Assembly: GCA_020002185.1 (NCBI GenBank)
Contig: CM034539.1
Location: 26,818,032 to 26,882,031 of the forward strand
Direction: 5' to 3'
DNA from: Paraescarpia echinospica
Taxonomy: Eukaryota; Annelida; Polychaeta; Sabellida; Siboglinidae
DNA: 64,000 nucleotides
Shown here: piece after piece, positions 1 to 64,000 of the stretch
Layout of the letters: each line of letters starts with the position of its first letter
Position numbering within the stretch: the first letter of the stretch is position 1
Notes under the pieces: model-generated
Database searches by the model: none
The model's input: the letters and a program-made list of their open reading frames with translations, nothing else
What the model was told of the DNA's origin: nothing
Position numbers and translations under genes: made by a program

Positions 1-3000
1 GCAGTGCGCACGACCGACGTACTGCAGTACGCCATCGCGCAGGGTCCCGACTCGTGGTGGATCGTCGAGCTCGTAACGAACGCCACCTACTTCGTGAACG
101 CCATCATCGCCCATCCTATCGGGTGCGTTGGCGCGACGCTTCCCGCCTACGTGCGCGACAACAAGACGATCGTGACGTTGACGAAAGATCGTCGAGGCAC
201 GCCCTACGACGATCATCTATGCCTCTTCCGGTGCATCGGCCTCCACCTGCAAGGTGGTGGCCGACGATACGAAATCCGCCAAATCGATACGACCCGTTTA
301 ACGAAAGTCGCTAAACGTCTGCACGCGCGGTATTGTCGCGCCACGCGCACGACGGCCTAGAACGGTATACGCCTGAACGAACTGGAACGCGTGGAGACAG
401 TTTTCGGCATCAACGTTGCCGTCTATCGACTGACGTTGCGCCACCTGCCGACGAACTAGTCCGTCGTTCGCTCGAAATGATCCCCACGACCTTGAACGTC
501 AACCTGTACGAGACGCACTTCTAGTACATAAGTGACCTGCGCGCGTACACGAAAACGTACAAGTGTGCAAAATGTGGCAACGCCCTCTGGCGGTGTGAGC
601 GCGATTTACGACGTCACGAAGCGACGTGCGAAGGTGGCGTTCGTCACGTGTTCCCCGGCGGTATCTACCGACCGACGCCGTCCGTATTTCAGCGGCTCGA
701 CGACGAAGGCATCGACGTCGGCGACGAAGACGTGCGCTACTACCCGTACCGCGCGACGTTCGATTTTGAATGCTATTTTGCCGATAACGATCTGCCGACG
801 GATACCAACAAATTCCGGTGGATTGCGCGACACGAACTGCTCAGCGTGAGCGTCGCGTCGAACGTGCCCGGCCACGAAGCGGCGCGGTGGTACGTCACGA
901 CCGGCGATTCGGCAGAACTCGCGCGTTGCCTCATCGACGACCTTGAAGCCGTGAGCGCGGCGGCGTGCGCGGCTCTAAGCCCCCGCTACGACGCGACCTT
1001 CGAGGCGCTCGACGCGCTCGACGCCGACTGGCGGCGACGGTGCAACAACGACGACGACGACGCGTCACCGTACGCCGCACTTGCCGACCGCCTGTAGACG
1101 CACCTTCGTCAAATGCCCGTACTGGGATTCAATTCGGGTAAGTACGATCTCAATGTCGTCAAGAAGTACTTGACCCCCCTGCTCATAACCGGCGACGCGC
1201 AGCACACGTCGTCGGCGTTTACCATTAAACGACAGAACAATTACATGTGCCTATCGACGACGAGGTTGATGTTCCTCGACATAACTAATTACCTCGCGCC
1301 CTACGTTAGCTACGATCGCTTTCTGAAAGCGTACGGCTGCTCGGCGACGAAGGGGTACATTCCGGACGAACATATCGACGCGTTGACGCGCCTGGACCAA
1401 ACCGCCCTGCCGCCGCGCGAAGCTTTCTACAGCCACCTGAAACGCGAGGGAATCTCCGCGAAGGCGTAAGAGATTTGCACGACGGCGTGGCGTGACGAGG
1501 GCATGAAGACGATGCGCAATTTTCTGATGTGGTATAACAATCGAGACGTGGCGACGTTTCTCGAGGCCGTCGATCGTCAGTTCGCCTTCTATCGGCGCCG
1601 ACGTATCGACTTGTTCAAGGACGCCATCAGCGTACCGGAGTTGACGTTGTTGTACCTGTTCAACGACCTGCCGTCGTCGATCCATTTCTCGTTGTTCAAC
1701 GAACCCAACAAATATCTGCACCGTCTGCTGCAGTCGCAGATCGTCGTAGGCCCGTCGATCATCTTCGCGCGCCACCACGAGGCCGGCGTGACGGCGATTC
1801 GAGACGGCGACGCGCCGTGTCGTTCGATAGTCGGTTTCGACGCGAACGGCCTCTATCTGTGGGCGAAAATGAAGGAGATGCCGACGGGTTGGTACACGTG
1901 CCGGCGCGCGGAGAACACCTTTCGACCGGAATGCGTGCACCGCTACTGCCATATGGCCGTGGAGTGGTTGACGTGGGAGGCGGCACGAACCGACGCGCGA
2001 ATACGTCACCAGTTGAACGGGCGCGAGAAGCGCATCGGAAAGTACCGAGTCGACGGCTGGTGCGCCGCCACGCGAACGGCGTATCAATTTCACGGCTGCT
2101 ATTTTCACGGCTGCCCGACGTGCCAGGCGCACGTGACGACGAACGCCGTCAACGGACAACCGATGACGACGCTGTACGCCGCGACGATTGCCGTGACCGC
2201 CTACCTGCGCCGTTTCGTCGACAACGTCGTCGAAATGTGGGAGTGCCAGTGGCGCGCTGTGCGACCACCCGCGGCGCCGACGCCGCCCGACGCGTCACGA
2301 TGGCAAACACCGGCCACCGTTACGCGCTCGACGATACTGGAGGCGGTGTGCGACGGCTCTCTGTTCGGCCTCGTGCAGTGCGATATCGCCGTGGCGGAAG
2401 CGCTGCGCGCCAAGTTCGCCGAAATGCAGCCCGTGTTCAAGAACGTCGATATCGCGCGCGACGATCTCAGCCCTTTCATGCGCCGCTACGGCGAGTCGCA
2501 CGATCTCCTCACCCGACCTCAACGGACGCTCGTCGGTAGCTAATTCGGCGCCGAGATCGTGCTCGCGACGCCCCTCCTACGCTGGTATCTGGCGCACGGT
2601 CTCGTCTTCGAGCGCGTCTACCAGGTCATCGAGTACGCGCCGATCGCGTGCTTTCGCCGCTTCGGCGACACGGTCTCGTCGGCACGACGCGAGGGCGACA
2701 TCGATCCCGACAAATCGATCATCGCCGATAACTTTAAACTTCTCGGCAACAGTTCCTACGGGAAAACGATTACGCGCGTCGATCGGCACCGGGAAATCAA
2801 GTACGCCACGCCGGTCGGCGCCTCGATGCTCGTCAACAACCGTCGCTTCCAGCAACTCGACGTCGTCGTCGACTACGCTCTGTACGAGGTGGCGCTGAAT
2901 AAGCGCAAAGTCGTCTACGGCCTGCCGATACAAATCGGCTATTTCGTCTTACAGTACGCGAAATTGAGAATGCTCGAATTCTATTTCGATTTCTTCGACG

Positions 3001-3536
3001 CCTACATCCCCAATCCGCTCTTCCAGTACTGCGGTATGGACACGGACTCGTCGTACATCGCCCTCGCCGGACGTGTCGTCGATGCGCTCGTGCCGGAAGA
3101 ACGTCGCGAACACTACTTCCGGAATCTTTCGCTCTGGTTTCCGGCCGAATGCTGGCCGACTAGCGTGGGAGGAAGACGCGCCGGCCTGCTGCGCGCGCCG
3201 ACTCCTGTTCGGTCGTCGAACGCCGGGTCTCTTCAAAGAAGAGTGGCGCGGCGACGGAATCGTGGCGCTGTGCAGCAAGACCTACTACTGCTTCGGCGGC
3301 GACAAAGGACCGAAGTACAGCACGAAGGGACTGACAAACGTCAGAACGACATCGACGAGCACACCTTCCTCGCCGTACTGCCCGACCGACGCAACGGCGT
3401 CGGCTGGAACCGCGGTTTCCAGGTGAAAGACTCGTCCGTGTTGACGTACGTTCAAGAACGCTCGGCGTTGAGCTACTACTACGCTAAACGCCGCGTGCTC
3501 GACGACGGCGTCACCACGGCGCCGATACTCGTCTAA
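1..3536 (+). pseudogene. Protein-primed DNA polymerase B of element 1 (broken)
   Basis: Family B protein-primed polymerase that would copy the element from its termini. Motifs seen: exonuclease FDFECYFAD near 760, palm motif A GFDANGLYLW near 1835, motif B KLLGNSSYGKT near 2740, and motif C MDTDSSYIA at 3036-3062 with both catalytic aspartates. The frame is broken by stops at 358-360, 1095-1097, 1467-1469 and 2541-2543, all sense codons in element 2. Frame is also lost between about 391 and 648. A deletion of about 38 bases near 3153 shifts frame until about 3350. The start lies outside the window. It converges on the minus-strand protease gene. Identity as a Polinton polymerase is clear; it is not functional as written. 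Confidence 0.93.
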
Positions 3537-3702
3537 CTCGTATAACAACTACTCGTCTAACTCGTCTATCCTAAGGAATGCCCCACACCCCTAGGGGTAG
3601 TTTCTGTATGTATGTATGTAGGTAGGGTAATAAAAAAAAAAACTATTGTGTTCAATCATAATCATCGTTTGTTTTATTACTACTATACACGTAAAAGCGA
3701 AA
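3537..3702. terminator. Convergent 3' ends with poly(A) signals on both strands
   Basis: The polymerase (plus) and protease (minus) genes end face to face here. A plus-strand AATAAA lies at 3629-3634 and a minus-strand AATAAA at 3673-3678 (TTTATT on plus). Between polymerase stop and signals there is a perfect palindrome CCCCTAGGGG at 3588-3597 and a short TATG/TAGG repeat. The same arrangement is kept in element 2. Confidence 0.7.
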
Positions 3703-4164
3703 TTAATGTTGTAATGGTTTTAACCAATCGAATACGAGACAGTCATTGACCACCCGATCGGTGTCGAATAGGCTCTGGAACGTCGTCAACGGCATACCGC
3801 GACATCGGAGGAGAAGGTAGGCGACGCAATATTGTTCGCACACGTTAGAGACGGCGCTCTGCAGCCGCTTGTCGTTGTACGTCCACGCGTCGCCGCAGTT
3901 GCGGTGCAGGAACGCGTGGAAGTCGGCGTGCAGCGGCGGCAGACCGTACGAATCGAAGTACTCGCCTCGCCGGTCGACGTCCACGTAGACGGCCACCCAG
4001 TGCTACCCCGGCTCGCCGCCGTCGTCGTTGTTGCACACGAAGGCCGTCGGATAAACGGTGGCGGTGGTGGTAGTAAGTAGCGCATCTTTAGGCACGACGC
4101 CAACGACGATACGTTTAGCGTACGCATCGTGATCCAGGCGACGCATTAGTTGAAACGTATCCAT
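3703..4164 (-). pseudogene. Adenain-like cysteine protease of element 1 (nonsense mutation)
   Basis: Counterpart of the intact 152-aa protease at 43178-43636. This family resembles adenovirus protease and matures virion proteins. The frame opens with MDTFQLMRR at 4164 and runs to a TAG at 4003-4005, where element 2 has CAG. The stop lies directly before the catalytic histidine (HWVAVYVD). The rest of the domain, with FDSYG and the cysteine motif CEQYCVAYLL, remains open down to 3703. The gene starts 2 bases from the end of the capsid gene. One stop codon is the only clear lesion, so decay is recent. Confidence 0.88.
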
Positions 4165-4166
4165 AG

Positions 4167-5471
4167 CTACCAGTCGTACACGACGTTCCGGTTCCTGTCG
4201 ATCTCCAGCACCGTCTCGAATTCCGCGTACACGACGACGTTCACCGGACGGGCTAGCGGCGTCCTGAAGTGCATTTCGGCACCCACGGTCCCCTGACGCA
4301 CGACGTTGAAATGGTCCCCGTCGCAACAGTCGGAGGTCAGGTCGAAACCGAAGATGGTGTAGCCGGCGCCGAAGTCCGTGCGAGATAAGTCGTTCCCCTC
4401 GTCCTAGTACGCCTTTTCGGTCGCCTCGAAGAGATTCATGTAGCTCCGCACGTACCGGTTGTGCGGGTAGTCCGGCTGCAACGGCTTGCTCGGCACCTGA
4501 CGTCCGTCGACGACGAGCGTGAGGAAGTTTATGTCGTTGTGACGCGCGTCGAACGGATTTCTAGTATAGTCTCCGTTGTAGGCGACGTTATCGATCATCA
4601 TCAGGAAGATGCGTTTCGGAATCGGACACATGTACAAGTTCTCGTGCGTGTGCGATAGCGTACCCGCCGTTATCGAGAACGATTTTCAGTCGATGCGGCG
4701 CATCGGAAACTTAGCCGTTCCCTACGTCCACGCTTTGATATGTCCCATCTGGTCGTCCGGGTTCAACTTCACTTTTCACACGTGCAGCCGAATCGCCTGC
4801 AGCACGAGGCGCCACTCCGGTACGGCTTGCGCGCCCATGAGCACGAAGGCGTCCTTCGAGCGCACCATGCGTACTTTCTTGTCGACGCCGTTCGGTATGT
4901 GCCTGTTTAGCATAAACGCGTCGACGTGCACGCGTCCCATCATCTCCACCTCGTCGCTATCGGCCGTCTTGGCGCGCCGTGTCTCGAACCCGGCGTTGTT
5001 GTTACCGAGCGTGTCCATCTGTCCGGCGGTGTCTTTGTACCACAACGAGCCCGTGAGATGCGAACTTTTTGTGTCGCTACCGTAACTCAGCAGCGTCTCG
5101 AGGTAGACCCGGTACGGGTACGTATTGGTCGACGGCGTCACGAGGGTGCCGTTCAGCGACACGTCGATTTGACTAAACATCGAATGTAGAAAATTGTTCA
5201 CCGGCGCCACGTTGGCGCCGGCCGCCAGATCGGTACCGTCCTTCTGAATCACTTTGAAGCGGACGTACATTTGAAGGCTCGCCAGGTCCGTATAGTTGTC
5301 GTCCGAGCCCGGGATGAGGAACTCGATAGGGCCGCCGGCGTCGAGAGTCGTCAGCGGCTGGTAGACGATCCACTGACTGCTCTCGACGCTCGTATGCGTC
5401 ACCGGCCCGCTGAACAGGTCCAGTTCGGCCTTCACGCCCTCGCACGATGCGCCATTCACGAACGCCATCAT
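4167..5471 (-). pseudogene. Major capsid protein of element 1 (three in-frame stops)
   Basis: Homologue of the Polinton hexon-like major capsid protein, a double jelly-roll family. The start at 5471 gives MMAFVNGASCEG, and the N-terminal part is open to a TGA at 4776-4778. Further stops are TAG at 4722-4724 and TAG at 4404-4406. All three lie in one frame, and element 2 has sense codons there (CGA, TTG and GAG). No frame shift is visible over the 1.3 kb, so the lesions are point mutations. The C-terminus VYDW then a stop at 4167-4169 matches element 2. The protein would form the pseudo-hexameric shell; as written only about 231 residues could be made. Confidence 0.88.
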
Positions 5472-5587
5472 TACTCGTCGAATATGTCGTCCGTTCGACG
5501 CCGTCTCTTCCGCCTACTGACGTTCGTCGCCGCTAGGCGCGGTCTCTTTATGGCGGCTCCGCCGCCACCACGGCGGCGCTGCTGCGT

Positions 5588-5920
5588 TTATTTTCTCTTC
5601 TTCTTCGGCGGCGGTGCCTGCGAATTCAATAGGCCGTCGAGAAGATCGGCGCCGGACTCCTTCGCGCGTTGTTTTATCGACTGTTTCAGATTGCCGCCGG
5701 CGACGACGTCGCGCGCCACGCGCACGCCGGTGTTGAGAGCACGTTTTCCCAACGCCAACGCGCCTCTCTTGATAAGTGGCATGGCGCTTCGAAACAGGCT
5801 CCCGAAGAGATTGCCCAGACCGTGACCTCGTTGCCCCCGACCACCGACGAAGACCGGCAGTTGACCGCCGACCTGACGAACGTAGTAGTCCACGTACGGG
5901 TTCTTCGACGGCGGCGGCAT
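5588..5920 (-). CDS. Small basic virion protein, pVI-like candidate, element 1
   Basis: A 110-aa frame starting at 5920 (MPPPSKNPYVDYYVRQVG). It has a glycine-rich stretch (RGQRGHGLGNLFG), an amphipathic helix region rich in R, K and L (MPLIKRGALALGKRAL), and ends in PPPKKKRK. Proteins of this form lie between penton and capsid genes in animal Polintons; I infer a minor virion protein, possibly membrane-active like adenovirus pVI. That role rests on position and composition, not on a catalytic motif. In this copy the frame is also open upstream through the penton tail to about 6088, so penton tail and this protein form one continuous frame, unlike element 2. Bases 5472-5587 hold no gene. Confidence 0.72.
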   Translation of the reverse strand: MPPPSKNPYVDYYVRQVGGQLPVFVGGRGQRGHGLGNLFGSLFRSAMPLIKRGALALGKRALNTGVRVARDVVAGGNLKQSIKQRAKESGADLLDGLLNSQAPPPKKKRK

Positions 5921-6796
5921 GTTAAAACAATTTCGATTTACAGCGTCTGACGTGAACGTCGTCACTAGCTTTCCGTGCTCGAATGGTATCGGTTGACCGA
6001 GATCGTCTCTTATATCGATCTCGATCTCATTGAATTGATGACGCAACAGCCTCACGTATTGGACGCGGTCGAACGTTTCCGAAATAATTCAGCCGTTTTT
6101 ACCGTGGACGGCGATGTTGCGAAGGAGCGGCGCGTACACGTCACCGACGACGCGCGGTTCCACGAGATCCGTGTACACGTACAGGGTGTCGATGCGCGCC
6201 TTTATATCCACCGTATTGTGAGCTTCGTACGCGTACGTGTACGCGACGGGCATGGTTTCGATGACGAGGACTTCCGGCTCGGGGCCCATCATCGGGGGAC
6301 TCGAGATCATGTTGCTATGGAAACCTAGTACGTCCTTCAGACGGCTCGTATGAGGTATGGTCAAATCGACACCCGGCGACATATGCAACGTCATTCGGTT
6401 AGAGACGTCGCTGAACTGTAGTCGCGCCTTGACCTTATTGGTGCACAATTTCATTAGCGCCTCATTGATCTGCTGCATCAACGTGTAAACGCTGTTGTAG
6501 AAACCGTGAGCGATCGTGCCCTGACGGTATAGCAGGACGGTGGTGCCGTGCTCGTCTAGCAACGTGTACATACCCGAATCGCCCGACGCGCACGTCAGGA
6601 AGAAGTAGGCGTCCTTCTCTCTCACGTTGTACCACGTGTGCGGATACTGTATCGTCACCAGTCCGCATTCCCACTCCCCCGACAGGTCGAAACGTTGCGG
6701 CAGCGTCGTGACGTAGTGTGTCAACGTATTTTTGGGGTGACGCTTCATAGACGCGTTGCTCGGTAGCGTCATGTAGAATTCAGACGAGACCGCCAT
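5921..6796 (-). pseudogene. Penton-like minor capsid protein of element 1 (premature stop)
   Basis: Single jelly-roll minor capsid protein of Polintons, expected at the virion vertices. The start at 6796 gives MAVSSEFYMTLPSNASMK; the other features are YPHTWYNVREKDAYFFL, FYNSVYTLMQQINEAL and LYVYTDLVEPRVVGDVYAP. The frame is open for 235 codons to a TGA at 6089-6091. Element 2 continues here for about 60 more residues, and the same frame in element 1 also continues past the stop (RVQYVRLLRHQFNEIE), so the stop looks acquired. Seventeen bases overlap the membrane protein gene upstream. A product lacking only the C-terminal quarter could still be made. Confidence 0.8.
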
Positions 6797-7133
6797 CGTG
6801 TTGTCGACGACGACCAACACTCATAGACGGACTCGGGGGCAGGTAACTGAGACAGCTGCTCAACAGCGCCGTCCACAGGTTGGAATCACCTTGACCTTTC
6901 GTCAGATTATATATACTAACGGCGATGACGAAGTACAGGACGACGACCTGACAGAGGAATACGATTTCGGCCTTAGGGCATTCGTTGCCGCAGATTTGCC
7001 ATGGAACGGGTTCGGCGGTGGTTGTGGTGGTAGCGTCGATGGAGTCCGCGTGCTCGTCGACGGAGTCCGCGTGCTCGGCGCCGGCGTTCGTTCGACGATT
7101 GCCACTTGAGGTAGTTTCGTCGTCGTCGCTCAT
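6780..7133 (-). CDS. Acidic single-pass membrane protein, element 1
   Basis: A 117-aa frame starting MSDDDETTSSGN at 7133. The N-terminal half is acidic and rich in Ser, Thr and Ala. One hydrophobic segment, AEIVFLCQVVVLYFVIAVSIY, is about 21 residues long and is preceded by a short CGNECPK motif, followed by NLTKGQGDSNLW. A TATA box lies 37 bases upstream. The 3' end overlaps the penton start. In element 2 the homologous frame is fused to the integrase by a deletion; here it is separate, which I take as the original state. No family was recognised; I infer a virion or infected-cell membrane protein. Confidence 0.7.
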   Translation of the reverse strand: MSDDDETTSSGNRRTNAGAEHADSVDEHADSIDATTTTTAEPVPWQICGNECPKAEIVFLCQVVVLYFVIAVSIYNLTKGQGDSNLWTALLSSCLSYLPPSPSMSVGRRRQHDGGLV

Positions 7134-7169
7134 CGTCGCGCCACTGCGGCCTGTCGATACAACAGGGAC

Positions 7170-7176
7170 CTTTATA
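7170..7176 (-). promoter_or_regulatory. TATA box of the membrane protein gene, element 1
   Basis: Minus strand reads CCGTATAAAGGTCCC, about 37-44 bases before the ATG at 7133. The same box is kept in element 2 at 47079-47085, even though the gene there is fused to integrase. A second TATAAAA lies at 7287-7293 in a 235-bp stretch that element 2 lacks. Confidence 0.6.
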
Positions 7177-7369
7177 CGGCAAGAACGAAGATCCGTTGCA
7201 TATTCCCGCATCGTGCAGTCGCCAGCACCCCGTGTGGCGCATCCAACGAGTCATTCTCATCGTCGCAGCCTCCTCACTAGTAGTCTTTTTATAGGTCCAC
7301 GAGCGACTCGGCGTCGATCCAGCTGTTGAAGGAGGCCGGATATCCGCTCCATTTTACGAGCGCCTCCGA

Positions 7370-8329
7370 CTATCCGCCGCCGCCGCGACGACGACGACGC
7401 TGTAGAACCGCCTCCACGCGATACAGTTTGTCCTTCGGAACGACTACGCGTTGTAGTTCCGGTTCGTAGAAGGCGCCCTCTACCGGCGACCCGGCGTCGT
7501 CCTTCTGGCGATAAACGGGCGGTTCGGACGGGTGTACCTCTTCGACGGTGAAGAGCTCCTCGCTCCAGTTAGCCATGTATCCTTTTTTGAATTGACCCCT
7601 CGTCTTGCTGATACGTACGCGATCTCCCTCGCGCAGTTTCGGTTTTCGCCGTTGGCCGCAGCCGACGTCGCCACCGTACAGTCGTTGCCATACGGCCTCC
7701 TGATTCGTCGCGTCGACACTTGCCGGCGTCGTACCGATGCTTCGGTGATAGACGTTGTTGTACGATCGCACGAAATCCGGTAACGCCTCTACGTAGCGCA
7801 GCGTCTCGTGTTTCGTAAAATAACGCCACATACGCATCTTCAAAGTCCGATTAAACCGTTCCACGACGCTCGCTTTAGTCTCCTCGTTATGCGTCACGAA
7901 ATGATGAACGCCGCGACTCTTTAGGAACGTTTGCAGGGGTCGGTTCAAAAACTCGGTCCCCTTATCGGTCTGCAGCGAGTTTGGCGTCTCGTCGCCACCG
8001 CTCAGCAGGCGCTCGAAGGCCACGACGAGCGACGGGCCGGACTTACTCTTCAACGGAAGCTTGCCACTGCTGGTTTCGACCGCCCACGATGACGCGACGT
8101 CGTTTGAAATGTCGTTTAACCGGTTTGTGTAGGGTATAGGCGTCCTGCGACGCTAGCCACCTCACGACGGCCGGACGTCTGATCTTCGACGCCCGGTGCA
8201 ACGCGTCGACACCTCCGTAACTTCCCACCCGTTTCGGATCGAAGTAGACGTTATTCAGTCGTCGTCGTTTCGTTGCTGTCGAGGCTTTCGTTTTGGTCGA
8301 CGACGACGACGACTCCACCCGGACACCAT
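7370..8329 (-). pseudogene. Retroviral-type integrase of element 1 (deleted, frameshifted)
   Basis: Polinton integrases insert the element and leave 6-bp duplications. This copy starts at 8329 (MVSGWSRR). It loses frame after a small deletion near 8265 and then lacks about 95 bp near 8057, which in element 2 encodes the first catalytic aspartate region (LVDLTR to FSKWAW). The second part is open from about 8053: TDKGTEFLN and ETKASVVERFNRTLK keep the other two acidic residues, and the SH3-like tail YMANWSEELFTVEEV and GAFYEPELQRVV is intact. It ends at 7370 with an R/G tail, separate from the membrane protein gene. It is clearly non-functional. Confidence 0.9.
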
Positions 8330-8355
8330 GACGACGACGACGACGATGATGATGA

Positions 8356-8451
8356 TCAATGTACGATGATTATTATACACGTATAGAGAGCGATAAGCGC
8401 GATGGTGAAGCCGACGACGATGGCCGTTATCGTGCGTCGACGTGACGGCAT
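8356..8451 (-). CDS. 31-aa membrane peptide, element 1
   Basis: Short frame MPSRRRTITAIVVGFTIALI followed by a hydrophobic tail ending IIIIVH. It consists of a basic N-terminus and one transmembrane segment. Its ATG overlaps the stop of the upstream 253-aa gene as TGATG, which suggests coupled expression. Element 2 keeps the same start, overlap and hydrophobic core but runs on to 63 aa because the stop is lost. Conservation of both start and core in the two copies supports a real gene; the function is unknown. Confidence 0.6.
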   Translation of the reverse strand: MPSRRRTITAIVVGFTIALIALYTCIIIIVH

Positions 8452-9212
8452 CACAACGTGTCCCACACCGCGACGCCCAACGAAGGGGATCGTTGTCTCC
8501 GTTTAGTCTCACGTCGCATCCGACGTCTCCACTCCGGCGTCGCTGATGAACTAGTCGTCGTCGGCGTCATCGACGCCTCTTCTAGTAGGCGCTTCTGTCG
8601 TCGCTCCATGTACGACCGATAGCGCGGGTTACCCACGAATTCCATATGGATATTCATATCCTTCATGCGGAATCCGAACTCTCGCCATCCTATGGGCGCT
8701 GTCGTCTTCGATCTCGTTCGCATGAGATCGTTCTCTAGTTCTACCATGTTACTCCCCGCGATCGTTTTACCGTCGTACACGTATTCGCCGCGGTCGTTCC
8801 ATCGACACAACGGATCGGCTTTCATTTTTTCGATAAGCAGTCCCGTCTTCCCTTTCAGCGTTTTCGGCATACTGGATATTATTTCGCGCTCTACGACCTC
8901 CGACGATGGTAGCGCCACCGTCGCCGCTGCCGCCGCCCCCACCGCAGGCGTCTCGCTGCTGTTGACCACCGACACGCGTACCGGTTGCGCCGCTCGAGCC
9001 GCCTCTATCGTATTGTACCGACTCAGCAGTTGATTGTACGACGCCACCTTTTCGCGTTCGGATAAATCCGAACGTTCTAGAATGTCCTTCCTGTCGCTGT
9101 CCAGACTACCCAGCACACGTGATCGGGGCGTGCTTGGCGGCTGATCGATACGTGGCAGGAGGCTTTCCACCAATCGCGGGTCGACCAACGCCATCTTCTT
9201 CGCGTACTGCAT
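8451..9212 (-). CDS. Conserved Polinton protein, 253 aa, element 1 (intact)
   Basis: Starts MQYAKKMALVDPRLVESL at 9212, four bases after the stop of the pX-like gene. The N-terminal third is helical (LDSDRKDILERSDLSEREK, YNQLLSRYNTIE), followed by an Ala-rich linker. A conserved C-terminal domain has TGLLIEKMK, WNDRGEYVYDGKTIAGSN and GWREFGFRMKDM, then a basic tail. Proteins of this plan recur in invertebrate Polintons and adintovirus-like elements with no assigned role; position in the late block suggests a virion or assembly protein. Element 2 has an 8-base deletion in it, so this is the only intact copy here. The stop overlaps the next ATG. Confidence 0.78.
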   Translation of the reverse strand: MQYAKKMALVDPRLVESLLPRIDQPPSTPRSRVLGSLDSDRKDILERSDLSEREKVASYNQLLSRYNTIEAARAAQPVRVSVVNSSETPAVGAAAAATVALPSSEVVEREIISSMPKTLKGKTGLLIEKMKADPLCRWNDRGEYVYDGKTIAGSNMVELENDLMRTRSKTTAPIGWREFGFRMKDMNIHMEFVGNPRYRSYMERRQKRLLEEASMTPTTTSSSATPEWRRRMRRETKRRQRSPSLGVAVWDTL

Positions 9213-9215
9213 CAA

Positions 9216-9617
9216 TCACCCGCTGCCGATCACCTGTCTGAGCAGCGGGAGGAGAACGGTGCTCGCTAACGGCGCTAGCAGGGCCGTCAAAAAACCACCC
9301 GCACCCTTTTGCAAGACGGCTCGCTTCTGCTTAATCGCAACTTGTTTGTCGGCGCGTTTACGCAGGTGATTCCGGTATTTTGCCAACACGCGTTTCTGTT
9401 TCGGCGACAACTTCACGTTCCCTTTCAGAATGTTGTACGCGCAATCGCACAGACTACAAATGAGACCGGCGTCCGCGTGGCCGTTCACGGCTTTTCGCAG
9501 ATCGATGTTCCGCCTATGCCTCTCCAACAGCTGCAGGGCGAAAATGTGTCTCTTCACTCGGTTCGTCGGTCCCGCCACCTTCGGTCGTCGCTTCGCTACC
9601 ACCGCGCGCCCCGTCAT
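9216..9617 (-). CDS. pX-like small basic protein with hydrophobic C-terminus, element 1
   Basis: A 133-aa frame starting MTGRAVVAKRRPKVAG at 9617. The N-terminus is very basic. The middle has ICSLCDCAYNILKGNV and KRVLAKYRNHLRK, and the C-terminus is strongly hydrophobic (FLTALLAPLASTVLLPLLRQ). This architecture is recurrent in animal Polintons. The hydrophobic tail suggests membrane interaction and the basic half nucleic acid binding, but no biochemical role is known to me. It lies between the ATPase and the 253-aa gene. It is intact in both elements, with substitutions mostly in the basic linker. Confidence 0.76.
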   Translation of the reverse strand: MTGRAVVAKRRPKVAGPTNRVKRHIFALQLLERHRRNIDLRKAVNGHADAGLICSLCDCAYNILKGNVKLSPKQKRVLAKYRNHLRKRADKQVAIKQKRAVLQKGAGGFLTALLAPLASTVLLPLLRQVIGSG

Positions 9618-9655
9618 AACGACTAATAAACGTACGCGCCGATGTCCCTCTCTTC

Positions 9656-10312
9656 TTATAGGATGCCGCCACCACCGCCGCCGCCGCCACCACCCTTCCG
9701 TACGTACACGTACTGAAGGCGATCGTCCGGAAATATGCACGTACGCAGGCGCATGTCCTCTTCCGTTTCCTGTTTCAGATCCACGAAGAGATAGCCGTAC
9801 GCCGACGACGTCGCGTCTTTGAAAGCCTCTATCATGTAGTTGACCTTTCCCGGGTACATCTGTTTCGCTAGGTGACCTACTTGTCCGGCGTCTCGGGGGC
9901 TCTTTAATAGCACTATGTATTGGGCGTTCAGGCTGATTGTACGGTTTTCTTTCCCTTTCGGAAACATGTTCTGCCGCTGTTGTACGACCGACGTATTACA
10001 ATGATGACTTTTTTTAGTAAATAGTACCGTCACCCGGCTATCAGTTTCCTCCATGAGGTCGTCGAGTACTAGAAGCGTCCTCGCTTTACCGTCTAAACGT
10101 TTCGGATCCGGCAGGCCGTCTACGAACTCTATTTCCGAAGACATAGACGCGTAGCCGGTCTGCCACTGTCCGTAGCACCACAGGATTTTCTCCGGCGGCG
10201 GGTCGATCATAGCGTCGTGACGTATCAGACGGTCGACGAACGTCGTCTTACCGCACCCCGTAGGACCGGCTACTATACATGTAAAAGGATGCTTCAACGG
10301 CGGTCCGTTCAT
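9656..10312 (-). CDS. FtsK/HerA-type DNA packaging ATPase, element 1
   Basis: A 218-aa protein from the ATG at 10312 (MNGPPLKHPFTCIV). Walker A is GPTGCGKTTFVDRL at residues 13-26; the Walker B region is RTLLVLDDLMEE near residue 77; a sensor-like QRQNMFPKGKENRTISLN follows. This is the genome-packaging ATPase of Polintons and related double jelly-roll viruses, expected to pump DNA into capsids. The C-terminus has a glycine run that differs in length in element 2. It is intact in both elements with about 95% identical residues by eye, one of the best conserved genes here. It follows NADAR by 27 bases on the same strand. Confidence 0.93.
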   Translation of the reverse strand: MNGPPLKHPFTCIVAGPTGCGKTTFVDRLIRHDAMIDPPPEKILWCYGQWQTGYASMSSEIEFVDGLPDPKRLDGKARTLLVLDDLMEETDSRVTVLFTKKSHHCNTSVVQQRQNMFPKGKENRTISLNAQYIVLLKSPRDAGQVGHLAKQMYPGKVNYMIEAFKDATSSAYGYLFVDLKQETEEDMRLRTCIFPDDRLQYVYVRKGGGGGGGGGGIL

Positions 10313-10339
10313 TTTCGACGACTGAAAGACGAACACTTT

Positions 10340-10792
10340 TTACGCGTCTTTATAAGTGGCGCGCAACTCCATGAATAGTTTACCGAGCATGTTCTCCCCC
10401 ACATCGCCCCCGATTCCGGTACCCCAAAAACCCTCCCTACTCGGTACCCATTCCACCAATTCGACGTCCCCGGTGGCCAAAAAGGAGGCCTTCAAATCGC
10501 TCGACCCGTCAAACTTGTTCCTCAACAACGTCTTCATACACTCCACCCTAACGGAGCGCCATTCGGTTCCCCTTTTCTTTTTTCGAATGTCGTAACCGCG
10601 TCGTTTCGCTGCATAAGGTGATCGCGCACTATTGATATGTTCGGCACATTCCACGTCGGCATTGAACATTGCTCTCCTATACTGATAGGCGTGCTCGACG
10701 GATCGGAAGCCGCGACCAAACGCCACCACTCGACACGAATAGATATTTGACAAGAACATCCGCGATCCACCAAACCTTATAGGTGACGACAT
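10340..10792 (-). CDS. NADAR-domain (YbiA-like) protein, element 1
   Basis: A 150-aa frame covering one NADAR domain. Family landmarks are FGGSRMFLSNIY at the start, FRSVEHAYQYRRAMF (the E-H-x-Y-Q core), AKRRGYDIR, the Arg-rich segment before MKTLLRNKFDGSSDLKA, LATGDVELVEW, and FWGTGIGGDVGENMLGKLFM (the FWG-x-G and G-x-N-x-LG motifs). NADAR enzymes cleave N-glycosidic bonds in ADP-ribose-like substrates; some remove ADP-ribose from guanine. It is the gene nearest the right terminus with its own TATA box 33 bases before the ATG. It is intact in both elements, suggesting it matters for the element or its host. A host-derived origin cannot be excluded. Confidence 0.9.
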   Translation of the reverse strand: MSSPIRFGGSRMFLSNIYSCRVVAFGRGFRSVEHAYQYRRAMFNADVECAEHINSARSPYAAKRRGYDIRKKKRGTEWRSVRVECMKTLLRNKFDGSSDLKASFLATGDVELVEWVPSREGFWGTGIGGDVGENMLGKLFMELRATYKDA

Positions 10793-10824
10793 ACCGACTA
10801 CCGATAACCCGCTACCGCCACCGC

Positions 10825-10831
10825 TTATATA
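10825..10831 (-). promoter_or_regulatory. TATA box of the NADAR gene, element 1
   Basis: Minus strand reads GGCGGTATATAAGCGG, with the box 33-39 bases before the ATG at 10792. An identical TATATAAGCG occurs at the same distance in element 2. If transcription starts about 30 bases downstream of the box, the leader is only a few bases long. Confidence 0.65.
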
Positions 10832-10872
10832 CCGCCACCGTCGCCACCGCTAGATGGCATATCTAAAAACTT

Positions 10873-10942
10873 GCGACCGGATTCGAACCCGGAATCTTTC
10901 GATCCCTAGTCGAATGCGCTCCTAGGAACGCTATACCGTCGC
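10873..10942 (-). tRNA. tRNA-Pro(AGG)-like relic near the element 1 terminus
   Basis: Minus strand has GCGACGG, then TATAGCG with a D-arm-like GCG...GCGC. A perfect 5-bp anticodon stem TTCGA/TCGAA holds the 7-base loop CTAGGGA (T33 present, anticodon AGG), followed by GGGTTCGAATCC, a T-loop and B-box match. The 3' side is CCGGTCGC rather than a full T-stem plus acceptor strand, so about four bases appear deleted and the acceptor cannot pair completely. I call it a decayed tRNA or tRNA-like element. A more damaged version sits at about 50600-50730 in element 2. Confidence 0.45.
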
Positions 10943-10950
10943 CAACGTTT

Positions 10951-11386
10951 ATGCAGTGGTTTTATCCCCCACTATATAGCCGCACATTTTAGGGGTCTAC
11001 TCTGAGGTCCGTGCTTCAGCAGGTACGACGTTGATCGCTAGGGCTACTTAGGTCAGCACGCGCTAGGTACGACGTTGATCGCTAGGGGAACAATCTGCTT
11101 AGGTCAGCACGCGCTAGGTACGGCGTTGATCGCTAGGAACAAACAAAATGCTCTCTACACTCACCGCTAGGTGGCAGCTCAAATGTACTTAGAGAGTGTA
11201 ATCAATCACGTTTTTTATAAGTAGGTTGCCGAAAACGTTTAGTGTCAAAAAAGCCTTTGATCTTTTTTTTATAAGTAGGTTGCCGAAAACGTTTAGGGGT
11301 CATTAAAACGTTTTTTATTAGTAAAGTTTTGACCATAGGTCACCAAAGGTGACGTGCACGGGGACACTCATGTCCTCTATACTACT
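10951..11386. repeat. Right terminal region of element 1 (TIR-homologous)
   Basis: The distal 340 bases match the terminal inverted repeat of element 2: TCAATCACGTTTTTTATAAG, GCCTTTGATC, AAAACGTTTAG and the end CTATACTACT. Internally, a 45-55 bp unit containing TACGACGTTGATCGCTAGG and TTAGGTCAGCACGCGCTAGG is repeated about three times (11018-11140); element 2 has it once. The left TIR partner is outside the window. Confidence 0.8.
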
Positions 11387-11865
11387 CAGGTTGCATATTG
11401 ATTTCCAGTAACTTTGTCACAACTGTCATCAGTAGCATACGCAGGTCATTGGACCCTGCTGCATTCTTTGCAAATAAGAAGCCCAGCGTCTGCTTCCAGT
11501 TCACTGTTAGTCCTCTCACTATAAAGACGAGGGCTTCATTGTAGGGTATCAGTCGCATCTGTGGTAATTCGACTAAACCGTCCACAGTGTCACGGGCGCG
11601 GTCTATGACACTTCTCTACGCAAGCTCATTTCGTCAAAGATTAGCACACATAGCCGCATGTTTTCATTCATGGCCCTGCACTTTATCTCCAGTAGCTGGA
11701 AGATGCTACTAGAAAATCCGACAACAGTAGGAATTCCCCTAACAAATAGTTGACTTACACTTGACGATGGCATAGTGAAGTGGCGCTCCAACACAGTATA
11801 TGCCTTATGGCTCTGGAAATAAATTCCCAAGGCAAGGGATTTACTTTCATCTGTCCATCGACGAC
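11387..11865 (-). pseudogene. P-element-type transposase exon (THAP9-like), cut by element 1
   Basis: The exon begins after the acceptor GCCTAG at 11865 and reads RRWTDESKSLALGIYFQSHK, then LCVLIFDEMSLRREVS; after a one-base deletion near 11604 it resumes as DGLVELPQMRL and VRGLTVNWKQTLGFLF. These are landmarks of the P-element/THAP9 transposase: the helix-turn-helix-adjacent region, the DEMS catalytic-core segment and the NWKQ segment. The frame runs straight into the element 1 terminus at 11386, so the Polinton inserted into it. The rest of the transposase would lie left of the element. It is dead twice over, by the frame shift and by the insertion. Confidence 0.8.
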
Positions 11866-13216
11866 CTAGGCAAACAGTCTACATGAGTAGTTAAATAGTA
11901 TACATGGTGTGTGTATGTGCGTGCGTGAGTGTATGCATGTAATGCATGTGCCCTGAGTCCCCCACTGTGATGTTAGCTGCCTGCAATAATAGCATAGCTA
12001 GAGCATCTCTGTAGATGTATCCATGCCTCTGCTGGAATTTATATGAAATTTAACCAAATTTAACATCAATAAAAGGTGATTTTTGAAAAGTAATTTGTAA
12101 AAGGTGCAGACTTCTGCCTTTAAACAATGTAAAGAAAGTAATGAATGACTAAATTCTTTCTAACACAATTCCTGTATCGAAGGTAGTGACTGTTACATTT
12201 TTACAATATAGAATATTAAAAAAAGTAAATAATAAGTGTCACACATATTACTACAAAACGTAGGTGAAATGTAACATTTTCAAGTATTTTCCAAGTGAAA
12301 TGCATCAATTCAATATTTTTACAATATACAATATTAAAAAAAGTCAATAATAAGTGTCACACATATTACTACAAAACGTAGGTGAAATGTAACATTCTCA
12401 AGTATTTTCTAAGTGAAATGCATCAATTCAATTTTGTAATTATCTAGATAAAATGTATAATAATAACTCCACGTAGTTTCAGACCAACAGAACATTTACA
12501 ATCTGTTTAAAAGCAATAACCAACACAACAAACTTTTTGTTAATGAAAATATTAACAATTTGACTGCACATTATTGCAGGGAGATTGATTTATTAAACAT
12601 ACCAGCTGCCAATACATTGCTTTAATGCAGGTTATTAATTTTTAGAACTGTCACTCAGGTCTTTGCAAAATTGTACTGCTATTATTATAAATCTTATTGC
12701 TAAGTACTACAAAAACTACAGTTTGTAAATATACAAACCTTTGTTTGACTGGTTACAATTCTTCAGTTGTCCCATGAAGAAATTGCAAGATGTGTTACTC
12801 ATACCAAGTGATCTTGCTGCATCAACAATGTCCTCTGCAGAGTGCAGACTCGATGGGTTTTACGGGGATTCACGTGCATTTCTGCTTTGCAAATGAACTC
12901 GTTCATTTATATCAAAGTAAAAATGTTCAACTGCAGTTTGTTTACAAGACATGGATGTCAAAATGTTATAATTAATTGCACTATTTTATCTTCATTTGAC
13001 AACATACCCATGCAATACCATACCCCGGTAGCATAGATGATTTTTGATTGGGAAACTCATTTAGGGAAAGCAGTACATTTAAATATATCACCAGACATGC
13101 ATTAAATATTTACATTATCTGTAAAACATATTATTTTATTTCCATTAAGACATCACACAGCTAAAAATGGTTTGTGGATGAGAAGGTATGAATGCTATGA
13201 TTATACTCACAGATAC
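11866..13216. other. Intronic or intergenic AT-rich DNA
   Basis: Lies between two candidate exons of the P-type transposase gene. Apart from the duplicated 118-bp block at 12199-12435, I see no coding signal or RNA gene. Confidence 0.5.
12199..12435. repeat. 118-bp tandem duplication
   Basis: Two adjacent near-identical copies of a block containing AATAATAAGTGTCACACATA and ACTACAAAACGTAGGTGAAA, at 12199-12317 and 12318-12435. They differ at a handful of positions, so the duplication is fairly recent. Confidence 0.85.
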
Positions 13217-13487
13217 CACGCAGTTGATAAGGTGATCTTTTTCCCCATTAATTCTGCTGTGGATTTGGGTGAAAGTGGCTTTGCACTGTAGTTGTGTTCA
13301 ACTGCTGACAGCGACGTTGATGGTAAACATCCCAAAGTGCTGCTAGGTTTCAGAGTGGGCATAGTCCTTGGTGCTGGCCGCTTCTTTGGCATACGGTTTG
13401 GAGTCTTGAAGCTGAACAGTGTAGGCACTGCTGTCCATGTAAGTTTGTTTTGTTCATCACTCATGAAACACTCATGTAAAATGGTCA
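13217..13487 (-). pseudogene. Second exon of the THAP/P-type transposase gene (candidate)
   Basis: Bounded by an acceptor CTGTAG at 13488-13489 and a donor GTATCT at 13211-13216. It reads TILHECFMSDEQNKL, then AVPTLFSF and KTPNRMPKKRPAP. The AVPTLF box is the usual end of a THAP zinc-finger domain, and the following Pro/Ser/Lys-rich linker is typical before the transposase core. It fits between the THAP exon at 14632 and the transposase exon at 11865, all on the minus strand. The exact exon joins are inferred. The gene is truncated by element 1, hence a pseudogene. Confidence 0.6.
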
Positions 13488-14512
13488 CTACAGACACGTA
13501 GATTCTTCGTCCTATATTAAGCTGTTGTCTTGTCAAGATCTCCCCTTCTGATATTAATTAGCCATCTTTTGTTTCTACAACATTTAAGCGTAACGTCCAA
13601 CATTAGCATAGCCTAAAAGCAGCTATGCAAATAGGTCTGAAACATATTGGCACTGGATCATTGCTACTTTGAATTCTACAACAATGCTTAAACATATCAT
13701 TTCTATTGTGTACAATTACTTAGTTTACTACTATTTAAGTCTGCATGCACACTCTGACTCTGGTGTGTCCCATTGTGACACACTACAGCCATCAATTAAT
13801 CACAATTGACATTTAATGATTGGTACAAAAAAATAATTAGCTACTGTCCACGTTTTTCCTACCTGTTGTGATCTCACTTGGTAATATGTTGAATGTATTA
13901 AATATGCTATTACTTCAATAGAACATGACACATGTCAGACAACGACTACTTTTTTATAAACAAAATGTAATAGCCTCACAGACCTCTCAGAAATTCTTTA
14001 TTAACTAATACGATAGGTGGCAGCAGAAAGCACCATATTGATGTAAACAAAAGCACAAATGTATTATTTTTTGGGATTAAATTGTACGTAACTATATCGT
14101 TGTAATCGCCACAGGAAAGTTATCTGATTATCTTATGATATTTACACATGCAGTGTGTTCCATCTAGTATTCTAGCCGCATAGTGAAGATTTTTTAACAC
14201 ATAAAATCCGGCGGCGTCCATGCCCGTGGACGTGGTACGTTAATTCGTGTCACCAACATTTCATTGTCTAAAACAACGTTTCTAACCGTTTGTTTCCATT
14301 CAGTCGATCAAATAAATGTTACTGATTTCGAATACTGACACTTTTAAACAAATAGTGGTCTCGATTTTTATTTAAACAGCTTATTTAAATCAGTATGAAG
14401 ATGGGAACTCAGTAAATGTAATATTATGATTACACGACACCAGTGTCAATTTAGTTAGTGGCCCAAACAAATGAACCGGTACCGTTACAATAATTATCCT
14501 TATTTTCCTGAC
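13488..14512. other. AT-rich non-coding DNA, probable intron
   Basis: No coding frame, RNA gene or tandem repeat recognised. It lies between the two candidate THAP exons. Confidence 0.5.
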
Positions 14513-14632
14513 CTTGTCCTCTTTCAGAAATGAAAAGAAATGGTTTTCTGGTGTTTTCAACGAACGATTGTTGCACCCAAACACGGCATAACATGAGCCA
14601 CCACAAGGACGCCGTCCTGGCTCGGCGGTCAT
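14513..14632 (-). pseudogene. THAP zinc-finger first exon of the P-type transposase gene
   Basis: The ATG at 14632 gives MTAEPGRRPCGGSCYAVFGC, then NNRSLKTPENHFFSFLKED. The C-x4-C spacing with NNR and the FFSF segment is the N-terminal half of a THAP (C2CH) DNA-binding domain, which in P-type transposases binds the transposon ends. The 3' boundary is uncertain: AAG|GTCAGG at 14513 is a possible but weak donor. The matching AVPTLF half is in the exon at 13487. The downstream transposase core is disrupted by element 1. Confidence 0.65.
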
Positions 14633-14969
14633 ATTTGCTGCGCTGTAGACTCAATCCAGTAGATGGCGCCACCATCCAATTTTACACAGGCTCTAGCCTG
14701 CGAGAAATCAGATTAAGGCGATGTGTGAAGGAGAATACGTATACCAGGCCTACTAACTGGGGATGGACTGGTCAGTCTGCTAGCATCTAAAAAGCCAACA
14801 TGGCCTCTGCAAATATATGGTAACATATCTTCAGTTTGGTAGCCATAGTTAACTGTGTAAATGTAATGTAACGTAAGTGCAAAGATACGTAGTGGAAATA
14901 GCAATAGCAATGGCGATGTTAATATCGTTTAATATATAATAGTGGATAATAATAAAACACAAGTTGTTA

Positions 14970-15450
14970 AAGAAACCTATATTTATTATTATGACGATGC
15001 ATTTAATTTATAACTCATTACCTGTACATAAAATATACATGTAAAATTACATAAAAAGGAGCACTATAATGGAACTGTACACGTGCTCTCCTCTTATGCG
15101 CTTTATGCGTCCATATCGCAAATACACCATAGTTGGCAGCACATTATAAACATAAACATCACAGAATGTATTGTGACCGGCACAATAATAAGCTGGATAG
15201 TCAGAGCTAAAGAATGCATTCACAATATAAGTATCTCAACATATATGCCAACATAATAACTAAAGCCAAGGAACTACTGAAGGGGGCTTTCCGTTTGCCC
15301 CCGCAATCCGCGTGGTGATTGGCTCGGCGTAGCAGCCAATCGCGAGTAGTCCGTTAGTTTATAGACAGCATCGGTCGACGTATAAACAAGTGTTCAACGG
15401 TAATAACAATACACACGACCTTCCCTTAAAGGGAATAAAAACACCTATTG
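14970..15450. repeat. Dispersed repeat R1, copy 1
   Basis: Shares with 24640-25075 the ordered landmarks GGCAGCA-ACGTTATAAACA, CAATATTAGGTTGG-like text, GAATATCTCAACATACATGC, GGCTTGGCGTAGCAGCCAAT, TTTATAGAAAGCA and ACAATACACA...CTTCCCTTAA. Identity is roughly 70-75% by eye. It contains no coding frame. Between this and the next feature, 15451-15876 shows nothing recognisable. Confidence 0.7.
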
Positions 15451-15876
15451 CTTGAATTAATATTATATTACATCCTGCTATCTATTTCCATGCCAACCAA
15501 GCCAAAACAAAATCAAACAAATTCAATTAATTAGAAATTCCACATTTTATGCTGTGCAGCCGGACATTTTCGAATATGCATAATTTTGGCGCGCTTTTCG
15601 GGATGTCGAGATGTGACGTCACATATGACCCATTCTCGCACCAGGCCGACCCTTTCCATGCATTCAGAGCATGTTTACAAGGATAGCTTTCGGGTCGAAA
15701 TGAGCCTCAAAACTAATTATTGTGCAATATTCCGATGTAATACAAACACTTTCTTTACACTTTTTTGTTTACGTTTTCACGAAGTAATATCAACTAAATC
15801 ATTGTTATACTATGATGCACTGTTTGTAAATATTTTATATATTTTTGTAGTAATTATTTATTCGTTACAAAAATGA

Positions 15877-15975
15877 AAATATGGGAATTATATAACGATG
15901 TTTCTAAATTTTATTTATCCAAGCAATCTGAATAAATACAATTTAGAAACATCGTTATATATAATTACCATATTT
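15877..15975. repeat. Near-perfect long hairpin
   Basis: The left arm around 15877-15909 (ATGTTTCTAAAT at its end) is the reverse complement, with one or two mismatches and a 2-base bulge, of 15941-15975. A loop of about 31 bases separates them. It could be a MITE fragment or a transcribed hairpin. Confidence 0.75.
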
Positions 15976-15997
15976 AAAAATACCCAATACATGGAAT

Positions 15998-16043
15998 CCT
16001 ATATATATATATATATATATTTTAAAAATACCCCATACATGGA

Positions 16044-16090
<47 letters not shown>
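15998..16090. repeat. TA microsatellites
   Basis: Two (TA)n tracts separated by the text ACCCCATACATGGATTC, itself a near repeat of ACCCAATACATGGAATCC just before the first tract. Confidence 0.95.
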
Positions 16091-16092
<2 letters not shown>

Positions 16093-16549
16093 GAAAGGAT
16101 AGAGGTGATATGTCTATCTCCTGTGGACGTAGATTAATCTCTGAAAGCTTGACGTCCGAATGTCATCTACGAGGAAAACGTAAACATTCCAGCATACATA
16201 CGCAAGCTCGATTATAGTTAGATAAATTAACGATTGCAACATCATCGAGATCGTTGGGAAGTCTGCCTGATCAAACCCCACCCATGCGAGTATTATTATG
16301 GTTGTTATTATTAAGCATATAGAACCCATTTTACTTCATGAAATTTCATAACGTCTCCGAGATGTCAGGTCATTCACCAGGTGGCGCCAGTGAATATTGA
16401 CAAAGTGTGCATCAGTTGGCACTTAACTATTCGTCCCACTTGGTGTTCTCGTCCTGTGATTCCTGGAAGTAGCTCAACTTGAAAGACCAATTAATAATAA
16501 TAATGATAATACGTGGTGGTTGTGTCGTTTTCACTTGTGTCCTTATCAC

Positions 16550-16872
16550 CAAAGGCGGATCCAGGCGGGGTGGGTGGCACGGCCCCCTACAGCTTTGTAA
16601 ATGTGCACCCGTCCAGGTTACAATAAGCAAGTTGTGCCGACGCGGCGAAAACTATTCAACTGCACATCCTTCCCCCGTCTTCCGATGTCACAGTCGAACC
16701 GGGCGAGCCAGCGAAGAAGCTGAAGATACGGCGGCGTGGCGGCGAAAATTTGTGAATCGAATCCCCGCTCCTCCCCCCCCCGCCTTCCAATGTCACTAGT
16801 CGAGCCGAGAGAGCGGAGAAGCTGTAGTTACGGCGGCCCCCTACTAGACGACCCTCTCTGGATTCGCCCCTG
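16550..16872. mobile_element. Candidate hAT-like MITE, 323 bp
   Basis: The ends are inverted: left CAAAGGCGGATCCAG, right CTGGATTCGCCCCTG (reverse complement CAGGGGCGAATCCAG), differing at a few bases. CAGGGGCGGATCCAG-like termini are common in animal hAT elements. ATCAC directly precedes the left end (16545-16549) and directly follows the right end (16873-16877), a possible remnant of the target duplication (hAT normally 8 bp). The interior carries two similar CCGTCTTCCGATGTCA-type blocks and no transposase. Confidence 0.6.
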
Positions 16873-17029
16873 ATCACAACTGGGTAAATAAAAACCAGCA
16901 CTGTTCACTACACAAGAATTACGACGTTATAGTTATATTTACCGTCATATATTTCCGTATAATAAAAAGCGCGTTCTTATGCTGCGCGTTATCCAGTCAT
17001 TAAAGCGGGTTATCTTTCCAGATAAGTAC

Positions 17030-17615
17030 TTCAGTGAACTGGGGCAACGTGGCGTTAACGAAATTGTTCTAGCCTCGAAACAGAAGCAATAGAAGGCGGG
17101 GTTCTTTCGACTGAGAAGTACGATGTTCTTAACATTTCGTCACCTCGCCCTAGGATGTTGTAAACAGATGTAATACACAGCTGTCTTCTCAAGGCTGTTT
17201 TGACAAGGCGATATATGCCAGGAGGTACCGAGCCTAATGTAATCAACCCACCAGCTTGTAGAAAGCGTCTCTGTTCGACCCGTGTGTGTCGAACTTTGAG
17301 AAGTGTTGTGGTGAAACCTGAAGAAGTCCAACTTATATACTTGGTTATACCAGTTGTATAAATAGACAATACAGTTATTTCCCGGCATCACTGGGAATTT
17401 TACTTGCATAACCATAACCACGTCTGGCAGCAGTTTCGAGATGAGAGCCTTACGTCATGTCGCGCGTGACGTGTCGCCTGCTCTACAGCTGCGGCCAGGC
17501 CATGAAGGGGATTTACGCAGTGTACATGCGCGTGACATGATGTATCGGCCGATTGACTAATGTACAAAAAAATTACACGTATACAAAATGTGATATGATT
17601 CATCAAGCTGGTTTC
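17030..17615. repeat. Dispersed repeat R2, copy 1
   Basis: Matches 28440-29260 over most of its length: GACAAGGCGATATATGCCAG, CCTAATGTAATCAACCCA, AGAAGTGTTGTGGTGAAA, ATAAATAGACAATACAGTTA, GGCCAGGCCATGAAGGGG and GACACGTATACAAAATGTGA. A shorter related stretch starts near 55880. It has no conserved coding frame. Confidence 0.8.
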
Positions 17616-17671
17616 TGGGTGGACATGCCTACACACAAAGGACCAGGCAACTGTTTGAACGGCATTTTATT

Positions 17672-17706
17672 ATATATATATACACACTACATATATATAT
17701 ATATAC

Positions 17707-17804
<98 letters not shown>

Positions 17805-17880
17805 TATATATATATATATACATATATACATATATATATATATATACATATATACATATATGTATATATATATATATACG
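17672..17880. repeat. TA microsatellite with CA interruptions
   Basis: About 210 bases of (TA)n with periodic TACA/TGTA steps, followed by CGTTCGTTCGTTC. Frames through it are simple-sequence artefacts. Confidence 0.95.
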
Positions 17881-18166
17881 TTTTCGTTCGTTCGTTCTAT
17901 CATTCATACGACGTTACATCTTTATTAACAAAGGACACCTGTACTTTTCTTCCACTTATAGTGCTACTCCGTCCGGTTGTGGCATAAGATATCCCTTAAT
18001 GGCAGATGCCGCGTGGCCCGTGTTAAACCACGTTTTTATCCATCTACACTGGCAACAAAAGGTAACAACCTGCGCTATCACATCCCCTACTGCAGCACGG
18101 GCGATTTTATAACCACTCCTTCTTCGCAGCTGGTATCCGTCTATAGAAGCAGTTGCCTGAGTGCGT

Positions 18167-21100
18167 CGTCACATCCCCAACCCTAGACACCTTCAAGGGA
18201 AGGTTGGCCACTCTGGACGTTTAGGCACATCCCCAACCCTAGACACCTTCAAGGGAAAGTTGGCCACTCTGGACGTTTAGGCACATCCCCAACCCTAGAC
18301 ACCTTCAAGGGAAGGTTGGCCACTCTGGACGTTTAGTCACATCCCCAACACTAGACACCTTCAAGGGAAAGTTGGCCACTCTGGACGTTTAGTCACATCC
18401 CCAACCCTTGACACCTTCAAGGGAAAGTTGGCCACTCTGGACGTTTAGGCACATTCCCAACCCTTGACACCTTCAAGGGAAAGTTGGCCACTCTGGACGT
18501 TTAGTCACATCCCCAACACTAGACACCTTCAAGGGAAAGTTGGCCACTCTGGACGTTTAGTCACATCCCCAACCCTTGACACCTTCAAGGGAAAGTTGGC
18601 CACTCTGGAGTTTAGGCACATCCCCAACACTAGACACCTTCAAGGGAAGGTTGGCCACTCTGGACGTTTAGTCACATCCCCAACACTAGACACCTTCAAG
18701 GGAAAGTTGGCCACTCTGGACGTTTAGTCACATCCCCAACCCTTGACACCTTCAAGGGAAAGTTGGCCACTCTGGACGTTTAGGCACATTCCCAACCCTT
18801 GACACCTTCAAGGGAAAGTTGGCCACTCTGGACGTTTAGTCACATCCCCAACCCTTGACACCTTCAAGGGAAAGTTGGCCACTCTGGACGTTTAGTCACA
18901 TCCCCAACCCTTGACACCTTCAAGGGAAAGTTGGCCACTCTGGACGTTTAGTCACATTCCCAACCCTAGACACCTTCAAGGGAAGGTTGGCCACTCTGGA
19001 CGTTTAGTCACATCCCCAACCCTAGACACCTTCAAGGGACGGTTGGCCACTTTGGACGTTTAGTCACATCCCCAACCCTAGACACCTTCAAGGGAAGGTT
19101 GGCCACTCTGGACGTTTAGACACATTCCCAACCCTAGACACCTTCAAGGGAAGGTTGGCCACTCCGGACGTTTAGTCACATCCCCAACCCTAGACACCTT
19201 CCAGGGAAGGATGGCCACTCTGGACGTTTAGTCACATCCCCAACGCTTGACACCTTCAAGGGAAGGTTGGCCACTCTGGACGTTTAGTCACATCCCCAAC
19301 CCTTGACACCGTCAAGGGAAGGTTGGCCACTCTGGACGTTTAGTCACATCCCCAACCCTAGACACCTTCAAGGGAAGGTTGGCCACACTGGACGTTTAGT
19401 CACATCACCAACCCTAGACACCTTCAAGGGCAGGTAGGCCACTCTGGACATTTAGGCACATCCCCAACCCTATACACCTTCAAGGGAAGGTTGGCCACGC
19501 TGGACGTTTAGGCATATTCCCAACCCTAGACACCTTCCAGGGAAGGATGGCCACTCTGGACGTTTAGTCACATCCCCAACGCTTGACACCTTCAAGGGAA
19601 GGTTGGCCACTCTGGACGTTTAGTCACATCCCCAACCCTAGACACCTTCAAGGGAAGGTTGGCCACTCTGGACGTTTAGTCACATCCCCAACCCTAGACA
19701 CCTTCAAGGGAAGGTTGGCCACACTGGACGTTTAGTCACATCACCAACCCTAGACACCTTCAAGGGCAGGTAGGCCACTCTGGACATTTAGGCACATCCC
19801 CAACCCTATACACCTTCAAGGGAAGGTTGGCCACGCTGGACGTTTAGGCATATTCCCAACCCTAGACACCTTCAAGGGAAGGTTGGCCACTCTGGACGTT
19901 TAGGCACATCCCCAACCTTAGACACCTTCAAGGGTAGGTTGACCACTCTGGACGTTTAGGCACATCCCCATCCCTAGACACCTTCAAGGGAAGGTTGACC
20001 ACTTTGGACGTTTAGGCACATCCCCAACCCTAGACACCTTCAAGGGAAGGTTGGCCACTCTGGACGTTTAGTCACATCCCCAACCCTTGACACCTTCAAG
20101 GGAAAGTTGGCCACTCTGGACGTTTAGGCACATTCCCAACCCAAGACACCTTCAAGGGAAGGTTGGTCACTCTGGACGTTTAGGCACATTCCCAACACTA
20201 GACACCTTCAAGGGAAGGATGGCCACTCTGGACGTTTAGGCACATCCCCTAACCTAGACACCTTCAAGGGAAGGTTGGCCACTCTGGACGTTTAGGCACA
20301 TCCCCAACACTAGACACCTTCAAGGGAAGTTTGGCCACTCTGGACGTTTAGGCACATTCCCAACACTAGACACCTTCAAGGGAAGGTTGGCCACTCTGGA
20401 CGTTTAGGCACATCACCAACCCTTGACACCTTCAAGGGCAGGTAGGCCACTCTGGACGTTTAGGCACACCCCCAACCCTAGACACCTTCAATGGAAGGTT
20501 GGCCACACTGGACGTTTAGTCACATCACCAACCCTAGACACCTTCAAGGGCAGGTAGGCCACTCTGGAAGTTTAGGCACATCCCCAACCCTATACACCTT
20601 CAAGGGAAGGTTGGCATCGCTGGACGTTTAGGCATATTCCCAACCCTAGACACCTTCAAGGGAAGGTTGGCCACTCTGGACGTTTAGGCACATCCCCAAC
20701 CTTAGACACCTTCAAGGGTAGGTTGACCACTCTGGACGTTTAGGCACATCCCCATCCCTAGACACCTTCAAGGGAAGGTTGACCACTCTGGACGTTTAGG
20801 CACATCCCCAACCCTAGACACCTTTAAGGGAAGGTTGGCCACTCTGGCCGTTTAGTCACATCCCCAACCCTTGACACCTTCAAGGGAAAGTTGGCCACTC
20901 TGGACGTTTAGGCATATTCCCAACCCTAGACACCTTCAAGGGAAGGTTGGCCACTCTGGACGTTTAGGCACATCCCCAACCTTAGACACCTTCAAGGGTA
21001 GGTTGACCACTCTGGACGTTTAGGCACATCCCCATCCCTAGACACCTTCAAGGGAAGGTTGACCACTCTGGACGTTTAGGCACATCCCCAACCCTAGACA

Positions 21101-22594
21101 CCTTCAAGGGAAGGTTGGCCACTCTGGACGTTTAGTCACATCCCCAACCCTTGACACCTTCAAGGGAAAGTTGGCCACTCTGGACGTTTAGACACATTCC
21201 CAACCCTAGACACCTTCAAGGGAAGGTTGGCCACTCTGGACGTTTAGTCACATCCCCAACCCTTGACACCTTCAAGGGAAAGTTGGCCACTCTTGACGTT
21301 TAGGCACATTCCCAACCCTAGACACCTTCAAGGGAAAGTTGGCCACTCAGGACGTTTAGTCACATCCCGAACCCTTGACACCTTCAAGGGAAAGTTGGCC
21401 ACTCTGGACGTTTAGTCAAATCCCCAACACTAGACACCTTCAAGGGAAAGTTGGCCACTCTGGACGTTTAGTCACATCCCCAACACTAGACACCTTCAAG
21501 GGAAAGTTGGCCACTCTGGACGTTTAGGCACATCCCCAACACTAGACACCTTCAAGGGAAAGTTGGCCACTCTGGACGTTTAGTTACATCCCCAACCCTT
21601 GACACCTTGAAGGGAAAGTTGGCCACTCTAGACGTTTAGGAACATTCCCAACCCTTGACACCTTCAAGGGAAAGTTGGCCACTCTGGACGTTTAGTCACA
21701 TCCCCAAACACTAGACACCTTCAAGGGAAAGTTGGCCACTCTGGACGTTTAGTCACATCCCCAACCCTTGACACCTTCAAGGGAAAGTTGGCCACTCTGG
21801 ACGTTTAGGCACATCCCCAACACTAGACACCTTCAAGGGAATTTTGGCCACTCTGGACGTTTAGTCACATCCCCAACCATTGACACCTTCAAGGGAAAGT
21901 TGGCCACTCTGGACGTTTAGTCACATTCCCAACCCTTGACACCTTCAAGGGAAAGTTGGCCACTCTGGACGTTTAGTCACATCCCCAATACTAGACACCT
22001 TCAAGGGAAAGTTGGCCACTCTGGACGTTTAGTCACATCCCCAACACTAAACACCTTAAAGGGAAAGTTGGCCACTCTGGACGTTTAGGCACATCCCCAA
22101 CACTAGACACCTTCAAGGGAAAGTTGGCCACTCTGGACGTTTAGTCACATCCCCAACCCTTGACACCTTCAAGGGAAAATTGGCCACTCTGGACGTTTAG
22201 GCACATCCCCAACCATTGACACCTTCAAGGGAAAGTTGGTCACTCTGGACGTTTAGGCACATCCCCAACCCTTGACACCTTCAAGGGAAAGTTGGCCACT
22301 CTGGACGTTTAGGCGCATTCCCAACCCTTGACACCTTCAAGGGAAAGTTGGCCACTCTGGACGTTTAGGCACATCCCCAACACTAGACACCTTCAAGGGA
22401 AAGTTGGCCACTCTGGACGTTTAGTCACATCCCCAACCCTTGACACCTTCAAGGGAAAGTTGGCCACTCTGGACGTTTAGTCACATTCCCAACCCTAGAC
22501 ACCTTCAAGGGAAGGTTGGCCACTCTGGACGTTTAGGCACATCCCCAAACCTAGACACCTTCAAGGGAAGGTTGGCCACGCTGGGCGTTTAGGT
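18167..22594. repeat. 56-bp satellite, about 79 copies
   Basis: Unit of 56 bases containing CACATCCCCAACCCTAGACA, CCTTCAAGGGAAGGTTGGCC and ACTCTGGACGTTTAGG. Each unit can fold on CCAACC/GGTTGG. Variants (CTAG/CTTG, GTCAC/GGCAC, AAGG/AAAG) are not random: marked variants recur at multiples of 56, for example the GGGCAGGTAGGCC unit at about 19430, 19766 and 20546, showing higher-order amplification. Unit length is not a multiple of 3 and there is no coding. Confidence 0.97.
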
Positions 22595-22599
22595 ACCTA

Positions 22600-22975
22600 T
22601 CTCGATTAGTTAGCTCTACACTATAGCACTACTTTTATTCAGAGTATAGTTGTAATACATTTATGCCTGAACTAAGACTAGACGTTGAATCATTGTCATT
22701 TCATTCTGAACCAGACTCTTTCTTCGGGACAGGGATGTCATTAACTTCTGGTGACAAGGCATTTTCCTAATTTATATTTTGTTATTGTATGCTCGTGTCT
22801 GATATCTAATTTATTTCCTTTTATTATATACGTTGGTTATGAGGCATTTTGACTGTGTACTTGCTGGCACCTCACAATAAATGTGGAAGCGGTTGGGCGT
22901 TGCTCTTTAAATAACTGAATCTGTTAGGCACTGGGCTTTGAATAATTGGACATTTTAGGTTCTAAGGTTTAAATA
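22600..22975. repeat. Unique-looking spacer related to repeat family R3
   Basis: Between the two satellites. TGAACTAAGACTAGACGTTG, then a TCATTCGATTC-like text and TATACGTTGGTTATGAGGCA correspond in order to 30950-31150 and 60520-60720, so the satellite block is probably a third member of the R3 repeat family. Confidence 0.55.
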
Positions 22976-22977
22976 GC

Positions 22978-24330
22978 TGGACCTGTTAAACATTGTTCTG
23001 TAAATTGTTGGACCAGTTAAACATTGTTCTGTAAATTGTTGGACCTGTTAAACATTGTTCTGTAAATTGTTGGACCTGTTAAACATTGTTCTGTAAATAG
23101 CTGGACCTGTTAAACATTGTTCTGTAAATAGCTGGACCTGTTAAACATTGTTCTGTAAATAGCTGGACCTGTTAAACCCTGTTAAACATTGTTCTGTAAA
23201 TAGCTGGACCTGTTAAACATTGTTCTGTAAATAGCTGGACCTGTTAAACATTGTTCTGTAAATTGTTGGACCTGTTAAACATTGTTCTGTAAATTGTTGG
23301 ACCTGTTAAACATTGTTCTGTAAATAGCTGGACCTGTTAAACATTGTTCTGTAAATAGCTGGACCTGTTAAACATTGTTCTGTAAATAGCTGGACCTGTT
23401 AAACATTGTTCTGTAAATAGCTGGACCTGTTAAACATTGTTCTGTAAATAGCTGGACCTGTTAAACATTGTTCTGTAAATTGTTGGACCTGTTAAACATT
23501 GTTCTGTAAATAGCTGGACCTGTTAAACATTGTTCTGTAAATAGCTGGACCTGTTAAACATTGTTCTGTAAATTGTTGGACCTGTTAAACATTGTTCTGT
23601 AAATTGTTGGACCTGTTAAACATTGTTCTGTAAATAGCTGGACCTGTTAAACATTGTTCTGTAAATAGCTGGACCTGTTAAACATTGTTCTGTAAATTGT
23701 TGGACCTGTTAAACATTGTTCTGTAAATTGTTGGACCTGTTAAACATTGTTCTGTAAATAGTTGGACCTGTTAAACATTGTTCTGTAAATAGCTGGACCT
23801 GTTAAACATTGTTCTGTAAATAGCTGGACCTGTTAAACATTGTTCTGTAAATAGCTGGACCTGTTAAACATTGTTCTTTAAATTGTTGGACTTGTTAAAC
23901 ATTGTTCTGTACATTGTTGGACCTGTTAAACATTGTTCTGTAAATAGCTGGACCTGTTAAGCATTGTTCTGTAAATTGTTGGACCTGTTAAATATTGTTC
24001 TGTAAATTGTTGGACCTGTTAAACATTGTTCTGTAAATAGCTGGACCAGTTAAACATAGTTCTGTAAATAGCTGGACCTGTTAAACATTGTTCTGTAAAT
24101 AGCTGGACCTGTTAAACATTGTTCTGTAAATTGTTGGACCTGTTAAACATTGTTCTGTAAATAGCTGGACCTATTAAACATTGTTCTGTAAATTGTTGGA
24201 CCTGTTAAACATTGTTCTGTAAATTGTTGGACCTGTTAAACATTGTTCTGTAAATAGCTGGACCTGTTAAACATTGTTCTGTAAATAGCTGGACCTGTTA
24301 AACATTGTTCTGTAAATTGTTGGACCAGTT
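22978..24330. repeat. 31-bp satellite, about 43 copies, two alternating unit types
   Basis: Units read GGACCTGTTAAACATTGTTC plus TGTAAATAGCT (type A) or TGTAAATTGTT (type B). Types occur in runs (for example BB AA), and one unit at about 23170 is partly duplicated. It is flanked by degenerate versions (GGTTCTAAGGTTTAAATAGC on the left, GGACCAGTTATGCACTG on the right). Confidence 0.97.
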
Positions 24331-24424
24331 ATGCACTGACATGTTTGGCATTGCTAACTAGACCGGTTAGGCGCTGCGTTGTGACTAATCATTTTTTGAT
24401 CTGCTAATTATTGCGTTGTAAATA

Positions 24425-24520
24425 AGTGTGTGTGTGTATGTGTGTGTGTGTGTCTGTGTGTGTTTGTGTGTGTGTCGCGCGTGATATGTTGTGTGTGCAT
24501 GTGCTTGTGCATGCGCGTGC
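24425..24520. repeat. GT microsatellite
   Basis: Imperfect (GT)n with CT and CG interruptions. Confidence 0.9.
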
Positions 24521-24639
24521 GTGTTGAAGCTCCGGCAGCCCCACAATATGTATTTCATTCCCGTAAGTAATAAAACGTAACGTACGTTCAAGTACACGTA
24601 GCGGCAACAACGGTATTAATATTGTTTTACAAATACTTA

Positions 24640-25075
24640 TGAAAATAAAACAGACCACGTGGTTAATACAACCTACGTTTATTATGCGATCTACGTAGCA
24701 CACATTTGATAAATAAACCGTAGGAGGCAGCAGCACGTTATAAACAAAAATATAACACAGAATATATATGGGCCAAGGCCCCGCACAATATTAGGTTGGG
24801 TAATGAGGCAAACTAATAGATTCATAATACGAATATCTCAACATACATGCCAACAGAATAAATAAAAGAACACACTGGCGAAAGGGGCGTTCCATTTGCC
24901 TAGCACCTTCGTTCCTTGTTTTCCTGTTCGCATAGGCGAAGCTCAGCGCAGTCCGTCGGGTGAGTGGCTTGGCGTAGCAGCCAATCGAAAGATGGTTGTT
25001 GGTTTATAGAAAGCACTGGTCGAAGTATAAAATAACAATACACATAACACCCTCGTGTGCTTCCCTTAATTGTAC
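24640..25075. repeat. Dispersed repeat R1, copy 2
   Basis: Second copy of the repeat at 14970-15450, same orientation. It lacks the first copy's GGTAATAACAAT detail and has a 40-base insertion near 24900. Confidence 0.7.
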
Positions 25076-25125
25076 TTATGTTGTTAGACCTGGGGCCGAA
25101 TAGTAATATAATCATTATATAATCA

Positions 25126-25355
<230 letters not shown>

Positions 25356-25901
25356 TTCGTCTGCCTCAATATGCAATGGAACTGGAAGCAACTAATGAAG
25401 GTTAATAGCTGGGCTTTCTATACAAATGTTGCAAATCGCACTGAATATTCACTGAAACTAACATATGACTAACATGTAGCTAATTACGGAGATACAAAAG
25501 CAGAGTTACATATATGATACAGGAAAGAAAATTTTGTGGATTCTGTTACAGGCACAACGATGAAATAACATGTTAATGGTTGTGCTGTATAACTGTTGAC
25601 CAGTCAAAGCAGATTAGCTTACTATATTCAGTTTACAAACACGAACAGTTATAACGAACTGAAAATAAACCTAACGCAATAACTAACTGAAAATAATAAA
25701 CGTAGCACATGCTTTTAGTTTAGTAGACGGAAAGTCCACATGTACATTGTATTTATATTGTGACGTGAGGTCATGTCGTAAATTAATACCTATACACATT
25801 GTAATGATAAATACGAACACGCCCAAATATTGAAGTAACCCACCCCGGGCAGACCGGAATGTATCTCTATCGACTGTCTGTGAGAAAACGTGGGCAGCAG
25901 C
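25356..25901. other. Non-coding DNA downstream of the aerolysin-like gene
   Basis: AT-rich with no recognised gene. It may hold the 3' untranslated region of the minus-strand gene ending at 25902 (TTTATA/TTTATT-like text near 25750). Confidence 0.4.
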
Positions 25902-26242
25902 TTATGGTGTTGCCGACCACAGTTGCGGATACATGTCTCCTGAGCAAGATGGCTGGACCTCGGTGGCTTCTTCTTGCTTTGTGGCTTCTTCTGGTTTTGT
26001 TGTCGTGTTGACGTTTTGTTCAACTCCGTACATAAACTCACACTCTCCCTTTGTTGTCACACACACGCTGCTTTCTTTTATTTCCATAAATGTTTCTGGT
26101 ATCTGGTAATGGTTGTATTGTACTTTCACGTGTTTCATGATATCAACGATTTTCTTCGGTTCGAGCGATCGAAAACTTCTTTTCGGCGCCTATCTTTTTG
26201 TAAATCGTCACGTGCACCTTATCCGAAATCTCACTAGGGACA
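25902..26242 (-). pseudogene. Aerolysin-like gene 1, last exon (frameshifted)
   Basis: Follows the acceptor ATATCAG at 26243-26249 with the same phase as gene 2. It reads KVHVTIYKKIG, then stops at 26143-26145 unless the frame is shifted near 26170-26190. After the shift it reads LEPKKIVDIM and ESSVCVTTKGECEFMYG, parallel to LEPKDISEIV and RTVCIYSEGRCEFICG in the intact gene. The tail is longer and rich in E, T and K. Either a one- or two-base indel has disabled this gene, or the C-terminus has been replaced. An assembly error is possible. Confidence 0.65.
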
Positions 26243-26329
26243 CTGATATGCAGAATGAAAACATGTGATGTACGATGTCCGGAAGCATATCTTTAACAAG
26301 ATTTAACAAGATTGCCATCCAGAAACTTA

Positions 26330-26750
26330 CCTCTAGATGGCAGGTGGACAAGGATGCATTTGGGCTTATCGAGAGTCCAATACTTTGTTTATCTATGTGT
26401 ATCCAACCTTTTAAAGTATGTGTCGATTTAATTTTTAAACATATTCGCGCTACTAGCACCAACACAATCCATTCATTTAGAGTCCTTTGTGAAAATTAGA
26501 ACTTTCTTATATCTAATCTACACTGCTCCTTTACTAATGTAACTTCATGTCCTCTGGTCCTTCTATCTTTCTTAACTGAGAAATAACTATTTCTATCAAT
26601 ATTTTAAAAACCATTCAATATCTTAAACACATCTATTTGATCTCCTCTCAATCTCCTGGTCTCTAGTATTGTTAAACCACATTCTTTTAAGTGTATTTCG
26701 TAACTAAGATCCCTCAATTTTGTTATCATTTTAGTTGCTCACCTCTGTAA
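26330..26750 (-). mobile_element. CR1-type LINE 3' fragment
   Basis: Minus strand translates in pieces to QRRATKMITKLRDLSYE, LKECGLTILETRRLRGDQID and VFKILNGF, the C-terminal block typical of CR1 reverse-transcriptase ORFs, then FSQRTLNEW. It is broken by stops and shifts. The 3' flank text CTAGATGG-AAGTGGAC recurs at about 26930, suggesting a second short 3' piece. It lies in the intron of aerolysin-like gene 1. Confidence 0.75.
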
Positions 26751-26969
26751 CAGTTGTTAAATAACATTTCGTCAACCAATACCCAGTGAATGGCGAGTAA
26801 CAACGTAAGTGAAATGTGTATTTGGCAGTGGCGGAGAAAACACAATTACAACAAGATTGTTTATGTTAAAGCACATACATAATTTGTTAGAGTAAATAAC
26901 TTTTGACATAATTGACACCCAAAGCAAAATCCCTAGATGGTAAGTGGACGAGAATGTGAGTGGCTCTTT

Positions 26970-26992
26970 GTATGTATTTGTGTGTGTTTGTT

Positions 26993-27030
<38 letters not shown>

Positions 27031-27490
27031 AGTGTATGTGTGTGTACGCGCGCGCGCGTGTGTGCATGAGTGCATCCGTGCGCGCGGGCGTGTGGCTATA
27101 TATCTGTCTGTCTGTCCATCTATGCCTGTCTGAGCCTGTCTGTGTCTGCCTGTGCCTGTCTGTGTCTGCCTGTGTCTGTCTGTGCCTGTCTGTGCCTGTA
27201 TGCGCCTGTACGTGCCTGTATGCGCCCGTATGCGCCTGTCTGCGCCTGTCTGCGCTGCCTGCGCCTGCCTGCGCCTGCCTGCGCCTGCCTGCGCCTGCCT
27301 GCGCCTGCCTGCGCCTGCTTGCGCCTGCCTGCGCCTGTCTACGCCTGTCTGCGCCTGTCTGTGCCTGCCTGTGCCTGTCTGTGCCTGTCTGTGCCTGTCA
27401 GTGCCTGCCTGTGCCTGTCTGTGCCTGTTTGTGCTTGTCTGTGTATGTTTGTGTATGTATGTGTCTGTCTGTGTATGCCTGCGTTTGTCT
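26970..27490. repeat. GT and TGCCTG/TGTCTG hexamer repeat
   Basis: (GT)n grading into a hexamer array TGCCTG/TGTCTG/TGCGCC. Because the period is 6, several frames stay open for over 100 codons with Cys, Ala, Leu and Pro; these are not genes. Confidence 0.95.
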
Positions 27491-27561
27491 GCGTAACTAT
27501 GTATAATTCAGAGAGCATGTGTGCATTATTCAAATATTTATCACCGACAGGTGTTAAGTAC

Positions 27562-27982
27562 CTGAACGTGGACGAGTACTGGTTCACAGTGATAGTTTGC
27601 TCGACCGTTTTCTTCTCACCTGGCGGCACCGTCACCTTCATGATCATCCTCCACGTCTGCTCCTTTGTTTGTCGATGTTTTTCGATCTTCATGATGGTCA
27701 ATGTCTTTTCAAACCCTACTTTGACCATTTCATCTGGTAACAACAGGTCGAGATTCGTTTGCTCGGCGATTTTGAATGCCTGGGAGAGAGTGATGGAGGT
27801 GGTTGCCGTGTATGTGCCTTCCATGACAACTTCGTTCTCTTGGCTGTTCTTTGTGTCGTTTTCAATCGACGACTTGGTAAGGATCATCGAACTGGAGACG
27901 GGCTTCTGGTCCTTTGGACCATCGTAGTTTGGCTTCCCAGTGTTAACTCGCACCCTCTCCCAATTAATATCGTACTCCGTAT
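27562..27982 (-). CDS. Aerolysin-like pore-forming protein gene 1, upstream exon
   Basis: Translates in one frame from about 27982 (after the possible acceptor GATCAG) to a donor at 27556-27561 (CAG|GTACTT, phase 2). The segments YDINWERVRV, EGTYTATTSITLSQAF, IAEQTNLDLLLP, KEQTWRMIMKVTVPP and QTITVNQYSSTF match gene 2 (STYVSLTQCF, TQQTWSVDTKVQVPP). This is the beta-rich insertion and stem region of aerolysin/ETX-MTX2 proteins, which assemble into membrane pores. No ATG is seen in frame upstream, so a first exon is missing or lies further right. Its downstream exon at 26242 is frameshifted. Confidence 0.7.
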
Positions 27983-28439
27983 CTGATCAGCTACTGAATC
28001 GCTTGGGGGGCAAAGATGGGTACAAAGACAAACATAAAACCGTATTTTTACAATATAGAAGATATATAACTACATTTTCTTATAGAGACTATAACTAATC
28101 AATCTAGTAGATTCTAAAGTAGGCCTATGTATTCTATATACGTACCTCCTGTTGGCCACGGCTCGTTGATGGTGAATAACCCATTGGCTGTCTCTTAACA
28201 ATCCTGTGAACATAATATGATATTTATAGACACGAATGAGGATATCACACGGGAGAAGATACTCGGTAGGAAGGAATATAGGAGGCAATAAACAACCCAA
28301 CTCGTCTTCCAATACACACACACACGCACACATATACGCGCGAGCACGCACGCGCGTACGCACGCACACACATTCAGCTATTGTACAATTACTATAGTTG
28401 CATGAAGACTATTCATTCACATACATATATATCTACCAC
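27983..28439. other. Non-coding DNA with a CA/CG-rich simple repeat
   Basis: A (CA)n-(CG) tract lies at about 28314-28372. I see no gene; an upstream exon of the aerolysin-like gene might be here but I could not identify one. Confidence 0.4.
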
Positions 28440-29260
28440 TGGGTTAACTAAGGCAACGTGCCGTTAACACAATTTCCCTAGCTTCAAAAAGGCGGCAAAC
28501 GGATTCAAAACCGGGTTACGGCGATTGAGAGCCAGATCTTCTAAATAGTGCGTAACCGCGCACCACGCTTTTGTAAACAGACGTGTTACACAGCTATCTT
28601 GACAATCCTCCATCAAACGTTGTTATCTTCGCCGGTCGCTATTTTGGCTATGGAAACCATGTAAATGCCTGCGCCCCATATCATAGGGCAATTCCAGGAA
28701 ATCACAATATTGTTCGACCATTATCACGAGCCAGCGGTGTTATTAAAATGGATACTTTTCAAATATTATGTGAAACATCAGCAACGAATGTCCAAGCCCA
28801 AATTGGCCTAACTTACTAGCTCAATCAAATGTCCACGTTTTGACAAGGCGATATATGCCAGGAGGTACCCAGCCTAATGTAATCAACCCATCTGCTTGTA
28901 GAAAGAGTCTCTGTTCGACCCGTGTATGTTGAATTTTGAGAAGTGTTGTGGTGAAATCAGCAGCCTTTCCACTTATATACTGGATCATACCAGTTGTATA
29001 AATAGACAATACAGTTATTTCCTGGCATCACTGGGAATTTTAATTGTATAACCATATCCACGTCTGGCAGAAGTTTCGAGACTAGAGCCTTACGTCATGT
29101 CCAGAGTGACGTGTCCCCTGTTCAACGGCTGCTGCCAGGCCATGAAGGGGGATTTACTATCTATGTGGGTATGCGCGCGACACGATGTACCGGCCGACTG
29201 ATTAATGTACAACAGAATGACACGTATACAAAATGTGATATGACTCATCAGTCCCATATC
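28440..29260. repeat. Dispersed repeat R2, copy 2, with internal duplication
   Basis: Matches 17030-17615. Here a block of about 165 bases (GGGCAATTCCAGGAAATC, GTTCGACCATTATCACGAGC, AAATTGGCCTAACT) occurs at 28676-28840 and again at 29255-29415, bracketing the R2 core. The second block also has TGTCAAGAGGCCGAACC-like text downstream. Confidence 0.75.
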
Positions 29261-29639
29261 AGGGCAATTTCAGGAAATCCCAGTTCTGTTCGACCATTAT
29301 CACGAGCCAGCGGTGTTGTTGAAATTGGCTACGTTCTAAATATTACGAACGTCAGCCACGATTTCTCCCCACAAAAATTGGCCTAACTAGTGGGCTCATC
29401 CATACTTCCACGTTTTAACACTTGAAGCGATATATGCTGGGGTTCTGAGATTTGTATAATTAGCAGCGCCCCCTGGCTCGTGAGGATGGAAATGGTGTCA
29501 AGAGGCCGAACCTATCGCCAGAGTGATAACTGCTAGAGGGACGACGTCCATTCCTTATTTAGTAACATTTATATTGTAGACTAAATACGTTGAAGATATA
29601 CCGGCCGCCAATTTGCGATTAACAAGGACATAATAGTGT

Positions 29640-31600
29640 TCTTGACTGTCGTCTGCTCTATGGCTGCGCACAGGGGGAATTCAGTGCGTGCGCAGTGACT
29701 CGGGATATCGGCCGATTAATTAATGTAGTACAAATGACACGTATACAAAAAAGTGACATGACTCACAAATCGGGTCATTGGGTACACAGTGTCCGAGCAT
29801 ATACCCACAGCCATTCAACCGAGGTAACGGTTTGAACGACGATGTGGTGCAAGCGGATGGACGTTAAACACCATGCACTTCACGCAAAACCGCATTGAGA
29901 TTAACAATAATCTAATTTAGATTGACCATAACGTTTTTGAGATTAACCACAAACTCGTCGATATTATCCAAAACGTTATCGAGATTAATTAAAACCTCGT
30001 GAAATTGACATTAGAACAATTTCGGTCTGTATTATAATTGTGTACGTCTTGGTGTTAGATGACAGTGCAGTAACAGGTTGGTTTACAAGAACACTTATAG
30101 CAGATTAGTTCTCTGTGTTAGATGATAGAACATCAATCGTTTACGTATTGGTGTCAGGTGAGAGTACAGTAGCCGGTTAGTTCTCGGTGAGATATGACAG
30201 TACAGTAGCCGATTAGTTATCCATGCTAGATGACAGTACAGTAGCCGTTTATTTCTCGGTGTTAGATGACAGTACTGTAGCCGGTTAGTTATCGGTGTGA
30301 TATGACAGTACAATAGCCGTTTATTGTTCGGTGTTAGATAACAGTACAATAGCCGGTTAGTTATCGATGTGAGATGCGAGTACAGTAATTGGTTAGTTCT
30401 TGTTATTAGATAACAGTACAGTAGCTGGTTAGTTTTCGGTGTTAGGTGAACGTAGATAGGGTGGCAGAGAGTATGGGAAGTTTCCGATCGGTCTCTCTAT
30501 AAGCAATCTCATACAGAAAGCTCGCGTGCGCTAAGTTTCGCTGACTGTATCCACAGCTAGAAGCTAGTTAATAACACATCATTACAAACAGCACGTGCCC
30601 AATTTGCACTGATTACACGTTCGATCGTTCTTCCATTCGTACACCACTACGTCTTTATTAACACAGGACACTTGTAATGGTCAAGTCAAGCTACACCGTC
30701 CGCATGTGTCATACGATATCCCGGCACACGCCGCATGACCCCGGGTCAGAAGTCAATCAGATATGGAACCTGTTATGTGTTCACGGTGCGACTCACTCTT
30801 TAAGTAGACTATGTGTGCTATGATAATGGTGTTGTGGCACACCTCTCACGTCTCAGTTACATTGTCGTCATTCCGCAGTCGAGGGAAACGCGAAGTCATG
30901 CTAACAAGACCACCGGCTACAGTGTGAATGCATCTACACCGGTGCTGAGACTTAACGTTGAATCGTTATCATTCGATTCCGAAATAGTGCCAACTGTCCA
31001 GCTGCTTCTTCGGAACTCTGGTGTAATTTACCTAACGTTGACAAGACATTTATAATTTAGGTGTTGCTACGTTTTTTTTCTCTGATATGCATGCATGCGC
31101 AATTACAGTTTCATTCTGTTTATTATATATATTGGTTATAAGATACCTTCTACCTTGTACTTACTAGTTCTTCAATGGAAATAACTGGAGAGGTTGAGCA
31201 ATACTCTCTAAACGTATGGGGCGCGGGGGCATAATAATTAGAACATCCGACTCTCAACCTAGATCATCTGGGTTCGAATATTCTTGCCACCGTTTTGAAC
31301 CTTTCGCTCATTCTACGTTGATCTAATTTTTCAACTGTATCATTGAGTACCTGGCTATTGAAGAATGGTCTTCGCGCAGTAAGTGTAGCGTGGCTGAATG
31401 ATTCCCAGGAAGGCGAGATGGTGTTAGTTTAGGGGTAGCCTATAACTTATCGATAACCTCCTGGTAGTCTATCTGAAATTTATATAAACCGACTATCGTT
31501 TAAAAATATATCGATGCCATAGGCCTACGCCTCCATAGTTCAAAGGCAACTATCGTAACTACACAAGACTATAGCACTAGCGTCGAGTGCGCAATCGTTG
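29640..31600. repeat. Long dispersed repeat R3, copy A
   Basis: Nearly collinear with 55930-57168 plus 59903-61170: GACTCGGGATATCGGCCGAT, GAACGACGATGTGGTGCAAG, a 36-bp minisatellite (GACAGTACAGTAGCCGGTTA) at about 30110-30450, GTTTCCGATCGGTCTCTC, CACTACGTCTTTATTAACAC, ATGGGGCGCGGGGGCATAAT and CATAGGCCTACG. Identity is high (90% or more by eye). There is no coding capacity, so it is non-autonomous. Confidence 0.88.
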
Positions 31601-32076
31601 GAAGAAATTTCGGATTTTTACAGGTACAGTTTTTTTATAACCTAACAAAACGTTAGCATGGCCAGCATTGGGAAAGTCAACAGTGGTCTGCGCCCTGAAG
31701 CCGGATGTGACGACTGTGTGGCGGAGGACTGTTGCATATTAGGCATTGCTCTATAAATAACTGGGCCTTTACTTTATAAAATATGTGACCACTGCAGTTC
31801 TGTGTTCTCAAACACTGGGCCTATTGGTCCATGTGTTCTCAACCATTGGTGTCGTTGGGCTTGGAGCTCTCTGAATATGGTAACGTTACCTTTCGTACTC
31901 CGAAGACTTAATTGGAAGGCATTAAGCTATCAAGTACCTCCCATTATACTTTAAAATATAATACGGTATGTTAAGTATTATTTTTACTCTCAATAACATG
32001 AGTTGATGAGGCGTAAAACTCAAATGTATATATATATATACATATACATATATATATATATATATATAATATATAT

Positions 32077-32109
<33 letters not shown>

Positions 32110-32297
32110 TTCTAACGGCAGTATACGCAGACAAAATCTGCATAAAACGCTGCTTATTATGTAATGACGTGAATAATAATTATTTGCACAAAACAAAATA
32201 TTTTAGTGATTTTAAGAGCATTTTTTCGGAGGTCGTACATGCACTCTATCTCTCATAATGAAGCCGTCTGCGTATGCTGCCTTTAGGAATATGTGTG

Positions 32298-32347
<50 letters not shown>

Positions 32348-33064
32348 CGCGTGTGTGTGTATTAGGCATCGTGCTTCGGAACGAAGTGACACATTCCCAT
32401 GTGTGCTGTCTGGGTATTTCACGGGATCGTAGACAAAACAGCTCGTTGTAAGGAACATCTCGCGACTTGGCCAGTCAAACTGTTCCATACATAGGATGTT
32501 ATTTACGTGTACAGAGGTTTGTAAAGTGTAGGCCAAAACGGAAGTGTCAAAGGCTTCCTGGTAAGCGAATGCTCCTTAACCGAGAGAGATTATCAATAAT
32601 CCAGTGTAAATCTGTAGTACAGTGGAACCTCACGATTAAAGTCACCTTTTGGGACTGGGCGAAAATTACCTGAATAGCGAGGTGACCGTATTAGCAGGAT
32701 TAATTTCCAATACGTTACTGTATATGGACATAATTTGGAACAGTCTTATTGTGACCTTAATTGTGAGGTGACTGTATTACCGAGGTGATCGTAAAGCGAG
32801 GTTTGACTATAATGCGTAGATCTACACGACTGCGACTCAAGTATATAAGATAAGATAGTTTATTATGACATTTTACGATGGTATTTTGCATACATTTCAC
32901 GGGCATTTTAGGAATTCAAGTGTCCTGCCCACGCCTGCACCTCACTTGGTAAAGAATGTAAAACTACAATAAAATCTGAATATTTGTTATTACAATAACT
33001 GAAGCAAACGTGCAACGGCTATATGTGTCCAAAACTAAGATTAAACAACGTTCTTTGTTCTCTT
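31601..33064. other. Non-coding DNA with microsatellites
   Basis: Contains (TA)n at 32028-32110 and (GT)n-(GC)n at 32291-32361, and a stretch of GAGGTGACCGTATTA-type short repeats near 32680-32810. The last 200 bases probably form the 3' untranslated region of the minus-strand aerolysin-like gene. Confidence 0.5.
32859..32864 (-). terminator. Poly(A) signal of aerolysin-like gene 2 (candidate)
   Basis: AATAAA on the minus strand, about 200 bases after the stop codon at 33065. Confidence 0.45.
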
Positions 33065-33296
33065 TCACTCCGTTGTCACGTGCTGTTCTTTGCCGCAGAT
33101 GAACTCGCAACGCCCTTCGGAATAAATGCACACTGTGCGTCCTTCGATTTCCACGAAGTCAGGAATCGAATACGGATACTGCTGTCTCATCGACTTGACG
33201 ATTTCGCTGATGTCCTTCGGCTCCAAGGACTGCACGAATACATTGTTTTCGTCGTAGACCGTCACGTGAACCTTGCCGGAAATGACGGTTTCGACG
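33065..33296 (-). CDS. Aerolysin-like pore-forming protein gene 2, last exon
   Basis: Starts after the acceptor ACTTGCAG (33297-33304) in a phase that exactly complements the donor at 51560, 18.3 kb upstream. It reads GKVHVTVYDENN, LEPKDISEIV and RTVCIYSEGRCEFICG, and stops at 33065 (77 codons). Two cysteines flank the EGRCEF turn. It is the counterpart of the frameshifted exon at 25902-26242. Nearly the whole intron is Polinton element 2; both splice sites and phases survive, so the gene may still be expressed if an 18-kb intron containing promoters and poly(A) signals can be removed. Confidence 0.82.
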
Positions 33297-33482
33297 CTGC
33301 AAGTAATACATATGCTGATTAGGCGTACGTCATCAGTAAATTTCTGTTGTACCGGAATGTGAGTAGAGGGGACTATTTAGCTGCGCACAAAACAATTATG
33401 GTTAGGATTGAGGCTATGGTCAGCTTTACATATAAAATATAAAACACTCTGAATAAGTGCAGAGATTTAAAATAAGTTATGC

Positions 33483-33550
33483 TTAGGCTATTTCTAGAGC
33501 AGCTCTATAAATAAGAGCTTAGGCTATTTCTAGAGCAGCTCTAGAAATAC
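33483..33550. repeat. Palindromic CTAGAGC repeat, left of element 2
   Basis: TATTTCTAGAGCAGCTCTA occurs twice with AATAAGAGCTTAGGC between. The core TTTCTAGAGC/AGCTCTAGAAA is self-complementary. An inverted relative lies right of element 2 at 51104-51165. The remaining intron text 33305-33751 is otherwise unremarkable. Confidence 0.7.
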
Positions 33551-33751
33551 GTATCTTCTAAATCTCCCCATTAAGACGGACAAAAAACACGCAGGTTATC
33601 ATTCAGTAGCGTCGCATTTACTTGAATCAATTACACTATACCGTGCAAATATTACTAAGTGCCCGTGTACGCACATCGAGATGTGCTCTAGAAATAACGA
33701 TCATATTCGCCGCCCCAGGCCGGGCAGCGCTCCCCTCGCTACAGACGAAGT

Positions 33752-33757
33752 CACGCA
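33752..33757. repeat. Target site duplication, left copy
   Basis: CACGCA immediately before the first base of element 2; identical to 51073-51078. Six bases is the duplication length known for Polintons. Confidence 0.97.
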
Positions 33758-34097
33758 AGTAGTATAGAGGCTCTGTTCGACCTCAAACGCCTACTTATAA
33801 AAAAGAATTTAATGACCACTAAACGTTTTCGACAATCTACTTATAAAAAAGATCAAAGGCTTTTTTTGACACTAATTAGTTTCGGAAACCTACTTATAAA
33901 AAACGTGATTGATGAGCGTTGTAATTTGATACTAATTGGATGATTGATTACCCCTACACTAGAGATGCCACCTAGCGGTGAGTGCAGAGAGTATTTTAGT
34001 TCGACTCCTAGCGATCAACGCCGTACCTAGAGCGTGCTGACGTAAGCAATAATGCGTTTATTGCGCTAATATATAACCACTATAAAACCATTGTATA
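33758..34097. repeat. Left terminal inverted repeat of element 2
   Basis: 340 bases, nearly identical to the reverse complement of 50732-51072; similarity stops at TTGTATA (34091-34097). It contains three spaced copies of CTACTTATAAAAAA (33791, 33837, 33890), GATCAACGCCGTACCTAG and CAATAATGCGTTTATTGCG. Confidence 0.96.
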
Positions 34098-34112
34098 TTT
34101 TCCCCGTCATCC

Positions 34113-34328
34113 TTATGTGAATGGCGCGCTGTACCCTATGTTGACAGCAACGATAAGAGTGACGGCTGCTGCTGCAGCGATAAGGCCGGCTGCTGCTCTA
34201 GTGGACTTTGACCCCTGGATGACAGCATAGCTGGCTAACGGTAAACAACGTTCTGGTGGAAGGATTAAAACGAAACCAATGCGTTTAAATACATCTAGTC
34301 GTGGGATTACAATGAAAATCAAATGCAT
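34113..34328 (-). CDS. Small hydrophobic protein, element 2 left end (candidate)
   Basis: A 71-aa frame ending AAAGLIAAAAAVTLIVAVN then IGYSAPFT, with one clear transmembrane segment in the C-terminal half. The N-terminal part (MHLIFIVIPRLDVFKRIGF) is also hydrophobic. It abuts the left TIR and lies downstream of the acidic-protein gene on the same strand. I recognise no family. It may be an exon of a longer transcript. Modest support only: length, hydrophobic pattern and placement. Confidence 0.4.
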   Translation of the reverse strand: MHLIFIVIPRLDVFKRIGFVLILPPERCLPLASYAVIQGSKSTRAAAGLIAAAAAVTLIVAVNIGYSAPFT

Positions 34329-34403
34329 AAATACACTAACGTTCAGTAGAGTGTTTATGCATTGGAAACAGACGTGTGAAAACGTGAGTAGTGACTGAAT
34401 TAT

Positions 34404-34698
34404 TTATTGCGGAGCGAGCATTCGGCCGCGGCCAACGGGTTGCCTGCTGCTCTCCGGGGAACCGAAACCTTCCCGACGATATAGTTCGCGAGGAACGATT
34501 GTTTTCCACAGCCCGTTGGCCTGCTTCACGAGAAATATTCTAGCCAGATCGGCGATGTCGTCGTCAGAGTCGTCAGTGTCAGTGCCTGTCGGCGTGATGA
34601 CGTGCGTAGGAGGCGGCGACGTGTGGATGAATGGTGCGACCGTGCATGTTGGCTTGGTCGACGTCGTCGATGCGCCGGTTGTAGGCAGTTGGATCGGT
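34404..34698 (-). CDS. Acidic Thr/Pro-rich protein, exon 2, element 2
   Basis: Follows the acceptor TTTATTTCATAG at 34699-34700 and completes an Arg codon begun in exon 1 (CG|A). It reads PIQLPTTGASTTSTKPT, a Thr/Pro-rich linker, an acidic patch TDTDDSDDDIADLARIFLVK, then LWKTIVPRELYRR, ending GRGRMLAPQ. The acidic-hydrophobic patch looks like a transactivation or protein-binding motif, but I recognise no family. The stop TAA is embedded in the sequence CAATAAATAA, so the stop codon and a potential poly(A) signal overlap. The total product is about 106 aa. Splicing within a Polinton gene is itself notable. Confidence 0.65.
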
Positions 34699-35380
34699 CT
34701 ATGAAATAAACCACATTTTAAACAAAGGACGAGAACCATGCATTGTTTAAATGAGAACCACATAAAATAAAATGATGCATTGTTTAAATGATGATATAAA
34801 ATGAGACATGGTATTTAAACGGTAAAATGCATGCATGCATGCGTACTTAATTGTAGTAAAAATAAAATGAGACTTACAATTGTTTAAATGGTAAAATAAA
34901 ATGCATGCATGCAGGCGTATTAAATAAAAAAAACAATACATTTTAAACAAAGGATGAGAACCATGCATTGTTTAAATGGTAAAATAAAATTACAAGGTTG
35001 TGAAATAAAATAAAATGATGCATTGTTTAAATGATGACATAAAATGAGACATGGTATTTAAACGGTAAAATGCATGCATGCATGCGTGCTTAATTGTGGT
35101 AAAAATAAAATGAGAGATACAATTGTTTAAATGGTAAAATAAAATGCATGCATGCTGGCGTAGTTACAACAACTGTTTAAACAGTAAAATAAAATACATG
35201 CATGCATGCGTACTATTTAAACGATAAAATACATGTATGCATGTTGCGTACTTACAACAGCTGTCGTAAAATGAGAGACGTGCATGCATGTACGCGTACT
35301 TACAATTGTTTAAATGGTAAAATAAAATGCATGCATGCATGCATGATGCGTAGTTACAATTTAAATGTGTTGGATCTTAC
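34699..35380. repeat. Intron built of ATGCATGC/TTTAAATGG repeats
   Basis: Runs between the donor GTAAGA (minus, 35375-35380) and acceptor (34699-34700). It contains about ten imperfect copies of a unit with TTGTTTAAATGGTAAAATAA and ATGCATGCATGC, both palindromic in part. There is no coding. Confidence 0.8.
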
Positions 35381-35406
35381 CGTTGCGTTGTCGTGGATGT
35401 GTCCAT
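35381..35406 (-). CDS. Acidic Thr/Pro-rich protein, exon 1, element 2
   Basis: Twenty-six bases: ATG at 35406 encodes MDTSTTTQ plus two bases of an Arg codon, followed by the strong donor CG|GTAAGAT. Phase fits exon 2 exactly, which is why I pair them across the 682-bp repeat-filled intron. A transcript start upstream (towards 35500) was not identified. Confidence 0.6.
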
Positions 35407-35519
35407 GTTAGATGAACATTGTGGAGCGATGTATAGGCGTCGAATGTGCGTGACTGTAAAAGTGTGTATGAAATGTGCGCGCCGTCAAACAGCGGTGGCG
35501 GCGGCGGCGCATGACACTA

Positions 35520-36290
35520 CGGTTTATCTTGGTTGGAATGTGAACGGAGAACAAAGGATTTTTACAAACAATAAACGAAACGTTAAAAGCATGAAATTAA
35601 ACATTGTATACGATCACTGGGGGGTCAGGAAACACGAGATGCATCGATATTAGAGAAATTTGCTGTAAAAGTCACATTTGACAATGGATGCACTGACGTG
35701 AACGCTAACTTTTTTCCTAAAACAAATTCCTCGGTAGACTAGACAGAATGCGTTAAGTGCACATGCACGTAAATGTGACATCTGTTGCGCGTGACTTAAC
35801 GCGATTGGAATGTGAACGGAGAACAAAGGATTTTTACAAACAATAAACGAAACGTTAAAAGCATGAAATTAAACGTTGTATACAATCACTGTGGAGTCAG
35901 GAAACAGGAGATGCATCGATATTAGAGAAATTTTATGTAAAGAGAGATTTAACGGTGAATGTACTGACGTGACCGGAAACTTTTTTCCGAAAACAAAATG
36001 CCTGGGATGAATCAAGTATGCACGCTGATAATTGAATAAGATAACGATATGAGTGTGAAGTGCGCATGCGCGTTATGTTGTAGACAATGACATTTCAAAA
36101 ACAATAAACGAAACGTTAAAAGCACGAAACTAAACGTTGTATAGGTTCGCTGTGGAGTCAGGAAACGTGAGGTGCATCGATATTAGAGAAACTCGATGTA
36201 AAGAGAGATTTAACGGTGAATGTACTGACGTGCCCGGAAACTTTTTTTTGAAAACAAAATGTCTGAAATGTACGAGGCACGCACGCTGAT
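35520..36290. repeat. Three upstream direct-repeat modules before the RPA-like gene
   Basis: A block of about 200 bases (AACAATAAACGAAACGTTAA, GATGCATCGATATTAGAGAA, ACTGACGTG, AACTTTTTTCC) occurs at about 35560-35740, 35845-36010 and 36097-36265, period about 250-285. Each is followed by a GTGCGCATGCGCGTTA-like text; after the third comes the TATA box. Upstream regulatory modules or an origin are plausible (inference). No gene is seen. Confidence 0.8.
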
Positions 36291-36345
36291 AATTGAGTAA
36301 GATGACGTATTAGTGTGAAGTGCGCATGCGCGTTATTTGGAAAAG

Positions 36346-36352
36346 TATAAAA
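36346..36352 (+). promoter_or_regulatory. TATA box of the RPA-like/alternative-splice unit
   Basis: AAAGTATAAAACGG, 103 bases before the ATG at 36455 and just after the third upstream repeat module. The leader contains ACAACAGCAG and GCAGCAAGCAGCAG and has no upstream ATG near the start. Confidence 0.7.
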
Positions 36353-36454
36353 CGGTTGAGAAAAAGCTATATTGTATGGCGCTGAAGTTCTAACGTGTAT
36401 TCTTTCTACAACAGCAGAGCAGCAAGCAGCAGACGTTCTTCCGCGATAGACAAC

Positions 36455-37231
36455 ATGGCGGATGAAAGTCAACAACAACCAAAAAAGACGAAGGCGCCGC
36501 GCAAGCAGTCAATGAAGGCGGCGGCCAGCAGCGGTCAACAGCAACCTTCGCCGCTGATTGCAGCCGTGTCAACGGGGGCGTCACCACCCGTTAAGCGCCC
36601 CGTCGCGCTCATTGCGGCCCCGTTGACTGTCGGGCGAAAGCGAAGCGCTGAAGAGGCGTCCTTGGAGCCCGTCGAGACGGCTGAGCGGCCCCCAGTCCTG
36701 TCGCGGAGCAGTTCTATGGAGCGTGAATGCGAATCGTCGGCGTCGACGCGCGCCACAGTGGTGAGTCTGAGACATCTGAAGTGTGCTGTCAACGGTGTGT
36801 ATAAACTTCTATCGCCCGTTATGATCGACGCCGTCTCGTACAAAGAGGTCGGCACCTATTTGGGATGTTCCCGTTGTCGCCGGAAATTGCAGACAAGCAA
36901 AGGTGGGGAACTGATATGTCGAACGCACGGTGAAGTGTCGGTACCGAAATATTTCTTCGCGTTGCGTGTGATGGTGAAGGACGGCGAGGAGGAGGAAGAC
37001 GAGCTTTGGCTTACGTTGTTTGATAGCCAAATGTCTAATCTCGTCGAGTACACGGCCGAGTACTTGACGGAATTGAACGAGGAAGATCTCCGCGATACCG
37101 TGCTCGAGTTAGCCGGCACTAAAGTGGAGATTAGTGTGCGGAAGACGAGTTGGAACGGGGAGCCCTCGTATACAGTCCGTACACTAAAGAGATACGTCGT
37201 CGTCATCGTCGACGACAACGACGATGACTAA
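36455..37231 (+). CDS. RPA-like single-stranded DNA-binding protein, element 2
   Basis: A 258-aa protein from ATG 36455 (CAACATGG context). Residues 1-102 are disordered, rich in Lys, Pro, Ser and Gln (MADESQQQPKKTKAPRKQ) with repeated A-A-P-L/A-V-S segments. From residue 103 it reads VSLRHLKCAVNGVYKLL, YLGCSRCRRKL, GELICRTHGEV, YFFALRVMV, WLTLFDSQMSNLVEYTAEYL, a zinc-ribbon/OB pattern (C-x2-C...C-x2-H) like the C-terminal domain of RPA1. I infer ssDNA binding during replication of the element. A strong phase-0 splice donor (36761) sits exactly at the domain boundary. It ends in an acidic tail DDNDDD. No copy is visible in element 1. Confidence 0.75.
   Translation: MADESQQQPKKTKAPRKQSMKAAASSGQQQPSPLIAAVSTGASPPVKRPVALIAAPLTVGRKRSAEEASLEPVETAERPPVLSRSSSMERECESSASTRATVVSLRHLKCAVNGVYKLLSPVMIDAVSYKEVGTYLGCSRCRRKLQTSKGGELICRTHGEVSVPKYFFALRVMVKDGEEEEDELWLTLFDSQMSNLVEYTAEYLTELNEEDLRDTVLELAGTKVEISVRKTSWNGEPSYTVRTLKRYVVVIVDDNDDD
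36761..36766 (+). promoter_or_regulatory. Splice donor at codon 102 of the RPA-like gene
   Basis: ACAGTG|GTGAGTCTGAG is close to the consensus donor. It falls between codons 102 and 103 (phase 0), directly after the disordered leader domain and before the zinc/OB domain. Four acceptors downstream are also phase 0. Confidence 0.6.
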
Positions 37232-37258
37232 TGTGTTGTTGTCTTGTGTTGTTTGTAG

Positions 37259-37447
37259 GAGGAAGATTGGCCGATACTGGTAGATTTATTGACGCACGCG
37301 AACGAGCGACAACGAACGAAAGAGCGTCGTGGTTGGGAAATAAGCGAGGAGAGCTTTCAACTATTAGCCGAGACGGCCGAACAATACATAAGAGCGTTTT
37401 GGCTAGCTTACGAAGCAAGCATATTTTGTAGTAGTTTGATGTACTAA
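37259..37447 (+). CDS. Alternative C-terminal module B (62 aa)
   Basis: Opens exactly after the acceptor TTGTGTTGTTTGTAG; the TAG is in frame, so there is no frame upstream and no ATG. It reads EEDWPILVDLLTHANERQ, then RRGWEISEESFQLLAETAEQ and IRAFWLAYEASIF: helical, acidic and aromatic-rich. It stops at 37445-37447 inside TACTAAC, which could be the branch point of the next acceptor. I infer it is spliced to codon 102 of the RPA-like gene, giving about 164 aa. No family recognised. Confidence 0.55.
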   Translation, partial: EEDWPILVDLLTHANERQRTKERRGWEISEESFQLLAETAEQYIRAFWLAYEASIFCSSLMY

Positions 37448-37469
37448 CAGTTGTGCTTATATGCTTTAG

Positions 37470-37625
37470 GAAGTGCGCCGCGTACTGGAAAACATGCTTG
37501 CAAACAACGAAAGGATTCGCGCTCAGTACGACGAGGTTGCCTCGTTCGTAAGAACGTTGTTGGAACGCGGAGTGCAGGGGTCGATAAAGAGGGAGGAAGA
37601 GATCAAGAAGGAGGAGGCGGACTAA
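37470..37625 (+). CDS. Alternative C-terminal module C (51 aa)
   Basis: Opens after the acceptor TATATGCTTTAG with TAG in frame. It reads EVRRVLENMLANNERIRAQY, DEVASFVRTLLERG and ends KREEEIKKEEAD: a strongly predicted coiled coil or long helix. There is no ATG at the start. Phase 0 again, so joining to codon 102 would give about 153 aa. The stop is 23 bases before the next acceptor. No family recognised. Confidence 0.55.
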   Translation, partial: EVRRVLENMLANNERIRAQYDEVASFVRTLLERGVQGSIKREEEIKKEEAD

Positions 37626-37651
37626 TCATAATAATAATAATGTGTTTGTAG

Positions 37652-37732
37652 GAGGCTCTGATGCAACACACCAGACGTGAGTGTATGAGCGACTTCCTAC
37701 ACGCGTTCCTGACGGTGATTCGTAAAGAGTAG
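37652..37732 (+). CDS. Alternative C-terminal module D (26 aa)
   Basis: Opens after the acceptor AATGTGTTTGTAG. It reads EALMQHTRRECMSDFLHAFL then TVIRKE: a short helix with one cysteine. Phase 0. It contains an internal GTGAGT (near 37675, phase 1) that could serve as another donor. It would give a 128-aa product if joined to codon 102. It is short, so coding status rests on the repeated architecture. Confidence 0.42.
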   Translation, partial: EALMQHTRRECMSDFLHAFLTVIRKE

Positions 37733-37750
37733 AACTGCTTTGTGCTGTAG

Positions 37751-38413
37751 GGTGGTGGAGTGCGTGACGCCCACGTATTGGACGCGATCATCGAGGAGGC
37801 GCTGGGCGGTTCGAACCGAACGCGTCCCGCTCCACCGACGTATAACGAAAGCCTGGGGACGATGGGACCGACGTGCTCTCCGTACTGGAGCGTATCGGAG
37901 GAGCTTGGGACGTGCCAACGGCAAATTGTCGTGCCGAGCCGGAGTCAGTTGGTCGGGCGTTATGAACGACTGGCGATGGACCTCGTCGCCGAGAGTCTCG
38001 GCGAAATGATTCTGGAGAAGGCGCGGGATCATTGCGGGGTATGTGAGCCGAATGAAGGCTGTCCATATGTACACATGCCCGGCTATCGTGCTGGTCGGCC
38101 AAATCGTGTATACATGCAACGTTTCGATAATCCGGGCTGTATTGTGACGCGCTATTTCAACGCCGTCATCGAAACGTTCCTGCGTCGATCGCTCATCCCC
38201 TGTTTCACGAGACTCGTACATATTCTACACGAAACTACGGTGTCGACTTCTTCCGGTGGTCAGCAGCGGCAAACGGGCCGTGCGGGAGAGTTGCATTTGG
38301 TGCAGTTTGTGTCGAACTGGTTGTTGGGAACAAATTGGCGCGATTATATGAATCGCGTGCAACTCGAGTCGGCCGTGCACACGTACGTGCAACGCCGGAG
38401 CGGACTGGAATGA
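37751..38413 (+). CDS. Alternative C-terminal module E (220 aa)
   Basis: Opens after the acceptor CTTTGTGCTGTAG with GGGVRDAHVLDAIIEEALG. A Pro-rich stretch follows, then RSQLVGRYERLAMDLVAESL, a cysteine cluster CGVCEPNEGCPY, YFNAVIETFLRRSLIPCF, and a C-terminal domain with FVSNWLLGTNWRDYMNRVQ. It is the longest module and clearly coding by length and composition. The first in-frame ATG is well inside (MGPTCSPYW), so splicing to an upstream start is likely; with codon 102 the product would be about 322 aa. I recognise no family; C-x2-C-x5-C may bind zinc. A regulatory or oncoprotein-like early gene is one possibility. Confidence 0.65.
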   Translation, partial: GGGVRDAHVLDAIIEEALGGSNRTRPAPPTYNESLGTMGPTCSPYWSVSEELGTCQRQIVVPSRSQLVGRYERLAMDLVAESLGEMILEKARDHCGVCEPNEGCPYVHMPGYRAGRPNRVYMQRFDNPGCIVTRYFNAVIETFLRRSLIPCFTRLVHILHETTVSTSSGGQQRQTGRAGELHLVQFVSNWLLGTNWRDYMNRVQLESAVHTYVQRRSGLE

Positions 38414-38517
38414 AGAAGCACGAACGAACACTAGAATAGAGAACATTTTGCTAATATTTGCTTGCTACTGAAACAAAGGCTTCAACGACGCTGTGTTTGA
38501 ATGTTGTAAGAGTACCG

Positions 38518-38523
38518 AATAAA
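38518..38523 (+). terminator. Shared poly(A) signal of the alternative-splice unit
   Basis: AATAAA about 105 bases after the stop of module E, the only plus-strand AATAAA I see between 36455 and 38600. It would serve all modules. Confidence 0.6.
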
Positions 38524-38564
38524 ACGTTGAAAATGTAATTTCCGTTTCCGAGTTACCCACAACA

Positions 38565-38710
38565 ACATTAGTTAGAAAAATTACCGCTAGTCACCACCGC
38601 AAACACATTCCCCACCGTACCTTAGTTAGAAAAATGACATTAGTTAGAAAAATTACCGCTAGTCACCACCGCACCTTAGTTAGAAAAATGTCCGCTAGTT
38701 CGCGCAATCA
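38565..38710. repeat. Short direct repeats upstream of polymerase
   Basis: TTAGTTAGAAAAATTACCGC plus TAGTCACCACCGCA occurs twice complete and three more times in part, then a (CAC)n tract at 38752-38770. Possibly regulatory; it lies between the early poly(A) signal and the polymerase TATA box. Confidence 0.75.
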
Positions 38711-38785
38711 CCATTCCGAGTTACCGCATTCCTCCCGCTAGGGTGTACTTACCACCACCACCACCACCACCGTCACCGTCGCTGT

Positions 38786-38793
38786 TATAAATA
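38786..38793 (+). promoter_or_regulatory. TATA box of polymerase B, element 2
   Basis: GCTGTTATAAATAGCGG, 31 bases before the ATG at 38824. As with NADAR, the distance implies a leader of a few bases. Confidence 0.65.
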
Positions 38794-38823
38794 GCGGTGC
38801 TCGAAAAAATATCATTAGAGAGA

Positions 38824-41800
38824 ATGCCACCATCGTCACCTACTAGAAGGCAATGTCCGAAATGCGGGCGCTATTTCGTGAAACAGTCGACGTTAGAACG
38901 ACACGTAAAGAGTTCGAAAAGTTGCGGCGACGAAGCGCTATGCGTAAAACGTCGAGAGTCCAAAATGTGGCGCGATGTTCACCGCGCGTCACGCTATGCT
39001 ACAACATCTGAGGCTGCGGTGTGGCCGTCAGACGTCGCCACCTCCTGGTAGTAGTAGTAATGAGTCAGCGGTGGTGGCGGAGGCGGCAGCCGCTAGGGCG
39101 CCGTCACCCGACGATCTACAGCGTGTCGTGGACGAGCACCGGCGTAGCATAGAGACGTCGGTAGCGCGCGGTGCCGTACAGTCGCGTTACAACTATCGTA
39201 TGACCGCCTGTACGAGTACGCGGGTGCTCGAACCGAGTCTGAGGGAAATGTTTCGCGAACAAAAGAACGCGTTTAAAATTAACGAAAGCTATGGTTTTGT
39301 ATTACGCCACAAGGTGTCGGGTCGGTACCGATATTTTTATTCTTCGTGTAACTGTTGCGGTCGCCTCCTCGAAACACCCGCCGTAGTCACCGATAGCCGT
39401 TCGTTCGAACGATTCCTCGACGCCGTGCGCACGACCGACGTACTGCAGTACGCCATCGCGCAGCGCCCCGACTCGGGGTGGATCGTCGAGCTCGTAACGA
39501 ACGCCACCTACTTCGTGAACTTCATCATCAATCATCCTATCGGCTGCGTTGGCGTGGCGACGCTTCCCGCCTACGTGCGCTTCAACAGGGCCATCGTGTC
39601 GTTGACGAAAGATCATCGAGGCACGCCCTACGACGACCATCTGTGTCTCTTCCGATGCATCGGACTCCACCTGCAAGGTCACCGACGAGGCGAAAGTATC
39701 CGCCACATCGATACGAACCGTTTAACGAAAGTCGCTAAACGTCTGCACGCGCAGTATTGTCGCGCCGCGCGCACGTCGGCCTCGAACGGTGTGCGCCTGA
39801 ACGAACTGGATCGCGTGGAGACGGTTTTCGACATCAACATCGTCGTCTATCGTCGACTGACGAATGACGTCGCCGAACTAGTCCGTCGATCGCGCGAAGC
39901 GCACCCCACGACGCTGAACGTCAACCTGTACAAGTCGCACTTCTCGTACATAAGCGATCCGCGCGCGTACACGAAAACGTACAAGTGCGGAAAATGTGGC
40001 AACGCCCTCTGGCGGAACGCGCGCGAGTTACGACGTCAAAAAGCGACGTGCGAAGGTGGCGTTCTTCACGTGTTCCCCGGCGGCGTCTACCGATCGTCGC
40101 CATCCGTATTCGAGCGGCTCGACGACGAAGGCATCGACGTCGGCGCCGACGACCTGCGCTACTACCCGTACCGCGCGACGTTCGATTTCGAGTGCTATTT
40201 CGCCGATAACGATCTGCCGACGGATACCGACAAATGCCGCTGGATCGCGCGACACGAACTGCTCAGCGTGAGCGTCGCGTCGAACGTGCCCGGTCACGAA
40301 GCGGCGCGGTGTTACATCACGACCGGCGATTCGACGGAACTCGCGCGTCGCCTCATCGACGACCTGGAAGCGGTGAGCGCGGCGGCGTGCGCGATTCGAC
40401 GTCCCCGCTACGACGCGACCTTCGAGGCGCTCGACGCGATCGACGCCGACTGGCGGCGACGATGCAACGACGACGACGACGCCGACGCGTCACCGTACGC
40501 CATTCTCGCCGACCGGCTCTGGACGTACCTTCGTCAAATGCCCGTATTGGGATTCAATTCGGGTAAGTACGACCTCAGTGTCGTCAAAAAGTACTTGACC
40601 CCCCTGCTCATAACCGGCGACGCGCAGCACACGTCGTCGGTGTTTACCATTAAACATCAGAACAATTACATGTGCCTGTCGACGACGACGTTGAAGTTCC
40701 TGGACATAACGAATTACCTCGCGCCCGGCGTTAGCTACGATCGCTTTTTGAAAGCGTACGGTTGCTAGGCAACGAAGGGCTACTTTCCGTACGAATATAT
40801 CGACGCGTTGACGCGTCTGGACGAAACCGCCCTGCCGTCGCGCGAAGCTTTCTACAGCCAGCTGAAACGCGAGGGAATCTCCGCGGAGGCGTACGAGATT
40901 TGCGCGACGGCGTGGCGTGACGAGGGCATGACGTCGATGCGCGATTTTCTTGTGTGGTATAACGATCGTGACGTGGCGCCGTTTCTCGAGGCCGTCGATC
41001 GCCAGTTCGCATTCTATCGGCGCCGACGTATCGACATGTTCAAGGACGCCATCAGCGTACCGGGGTTGACGTTGTTGTATCTGTTCAACGACCTGCCGAC
41101 GTCGATCCATTTCTCGCTCTTCAACGAGCCGAACAAAGATCTGCACCGTCTGGTGCAGGCGCAGATCGTCGGCGGCCCGTCGATCATCTTCGCGTGCCAC
41201 CACGAGGCCGACGTGACGTCGATTCGAGGCGACGACGCGCCGTGCCGATCGATAGTAGGCTTCGACGCAAACGGCCTCTATCTATGGGCGAAAATGCAGG
41301 AGATGCCGACGGGCTGGTACAAGCGCCGGCGTGCTGAGAACGCCTTTCGAGCGGAACGCGTGCACCGCTACGGTCGTCTGGCCGTGGAGTGGTTGACGTG
41401 GGTGGAGGTGCCAACCGGCGCGCGTATACGTCACCAGTTGAACGGACGCGAGAAGCGCATCGGAAAGCACCGAGTCGACGGCTGGTGCGCCGCCACGCGA
41501 ACGGCGTATCAATTTCACGGCTGCTATTTTCACGGCTGACCGACGTGCCAGGCGCACGTGACGACGAACGCCGTCAACGGTCAACCGATGACGACGCTGT
41601 ATGCCTCGACGATCGCCGTGATCGCCTACCTGCGCCGTTTCGTCGACGATGTCGTCGAAATGTGGGAGTGCCAGTGGCACGCCGTGCGACCGCCGGAGGT
41701 GCCGACGCCGCCCGACGCGTCACGATGGCAACCACCACTGAGCACGACCATTACGCTCTCGACGATACTGGAGGCGGTGCGTGACGGCTCAATGTTCGGC

Positions 41801-43000
41801 CTCGTGCAGTGCGATATCGCCGTGCCGGAAGCGCTGCGCGACAAGTTCGCCGAGATGCAGCCCGTATTAAAGAACGTCGATATCGTACGCGACGATCTCA
41901 GCCCGTTCATGCGCGACTACGCCGAGTCGCACGATCTCCTCACGGGACCTCAACGGACGGTCGTCGGTAGCTACTTCGGCGCCGCGATCGTGATCGCGAC
42001 GCCGCTCCTACGCTGGTATCTGGCGCACGGTCTCGTCGTCGAGCGCGTCTACCAGATCGTCGAGTACGCGCCGATCGCGTGCTTTCGCCGCTTCGGCGAC
42101 GCGGTCTCGACGGCGCGACGCGAGGGCGATATCGATCCCGACAAATCGATCATCGCCGATACCTTTAAACTTCTCGGCAACAGTTCCTACGGGAAAACGA
42201 TTACGCGCGTCGCTCGGCACAGTGAAATCAAGTACGCCACGCCGGTCGGCGCGTCGATGCTCGTCAACAATCGGCCCTTCCGGCAACTCGACGTCGTCGT
42301 CGACGACGCGCTGTACGAGGTGGCGCTGAATAAGCGCAAAATCATCTACGGCCTGCCGATACACATCGGCTATTTCGTATTGCAGTACGCAAAATTGAGA
42401 ATGCTGGAATTTTAGTTCGATTTCATCGACGCCTACATTCCCCGTCCGCTCTTCCAGTACTGCGCTTTGGACACGGTCTCGGCGTACATCGCCCTCGCCG
42501 GACGTGACGTCGACGCGCTCGTACCGGAAGAACGTCGCGAACACTACTTCCGGAATCGTTCGCTCTGGTTTCCGGCCGAATGCTGCGACGCGCACGTGGA
42601 CGCCTACATACGACGGCGCGTCGCCGGACTAGCGTGGGAGGAGGCGGCCTGCTGCGCGCGCCGACGCCTGTTCGATCGTCGAACGCCGGGACTCTTCAAA
42701 GAAGAGTGGCGCGGCGACGGAATCGTGGCGCTGTGCAGCAAGACCTACTACTGCTTCGGCGGCGCCGCCGGTCCAAAGTACAGCACGAAGGGACTGAGCA
42801 AGCGACAGAACGACATCGACTAGCACACCTTCCTCGCCGTACTGCGCGACCGTCGCAAAGGCGTCGGCTGGAACCGCGGTTTCCAAGTGAAAGACTCTTC
42901 CGTGTTGACGTACGTCCAAGAGCGCGCGGCGTTGAGCTACTTCTACGCTAAACGCCGCGTGCTCGACGACGGCGTAACCACGGCGCCGATACTCGTCTAA
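38824..43000 (+). pseudogene. Protein-primed DNA polymerase B of element 2 with N-terminal zinc fingers (broken)
   Basis: Starts MPPSSPTRRQCPKCGRYF with a C2HC finger (CPKCGRYF...LERHVKSSKSC). A one-base frame shift near 38944-38970 (AAAA runs) precedes a second finger-like unit (KCGAMFTARHAMLQHLRLRC). The frame is then uniform to 43000 but carries stops at 40766-40768, 41537-41539, 42413-42415 and 42821-42823. Motif A GFDANGLYLW and motif B LLGNSSYGKT are kept, but motif C reads LDTVSAYIA: the second catalytic aspartate codon GAC is GTC at 42476-42478. So catalysis is lost independently of the stops. The stops differ from those in element 1, hence independent decay. Confidence 0.93.
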
Positions 43001-43177
43001 CTCGTATAACTCTAACTCGTCTAACTCGTCGTCTAACCTAACCCCCACCCCCCTAGGGGTAGTTTCTGTATGTATGTATGTAGGTAGGGTAATAATAAAC
43101 ACCAACAACAATGTACATGATCGTTTGTTTGTTTTTTTATTTCTACTACTACTACTATACACGTAAAAGCGGTGAAA
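43001..43177. terminator. Convergent poly(A) region, element 2
   Basis: Same layout as in element 1: ACTCGTCTAACTCG repeats, a CCCCCCTAGGGG palindrome, TATG repeats, plus-strand AATAAA at 43094-43099 and minus-strand AATAAA at 43136-43141. Confidence 0.7.
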
Positions 43178-43636
43178 TTAATGATGCGGTTTTAATAAAT
43201 CGTATACGAGACAGTCATTGGTCACCCGATTGGTGCCGAATAGGCTCTGGAACGTCGTCAACGGCATACCGCGACATCGGAGGAGAAGGTAGGCGACGCA
43301 ATATTGTCCGCACACGTTAGAGATGACGCTCTGCAGCCGCTTGTCGTTGTACGTCCACGCGTCGCCGCAGTGAAGGCGCAGGAACGCGCGGAAGTCGGCG
43401 TGCAGCGGCGGCAGACCGTACGAATCGAAGTACTCGCCTCGTCGGTCGGCGTCCACGTAGACGGCCACCCAGTGCTGTCCCGGTTCGCCGCCGTCGTCGG
43501 TGTTGCACACGAAGGCCGTCGGGTAAACGGTGGTGACGGTGGCGGTAAGTAGCGGGTCTTTAGGCACGACGCCGACGACGATACGTTTAGCGTACGTATC
43601 GTGTTCCAGACGACGCATCAGTTGAAACGTATCCAT
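43178..43636 (-). CDS. Adenain-like cysteine protease, element 2 (intact)
   Basis: 152 aa from ATG 43636 (MDTFQLMRRLEHDTYAKR). Catalytic landmarks are HWVAVYVDADRRGEYFDSYG (His plus the acidic residue), then WTYNDKRLQS with the oxyanion Gln, and CGQYCVAYLLLRC with the nucleophile Cys. This is the adenovirus-protease-like fold found in Polintons, which cleaves capsid-associated precursors. It lies at the 3' end of the late block, next to the polymerase poly(A) region. The size is typical for a minimal Polinton protease. The copy in element 1 has a stop before the catalytic His. Confidence 0.92.
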   Translation of the reverse strand: MDTFQLMRRLEHDTYAKRIVVGVVPKDPLLTATVTTVYPTAFVCNTDDGGEPGQHWVAVYVDADRRGEYFDSYGLPPLHADFRAFLRLHCGDAWTYNDKRLQSVISNVCGQYCVAYLLLRCRGMPLTTFQSLFGTNRVTNDCLVYDLLKPHH

Positions 43637-43641
43637 AGTTA

Positions 43642-44943
43642 CTACCAGTCGTACACGACGTTCCGGTTCCGGTCGATCTCCATCACCGTCTCGAATTCCG
43701 CGTACACGACGACGTTCACCGGAAGCGGTAGCGGCGTCCCGAAGTGCATTTCGACGCCCACGCTCCCCTGACGCACGACGTTGAAATGGTCACCGTCGCA
43801 ACAGTCGGGGGTCAGGTCGGAACCGAAGATGGTGTAGCCGGCGCCGAAGTCCGTGAGCGATACGTCGTTCCCATCGTCCTCGTACGCCTTTCCGCTCGCC
43901 TCGAAGAGATTCATGTAGCTCCGCACGTACCGGTTGTGCGGGAAGTCCGGCTGCAGCGGCTTGCTCGGCACCTGACGTCCGTCGACGACGAGCGTGAGGA
44001 AGTTTATGTCGTTGTGACGCGCGTCGAACGGATTTCTAGTGTAGTCGCCGTTGTAGGCGACGTTATCGATCATCATCAGGAAGAGGCGTTTCGGAATCGC
44101 ACCCATGTACAGGTTCTCGTGCGTGTGCGATAGCGTACCCGCCGTTATCGAGAACGATTTGCAGTCGACGCGGCGCATCGGAAACTTAGCCGTTCCCAAC
44201 GTCCACGCTTTGATATATCCCATCTGGACGGCCGGGTTCAACTTCACTTTTCGCACGTGCAGTCGAATCGCCTGCAGCACGACGCGCCACCCCGGTACGG
44301 CTTGCGCGCCCATGAGCGCGAAGGCGTCCTTCGAGCGCACTATGCGCACTTTCGTATCTACGCCGTTCGGTATGTGTCTGTTTAGCATAAACGCGTCGAC
44401 CTGCACGCGTCCCATCATCTCCACCTCGTTGCTATCGGCCGTCATGACGCGTCGTGCCTCGAACCCGACGTTGGCGTTGCCGAGCGTGTCCATCCGTCCG
44501 GCGGTTTCTTTGTACCACAACGAATCCGTCAGATGCGAACGTTTCGCGTCGCTACCGTAACTCAGCAGCGTCTCGAGGTAGGCCCGGTACGCGTACGTAT
44601 TGGTCGACGGCGTCACGAGGGTGTTGTTCAGCGACACGTCGATTTGACTGATCATCGAATGCAGGAAATTGTTGACCAGCGCCACCGCGGCGGCGGCCGC
44701 CAGATCGGTACCGTCCCCCCGCGTCACTTTGAAGCGCACGTACACTTGAAGACTCGCCAGGTCCGTATAGTCTTCGCCCGAACCCGGGATGAGGAACTCG
44801 ATAGGGCCGCCGGCGTCGAGAGTCGTCAGCGGCTGGTAGACGGTCCACTGACCGCTCTCGATGCTCGTCTGCGTCACCGGTCCGCTGAACAGCTCCAGTT
44901 CGGCCTTCACGCCCTCGCACGTCGAGCCGTTCACGAACGCAAT
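43642..44943 (-). pseudogene. Major capsid protein, element 2 (full-length frame, ATG lost)
   Basis: An open frame of about 433 codons: AFVNGSTCEGVKAELELFSG, DAGGPIEFLIPGSGEDYTDL, NNFLHSMISQIDVSLNNTLV, then FLMMIDNVAYNGDYTRNPF and YVRSYMNLFEASGKAYEDD, ending VVYDW. Double jelly-roll capsid homologue. At the position of the start codon the minus strand reads ATT (44941-44943) instead of ATG, while the duplicated fragment upstream (45427) and element 1 have ATG. The next in-frame possibilities are GTG at 44934 or internal ATGs far downstream. So the protein frame is preserved but initiation is probably impaired. Directly followed by the protease gene. Confidence 0.88.
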
Positions 44944-45556
44944 TACTCGTCGAATATGTCCGTTCGACGCGGTCTCTTCCGCCTACTGACGGCCGTCGCC
45001 GCTAGGCGCGCTCTCTTTATGCCGCCGCCGCCGCGGGGGCGGTGCTGCGTTTGTTTCTTCCGTAGGCGCGGTACGCGTACGTATTGGTCGACGGCGACAC
45101 GAGGGTGTTGTTCAGCGACACGTCGAGTTGACTGAACATCGTATGCAGGAAATTGTTGACCGGCGCCACCGCGGCGGCAGCCGTCAGATCGGCACCGACC
45201 CCCCGCGTCACTTTGAAGCGCACGTACACTTGAAGGCTCGCCAGGTCCGTATAGTCTTCGCCCGAACCCGGGATGAGGAACTCGATAGGGCCGCCGGCGT
45301 CGAGAGTCGTCAGCGGCTGGTAGACGGTCCACTGACCGCTCTCGATGCTCGTCTGCGTCACCGGTCCGCTGAACAGCTCCAGTTCGGCCTTCACGCCCTC
45401 GCACGTCGAGCCGTTCACGAACGCCATTACTCGTCGAATATGTCCGTTCGAAGCGGTCTCTTCCGCCTACTGACGGCCGTCGCCGCTAGGCGCGCTCTCT
45501 TTATGCCGCCGCCGCCGCGGTGGCGGCGCTGCTGCTGCTGCGTTTGTTTCTTCCTC
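44576..45556. repeat. Tandem duplication of the capsid 5' region, period about 484 bp
   Basis: 44576-45060 and 45069-45556 are near-identical: both hold the start of the capsid gene, TACTCGTCGAATATGTCCGT and a GCCGCCGCCGCCGCGG segment. The duplication explains why one capsid start is attached to a full gene and the other to a fragment. Confidence 0.92.
45017..45427 (-). pseudogene. Truncated capsid N-terminal fragment from the duplication
   Basis: 136 codons from the intact ATG at 45427 (MAFVNGSTCEGVKAELEL). It follows the capsid sequence to STNTYAYRAY, where the duplication breakpoint switches it into an unrelated tail (GRNKRSTAPAAAAA). It retains the authentic start and overlaps the stop of the upstream pVI-like gene (TAATGG). 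It contains less than a third of the capsid protein and cannot form the double jelly roll. It could act as a decoy start that captures translation from the full-length frame. Confidence 0.85.
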
Positions 45557-45894
45557 TTCTGCTTCTTCTGCTTCTTCTTTGGCGGCGGCTGCTGCGAATT
45601 CAATAAGCCTTCGAGAAGATCGGCGCCGGCCTCCTTCGCGCGCCTTTTTATCGACTGTTTGAGATTGCCGCCGGCGACGACGTCGCGCGCCACGTGCATG
45701 CCGGTGTTGAGCGCGCGTTTTCCCAACGCCAACGCGCCTCTCTTGATAAGCGGCATGGCGCTTCGAAACAGACTCCCGAAGAGATTACCCAGACCGTGAC
45801 CTCGTTGACCCCGAGCACCGACGAAGACCGGCAGCTGTCCGCCGACCTGACGAACGTAGTAGTCCACGTACGGGTTCTTCGACGACGGCGACAT
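45427..45894 (-). CDS. Small basic virion protein, pVI-like candidate, element 2
   Basis: 155 aa from ATG 45894 (MSPSSKNPYVDYYVRQVG), matching the element 1 protein through RGQRGHGLGNLFGSLFRS, MPLIKRGALALGKRAL and LLNSQQPPPKKK. It is then extended by a Lys/Gln-rich tail and GGIKRARLAATAVSRRKRP because the element 1 stop is absent. It ends at TAA overlapping the ATG of the capsid fragment. A minor virion role is inferred from position and the amphipathic basic helix. The extension is probably secondary. Confidence 0.72.
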   Translation of the reverse strand: MSPSSKNPYVDYYVRQVGGQLPVFVGARGQRGHGLGNLFGSLFRSAMPLIKRGALALGKRALNTGMHVARDVVAGGNLKQSIKRRAKEAGADLLEGLLNSQQPPPKKKQKKQKRKKQTQQQQRRHRGGGGIKRARLAATAVSRRKRPLRTDIFDE

Positions 45895-45895
45895 G

Positions 45896-46696
45896 TTAAA
45901 ACAGTTTCGATTTACAGCGTCTGAAGTGAAGCGTCGTCACCACCTTCCCCTGCTCGAATGGTATCGGTTGGCCGTGATCGTCTCTTATATCGACTTCGAT
46001 CTCGTCGAATTGATTCCGCAGCAGCTTCACGTATTGCACGCGATCGAACGTTTCCGAAATAACGTCACCGTTCTCACCGCGGACGGCGATGTTTCGAAGG
46101 AGCGGCGCGTACACGTGACCGACGAAGCGCGGTTCCACGAGATCCGTGTACACGTACAGACTCTCGATGCCCGCCGACATAGTCACCGTATCGCGACCTT
46201 CGTACTCGAACGTGTACGCAGGTGCTATGGAAACCTAGCACGTGCCTCTTGTGAGGTATGATAAATTCGACACCCGGCGACATACGTAGCGTAAATCGGT
46301 TAGAGACGCCGCAGTATTGTAGCACGGCCTTGACCTTCCTGGTGCATAATTTATTTAGCGCCTCGTTGATCCTGTTCAACAACGTATAAACGTTGTTGTA
46401 GAAACCGTGAGGAATCGTCGTCTGACGATATATCAGCACGGTCGAGCCGTCTTTGTCTACCTGCGTGTAAACACCCGGTTCGCCCGCCGCGCAAGTCAGA
46501 TAGAAGTAGGCGTCCTTCTTTCTCACGTTGAACCACGTGTGCGGATACTGTACCGACACCGCGCCGCATTCCCACTCCCCGACAGGTCGAAACGTCGCGG
46601 CAACGTCGTGACGTAGTGCGTCAACGTATTTTCGGGGTGACGTTTCATAGACGCGTTGCTCGGCAGCGTCAGGTAAAAATCAGACGAGGCCGCCAT
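45896..46696 (-). pseudogene. Penton-like minor capsid protein, element 2 (frameshifted)
   Basis: Start at 46696 (MAASSDFYLTLPSNASMK). A one-base loss in the C run near 46577 breaks frame after FDLSG. The frame resumes with YPHTWFNVRKKDAYFYL and FYNNVYTLLNRINEAL to about 46265. About 70 bases, plus a smaller gap, present in element 1 are then missing near 46215-46260, so the frame shifts again before SLYVYTDLVEPRFVGHVYAP. The tail runs to a TAA at 45896. Element 1 has the better copy. Without a penton protein this element could not build a complete capsid alone. Confidence 0.88.
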
Positions 46697-48095
46697 CGTG
46701 TCGTCGTCGACGTTCGCCGCCGCCGCCACCGACACTCATAGACGGACTCGGAAGCAGGTAACCGAGATGGCTGCTCAACAGCGCCATCCACAGGTTGGAG
46801 TCACCTTGACCTTTCGTCAGATTGTATATACTAACGGCGATGACAAAGTACAGGACGACGACCTGACAGAGGAATACGATTTCGGCCTTAGGGCATTCGT
46901 TGCCGAAGATTCGCCATGGAACGGGTTCGGCGGTGGTTGTAGCGTCGATGGAGTCCGCGTCGTGCTCGTCGACGGATGATTGCTCGGCGTCGGCGTTCGT
47001 TCGACGATCGCCACTCGAGGTAGTTTCGTCGTCGTCGCACATCGTCGCGCCACTGCGCGCTGTCGATGCAGCAGGGACCTTTATACGGTAAGAACGAAGA
47101 TCCGGAACGACTACGCGTTGTAATTCCGGTTCGTAGAAGGTGCCCTCTATCGGCGTCTCGGCGTCGTCCTTCAGGCGATAAACGGGCGGGTCGGACGGGT
47201 GCACCTCTACGACGGTGAACAGCTCCTCGCTCCAGTTAGCCATGTATCCTTTTTTGAATTGACCCCTCGTCTTGCTGATACGTACGCGATCTCCCACGCG
47301 TAGTTTCGGTTTTCGTCGTTGATCGTCGCCACCCACGTACAGTCGTTGCCATACGGCCTCCTGACTCGTCGCGTCGACACTCGCCGGCGTCCTACCGATG
47401 CTTCGGTGGTAGGCGTTGTTGTACGATCGCACGAAATCCGGTAACGCCTCTACGTAGCGGAGCGTTTCGTGTTTCGTAAAATAGCGCCACATACGCGTCT
47501 TCAAAGTTCGATTAAACCGTTCCACGACGCTCGCTTTGGTCTCCTCGTTATGCGTCACGAAATGATGAACGCCGCGACTCTTTAGCAACGTTTGCAGGGG
47601 TCGGTTCAAAAACTCGCTCCCCTTATCGGTCTGCAGCGTGTTCGGCGTCTCGTCGTCGTCGCTCAGCAGGCGCACGAAGGCCGCGACGAGCGACGGACCG
47701 GACTTACTCTTCAACGGAACGCACCACGCCCACTTCGAAAACACATCGATCACCGTCAATAGGAATGTTATACCGTCGTTGTACGTTTTCAGTCTAGTCA
47801 AGTCGACCAGATCGGCTTGCCACTGCTGGTTTCGACCGCCCACGATGACGCGACGTCGTTTGAAATGACGTCTAACCGGTTTGTGTAGGATATAGGCGTC
47901 CTGCGACGCTAGCCATCTCTCGACGGCCGGACGTCGGAGCTTCGACGCCCGGTGCAAAGCGTCGACGCCTCCGTAACTCCCCACCCGTTTCGGATCGAAG
48001 TACGCGTTATTCAGCTCGTCGTCGTCGACGTCGACGTCGTTTCGTTGCTGTCGAGGCTTTCGTTTTGGATGACGACGACTCCACCCGGACACCAT
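46680..48095 (-). CDS. Integrase fused in frame to the membrane protein, element 2
   Basis: 471 codons from ATG 48095 (MVSGWSRRHPKRKPRQQR). A basic N-terminus is followed by SYGGVDALHRASKLRRPAVE (zinc-binding-like domain), then the catalytic core LVDLTR...VIDVFSKWAW...TDKGSEFLN...ETKASVVERFN (D, D, E; 34 residues between the last two). Next come an SH3-like domain NWSEELFTVVEV and GTFYEPELQRVVVP. At about 47104 a deletion of roughly 240 bp relative to element 1 joins this to the membrane protein, CDDDETTSSGD and AEIVFLCQVVVLYFVIAVSI. The core looks intact. The internal TATA box and ATG at 47042 may still give the separate membrane protein. Confidence 0.88.
   Translation of the reverse strand: MVSGWSRRHPKRKPRQQRNDVDVDDDELNNAYFDPKRVGSYGGVDALHRASKLRRPAVERWLASQDAYILHKPVRRHFKRRRVIVGGRNQQWQADLVDLTRLKTYNDGITFLLTVIDVFSKWAWCVPLKSKSGPSLVAAFVRLLSDDDETPNTLQTDKGSEFLNRPLQTLLKSRGVHHFVTHNEETKASVVERFNRTLKTRMWRYFTKHETLRYVEALPDFVRSYNNAYHRSIGRTPASVDATSQEAVWQRLYVGGDDQRRKPKLRVGDRVRISKTRGQFKKGYMANWSEELFTVVEVHPSDPPVYRLKDDAETPIEGTFYEPELQRVVVPDLRSYRIKVPAASTARSGATMCDDDETTSSGDRRTNADAEQSSVDEHDADSIDATTTAEPVPWRIFGNECPKAEIVFLCQVVVLYFVIAVSIYNLTKGQGDSNLWMALLSSHLGYLLPSPSMSVGGGGGERRRRHDGGLV
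47079..47085 (-). promoter_or_regulatory. Internal TATA box inside the integrase fusion
   Basis: CCGTATAAAGGTCCC on minus, 37 bases before ATG 47042 (MCDDDETTSS). Identical to the box in element 1. Confidence 0.55.
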
Positions 48096-48202
48096 GACGA
48101 CGACGACGATGATAAATGTACGATGATTATTATACCCGTATAGAGTGCGATAAGCGCGATGTTGAAGTCGACGATGATCGTTATCGCGCGTCGTGACGGC
48201 AT
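48011..48202 (-). CDS. Small membrane protein, element 2
   Basis: 63 aa from ATG 48202: MPSRRAITIIVDFNIALIAL then a hydrophobic run and a Ser-rich tail. The ATG overlaps the TGA of the upstream gene (TGATG), as in element 1. The stop used by element 1 after IIIIVH is changed to a sense codon, so the frame extends over the start of the integrase gene (48095). The conserved part is the first 31 residues. Confidence 0.55.
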   Translation of the reverse strand: MPSRRAITIIVDFNIALIALYTGIIIIVHLSSSSSSWCPGGVVVIQNESLDSNETTSTSTTTS

Positions 48203-48961
48203 CACAACAACGTATCCCACGCCGTGACGCCCAACGAAGAGGATCGTTGTCTGCGTTTAGGTTCGCCTCGCATCCGACGACGTCTCCACTCCGACGGCGC
48301 TGATGAACTAGACGTCGTCGGCATCATCATCGCCTCTTCTAGTAGGTGCTTCTGTCGTCGCTCCATGTACGATCGATAGCGCGGGTTGCCTACGAATTCT
48401 ATAGGGATATTCATATCCTTCATGTGCAATCCGAACTCCCGCCATCCTACGGGCGCCGTCGTCTTCGATCTCGTTCGCATGAGATCGTTTACTAGATCGA
48501 CCATATTACTCCCCGCGACCGTTTTACCGTCGTACACGAATTCACCGCGATCGTTCCATCGGATCGGCTTTCATTTTTTCGATAAGCAGTCCCGTCTTCC
48601 CTTTCAACGTTTTCGGAATACTGGCTATGATTTCGCGCTCTACCACCTCCGACGATGGTTGCGCCACCGCCGCCGCCGCCGCCGCCGGCACCGCAGGTGT
48701 CTCGCCGCTGTTGACCACCGACACGCGTACCGGTTGCGCCGCTCGAGCCGCCTCTATCGTATTGTACCGACTCAGCAGTTGATTGTACGACGCTACCTTT
48801 TCGCGTTCCGATAAATCCGAACGTTCTAGAATGTCCTTCATGTCGCTGTCAAGGCTACTCAGCACTCGTGATCGGGGCGTGCACGACGACTGATCGACAC
48901 GTGGCAGAAGGCTTTCCACCAATCGTGGATCGACCAACGCCATCTTCTTCGCGTACTGCAT
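48202..48961 (-). pseudogene. Conserved 253-aa Polinton protein, element 2 (8-base deletion)
   Basis: Start MQYAKKMALVDPRLVESL at 48961. The frame is open through KGKTGLLIEKMKADP and then shifts near 48560, where element 2 lacks eight bases present in element 1. The C-terminal domain continues in another frame (YDGKTVAGSNMVDLVNDLM, GWREFGLHMKDM). The single lesion points to recent loss. The product would lack the conserved C-terminal domain. Confidence 0.88.
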
Positions 48962-48964
48962 CAA

Positions 48965-49366
48965 TCACCCGCTGCCGAACACCTGTCTGAGCAGCGGCAG
49001 GAGAACGGTACTCGCTAACGGCGCTAGCAGGGCCGTCAGAAAACCACCCGCACCCTTTTGCAAGATGACACGCTTCTGCTTACGCGTAACGTGTTTGTCG
49101 ACGAGTTTACGCAGGTGATCCCGGTATTTCGCCAACACGCGTTTCAGTTTCGGCGACAACTTCACGTTCCCTTTCAGAATGTTGTACGCGCAATCGCACA
49201 GACTACAAATGAGACCGGTGTCCGCGTGGGCGAGTAGGGCTTTTCGCAGAGCGATGTTCCGCCTATGTCTCTCCAACAGCTGCAGGGCGACGATGTGTCT
49301 CTTTATTTGAATCGTCGGTGCCGCCACCTTCGGTCGTCTCTTCGCTGCCACCGCGCGCCCCGTCAT
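48965..49366 (-). CDS. pX-like small basic protein, element 2
   Basis: 133 aa from ATG 49366, same length as in element 1. Basic N-terminus (MTGRAVAAKRRPKVAA), ICSLCDCAYNILKGNV, KRVLAKYRDHLRKLVDK, then the hydrophobic tail FLTALLAPLASTVLLPLLRQ. All differences from element 1 are substitutions, none disabling, so the protein has been kept while neighbours decayed. The role is unknown; DNA condensation or membrane contact are inferences from composition. Confidence 0.76.
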   Translation of the reverse strand: MTGRAVAAKRRPKVAAPTIQIKRHIVALQLLERHRRNIALRKALLAHADTGLICSLCDCAYNILKGNVKLSPKLKRVLAKYRDHLRKLVDKHVTRKQKRVILQKGAGGFLTALLAPLASTVLLPLLRQVFGSG

Positions 49367-49404
49367 AGCGACTAATAAACGTACGCCCCGTCGTCCCTCT
49401 CTTC

Positions 49405-50061
49405 TTATAGTCCGCCGACGCCACCACCACCACCGCCGCCACCCTTCCGTACGTACACGTACTGAAGGCGATCGTCCGGAAATATGCACGTACGCAGGCG
49501 CATGTCCTCTTCCGTTTCCTGTTTCAGATCCACGAATAGATAGCCGTACGCCGACGATGTCGCGTCTTTGAAAGCCTCTATCATGTAGTTGACCTTTCCC
49601 GGGTACATCTGTTTCGCTAGGTGACCTACTTGACCGGCGTCTCGAGGGCTCTTGAATAGCACTATGTATTGAGCGTTCAGGCTGATTGTACGGTTTTCTT
49701 TCCCTTTCGGAAACATGTTCTGTCGCAATTGTACGACCGACGTATTACAATGATGACTTTTTTTAGTAAATAGTACCGTCACCCGGCTATCGGTCTCCTC
49801 CATGAGGTCGTCGAATACTAGAAGCGTTCTCGCTTTACCGTCTAAACGTTTCGGATCCGGCAGGCCGTCTACGAACTCTATTTTCGAAGACATAGACGCG
49901 TAGCCGCTCTGCCACTGTCCGTAACACCACAGGATTTTCTCCGGCGGCGGATCGATCATAGTGTCGTAACGTATCAAACGCTCGACGAACGTCGTCTTAC
50001 CGCATCCCGTAGGACCGGCTACTATACACGTAAAAGGATGCTTCAACGACGGTCCGTTCAT
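49405..50061 (-). CDS. FtsK/HerA-type DNA packaging ATPase, element 2
   Basis: 218 aa from ATG 50061. Walker A GPTGCGKTTFVERL, Walker B region RTLLVFDDLMEE, then VQLRQNMFPKGKENRTISLN. Nearly identical to element 1; differences cluster in the C-terminal glycine run. It is the packaging motor expected for capsid-forming Polintons. It lies 28 bases after the NADAR stop, and a TATAAG-like box for the next gene overlaps its own stop codon, indicating very tight gene packing. Confidence 0.93.
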   Translation of the reverse strand: MNGPSLKHPFTCIVAGPTGCGKTTFVERLIRYDTMIDPPPEKILWCYGQWQSGYASMSSKIEFVDGLPDPKRLDGKARTLLVFDDLMEETDSRVTVLFTKKSHHCNTSVVQLRQNMFPKGKENRTISLNAQYIVLFKSPRDAGQVGHLAKQMYPGKVNYMIEAFKDATSSAYGYLFVDLKQETEEDMRLRTCIFPDDRLQYVYVRKGGGGGGGGVGGL

Positions 50062-50089
50062 TTTTCACGACTGAACGACGAACACTTTT

Positions 50090-50545
50090 TTACGCGTCTT
50101 TGTAACCATCGCGCAACTTCATCAACAGTTTACCGAGCATGTTCTTCCCCACATCGCCCGCGATTCCGCAACCCCAGAAACCCTCCCTACTCTCTACCCA
50201 TTCCACCAATTCGGCGTCCCCGGTCGCCATCAGTGCAGCCTTCAAATCGCTCGATCCGTCAAACTTCCTCCTCAACAACATCTTCATACATCTCACCCTA
50301 ACGTCGGTCCATTTGGTTTCCGTTCTCTTTAGTCGAATGTCGTAACCGCGTCGTTTCGCTGCATAAGAGCTTCGCGAACTTTTGATTTCTACGGCACATT
50401 CCACGTCGTCGTAGAATATCGCTTTCCTATACTGATAGGCGTGCTCGACGGATCGAAAGCCTCGACCGAACGCCGACACTCGACACATATACATATTCGA
50501 CAAGAACGACCGCGATCCACCAAACCTTATAGGCGACGACATCAT
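50090..50545 (-). CDS. NADAR-domain (YbiA-like) protein, element 2
   Basis: 151 aa from ATG 50545 (MMSSPIRFGGSRSFLSNMY); the second ATG matches the element 1 start. It keeps FRSVEHAYQYRKAIF, AKRRGYDIRLK, MKMLLRRKFDGSSDLKA, LMATGDAELVEW and FWGCGIAGDVGKNMLGKLLM. Compared with element 1 there are about 30 substitutions but no stop or frame shift, and every family motif is retained. The pattern suggests selection on the protein. It is the first gene inside the right TIR, with a TATA box 33 bases upstream. Confidence 0.9.
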   Translation of the reverse strand: MMSSPIRFGGSRSFLSNMYMCRVSAFGRGFRSVEHAYQYRKAIFYDDVECAVEIKSSRSSYAAKRRGYDIRLKRTETKWTDVRVRCMKMLLRRKFDGSSDLKAALMATGDAELVEWVESREGFWGCGIAGDVGKNMLGKLLMKLRDGYKDA

Positions 50546-50577
50546 ACCGACTACCGATCACCCGCTAGCGCCAACGC

Positions 50578-50584
50578 TTATATA
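50578..50584 (-). promoter_or_regulatory. TATA box of the NADAR gene, element 2
   Basis: TGGTATATAAGCG on minus, 33-39 bases before ATG 50545; identical core and distance to element 1. Confidence 0.65.
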
Positions 50585-50731
50585 CCACCGCTAGACTAAA
50601 AAGTTGCGACTCGACCCCTAGGCGAACGCTCTCCTAAGGCCAATGCAGTGGTTTTACCCCGGTTATACCGCCGCTAGGTGGCATCTAAAAAACATTCGAT
50701 CTACCAGGAGAGCTAATCCGTCGTCGACGTT

Positions 50732-51072
50732 TATACAATGGTTTTATAGTGGTTATATATTAGCGCAATAAACGCATTATTGCTTACGTCAGCACGCTCT
50801 AGGTACGGCGTTGATCGCTAGGAGGCGAACTAAAATACTCTCTGCACTCACCGCTAGGTGGCATCTCTAGTGTAGGGGTAGTCAATCATCCAATTAGTAT
50901 CAAATTACAACGCTCATCAATCACGTTTTTTATAAGTAGGTTTCCGTAACTAATTAGTGTCAAAAAAAGCCTTTGATCTTTTTTTATAAGTAGATTGTCG
51001 AAAACGTTTAGTGGTCATTAAATACTTTTTTATAAGTAGGCGTTTGAGGTCGAACAGAGCCTCTATACTACT
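50732..51072. repeat. Right terminal inverted repeat of element 2
   Basis: 341 bases, reverse complement of 33758-34097 with few differences. Between it and NADAR (50585-50731) lie decayed tRNA-like pieces: GGATTAGCTCTCCTGG, a D-arm and A-box match on minus, and TTCGCCTAGGGG...GTCGCAAC. Confidence 0.96.
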
Positions 51073-51078
51073 CACGCA
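51073..51078. repeat. Target site duplication, right copy
   Basis: CACGCA directly after the last base of element 2, identical to 33752-33757. Confidence 0.97.
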
Positions 51079-51103
51079 GCCGGACGAGAGTAAGCGAGAC
51101 TAG

Positions 51104-51165
51104 ATCTGCTCTAGAAATAGCCTACGCTCTTATTTCTCGAGCTGCTCTAAAAATAGCCAGGGCGA
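51104..51165. repeat. Palindromic CTAGAGC repeat, right of element 2
   Basis: GCTCTAGAAATAGCCTACGC, TCTTATTTCTCGAGCTGCTC and TAAAAATAGCC form the inverted counterpart of 33483-33550. Confidence 0.7.
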
Positions 51166-51560
51166 ATAAGAAGTTATCGTTCTTTAGTCGGCACACAATG
51201 TATTCATACGCAGATGAAGAAGCGGTTTTTGAAGATCAAGTTGCTGGCAATAAATGCATTCAAATCGAGGTAGCGATTCGAATGAAGGCCTAAAGCAGTG
51301 TTATGGGTACATGCAGTTTTCATAATATCCTTCATATATTGATCACCAATTTCACGAGGAGATTTTTGGTTAAAAGTTATCCTAACGCACAAAGTTTAGA
51401 GCATGGCTGAATTCATCAAAGAGAAGTTCAGAGGGTGTTTCAAGAAACAGGGTGAAATGTAAAAAGCCACGAGAATATGACACCGCGCTACATAAGAGTA
51501 TATTTCTAGCACTGAATATGTCCGAAATCGTTATACTGCATGCAACTAAATGCAACTCAC

Positions 51561-52081
51561 TTGAACTCCGCCGAATACTGCGTCTCCTGGATGCTCAGCT
51601 TCGCCGTTCTCTCGCTGTGTGGCGGCACCTGTACTTTCGTGTCGACGGACCACGTTTGCTGCGTCTCGAACAACTGAGTACCGACATGGCAGACACTCAA
51701 GTCGTGACCGAACCCCGACTTGGCCGTGATGATGTGCTCCGGCATTCTCAGGTCCAACTTGGTCTGTTCACCGATGGAGAAGCACTGAGTGAGACTAACG
51801 TAGGTCGACGCCTTCGTCGTGTTCTGAGCACTGAACGTGTTCTCTTGCAGCTCGTCGGTCTTGTTCGTGTATGTCGACTTTAGGATGATCACCCATTTCG
51901 GCTCCGGTCTTCTTTCCGGGTCTGGGAACTTGGGAATCTTCGTCTCGAACTTCACCCTGTCCCAGTTTACCTTCAACCTGCGCCTGGAAGAGTTACTCTT
52001 CTTCCCGCTGGAGACGCCTAGGACATTCTCCGCGTACGTCTTCGCCATTTCGTTCAGGTCGATCACTTTGATGTCGGCCAT
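51561..52081 (-). CDS. Aerolysin-like pore-forming protein gene 2, first exon
   Basis: 173 complete codons plus two bases from ATG 52081 (MADIKVIDLNEMAKTYAEN) to a strong donor CAA|GTGAGT (51555-51560). A short helical N-terminus and a Lys/Arg/Ser linker lead into the beta-rich aerolysin/ETX-MTX2 region: WVIILKSTYTNKTDELQ, FSAQNTTKASTYVSLTQCF, TQQTWSVDTKVQVPPHSE and IQETQYSAEF. These proteins oligomerise into membrane beta-barrels and serve in defence or digestion in invertebrates. There is no signal peptide, so release is cytosolic or unconventional. The last exon is at 33296, across Polinton element 2. The frame is fully open. Confidence 0.82.
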
Positions 52082-52150
52082 TGCGAATCAGTAAGCATGC
52101 AACCCGATTGGAATTGCACAGGTTCTATGCAGTTATCAAATCAGGTGGGT

Positions 52151-52157
52151 TTATATA
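52151..52157 (-). promoter_or_regulatory. TATA box of aerolysin-like gene 2
   Basis: ACTATATAAACCC on minus, about 70 bases before ATG 52081, consistent with a 5' leader of about 40 bases. Confidence 0.6.
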
Positions 52158-53439
52158 GTACGTGGGCCATGACGACGCGGATTTGGGAAAAAAACCATTG
52201 GCTGAACGGTGCCAGGTAAGGACACGTTGCTCTTCTACCAACACGTGACTTGACCAACGCAATTAGGGACCTACGTAATGTCGAAACAGTGATTTCGTCA
52301 TCGTGTATAATTGATTTGGGAAATTTATCGCATAGGCTAACCTCGCGTCGAAACCACAGCCGCGTGCTGTCTCGGGGTATTTCCGTCCAAGTTATAACCA
52401 CGCCGCGCCTGCAACACGTGGCGTGTAGAAACTAACGTAACAGGCATCGAAACTGGCAGTTCGATTGCACATACTAAAACTGAGAAGGATTGTGTGTGTG
52501 CGTGCGTGCTTGTGTGCTTTCGTGCTTCCGTACGTGCGTGCCTGTGTGTATGCACTTAGATAGTTTATATATTAATGCCTATTTTCTTAGCAACAGTTAT
52601 ATAAAACAAAATCAACCATCTAGACGATATATGTGGTTTATTTATGGCCTATATCTCTAAATGAGAGTTGGTGCCACGAAATTCATTATCTAGTGATGGA
52701 TCATGCATTTGCCATATCTGTCGAAACGGACGGGGTATTTTGGGTGGTAAGGCTGGAGAATGTGGTAGCCCACCAATATTTCTGGTATCTAATATTAAGC
52801 GCGGATTTCACGAATGGTAAATTGGTAAATGGCCCGTCCATTTTGAGAAAACGTTTGTTTAAAAATGGTAATATTTGTAAACAAAATTATGTATTTTTGA
52901 AGCAATGTTTGTGAGAATGATCAAACGAATCTGAATTGTTGAGAATGTATTCTTGTTGACCGTTTGAGATGTCGGTGTATTTGTGGTGAGCCATGGTTGG
53001 GGTGCAGTTTTTTTGTGAGTGTCCTTGGGGTGCAATTGGAGGATTTTGATGAATCTCTATGGGATGCAGTTGGAGGTTTTTAAGATTATAGAATAACTTG
53101 CAGCTTTCCATTAGACACTGAACCCCGTTTTGGAAACCATTAGAACAGGGCTAGACCCCTTATTTTCACAGCCATCAGCGCCGGTTCTCAGCCACTCAAT
53201 CGTCACATCCGGCTTCAGAGCGCAGCCCACTGTTGACTTTCTCATTGGTGGCCATGTTAACGTTTTGCCAGATTGCAAGAAAACTGTGTCTGAGGAAAAT
53301 CTAAAATTTCTTCCCAGCCAGTGCCATCATAATCTTTGACACGTCGTTGAAATTTCGTCAAATCACATACCTCCAGTTCTTTTAGAACACATGCATGCAC
53401 GGTACGCATCAACATCGACACATGCTATGTGAAAAAATG
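52158..53439. other. Intergenic DNA, no gene recognised
   Basis: Contains a GTGTGCGTGCGTG simple tract at 52494-52552. Short open frames here have no recognisable domain. Confidence 0.5.
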
Positions 53440-53965
53440 GCAACAAAATTACTCCGCCAACTACACTCTTCCGAATATATGTATTTTCACTGCCAATACA
53501 TGCTAGCACTCAACCTGCTAATATGGAATTGCACTGACAATATATGCTATCACTCAACCTGCTAATAGGTCATTTCTCTGTCAATACATGCCAGCACTCA
53601 ACGAGCTAATATGTCATTCACTGGCAAAACATGCTAGCACTCAACCTGCTAATACGTCATTTCACTGCCAATACATGCTATCACTCAACCTGCTAATATG
53701 ACATTTCACTGCCAATACATGCTAGTACTCAACCTGCTAATATGTAATTTTACTGCCATTACATGCTAGCACTCAACCTGCTAATATGTCATTTCACTGC
53801 CAATACATGCTAGTACTCAATTTGCTAATATGACATTTCACTGTCAATACATGCTAGTACTCAACCTGCTAATATGTAATTTCACTGCGAATACATGCTA
53901 GCATTCAACCTGCTAATGTGTCATTTCACTGCCAATACATGCTAGCACTTAACCTGCCAATATGC
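53440..53965. repeat. 44-bp minisatellite, about 12 copies
   Basis: Unit CACTGCCAATACATGCTAGC plus ACTCAACCTGCTAATATGTCATTT. It is the reverse complement of the array at 61171-61555. Confidence 0.95.
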
Positions 53966-54711
53966 CTGATCCATTGCACTTGTTTCATATAAAAAAGTAT
54001 TTCAAATATTACATTTTCTAAAGACTATGTTATTGTGAAACACAACAAGGAGGTTAACTGTGCTCTGTTCCCTTCAGCGGTGATCCCTTCAGCTTCCGAC
54101 ACCTTGCACTATATGCCCGTACGAATAGTTCCCAGTCGTGGTAGCGCTATCTCGGTTGCCACGCGATCGCTTGTTAATCATCGGGAATTCCCCGCCCCCG
54201 CCGGCGTTAGCACAGACATGACGCCGGATCAACGTGAGATCAGCTCTCTGATACGACATCTGCCTACGCCGTGGTTATGGCGAGGAAAGATCCAGACACG
54301 AAACCACGGTTTCGACAACTTGGTTTCGACAAGCCGGCGACGTCACATTATGTGGGGGGGGGGGGGCGGTGCCAACACATAGGGGTTATGAAGAAGGACT
54401 CGATACTTAACATAATATAGGTATGTAATGTCTGTCTATTACTGTTAATGCTATGCTACATACGTCGGGCTAATTTTGTTTAAGTGATATACTTATTGTG
54501 TCTCAAACATTCACACAGAAGCGTATATGAAGAGTTCTTCTTTAAAGAGTTAATATGTTTGATGAGCGTAGCATTAAACATTTCATAGTTCAAGTGAATA
54601 ATCGTTAATGTAACTGTAGTCATTTTATTGAGTGTTATTCTACTGTGAGTGGATCCCACATCCGTCCCTGGCTAATATCTATGTTGTATTCAGTATTAAA
54701 AGTGCAACTTA
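53966..54711. other. Intergenic DNA, no gene recognised
   Basis: Includes a G run at 54354-54366. A 115-codon frame at 54035-54382 has no recognisable domain and I do not call it. Confidence 0.4.
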
Positions 54712-55776
54712 TTGCACGACATTACAACAGTGCACGGATATACAATGATACACGACATTACAACAGTGCACGGAACTACAATGATACACGACATTACAAC
54801 AGTGCACGGAACTACAATGATACACGTCATTGCAACAGGGCACGGAACTACAATGATACACGTCATTACAACAGTGCACGGAACTACAATGATACACGTC
54901 ATTACAACAGTGCACGGAACTACAATGATACACGTAATTACAACAGTGCACGGAACTACAATGATACACGTCATTACAACAGTGCACGGAACTACAATGA
55001 TACACGATATTACAACAGTGCACGGAACTACAATGATACACGTCATTACAACAGTGCACGGAACTACAACGATACACGATATTACAACAGTGCACGGAAC
55101 TACAATGATACACGACATTACAACAGTGCACGGAACTACAATGATACACGTCATTACAACAGTGCACGGAACTACAATGATACACGTCATTACAACAGTG
55201 CACGGAACTACAATGATACACGTCATTACAACAGTGCACGGAACTACAATGATACACGACATTACAACAGCGCACGGAACTACAATGATACACGACATTA
55301 CAACAGTGCACGGAACTACAATGATACACGACATTACAACAGTGCACGGAACTACAATGATACACGTCATTACAACAGTGCACGGAACTACAATAATACA
55401 CGTAATTACAACAGTGCACGGAACTACAATGATACACGTCATTACAACAGTGCCCGGAACTACAATGGTACACGTCATTACAACAGTGCACGGAACTACA
55501 ATGATACACGTCATTACAACAGTGCACGGAACTACAATAATACACGTCATTACAACAGTGCACGGAACTACAATGATACACGCCATTACAACAGTGCACG
55601 GAACTACAATGATACACGTCATTACAACAGTGCACGGAACTACAATGATACACGACATTACAACAGTGCACGGAACTACAATGATACACGCCATTACAAC
55701 AGTGCACGGAACTACAACGATACACGTCATTACAACAGTGCACGGAACTACAATGATACACGTCATTACAACAATT
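54712..55776. repeat. 36-bp satellite, about 30 copies, open in several frames on both strands
   Basis: Unit ACAACAGTGCACGGAACTAC plus AATGATACACGTCATT. Because 36 is a multiple of 3 and the unit has few stops, four frames remain open for more than 350 codons (for example HYNSARNYNDTR repeated). Substitutions are not biased to third positions. It contains GTGCAC and TACACGTCATT. I read it as satellite DNA, not a gene. Confidence 0.9.
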
Positions 55777-55799
55777 AAAACCGATCCACGATGACAGTC

Positions 55800-57168
55800 T
55801 CGCGAGCGATTCCCAACGGTGTGCTAATGTATGCGTGACGTATGTTATTCACAGAAGACTGGGATTTCTTCTCGTATAACCATCACCAAGTCTGTCAGAC
55901 GTTTCGAGACGAGAGTCATACGTCACGTCGAAACTGACTGTCGTCTGCTTTATGGCTGCGCACATGGGGAATTTACGCTCTGTGCGTGCCCGTGACTCGG
56001 GATATCGGCCGATTGATTAATGTAGTACTAATGACACGTATACAAAAAAGTGACATGACTCACAAATCGGGTCATCCACAGTGTCCGAGCATATACCCAC
56101 AGCCATTCAACCGAGGTAACGGTTTGAACGACGATGTGGTGCAAGCGGGTGGACGTTAAACACCATGCACTTCACGCAAAACAGCATTGAGATTAACAAT
56201 AATCTAATTTAGATTGACCGTAACGTTTTTGAGATTAACCACAAACTCGTCGAGATTATCGAAAACGTTATCGAGATTAATTAAAACCTCGTGAAATTGA
56301 CATTAGAACAATTTCGGTCTGTATTATAATAGCAGATTAGTTCTCTGCGTTATATGATAGAACATCAATCGTTTACGTATTGGTGTCAGGTGAGAGTACA
56401 GTAGCCGGTTAGTTCTCGGTGAGATATGACAGTACAATAGCCGGTTAGTTATCCATGCTAGATGACAGTACAGTAGCCGTTTATTTTTTCGGTGTTAGAT
56501 GACAGTACAGTAGCCGGTTAGGTATCGGTGTGATATGAGAGTACAGTAGCCGGTTAGTTATCCATGCTAGATGACAGTACAGTAGCCGCTTATTTCTCGG
56601 TGTTAGATGAGAGTACAGTAGCCGGTTAGTTCTCGGCGTGATATGACAGTACAATAGCCAGTTAGTTATCCATGCTAGATGACAGTATAGTAGCCGTTGA
56701 TTTATTGGTGTTAGATAACAGTACAATAGCCGGTTAGTTATCGGTGTAATATGACAGTACAGTAGCCGGTTAGTTATTCATATTAGATCACAGTACAGTA
56801 GCCGCTTATTTCTCGGTGTTAGATTAGAGTACAGTAGCCGGTTAGGTATCGGTGTGATATGAGAGTACAGTAGCCGGTTAGTTATCCATGCTAGATGACA
56901 GTACAGTAGCCGCTTATTTCTCGGTGTTAGATGAGAGTACAGTAGCCGGTTAGTTCTCGGCGTGATATGACAGTACAATAGCCAGTTAGTTATCCATGCT
57001 AGATGACAGTATAGTAGCCGTTGATTTATTGGTGTTAGATAACAGTACAGTAGCCGGTTAGTTATCGGTGTAATATGACAGTACAGTAGCCGGTTAGTTA
57101 TTCATATTAGATCACAGTACAGTAGCCGCTTATTTCTCGGTGTTAGATTAGAGTACAGTAGCCGGTTA
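55800..57168. repeat. Repeat family R3, copy B, left part
   Basis: Collinear with 29640-30360 and, at its start, weakly with R2. The 36-bp minisatellite (GACAGTACAGTAGCCGGTTA) is expanded to about 21 units and includes a long internal duplication (56505-56780 versus 56840-57160). Interrupted at 57168 by a LINE. Confidence 0.88.
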
Positions 57169-59902
57169 ATAATAATAATAATAATAACACAAGTTTATTA
57201 GCAACTCATCTGAGTTGGATTTACAGTATACAATAAAATACAAATATACATTGGAACGTCATATATAATATTAATACACCGAAATGTCGTACAGTATAAA
57301 AACCATCCTTTTGCCCTTCATTCGTCATTGGCAGTTGAGTAATCCCCATGGTATAAAGGAGTTACGGTATCTGTTTGTTCGAGTTATTGGCAAAGGGTAC
57401 ACATTACTCTGTCTGATGTCATATTTGGTATGCCTTTTGTCAGGCAGCAGATAGTTTAATCTTTGTGTACTAACTTTAATCTTATTGAAATATTTTTTGC
57501 AAAGGCAGTCCCGTCTTGCTTTCAATGTCTCCAATTTAACATACATAAGTATCTCAGCGTAACTTATTGCAGGAAAAATACACTTTAATGCTCTTTTTTG
57601 TATCATTTCAATACTGTCAGATAAATATTGTGGCAAGTTAGTGTGCCATACAGGGCATGCATATTCTAAAACAGGTCTCACAACACTGACATATATAGTG
57701 ACCAGATCTTTCTGGGTAATTCCTACTCGCTTTAATTGATACAACATGTACAATCGTTTCCCGGCCTTTTTCACAATATTTTCGACATGCTTATTCCATG
57801 TCAGATCCTGTGAAATTGTAACACCTAGAAGTTTGGCATGGTCTACTTGATCTGCAAAACAGATGATCATCTCTTTTGATTTTCCTGAATTAATTTTCAT
57901 ATCATTCTGTTCTGTCCACCTAGCGGCAACGTCAACCGATTCTTGTATAACAGATACACCCTTTCTGTCGCATACTTCGAACAATGTACCGTCATCTATA
58001 TATTTATATAACGGAACAGGCGTTTCTAAATCATTTATGTAGACTAGAAAACATTTAGGTCCAGACAGTGTTCTTTGTGGTACTCCCCCATTGGGGTGAC
58101 CAGGATGCGAATATTCATTTCCTATTTTTACTTGTTGAGTTCTGTCCAGTAAAAATGTTGCCATCCATCTTATAATATGTGACGGCAAACCATACAACTG
58201 TAGCTTTTCTAGTAACAAATGATGATTAATAAGGTCAAACGCTTTGCTAAAATCTAGCATTACAACACGGACATAAGAATCCAATTTATCAGTCGCCTCA
58301 TACCATTTGTGTATCATTTCGACAAGAACGTCTGTTGTGGAAGTTCCACTAATTCCACCAAATTGCTTAGCATCAATTTCTCCTTCAATTGTGTCATCCA
58401 CCCATTTCATTATTATTGATTCAAATACCTTAGCAGCTATTGGAGTTAGTGAAATTGGTCTAATGTCTTTTTCAATCGACACAGGTGGGTTTGTTTTTGG
58501 TACACCTTCTCTTAGAGACTTGTTAAAGATAGCAGTTAATGGAGGAGCGAGGACGTTTGCGTGATTTCTTAACACCTACGCAGTAATGTTATCAGGCCCA
58601 GTAGCCTTGTTCACCTTAACATTCTGTAAAGCTTTAAAAGTAGTCATTACATCGATGACATACTGATCTGGCAGTTCCTCGTTTACTGTGAATAAAATTA
58701 TGATCCTTATTTAAACGAGGTAAATGTTCACTTACATGTACAAAAAACTCGTTCATTCTACTGGCTAGTAACGCGCAATCACCATTCGTTGTTTTGTTAG
58801 CAAGACCTTGCATGCATGAATTGTCATTTGTTTTACGTCCCATTATTTTTTTCATATTTTTCCACCAATCGTGGGAACCTAATTCATTCAGTGCTGCAAT
58901 TTGTGTTTGATAAAAATTGTACTTAAGTTTCGAAGCGGCGCGGTTAACCTTATTACGCAATAGTTTTGCTTGGTTCAAATCACCACTCATGTGAGCGCGC
59001 TGTCTGTTACGTACTAATGCTCTAAACCAGTCCGTAACCCATGGTTTATCAGCTGTGAGCCGCGTCACGACTTTAGTAGGAAAGCATATTTCCATGAGGT
59101 TGCAAATAACAGTTTTATAATATAAATACTGATCTGCACATGACTCCAACCTAAATAGTGGTTCCCATTTGATGGCAGACAAAGCCATAGCGAATGCGGC
59201 TTTTTCATTTGGCCCCATACACCTTACGGTTAAACGCGTCACACACCCAGTGTCAACTAAACGGTTACATTTTGGTTTAAGCAACACCATGTTGTGGTCT
59301 GATGACCCAAGTTCGGAAATAGTAACAGGCGATGTATATACCTCCTCCATGTTCGTCCATATTTTATCTAATATCGCCTGTCCACGTGTTACTACATTCA
59401 CTACTTGGACAAATCTATAATGCGTTTTTATAAAGTTGTCATGCAACTAGTTGAAATCCCCAGTTACAATCACACCACATTCTGGATGTCTGCGTACCAT
59501 GATATCTATGCACGTGATTATATGGTCACGTATTTTCAAATACTCCGTCTTTGGAGTGTAATATATACATGCTAACAATATACATAAAAATTTCCTAGGC
59601 ATTTTTTTCGGCATAATCTTAATCCATATTACCTCTAAATCGTGAGCCTCCATATCACTCAATCTCGTATACATTAAGTCATTTCTAATGTAGCAAGCTA
59701 CACCTCCGGCTCGTCCGTGACCTCTATCTTTCCTCTCCAAGCAAAACCCTTGCATAGTAAGGCTATTAGAATCCATATACTCTTTAAACCATGTTTCACT
59801 AACACATACAATCGACACATCATGTGTTGCTACAGTTACTTGCAGTTCGTCCATTTTTTCACTGCTCAAAGACCTGGCGTTTAAATTAATTAGGGAGGGC
59901 AG
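57169..59902 (-). mobile_element. 5'-truncated non-LTR retrotransposon (LINE)
   Basis: Inserted in the R3 minisatellite; GGTTA lies on both sides (57164-57168 and 59903-59907). The minus strand ends in a (TTA)n tail. The coding remnant runs from 59869: endonuclease VSIVCVSETWFKEY, RAGGVACYIRND, VIVTGDFN with a TAG right after (59447), then SSDHNMVLL. After a frame shift near 58690 comes the reverse transcriptase RPISLTPIAAKVFESIIM, VMLDFSKAFDLINHHLL, GGVPQRTLSGPKCFLVYIND, and the catalytic YIDDGTLFEV. A CR1/L2-like clade is likely but not certain. Dead by one stop, one shift and the missing 5' end. Confidence 0.9.
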
Positions 59903-61170
59903 GGTTAGTTATCGATGTGAGATGCGAGTACCGTAATTGGTTAGTTCTCGGTGTTAGATGACCGTACAGTAGCTGGTTAGTTTTCGGTGTTAGGTGAACG
60001 TAGATAGGGTGGCAGAGAGTATGCGAAGTTTCCGATCGGTCTCTCTATAGGCAATCCACGATATCTTATACAGAAAGCTCGCGTGCGCTAAGTTTGGCTG
60101 ACTGTATCCACAGCTAGAAGCTAGTTAATAACAACATCCTTACAAACAGCACGTGCCCAGTTTGCACTGATTACACGTTCGATCGTTCTTCCATTCGTAC
60201 ACCACTACGTCTTTATTAACACAGGACACTTGTAAGGGTCTACCACTACTCTTGCACCTAGTCATGGTGCACCGAAAGCATGTGTCATACGATATCTCGG
60301 CATACGCCGCGTGGTCCCGGGTCAGAAGTCAATCAGATATGGAACCTGTTATGTGTTCACGGTGCGACTCACTCTTTAAGTAGACTATGTGGGCTATGGT
60401 AATGGTATTGTGGCACACCTGTCTCAGTTACATTGTCGTTATTCCGCAGTCGAGGGAAACGCGTAGTCATGCTAACAAGACCACCGCATACAGTGTGAAT
60501 GCATCTACACCGGTGACTGAGACTTAATGTTCAATCGTTATCATTCGATTCCGAAATAGTGTCAACTGTCCAGCTGCTTCATCGGAACTCTGGTGTAATT
60601 TACCTTCCGTTGACAAGACATTTATAATTTAGGTGTTGCTACGTTTTTTTCTGATATGCATGCATGCGCAATTACAGTTTCATTCTGTTTATTAGATGTA
60701 TTGGTTATAAGATACCCTTTACATTATACTTGCTAGTTCTTCAATGGAAATAACTGGAGAGGTTGAGCAATACTCTCTAAACGTATGGGGCGCGGTGGCA
60801 TAATAATTAGAACATCGGACTCTCAACCTAGATCATCTGGGTTCGATTATTCTTGCTACCGTTTTGAACCTTTCGCTCATTCTACGTTGATCTAATTTTT
60901 TAGCTGTATAAATGAGTACCTGGCTATTGACGAATGGTCTTCGCGCAGTAAGTGTAGCGTGGCTGAATGATTCCCAGGAAGGCGAGATTATGTTAGTTTA
61001 GGGGGAAGCCTATAACTTATCGATAACCTCCTGGTAGCCTATCTTAAATTTATATAAACCGACTATCTTTTAAAAATATATCGATGCCATAGGCCTACGA
61101 CATCCATAGTTCAAAGGCAACTATCGTAACTACACAAGCCTATAGCACTAGCGTCGAGTGCGCAATCATT
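59903..61170. repeat. Repeat family R3, copy B, right part
   Basis: Resumes at GGTTAGTTATCGATGTGAGA exactly where copy A continues (30354) and stays collinear to CGAGTGCGCAATC-TTGG (31595 in copy A), where the 44-bp minisatellite begins instead of copy A's flank. Confidence 0.9.
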
Positions 61171-61555
61171 GGCATATTAGCAGGTTGAGTGTTAGCATGT
61201 ATTGGCAGTGAAATGACATATTAGCAGATTGAGTGCTAGCATGTATTGGCAGTGAAATGACATATTAGCAGGTTGAGTGCTAGCATGTATTGGCAGTGAA
61301 ATGACATATTAGCAGGTTGAGTGCTAGCACGTATTGACAGTGAAATGACATATTAGCAGGTTGAGTGCTAGCGCGTATAGGCAGTGACATGACATATTAA
61401 CAGGTTGAGTGCTAGCACGTATTGGCAGTGAAATAACATATTATCAGTTTGAGTGCTAGCACGTATTGGCAGTGAAATGACATATTAGCAGGTTGAGTGC
61501 TAGCACGTATTGGCAGTGACATGACATATTAGCACGTTGAGTGCTAGCACGTATG
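61171..61555. repeat. 44-bp minisatellite, about 9 copies, inverted relative to 53.4 kb
   Basis: Unit TGACATATTAGCAGGTTGAG plus TGCTAGCATGTATTGGCAGTGAAA, reverse complement of the 53440-53965 unit. Confidence 0.95.
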
Positions 61556-64000
61556 AGGCCTAACTATTGTTTTGTACAGCGGTATTATTAGTTCTTTTTC
61601 TTTATATGCTATATTTCGCCTAATCAATACAAGGATTTGATTTCCTTTTGAAGCTGCAATTCCACACTGCTCTGAAACCTTCATGTCAGCACTAATTATC
61701 AGCCCTAAGTCTTTTCTTTTACAGTAGTACTTAGTACAGTTCCCCCCATTGCATATTCTACATATTCGTTCTCATGTCCTGTGTGAAGGCATTTACATTT
61801 CCCAAAATTTTATAATATTTGCCACTCTTCAGACCATTTGATCAACCTGTCAAGATCATCTTGTAAATGCTGTCTATCTCCATCACTTTTAATCCTTCTA
61901 AACACTTTTGTATCATCTGCAAATTTCAACACCTTGCTAGCTATATCATCGTCCAAATCGTTTATATATATTAAGAATACTATAGGTCCCAGTACTGATC
62001 CCTGTGGAATCCCACTCAAAACTGATTTCCAGTTTCAAGCCTCCCCATCAACAACAACCCGTTGTCTTCTGTCAATCAGCCATTTTTCTATCCTGTTAAT
62101 TATACCAGTTCCTATGCCATGGGCCTTTAGTTTAAGCAGTAATCTTTGATGTGGCACTTTGTCGAAAGCTTTTTGAAAAAAATCTAAGTAGATGATATCT
62201 ACTGGTGATCCATCATCTACCCACTTAGTGATATCTTCCAAAAAACATAACATATTTGTTAAGCATGACCTCGCTTTTAGAAACTCTTGTTGAGATGGGT
62301 TTATCAAATTATGTTTAACAAGATAATCCAACATGTGATCTTTAATTAGTCTTTCTAATAATTTACAAATCACAGATGTTAAAGTAACTGGTCTATAATT
62401 ATTTGAATTGTTTCTCGAACCTTTTTAAAATAACGGTATAATGTTTGCTTCTTTCCATTCTAAAGGAACCATTTCCTCTTCTAATGACAATTTGAAAACT
62501 GTTGCAAGCGGTATGCTAATTTGTTCTATAATTTCCAATAGTAGTTTGGGTGGAATACCATCCACTCCAGGTGATTTATTATCCTTCATAACCCTAATTT
62601 TCTAAGCTACCATTTCTGGAGTTACAATTAACTGTCTTAAATAGTCTGATTCTGCCCCCTTGAACTTAGCCTCTGGTACTGGCAGTGAACTAGTGTCTTA
62701 TCTGGTAAACACTGAACTAAAATACTCATTCAGGTCTTCTGCCATTAAGAATCCTTTTGATATTATATTTCCAGCACTATCTTCTAGAGAACCGACCTTA
62801 TCCTGAACTTTCTGTTTGCTTCGAACATGCGCATAAAAACTCTTGCTGTCATGTTTTATATTACAAGCTAATTTATGTTCATAGCTTCTCTTAGAATTTC
62901 TAATTTCAGCTGTAGCTTGGTTTAGTGTTTCTTTATAAATGTTGTAGTCTTTGTCATTTCCAGTACGTCTATATTACTTCCACATCATTTGTTTATACTT
63001 AATTTTTCTAATTGCTTCTTTCGATAAGTGTTTCTTTTTGGACCGTTTCCCGTGTTTTTTAAGGGAACAAATTTGACGATGATGCATTCAATTTCACTCT
63101 TTAAGATATTCCAGCATTCTGTTGCTGTCTTTTTCTTCAGTGTGTTATTCCAGTCTATCTTTGCTAAATATTTCCTAATTTTTCCTGTACTGCTTTTTAC
63201 TATTCCTTTCTGATTTTACTTTGATGATAACATGTATCTGGTTGTGATCACTATTCCCCAGTGGCTCACATATCCTGACATTGTCAACTAATTCATTCTG
63301 TGAGGACAAAACTATGTCTAACACATTCTCTCCCCTGGTTGGTTCTAGCACATGTTGAGAAAGGAAACTATCTTGTTCTAAAAGTAAAAACTTGTGGTCC
63401 TCACTACCCATACTCTGTAGAGATTTCCATTTTATATGCCCATGGTTAAAATCCCCCATAATAACACAGTCCCGTTTGCTCACTTCTCTTATAGCATTTT
63501 GTATTTTTTCATTCTCTTCTATGCTTATGTTTGGACTTCGATAAACTAATCCAACCGTTAACGTTGAGTTTCCTGTAACTATGTTACACCAAACAGCTTC
63601 TTCACAATTCTCTGTCTAATCTCATTTCATTAGCCTTGATACATTCTTTAATATATAAAATAACTCCACCTCCCCTTCTTCCTATTCTATCTTTCCTAAA
63701 CATTATATATCCTGACAGTCCCAATTCGGCATCTGATATGTCGGTGGTTGCCCATGATTCGGTTATACCTATTATGTGAGGGTCAATATCTTCTACCATA
63801 ATGTTTAGTTCATTTCTTTTGTTTACTATACTCCTTGCATTTAAACAAACACATTTATATCCAGCTTCAGAACAGTTTTCCACACTGTTCTTTGCTGAAT
63901 TATTTTTGCTGTCTTTATCTATGCCTCCAGTTTCAGGCTTCTCTGCGAGTCCCCCCTGCGAATTTAGCTAAAATAGATGCAACCTGTCCCACTGTCAACA
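61556..64000 (-). mobile_element. CR1-type LINE, degraded, running off the right edge
   Basis: Minus-strand remnants in order: endonuclease CVCLNARSIVNKRNELNIMV, HIIGITESWATTDISDAELG, GRRGGGVILYIKE; CVIMGDFNHGHIKWKSL; GNSDHNQI; then reverse transcriptase NYRPVTLTSVICKLLERLIK, YLDFFQKAFDKVPHQRLLLK, SGIPQGSVLGPIVFLIYIND, catalytic FADDTKVFR, and DLDRLIKWSEEW. Stops (for example after NIIPLF near 62425) and shifts break it. The order and motifs are those of CR1 ORF2. The 3' end near 61556 abuts the minisatellite; the 5' part continues beyond the window. Confidence 0.92.

Follow-up and report, generated by a model that had tools for sequence, protein, structure and literature searches.

Within the stretch of Paraescarpia echinospica DNA analysed here (64,000 nt, which we refer to as the window) a Polinton carries, between a single TATA box and a single poly(A) signal, an open-reading frame that starts with an ATG and, behind it on the same strand, four further frames which each open directly after a TAG acceptor and not with an ATG. 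We consider it very probable that these frames belong to an early unit which would make a family of proteins by the choice of alternative 3' splice sites from one leader exon. A leader exon with alternative terminal exons had been proposed in a preliminary description of this DNA, and the conserved donor, the acceptors, the branch-point-like motifs, the frames and the recurrence of the plan in relatives all lend support to this predicted arrangement.

The host element

The element at positions 33758-51072 (17,315 bp, no strand assigned; ends AGTAGTAT) is a Polinton: terminal inverted repeats, a 6-bp target-site duplication, an integrase and a packaging ATPase are all present. The duplication (CACGCA) flanks the element on both sides, at 33752-33757 and 51073-51078, and the inverted repeats of ~340 nt (left, 33758-34097, forward strand; right, 50732-51072, reverse strand) share 98.5% identity across 341 alignment columns. 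The rve integrase domain lies at 46680-48323 on the reverse strand (Pfam, E 1.1e-12), as does the packaging ATPase at 49408-50064, which matches both Pox_A32 (E 1.1e-5) and Adeno_IVa2 (E 1.7e-5) in Pfam, each match exceeding the curated cut-off. In its terminal inverted repeats, 6-bp duplication, rve integrase and A32/IVa2-like packaging ATPase the element is alike to Polinton/Maverick elements and to adintoviruses.

Two further frames have putative assignments made by eye. A long frame at 38948-42823, with stops at 40766, 41537 and 42413, looks PolB-like; its first three pieces gave no Pfam match up to E 0.1, one piece gave no PDB sequence match, and a PolB piece used as query found no homologue among viral contigs. 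The frame at 43642-44982 on the reverse strand resembles a double-jelly-roll major capsid protein; it has no Pfam match, its best PDB sequence match is poor (E 0.63), and as a query it found no homologue among viral contigs or phage records.

The early unit and its copies

A search of the genome (1.084 Gb, 3111 contigs) with the last frame of the unit, module E, gave at least 151 matches, with 150 of 2028 candidates scored. We took 100 of the E loci, the best 20 and a further 80 drawn from both the upper part of the list and the lower, and dropped the copy in the window, which left 99 aligned copies, six of them partial or with larger gaps. The copies share ancestry, so counts and bootstraps across the 99 are not to be read as independent events.

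The whole unit lies on the forward strand. Three tandem copies of a ~224-nt repeat (35551-36307), possibly early enhancer or promoter repeats in function, stand directly 5' of a TATA-box-like sequence (36346-36352), which reads TATAAAA in at least 89 of the 99 copies. The leader exon (36455-36760), 102 codons from the ATG at 36455, is of low complexity and holds a basic cluster that we take to be NLS-like. It ends in phase 0 at a predicted 5' splice site, GTGAGT (36761-36766), of which the GT is present in 98 of 99 copies, the other having a gap. Unspliced, the frame continues as module A (36761-37234, stop at 37232-37234), which contains an RPA C-terminal-like domain (Rep_fac-A_C in Pfam, E 1.7e-8; RPA1 chain 6i52_C, E 5.6e-4). 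The predicted alternative terminal exons follow: module B (37259-37447, 62 codons and a stop at 37445), module C (37470-37625, 51 codons, stop at 37623) and module D (37652-37732, 26 codons, stop at 37730), with module E (37751-38413, 220 codons, stop at 38411) as the predicted terminal exon. Each frame opens in phase 0 directly after its acceptor, a TAG ending at 37258, 37469, 37651 or 37750, and the acceptors of B, C, D and E are separated from the stop before them by 24, 22, 26 and 18 nt. An AATAAA poly(A) signal (38518-38523) is kept in 96 of 99 copies.

Direct reading of the sequence thus bears out what the preliminary description had said of the layout: the length of the leader, the strong phase-0 donor, the four TAG acceptors with their phase-0 frames and the short spacing from stop to acceptor are all placed correctly, and the single AATAAA that it reported is the sole conserved one, as no AATAAA position elsewhere reaches 10 of 99 copies.

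On the proposed mechanism, one pre-mRNA would run from the TATA box at 36346 to the AATAAA at 38518. With the donor at 36761 unused, it would encode leader-A, the RPA-like protein; with the donor used, the leader would be fused, in phase 0, to one of the modules B to E, each of which would bring its own stop, and the stops of A, B and C would be packed into the CTAAY branch-point-like motif of the next acceptor. The splicing itself, the fusion to the leader, the choice of acceptor and its timing are what we infer from the sequence; the leader would also bear a nuclear signal shared by all products, and the modules would act as separate effectors.

Splice signals

The acceptor AG is kept in all 99 copies for C and in 98 of 99 for both D and E. 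At the B acceptor the A is lost in one of the 99 copies, a figure to be read with the in-frame GAG repeats that adjoin this acceptor, vary between copies and prevent a complete tally of the column. The TAA stops of A, B and C each sit within CTAAY. At the A stop the motif is GACTAAT, followed by the acceptor for B (37229-37258; CTAAY close to this stop in 95 of the 99 copies); at the B stop it is TACTAAC, followed by the acceptor for C (37442-37469; 93 of 99); and at the C stop it is again GACTAAT, followed by the acceptor for D (37620-37651; 96 of 99). Near the stop of D, CTAAY was found in 0 of 99 copies, and the acceptor for E (37709-37750) is preceded by a branch-point-like CTGAC inside D, 39 nt ahead of the E exon.

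We searched for CTAAY in the 60 nt upstream of 13 acceptors from eight loci (the window and the divergent loci L001 and L103-L108, see below) and found it 18-28 nt ahead of the exon in ten; those without it are the E acceptor of the window, the first acceptor of L106 and the acceptor of L108. As a background, a CTAAY stands 12-35 nt upstream of 5.2% of unit positions on the sense strand, a figure that counts the real sites, and of 2.6% on the antisense strand. The CTAAY of L103 and L104 falls downstream of the A stop, so that the motif persists there without the stop. The occurrence of CTAAY near acceptors fits a branch point, and by the known consensus we take it to be a putative one.

The gaps ahead of C, D and E have the lowest pi of all parts measured (0.022-0.030); that of the A-B gap is 0.051. 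A pattern search for spliced, retroposed copies by their contiguous leader-E junction, run without a positive control, gave 0 matches in the whole genome.

Selection on the frames

Only 41 of the 99 copies retain all five units (leader with A, B, C, D and E) as open frames of the usual length, which indicates that many copies are decaying; counted one by one, leader+A is open in 64, B in 90, C in 85, D in 98 and E in 78. Against this background of decay, the phase-0 frames of the leader, A, B, D and E are under purifying selection, unlike their other frames. Pairwise dN/dS in phase 0 (95% bootstrap over codons) is 0.40 (0.27-0.63) for the leader, 0.34 (0.23-0.51) for A, 0.35 (0.18-0.64) for B, 0.23 (0.09-0.59) for D and 0.20 (0.15-0.28) for E, and it ranges from 0.88 to 2.88 in the other two frames of these units. 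With donor and acceptors kept among 99 copies and phase-0 selection in these five units, the pattern exceeds what chance would give.

Module C is the weak case. Its dN/dS is 0.53 (0.29-0.95) in frame 0, 0.54 (0.32-0.94) in frame +1 and 1.81 in frame +2, and so does not resolve the frame, while the count of stops across copies, 7 in frame 0 against 218 and 72 in the other two, favours frame 0. Distinct indels come in multiples of three in 20 of 27 cases in E, 13 of 23 in C, 23 of 41 in A, 22 of 52 in the leader and 3 of 9 in B; for comparison, the 3' UTR has 11 of 36 and the 5' region 1 of 25. The share in B does not stand out, and D showed no indels across copies.

Divergent relatives

L001, an Escarpia-associated contig that carries the one named relative of module E, belongs to a symbiont bin of Escarpia laminata and is taken to be host contamination there. 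It starts inside the RPA-like open-reading frame, which is followed by a stop, a TAG acceptor and the E frame. A genome search with its E gave 143 matches, and we read the early units of six of them (L103-L108). All six have a phase-0 donor at the same point of the RPA-like frame (GTGAGT in five, GTAAGT in one), and in all seven divergent loci the E exon directly follows a TAG, with the opening helix of E (VLDAIIEEAL in the window) recognisable directly after the acceptor. Stops or frameshifts interrupt several of the frames in these loci, and the sequences were left unmended. The comparison with related Polintons that the preliminary description had put forward as a check shows the acceptor plan kept in six divergent genome loci and L001, and the phase-0 donor in the six.

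The set of modules differs by lineage, with two, three or, in the family of the window, five C-termini. E alone follows A in L001, L103, L104, L105 and L108; L106 and L107 carry A, a C-like module of 49 codons and E. The C-like modules are each related to C (score reached in 1 of 2000 shuffles). On balance we lean towards a broader reading of this variation, in which vestimentiferan Polintons would carry an evolving splice-fusion cassette: a leader, probably nuclear-targeting, one phase-0 donor, terminal exons that can be gained and lost, and stops that double as branch points, with each new effector requiring one acceptor and one open frame.

We also considered the modules as duplicates of one exon and set this aside, as scores between B and C and between C and the N-terminus of E were reached by 398-1860 of 2000 shuffles; those of the L106 C-like module with B, D or the N-terminus of E fell in the same range.

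Alternative explanations

The A+E set found in five of the seven divergent loci, the weak selection evidence for C and the smallness of D, which at just 26 codons holds a conserved donor-like site, would all suit a unit with two products only, leader-A and leader-E, in which B, C and D would give no functional proteins and would act as small decoys or regulators, either tuning the splicing to E or setting off decay. We think this improbable. The dN/dS intervals of B and D lie below 1, 98 of the 99 copies have a D of exactly 26 codons, and L106 and L107 have a homologue of C at the same place.

The donor-like site in D, which the preliminary description had left unmentioned, is a GTGAGT at 37677, present in 96 of 99 copies; besides this site and 36761, no donor-like GTRAGK is kept in 10 or more of the 99. 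Read from the sequence, its use as a donor would put E out of frame, and it might serve to lower E. Third positions are quiet anyway in the part of D that bears it. It matches no product that we can name, and this counts against the reading as a leader with alternative terminal exons.

A second explanation, that B to E are separate small genes with promoters or internal starts of their own, set in series 3' of an intronless RPA-like gene, turns on where translation of the modules begins, and we judge it very unlikely. The preliminary description had the modules without a start ATG; this stands in that no frame opens with one, but ATGs do occur in frame further inside, at codon 9 of C, codon 4 of D and codon 38 of E, and in B at codon 61 in the window and codon 20 in 96 of the 99 other copies. 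The ATGs near the starts of C and D would serve separate genes, the database protein P0002 has its predicted start, an M, at codon 2 of E, and the genes of intact vertebrate Mavericks are reported to be intronless (PMC8097293), in agreement with Kapitonov and Jurka 2006. However, when the codons that precede the first common ATG are pooled for the four modules B to E, their dN/dS is 0.42 (0.22-0.77), compared with 0.80 and 1.77 for the other frames, an argument for translation coming into the modules from upstream. B (19 codons, 0.41) and E (24 codons, 0.38) carry this pooled value, since the first 8 codons of C, taken by themselves, have 1.02 in frame 0 and 0.17 in frame +1. The first Met of E shifts between codons 24 and 79 across the 99 copies, and to codon 112 in the Escarpia contig, whilst the open frame starts at the acceptor and the helix that precedes the Met is conserved. 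Relatives with modules started by an ATG, which the preliminary description had named as evidence against it, were sought in the seven divergent loci and none was found: in all of them E lacks a Met over its first 18 codons, and the C-like module of L106 and L107 is free of Met throughout. The retention of acceptor AGs and branch-point-like motifs, and the single conserved AATAAA, likewise speak against separate genes.

That the frames, closely ordered on one strand, make up a single polyprotein by readthrough of several stops, or are exons spliced in series, is scarcely credible, as the A-B and B-C gaps vary by non-multiples of three, the site in D would throw E out of frame and no further donor-like GTRAGK reaches 10 of the 99 copies. 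The B-C gap measures 22 or 24 nt in 97 of the 99, and frames are therefore not maintained across it; the C-D gap, at 20, 23 or 26 nt, varies only by threes and so does not separate coding from non-coding there.

Comparison with known systems

The adenovirus E1A and E4 and the polyomavirus early regions have a shared 5' coding exon whose donor lies within a longer open-reading frame; unspliced and spliced RNAs yield different C-termini, and there are several acceptors and one poly(A) signal. The Polinton unit, as a leader exon with alternative terminal exons, is alike in its one donor, several acceptors, in-frame joins and shared poly(A) site, a likeness at sequence level, and to this extent the parallel with adenovirus early units drawn in the preliminary description holds. 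It differs in having up to four predicted terminal exons, and three acceptors for which the prior stop lies inside a branch-point-like motif. By analogy, the Polinton unit may work like these early units, a likeness of working that implies no kinship.

Compared with the intronless genes of vertebrate Mavericks, this tubeworm Polinton would have an early gene with a conserved predicted intron and alternative 3' ends. In the related adintoviruses, alternate C-termini of Penton have been proposed to arise by a -1 frameshift (PMC11071296). The two cases are alike in joining one N-terminus to an alternative C-terminus in a related virus group, and differ in that a frameshift is proposed in a virion gene there, whereas splicing is predicted here in an early gene whose product is RPA-like. 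In the literature searched, which was mostly outside subscription journals, we found no Polinton or adintovirus early gene reported to be spliced, alternatively or otherwise. If the reading is true, Polintons would share a mode of early-gene expression with adenoviruses, beyond the packaging genes, and would depend on the host spliceosome; annotation of Polintons based on open-reading frames would miss small terminal exons that lack an ATG.

Homologues and features of module E and the leader

The leader has its basic cluster close to the N-terminus both in the window and in L103-L106, which makes a shared nuclear signal plausible. The leader-A frame has no homologue among viral contigs or in a large protein database. 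Besides the RPA domain of A, modules A, B, C and E show no relation in Pfam. Module E has no PDB match and no homologue among viral contigs; its homologues are P0001-P0003 from the large protein database, L001 and L103-L116. An actinobacterial contig (L002) with a 29% match to query residues 61-134 was set aside as likely chance, its open-reading frames looking ordinarily bacterial. Module E is mostly helical in a poor structure model, and a Bcl-2 fold was considered for it. At its residues 95-108 it carries the motif CGxC-x5-C-x3-H, which is invariant in 11 aligned sequences.

The Polinton at 33758-51072 retains an open early unit (the leader and its modules A-E) despite three in-frame stops (40766, 41537 and 42413) in the polymerase-like frame of the same copy (38948-42823), a frame likened by eye to PolB. 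Within module D of this unit, a 26-codon putative alternative terminal exon (37652-37732, + strand), lies a strong donor-like site, GTGAGT (37677-37682), which was kept whole in 96 of 99 aligned genomic copies of the early unit, all related by ancestry; on our reading of the unit, the site matches no product. Immediately 5′ of the early TATA box, three copies of a ~224-nt tandem repeat (35551-36307) are reminiscent of duplicated viral enhancers.

Elsewhere in this Polinton, the start of the capsid-like gene (43642-44982, − strand) is locally duplicated at 44552-45485, ~480 nt apart, and a NADAR-domain gene (50093-50557, − strand; Pfam E-value 2.7 × 10−25), possibly a cargo of the element, lies close to the right end.

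Another Polinton, truncated by the window start, occupies positions 1-11323; the main pieces common to both elements are 85-93% identical, and its early unit falls beyond the window edge. A 56-nt tandem repeat array starts at 18051 and spans ~4.6 kb, with 79 in-register copies (30 of them itemised) in the repeat-search report.
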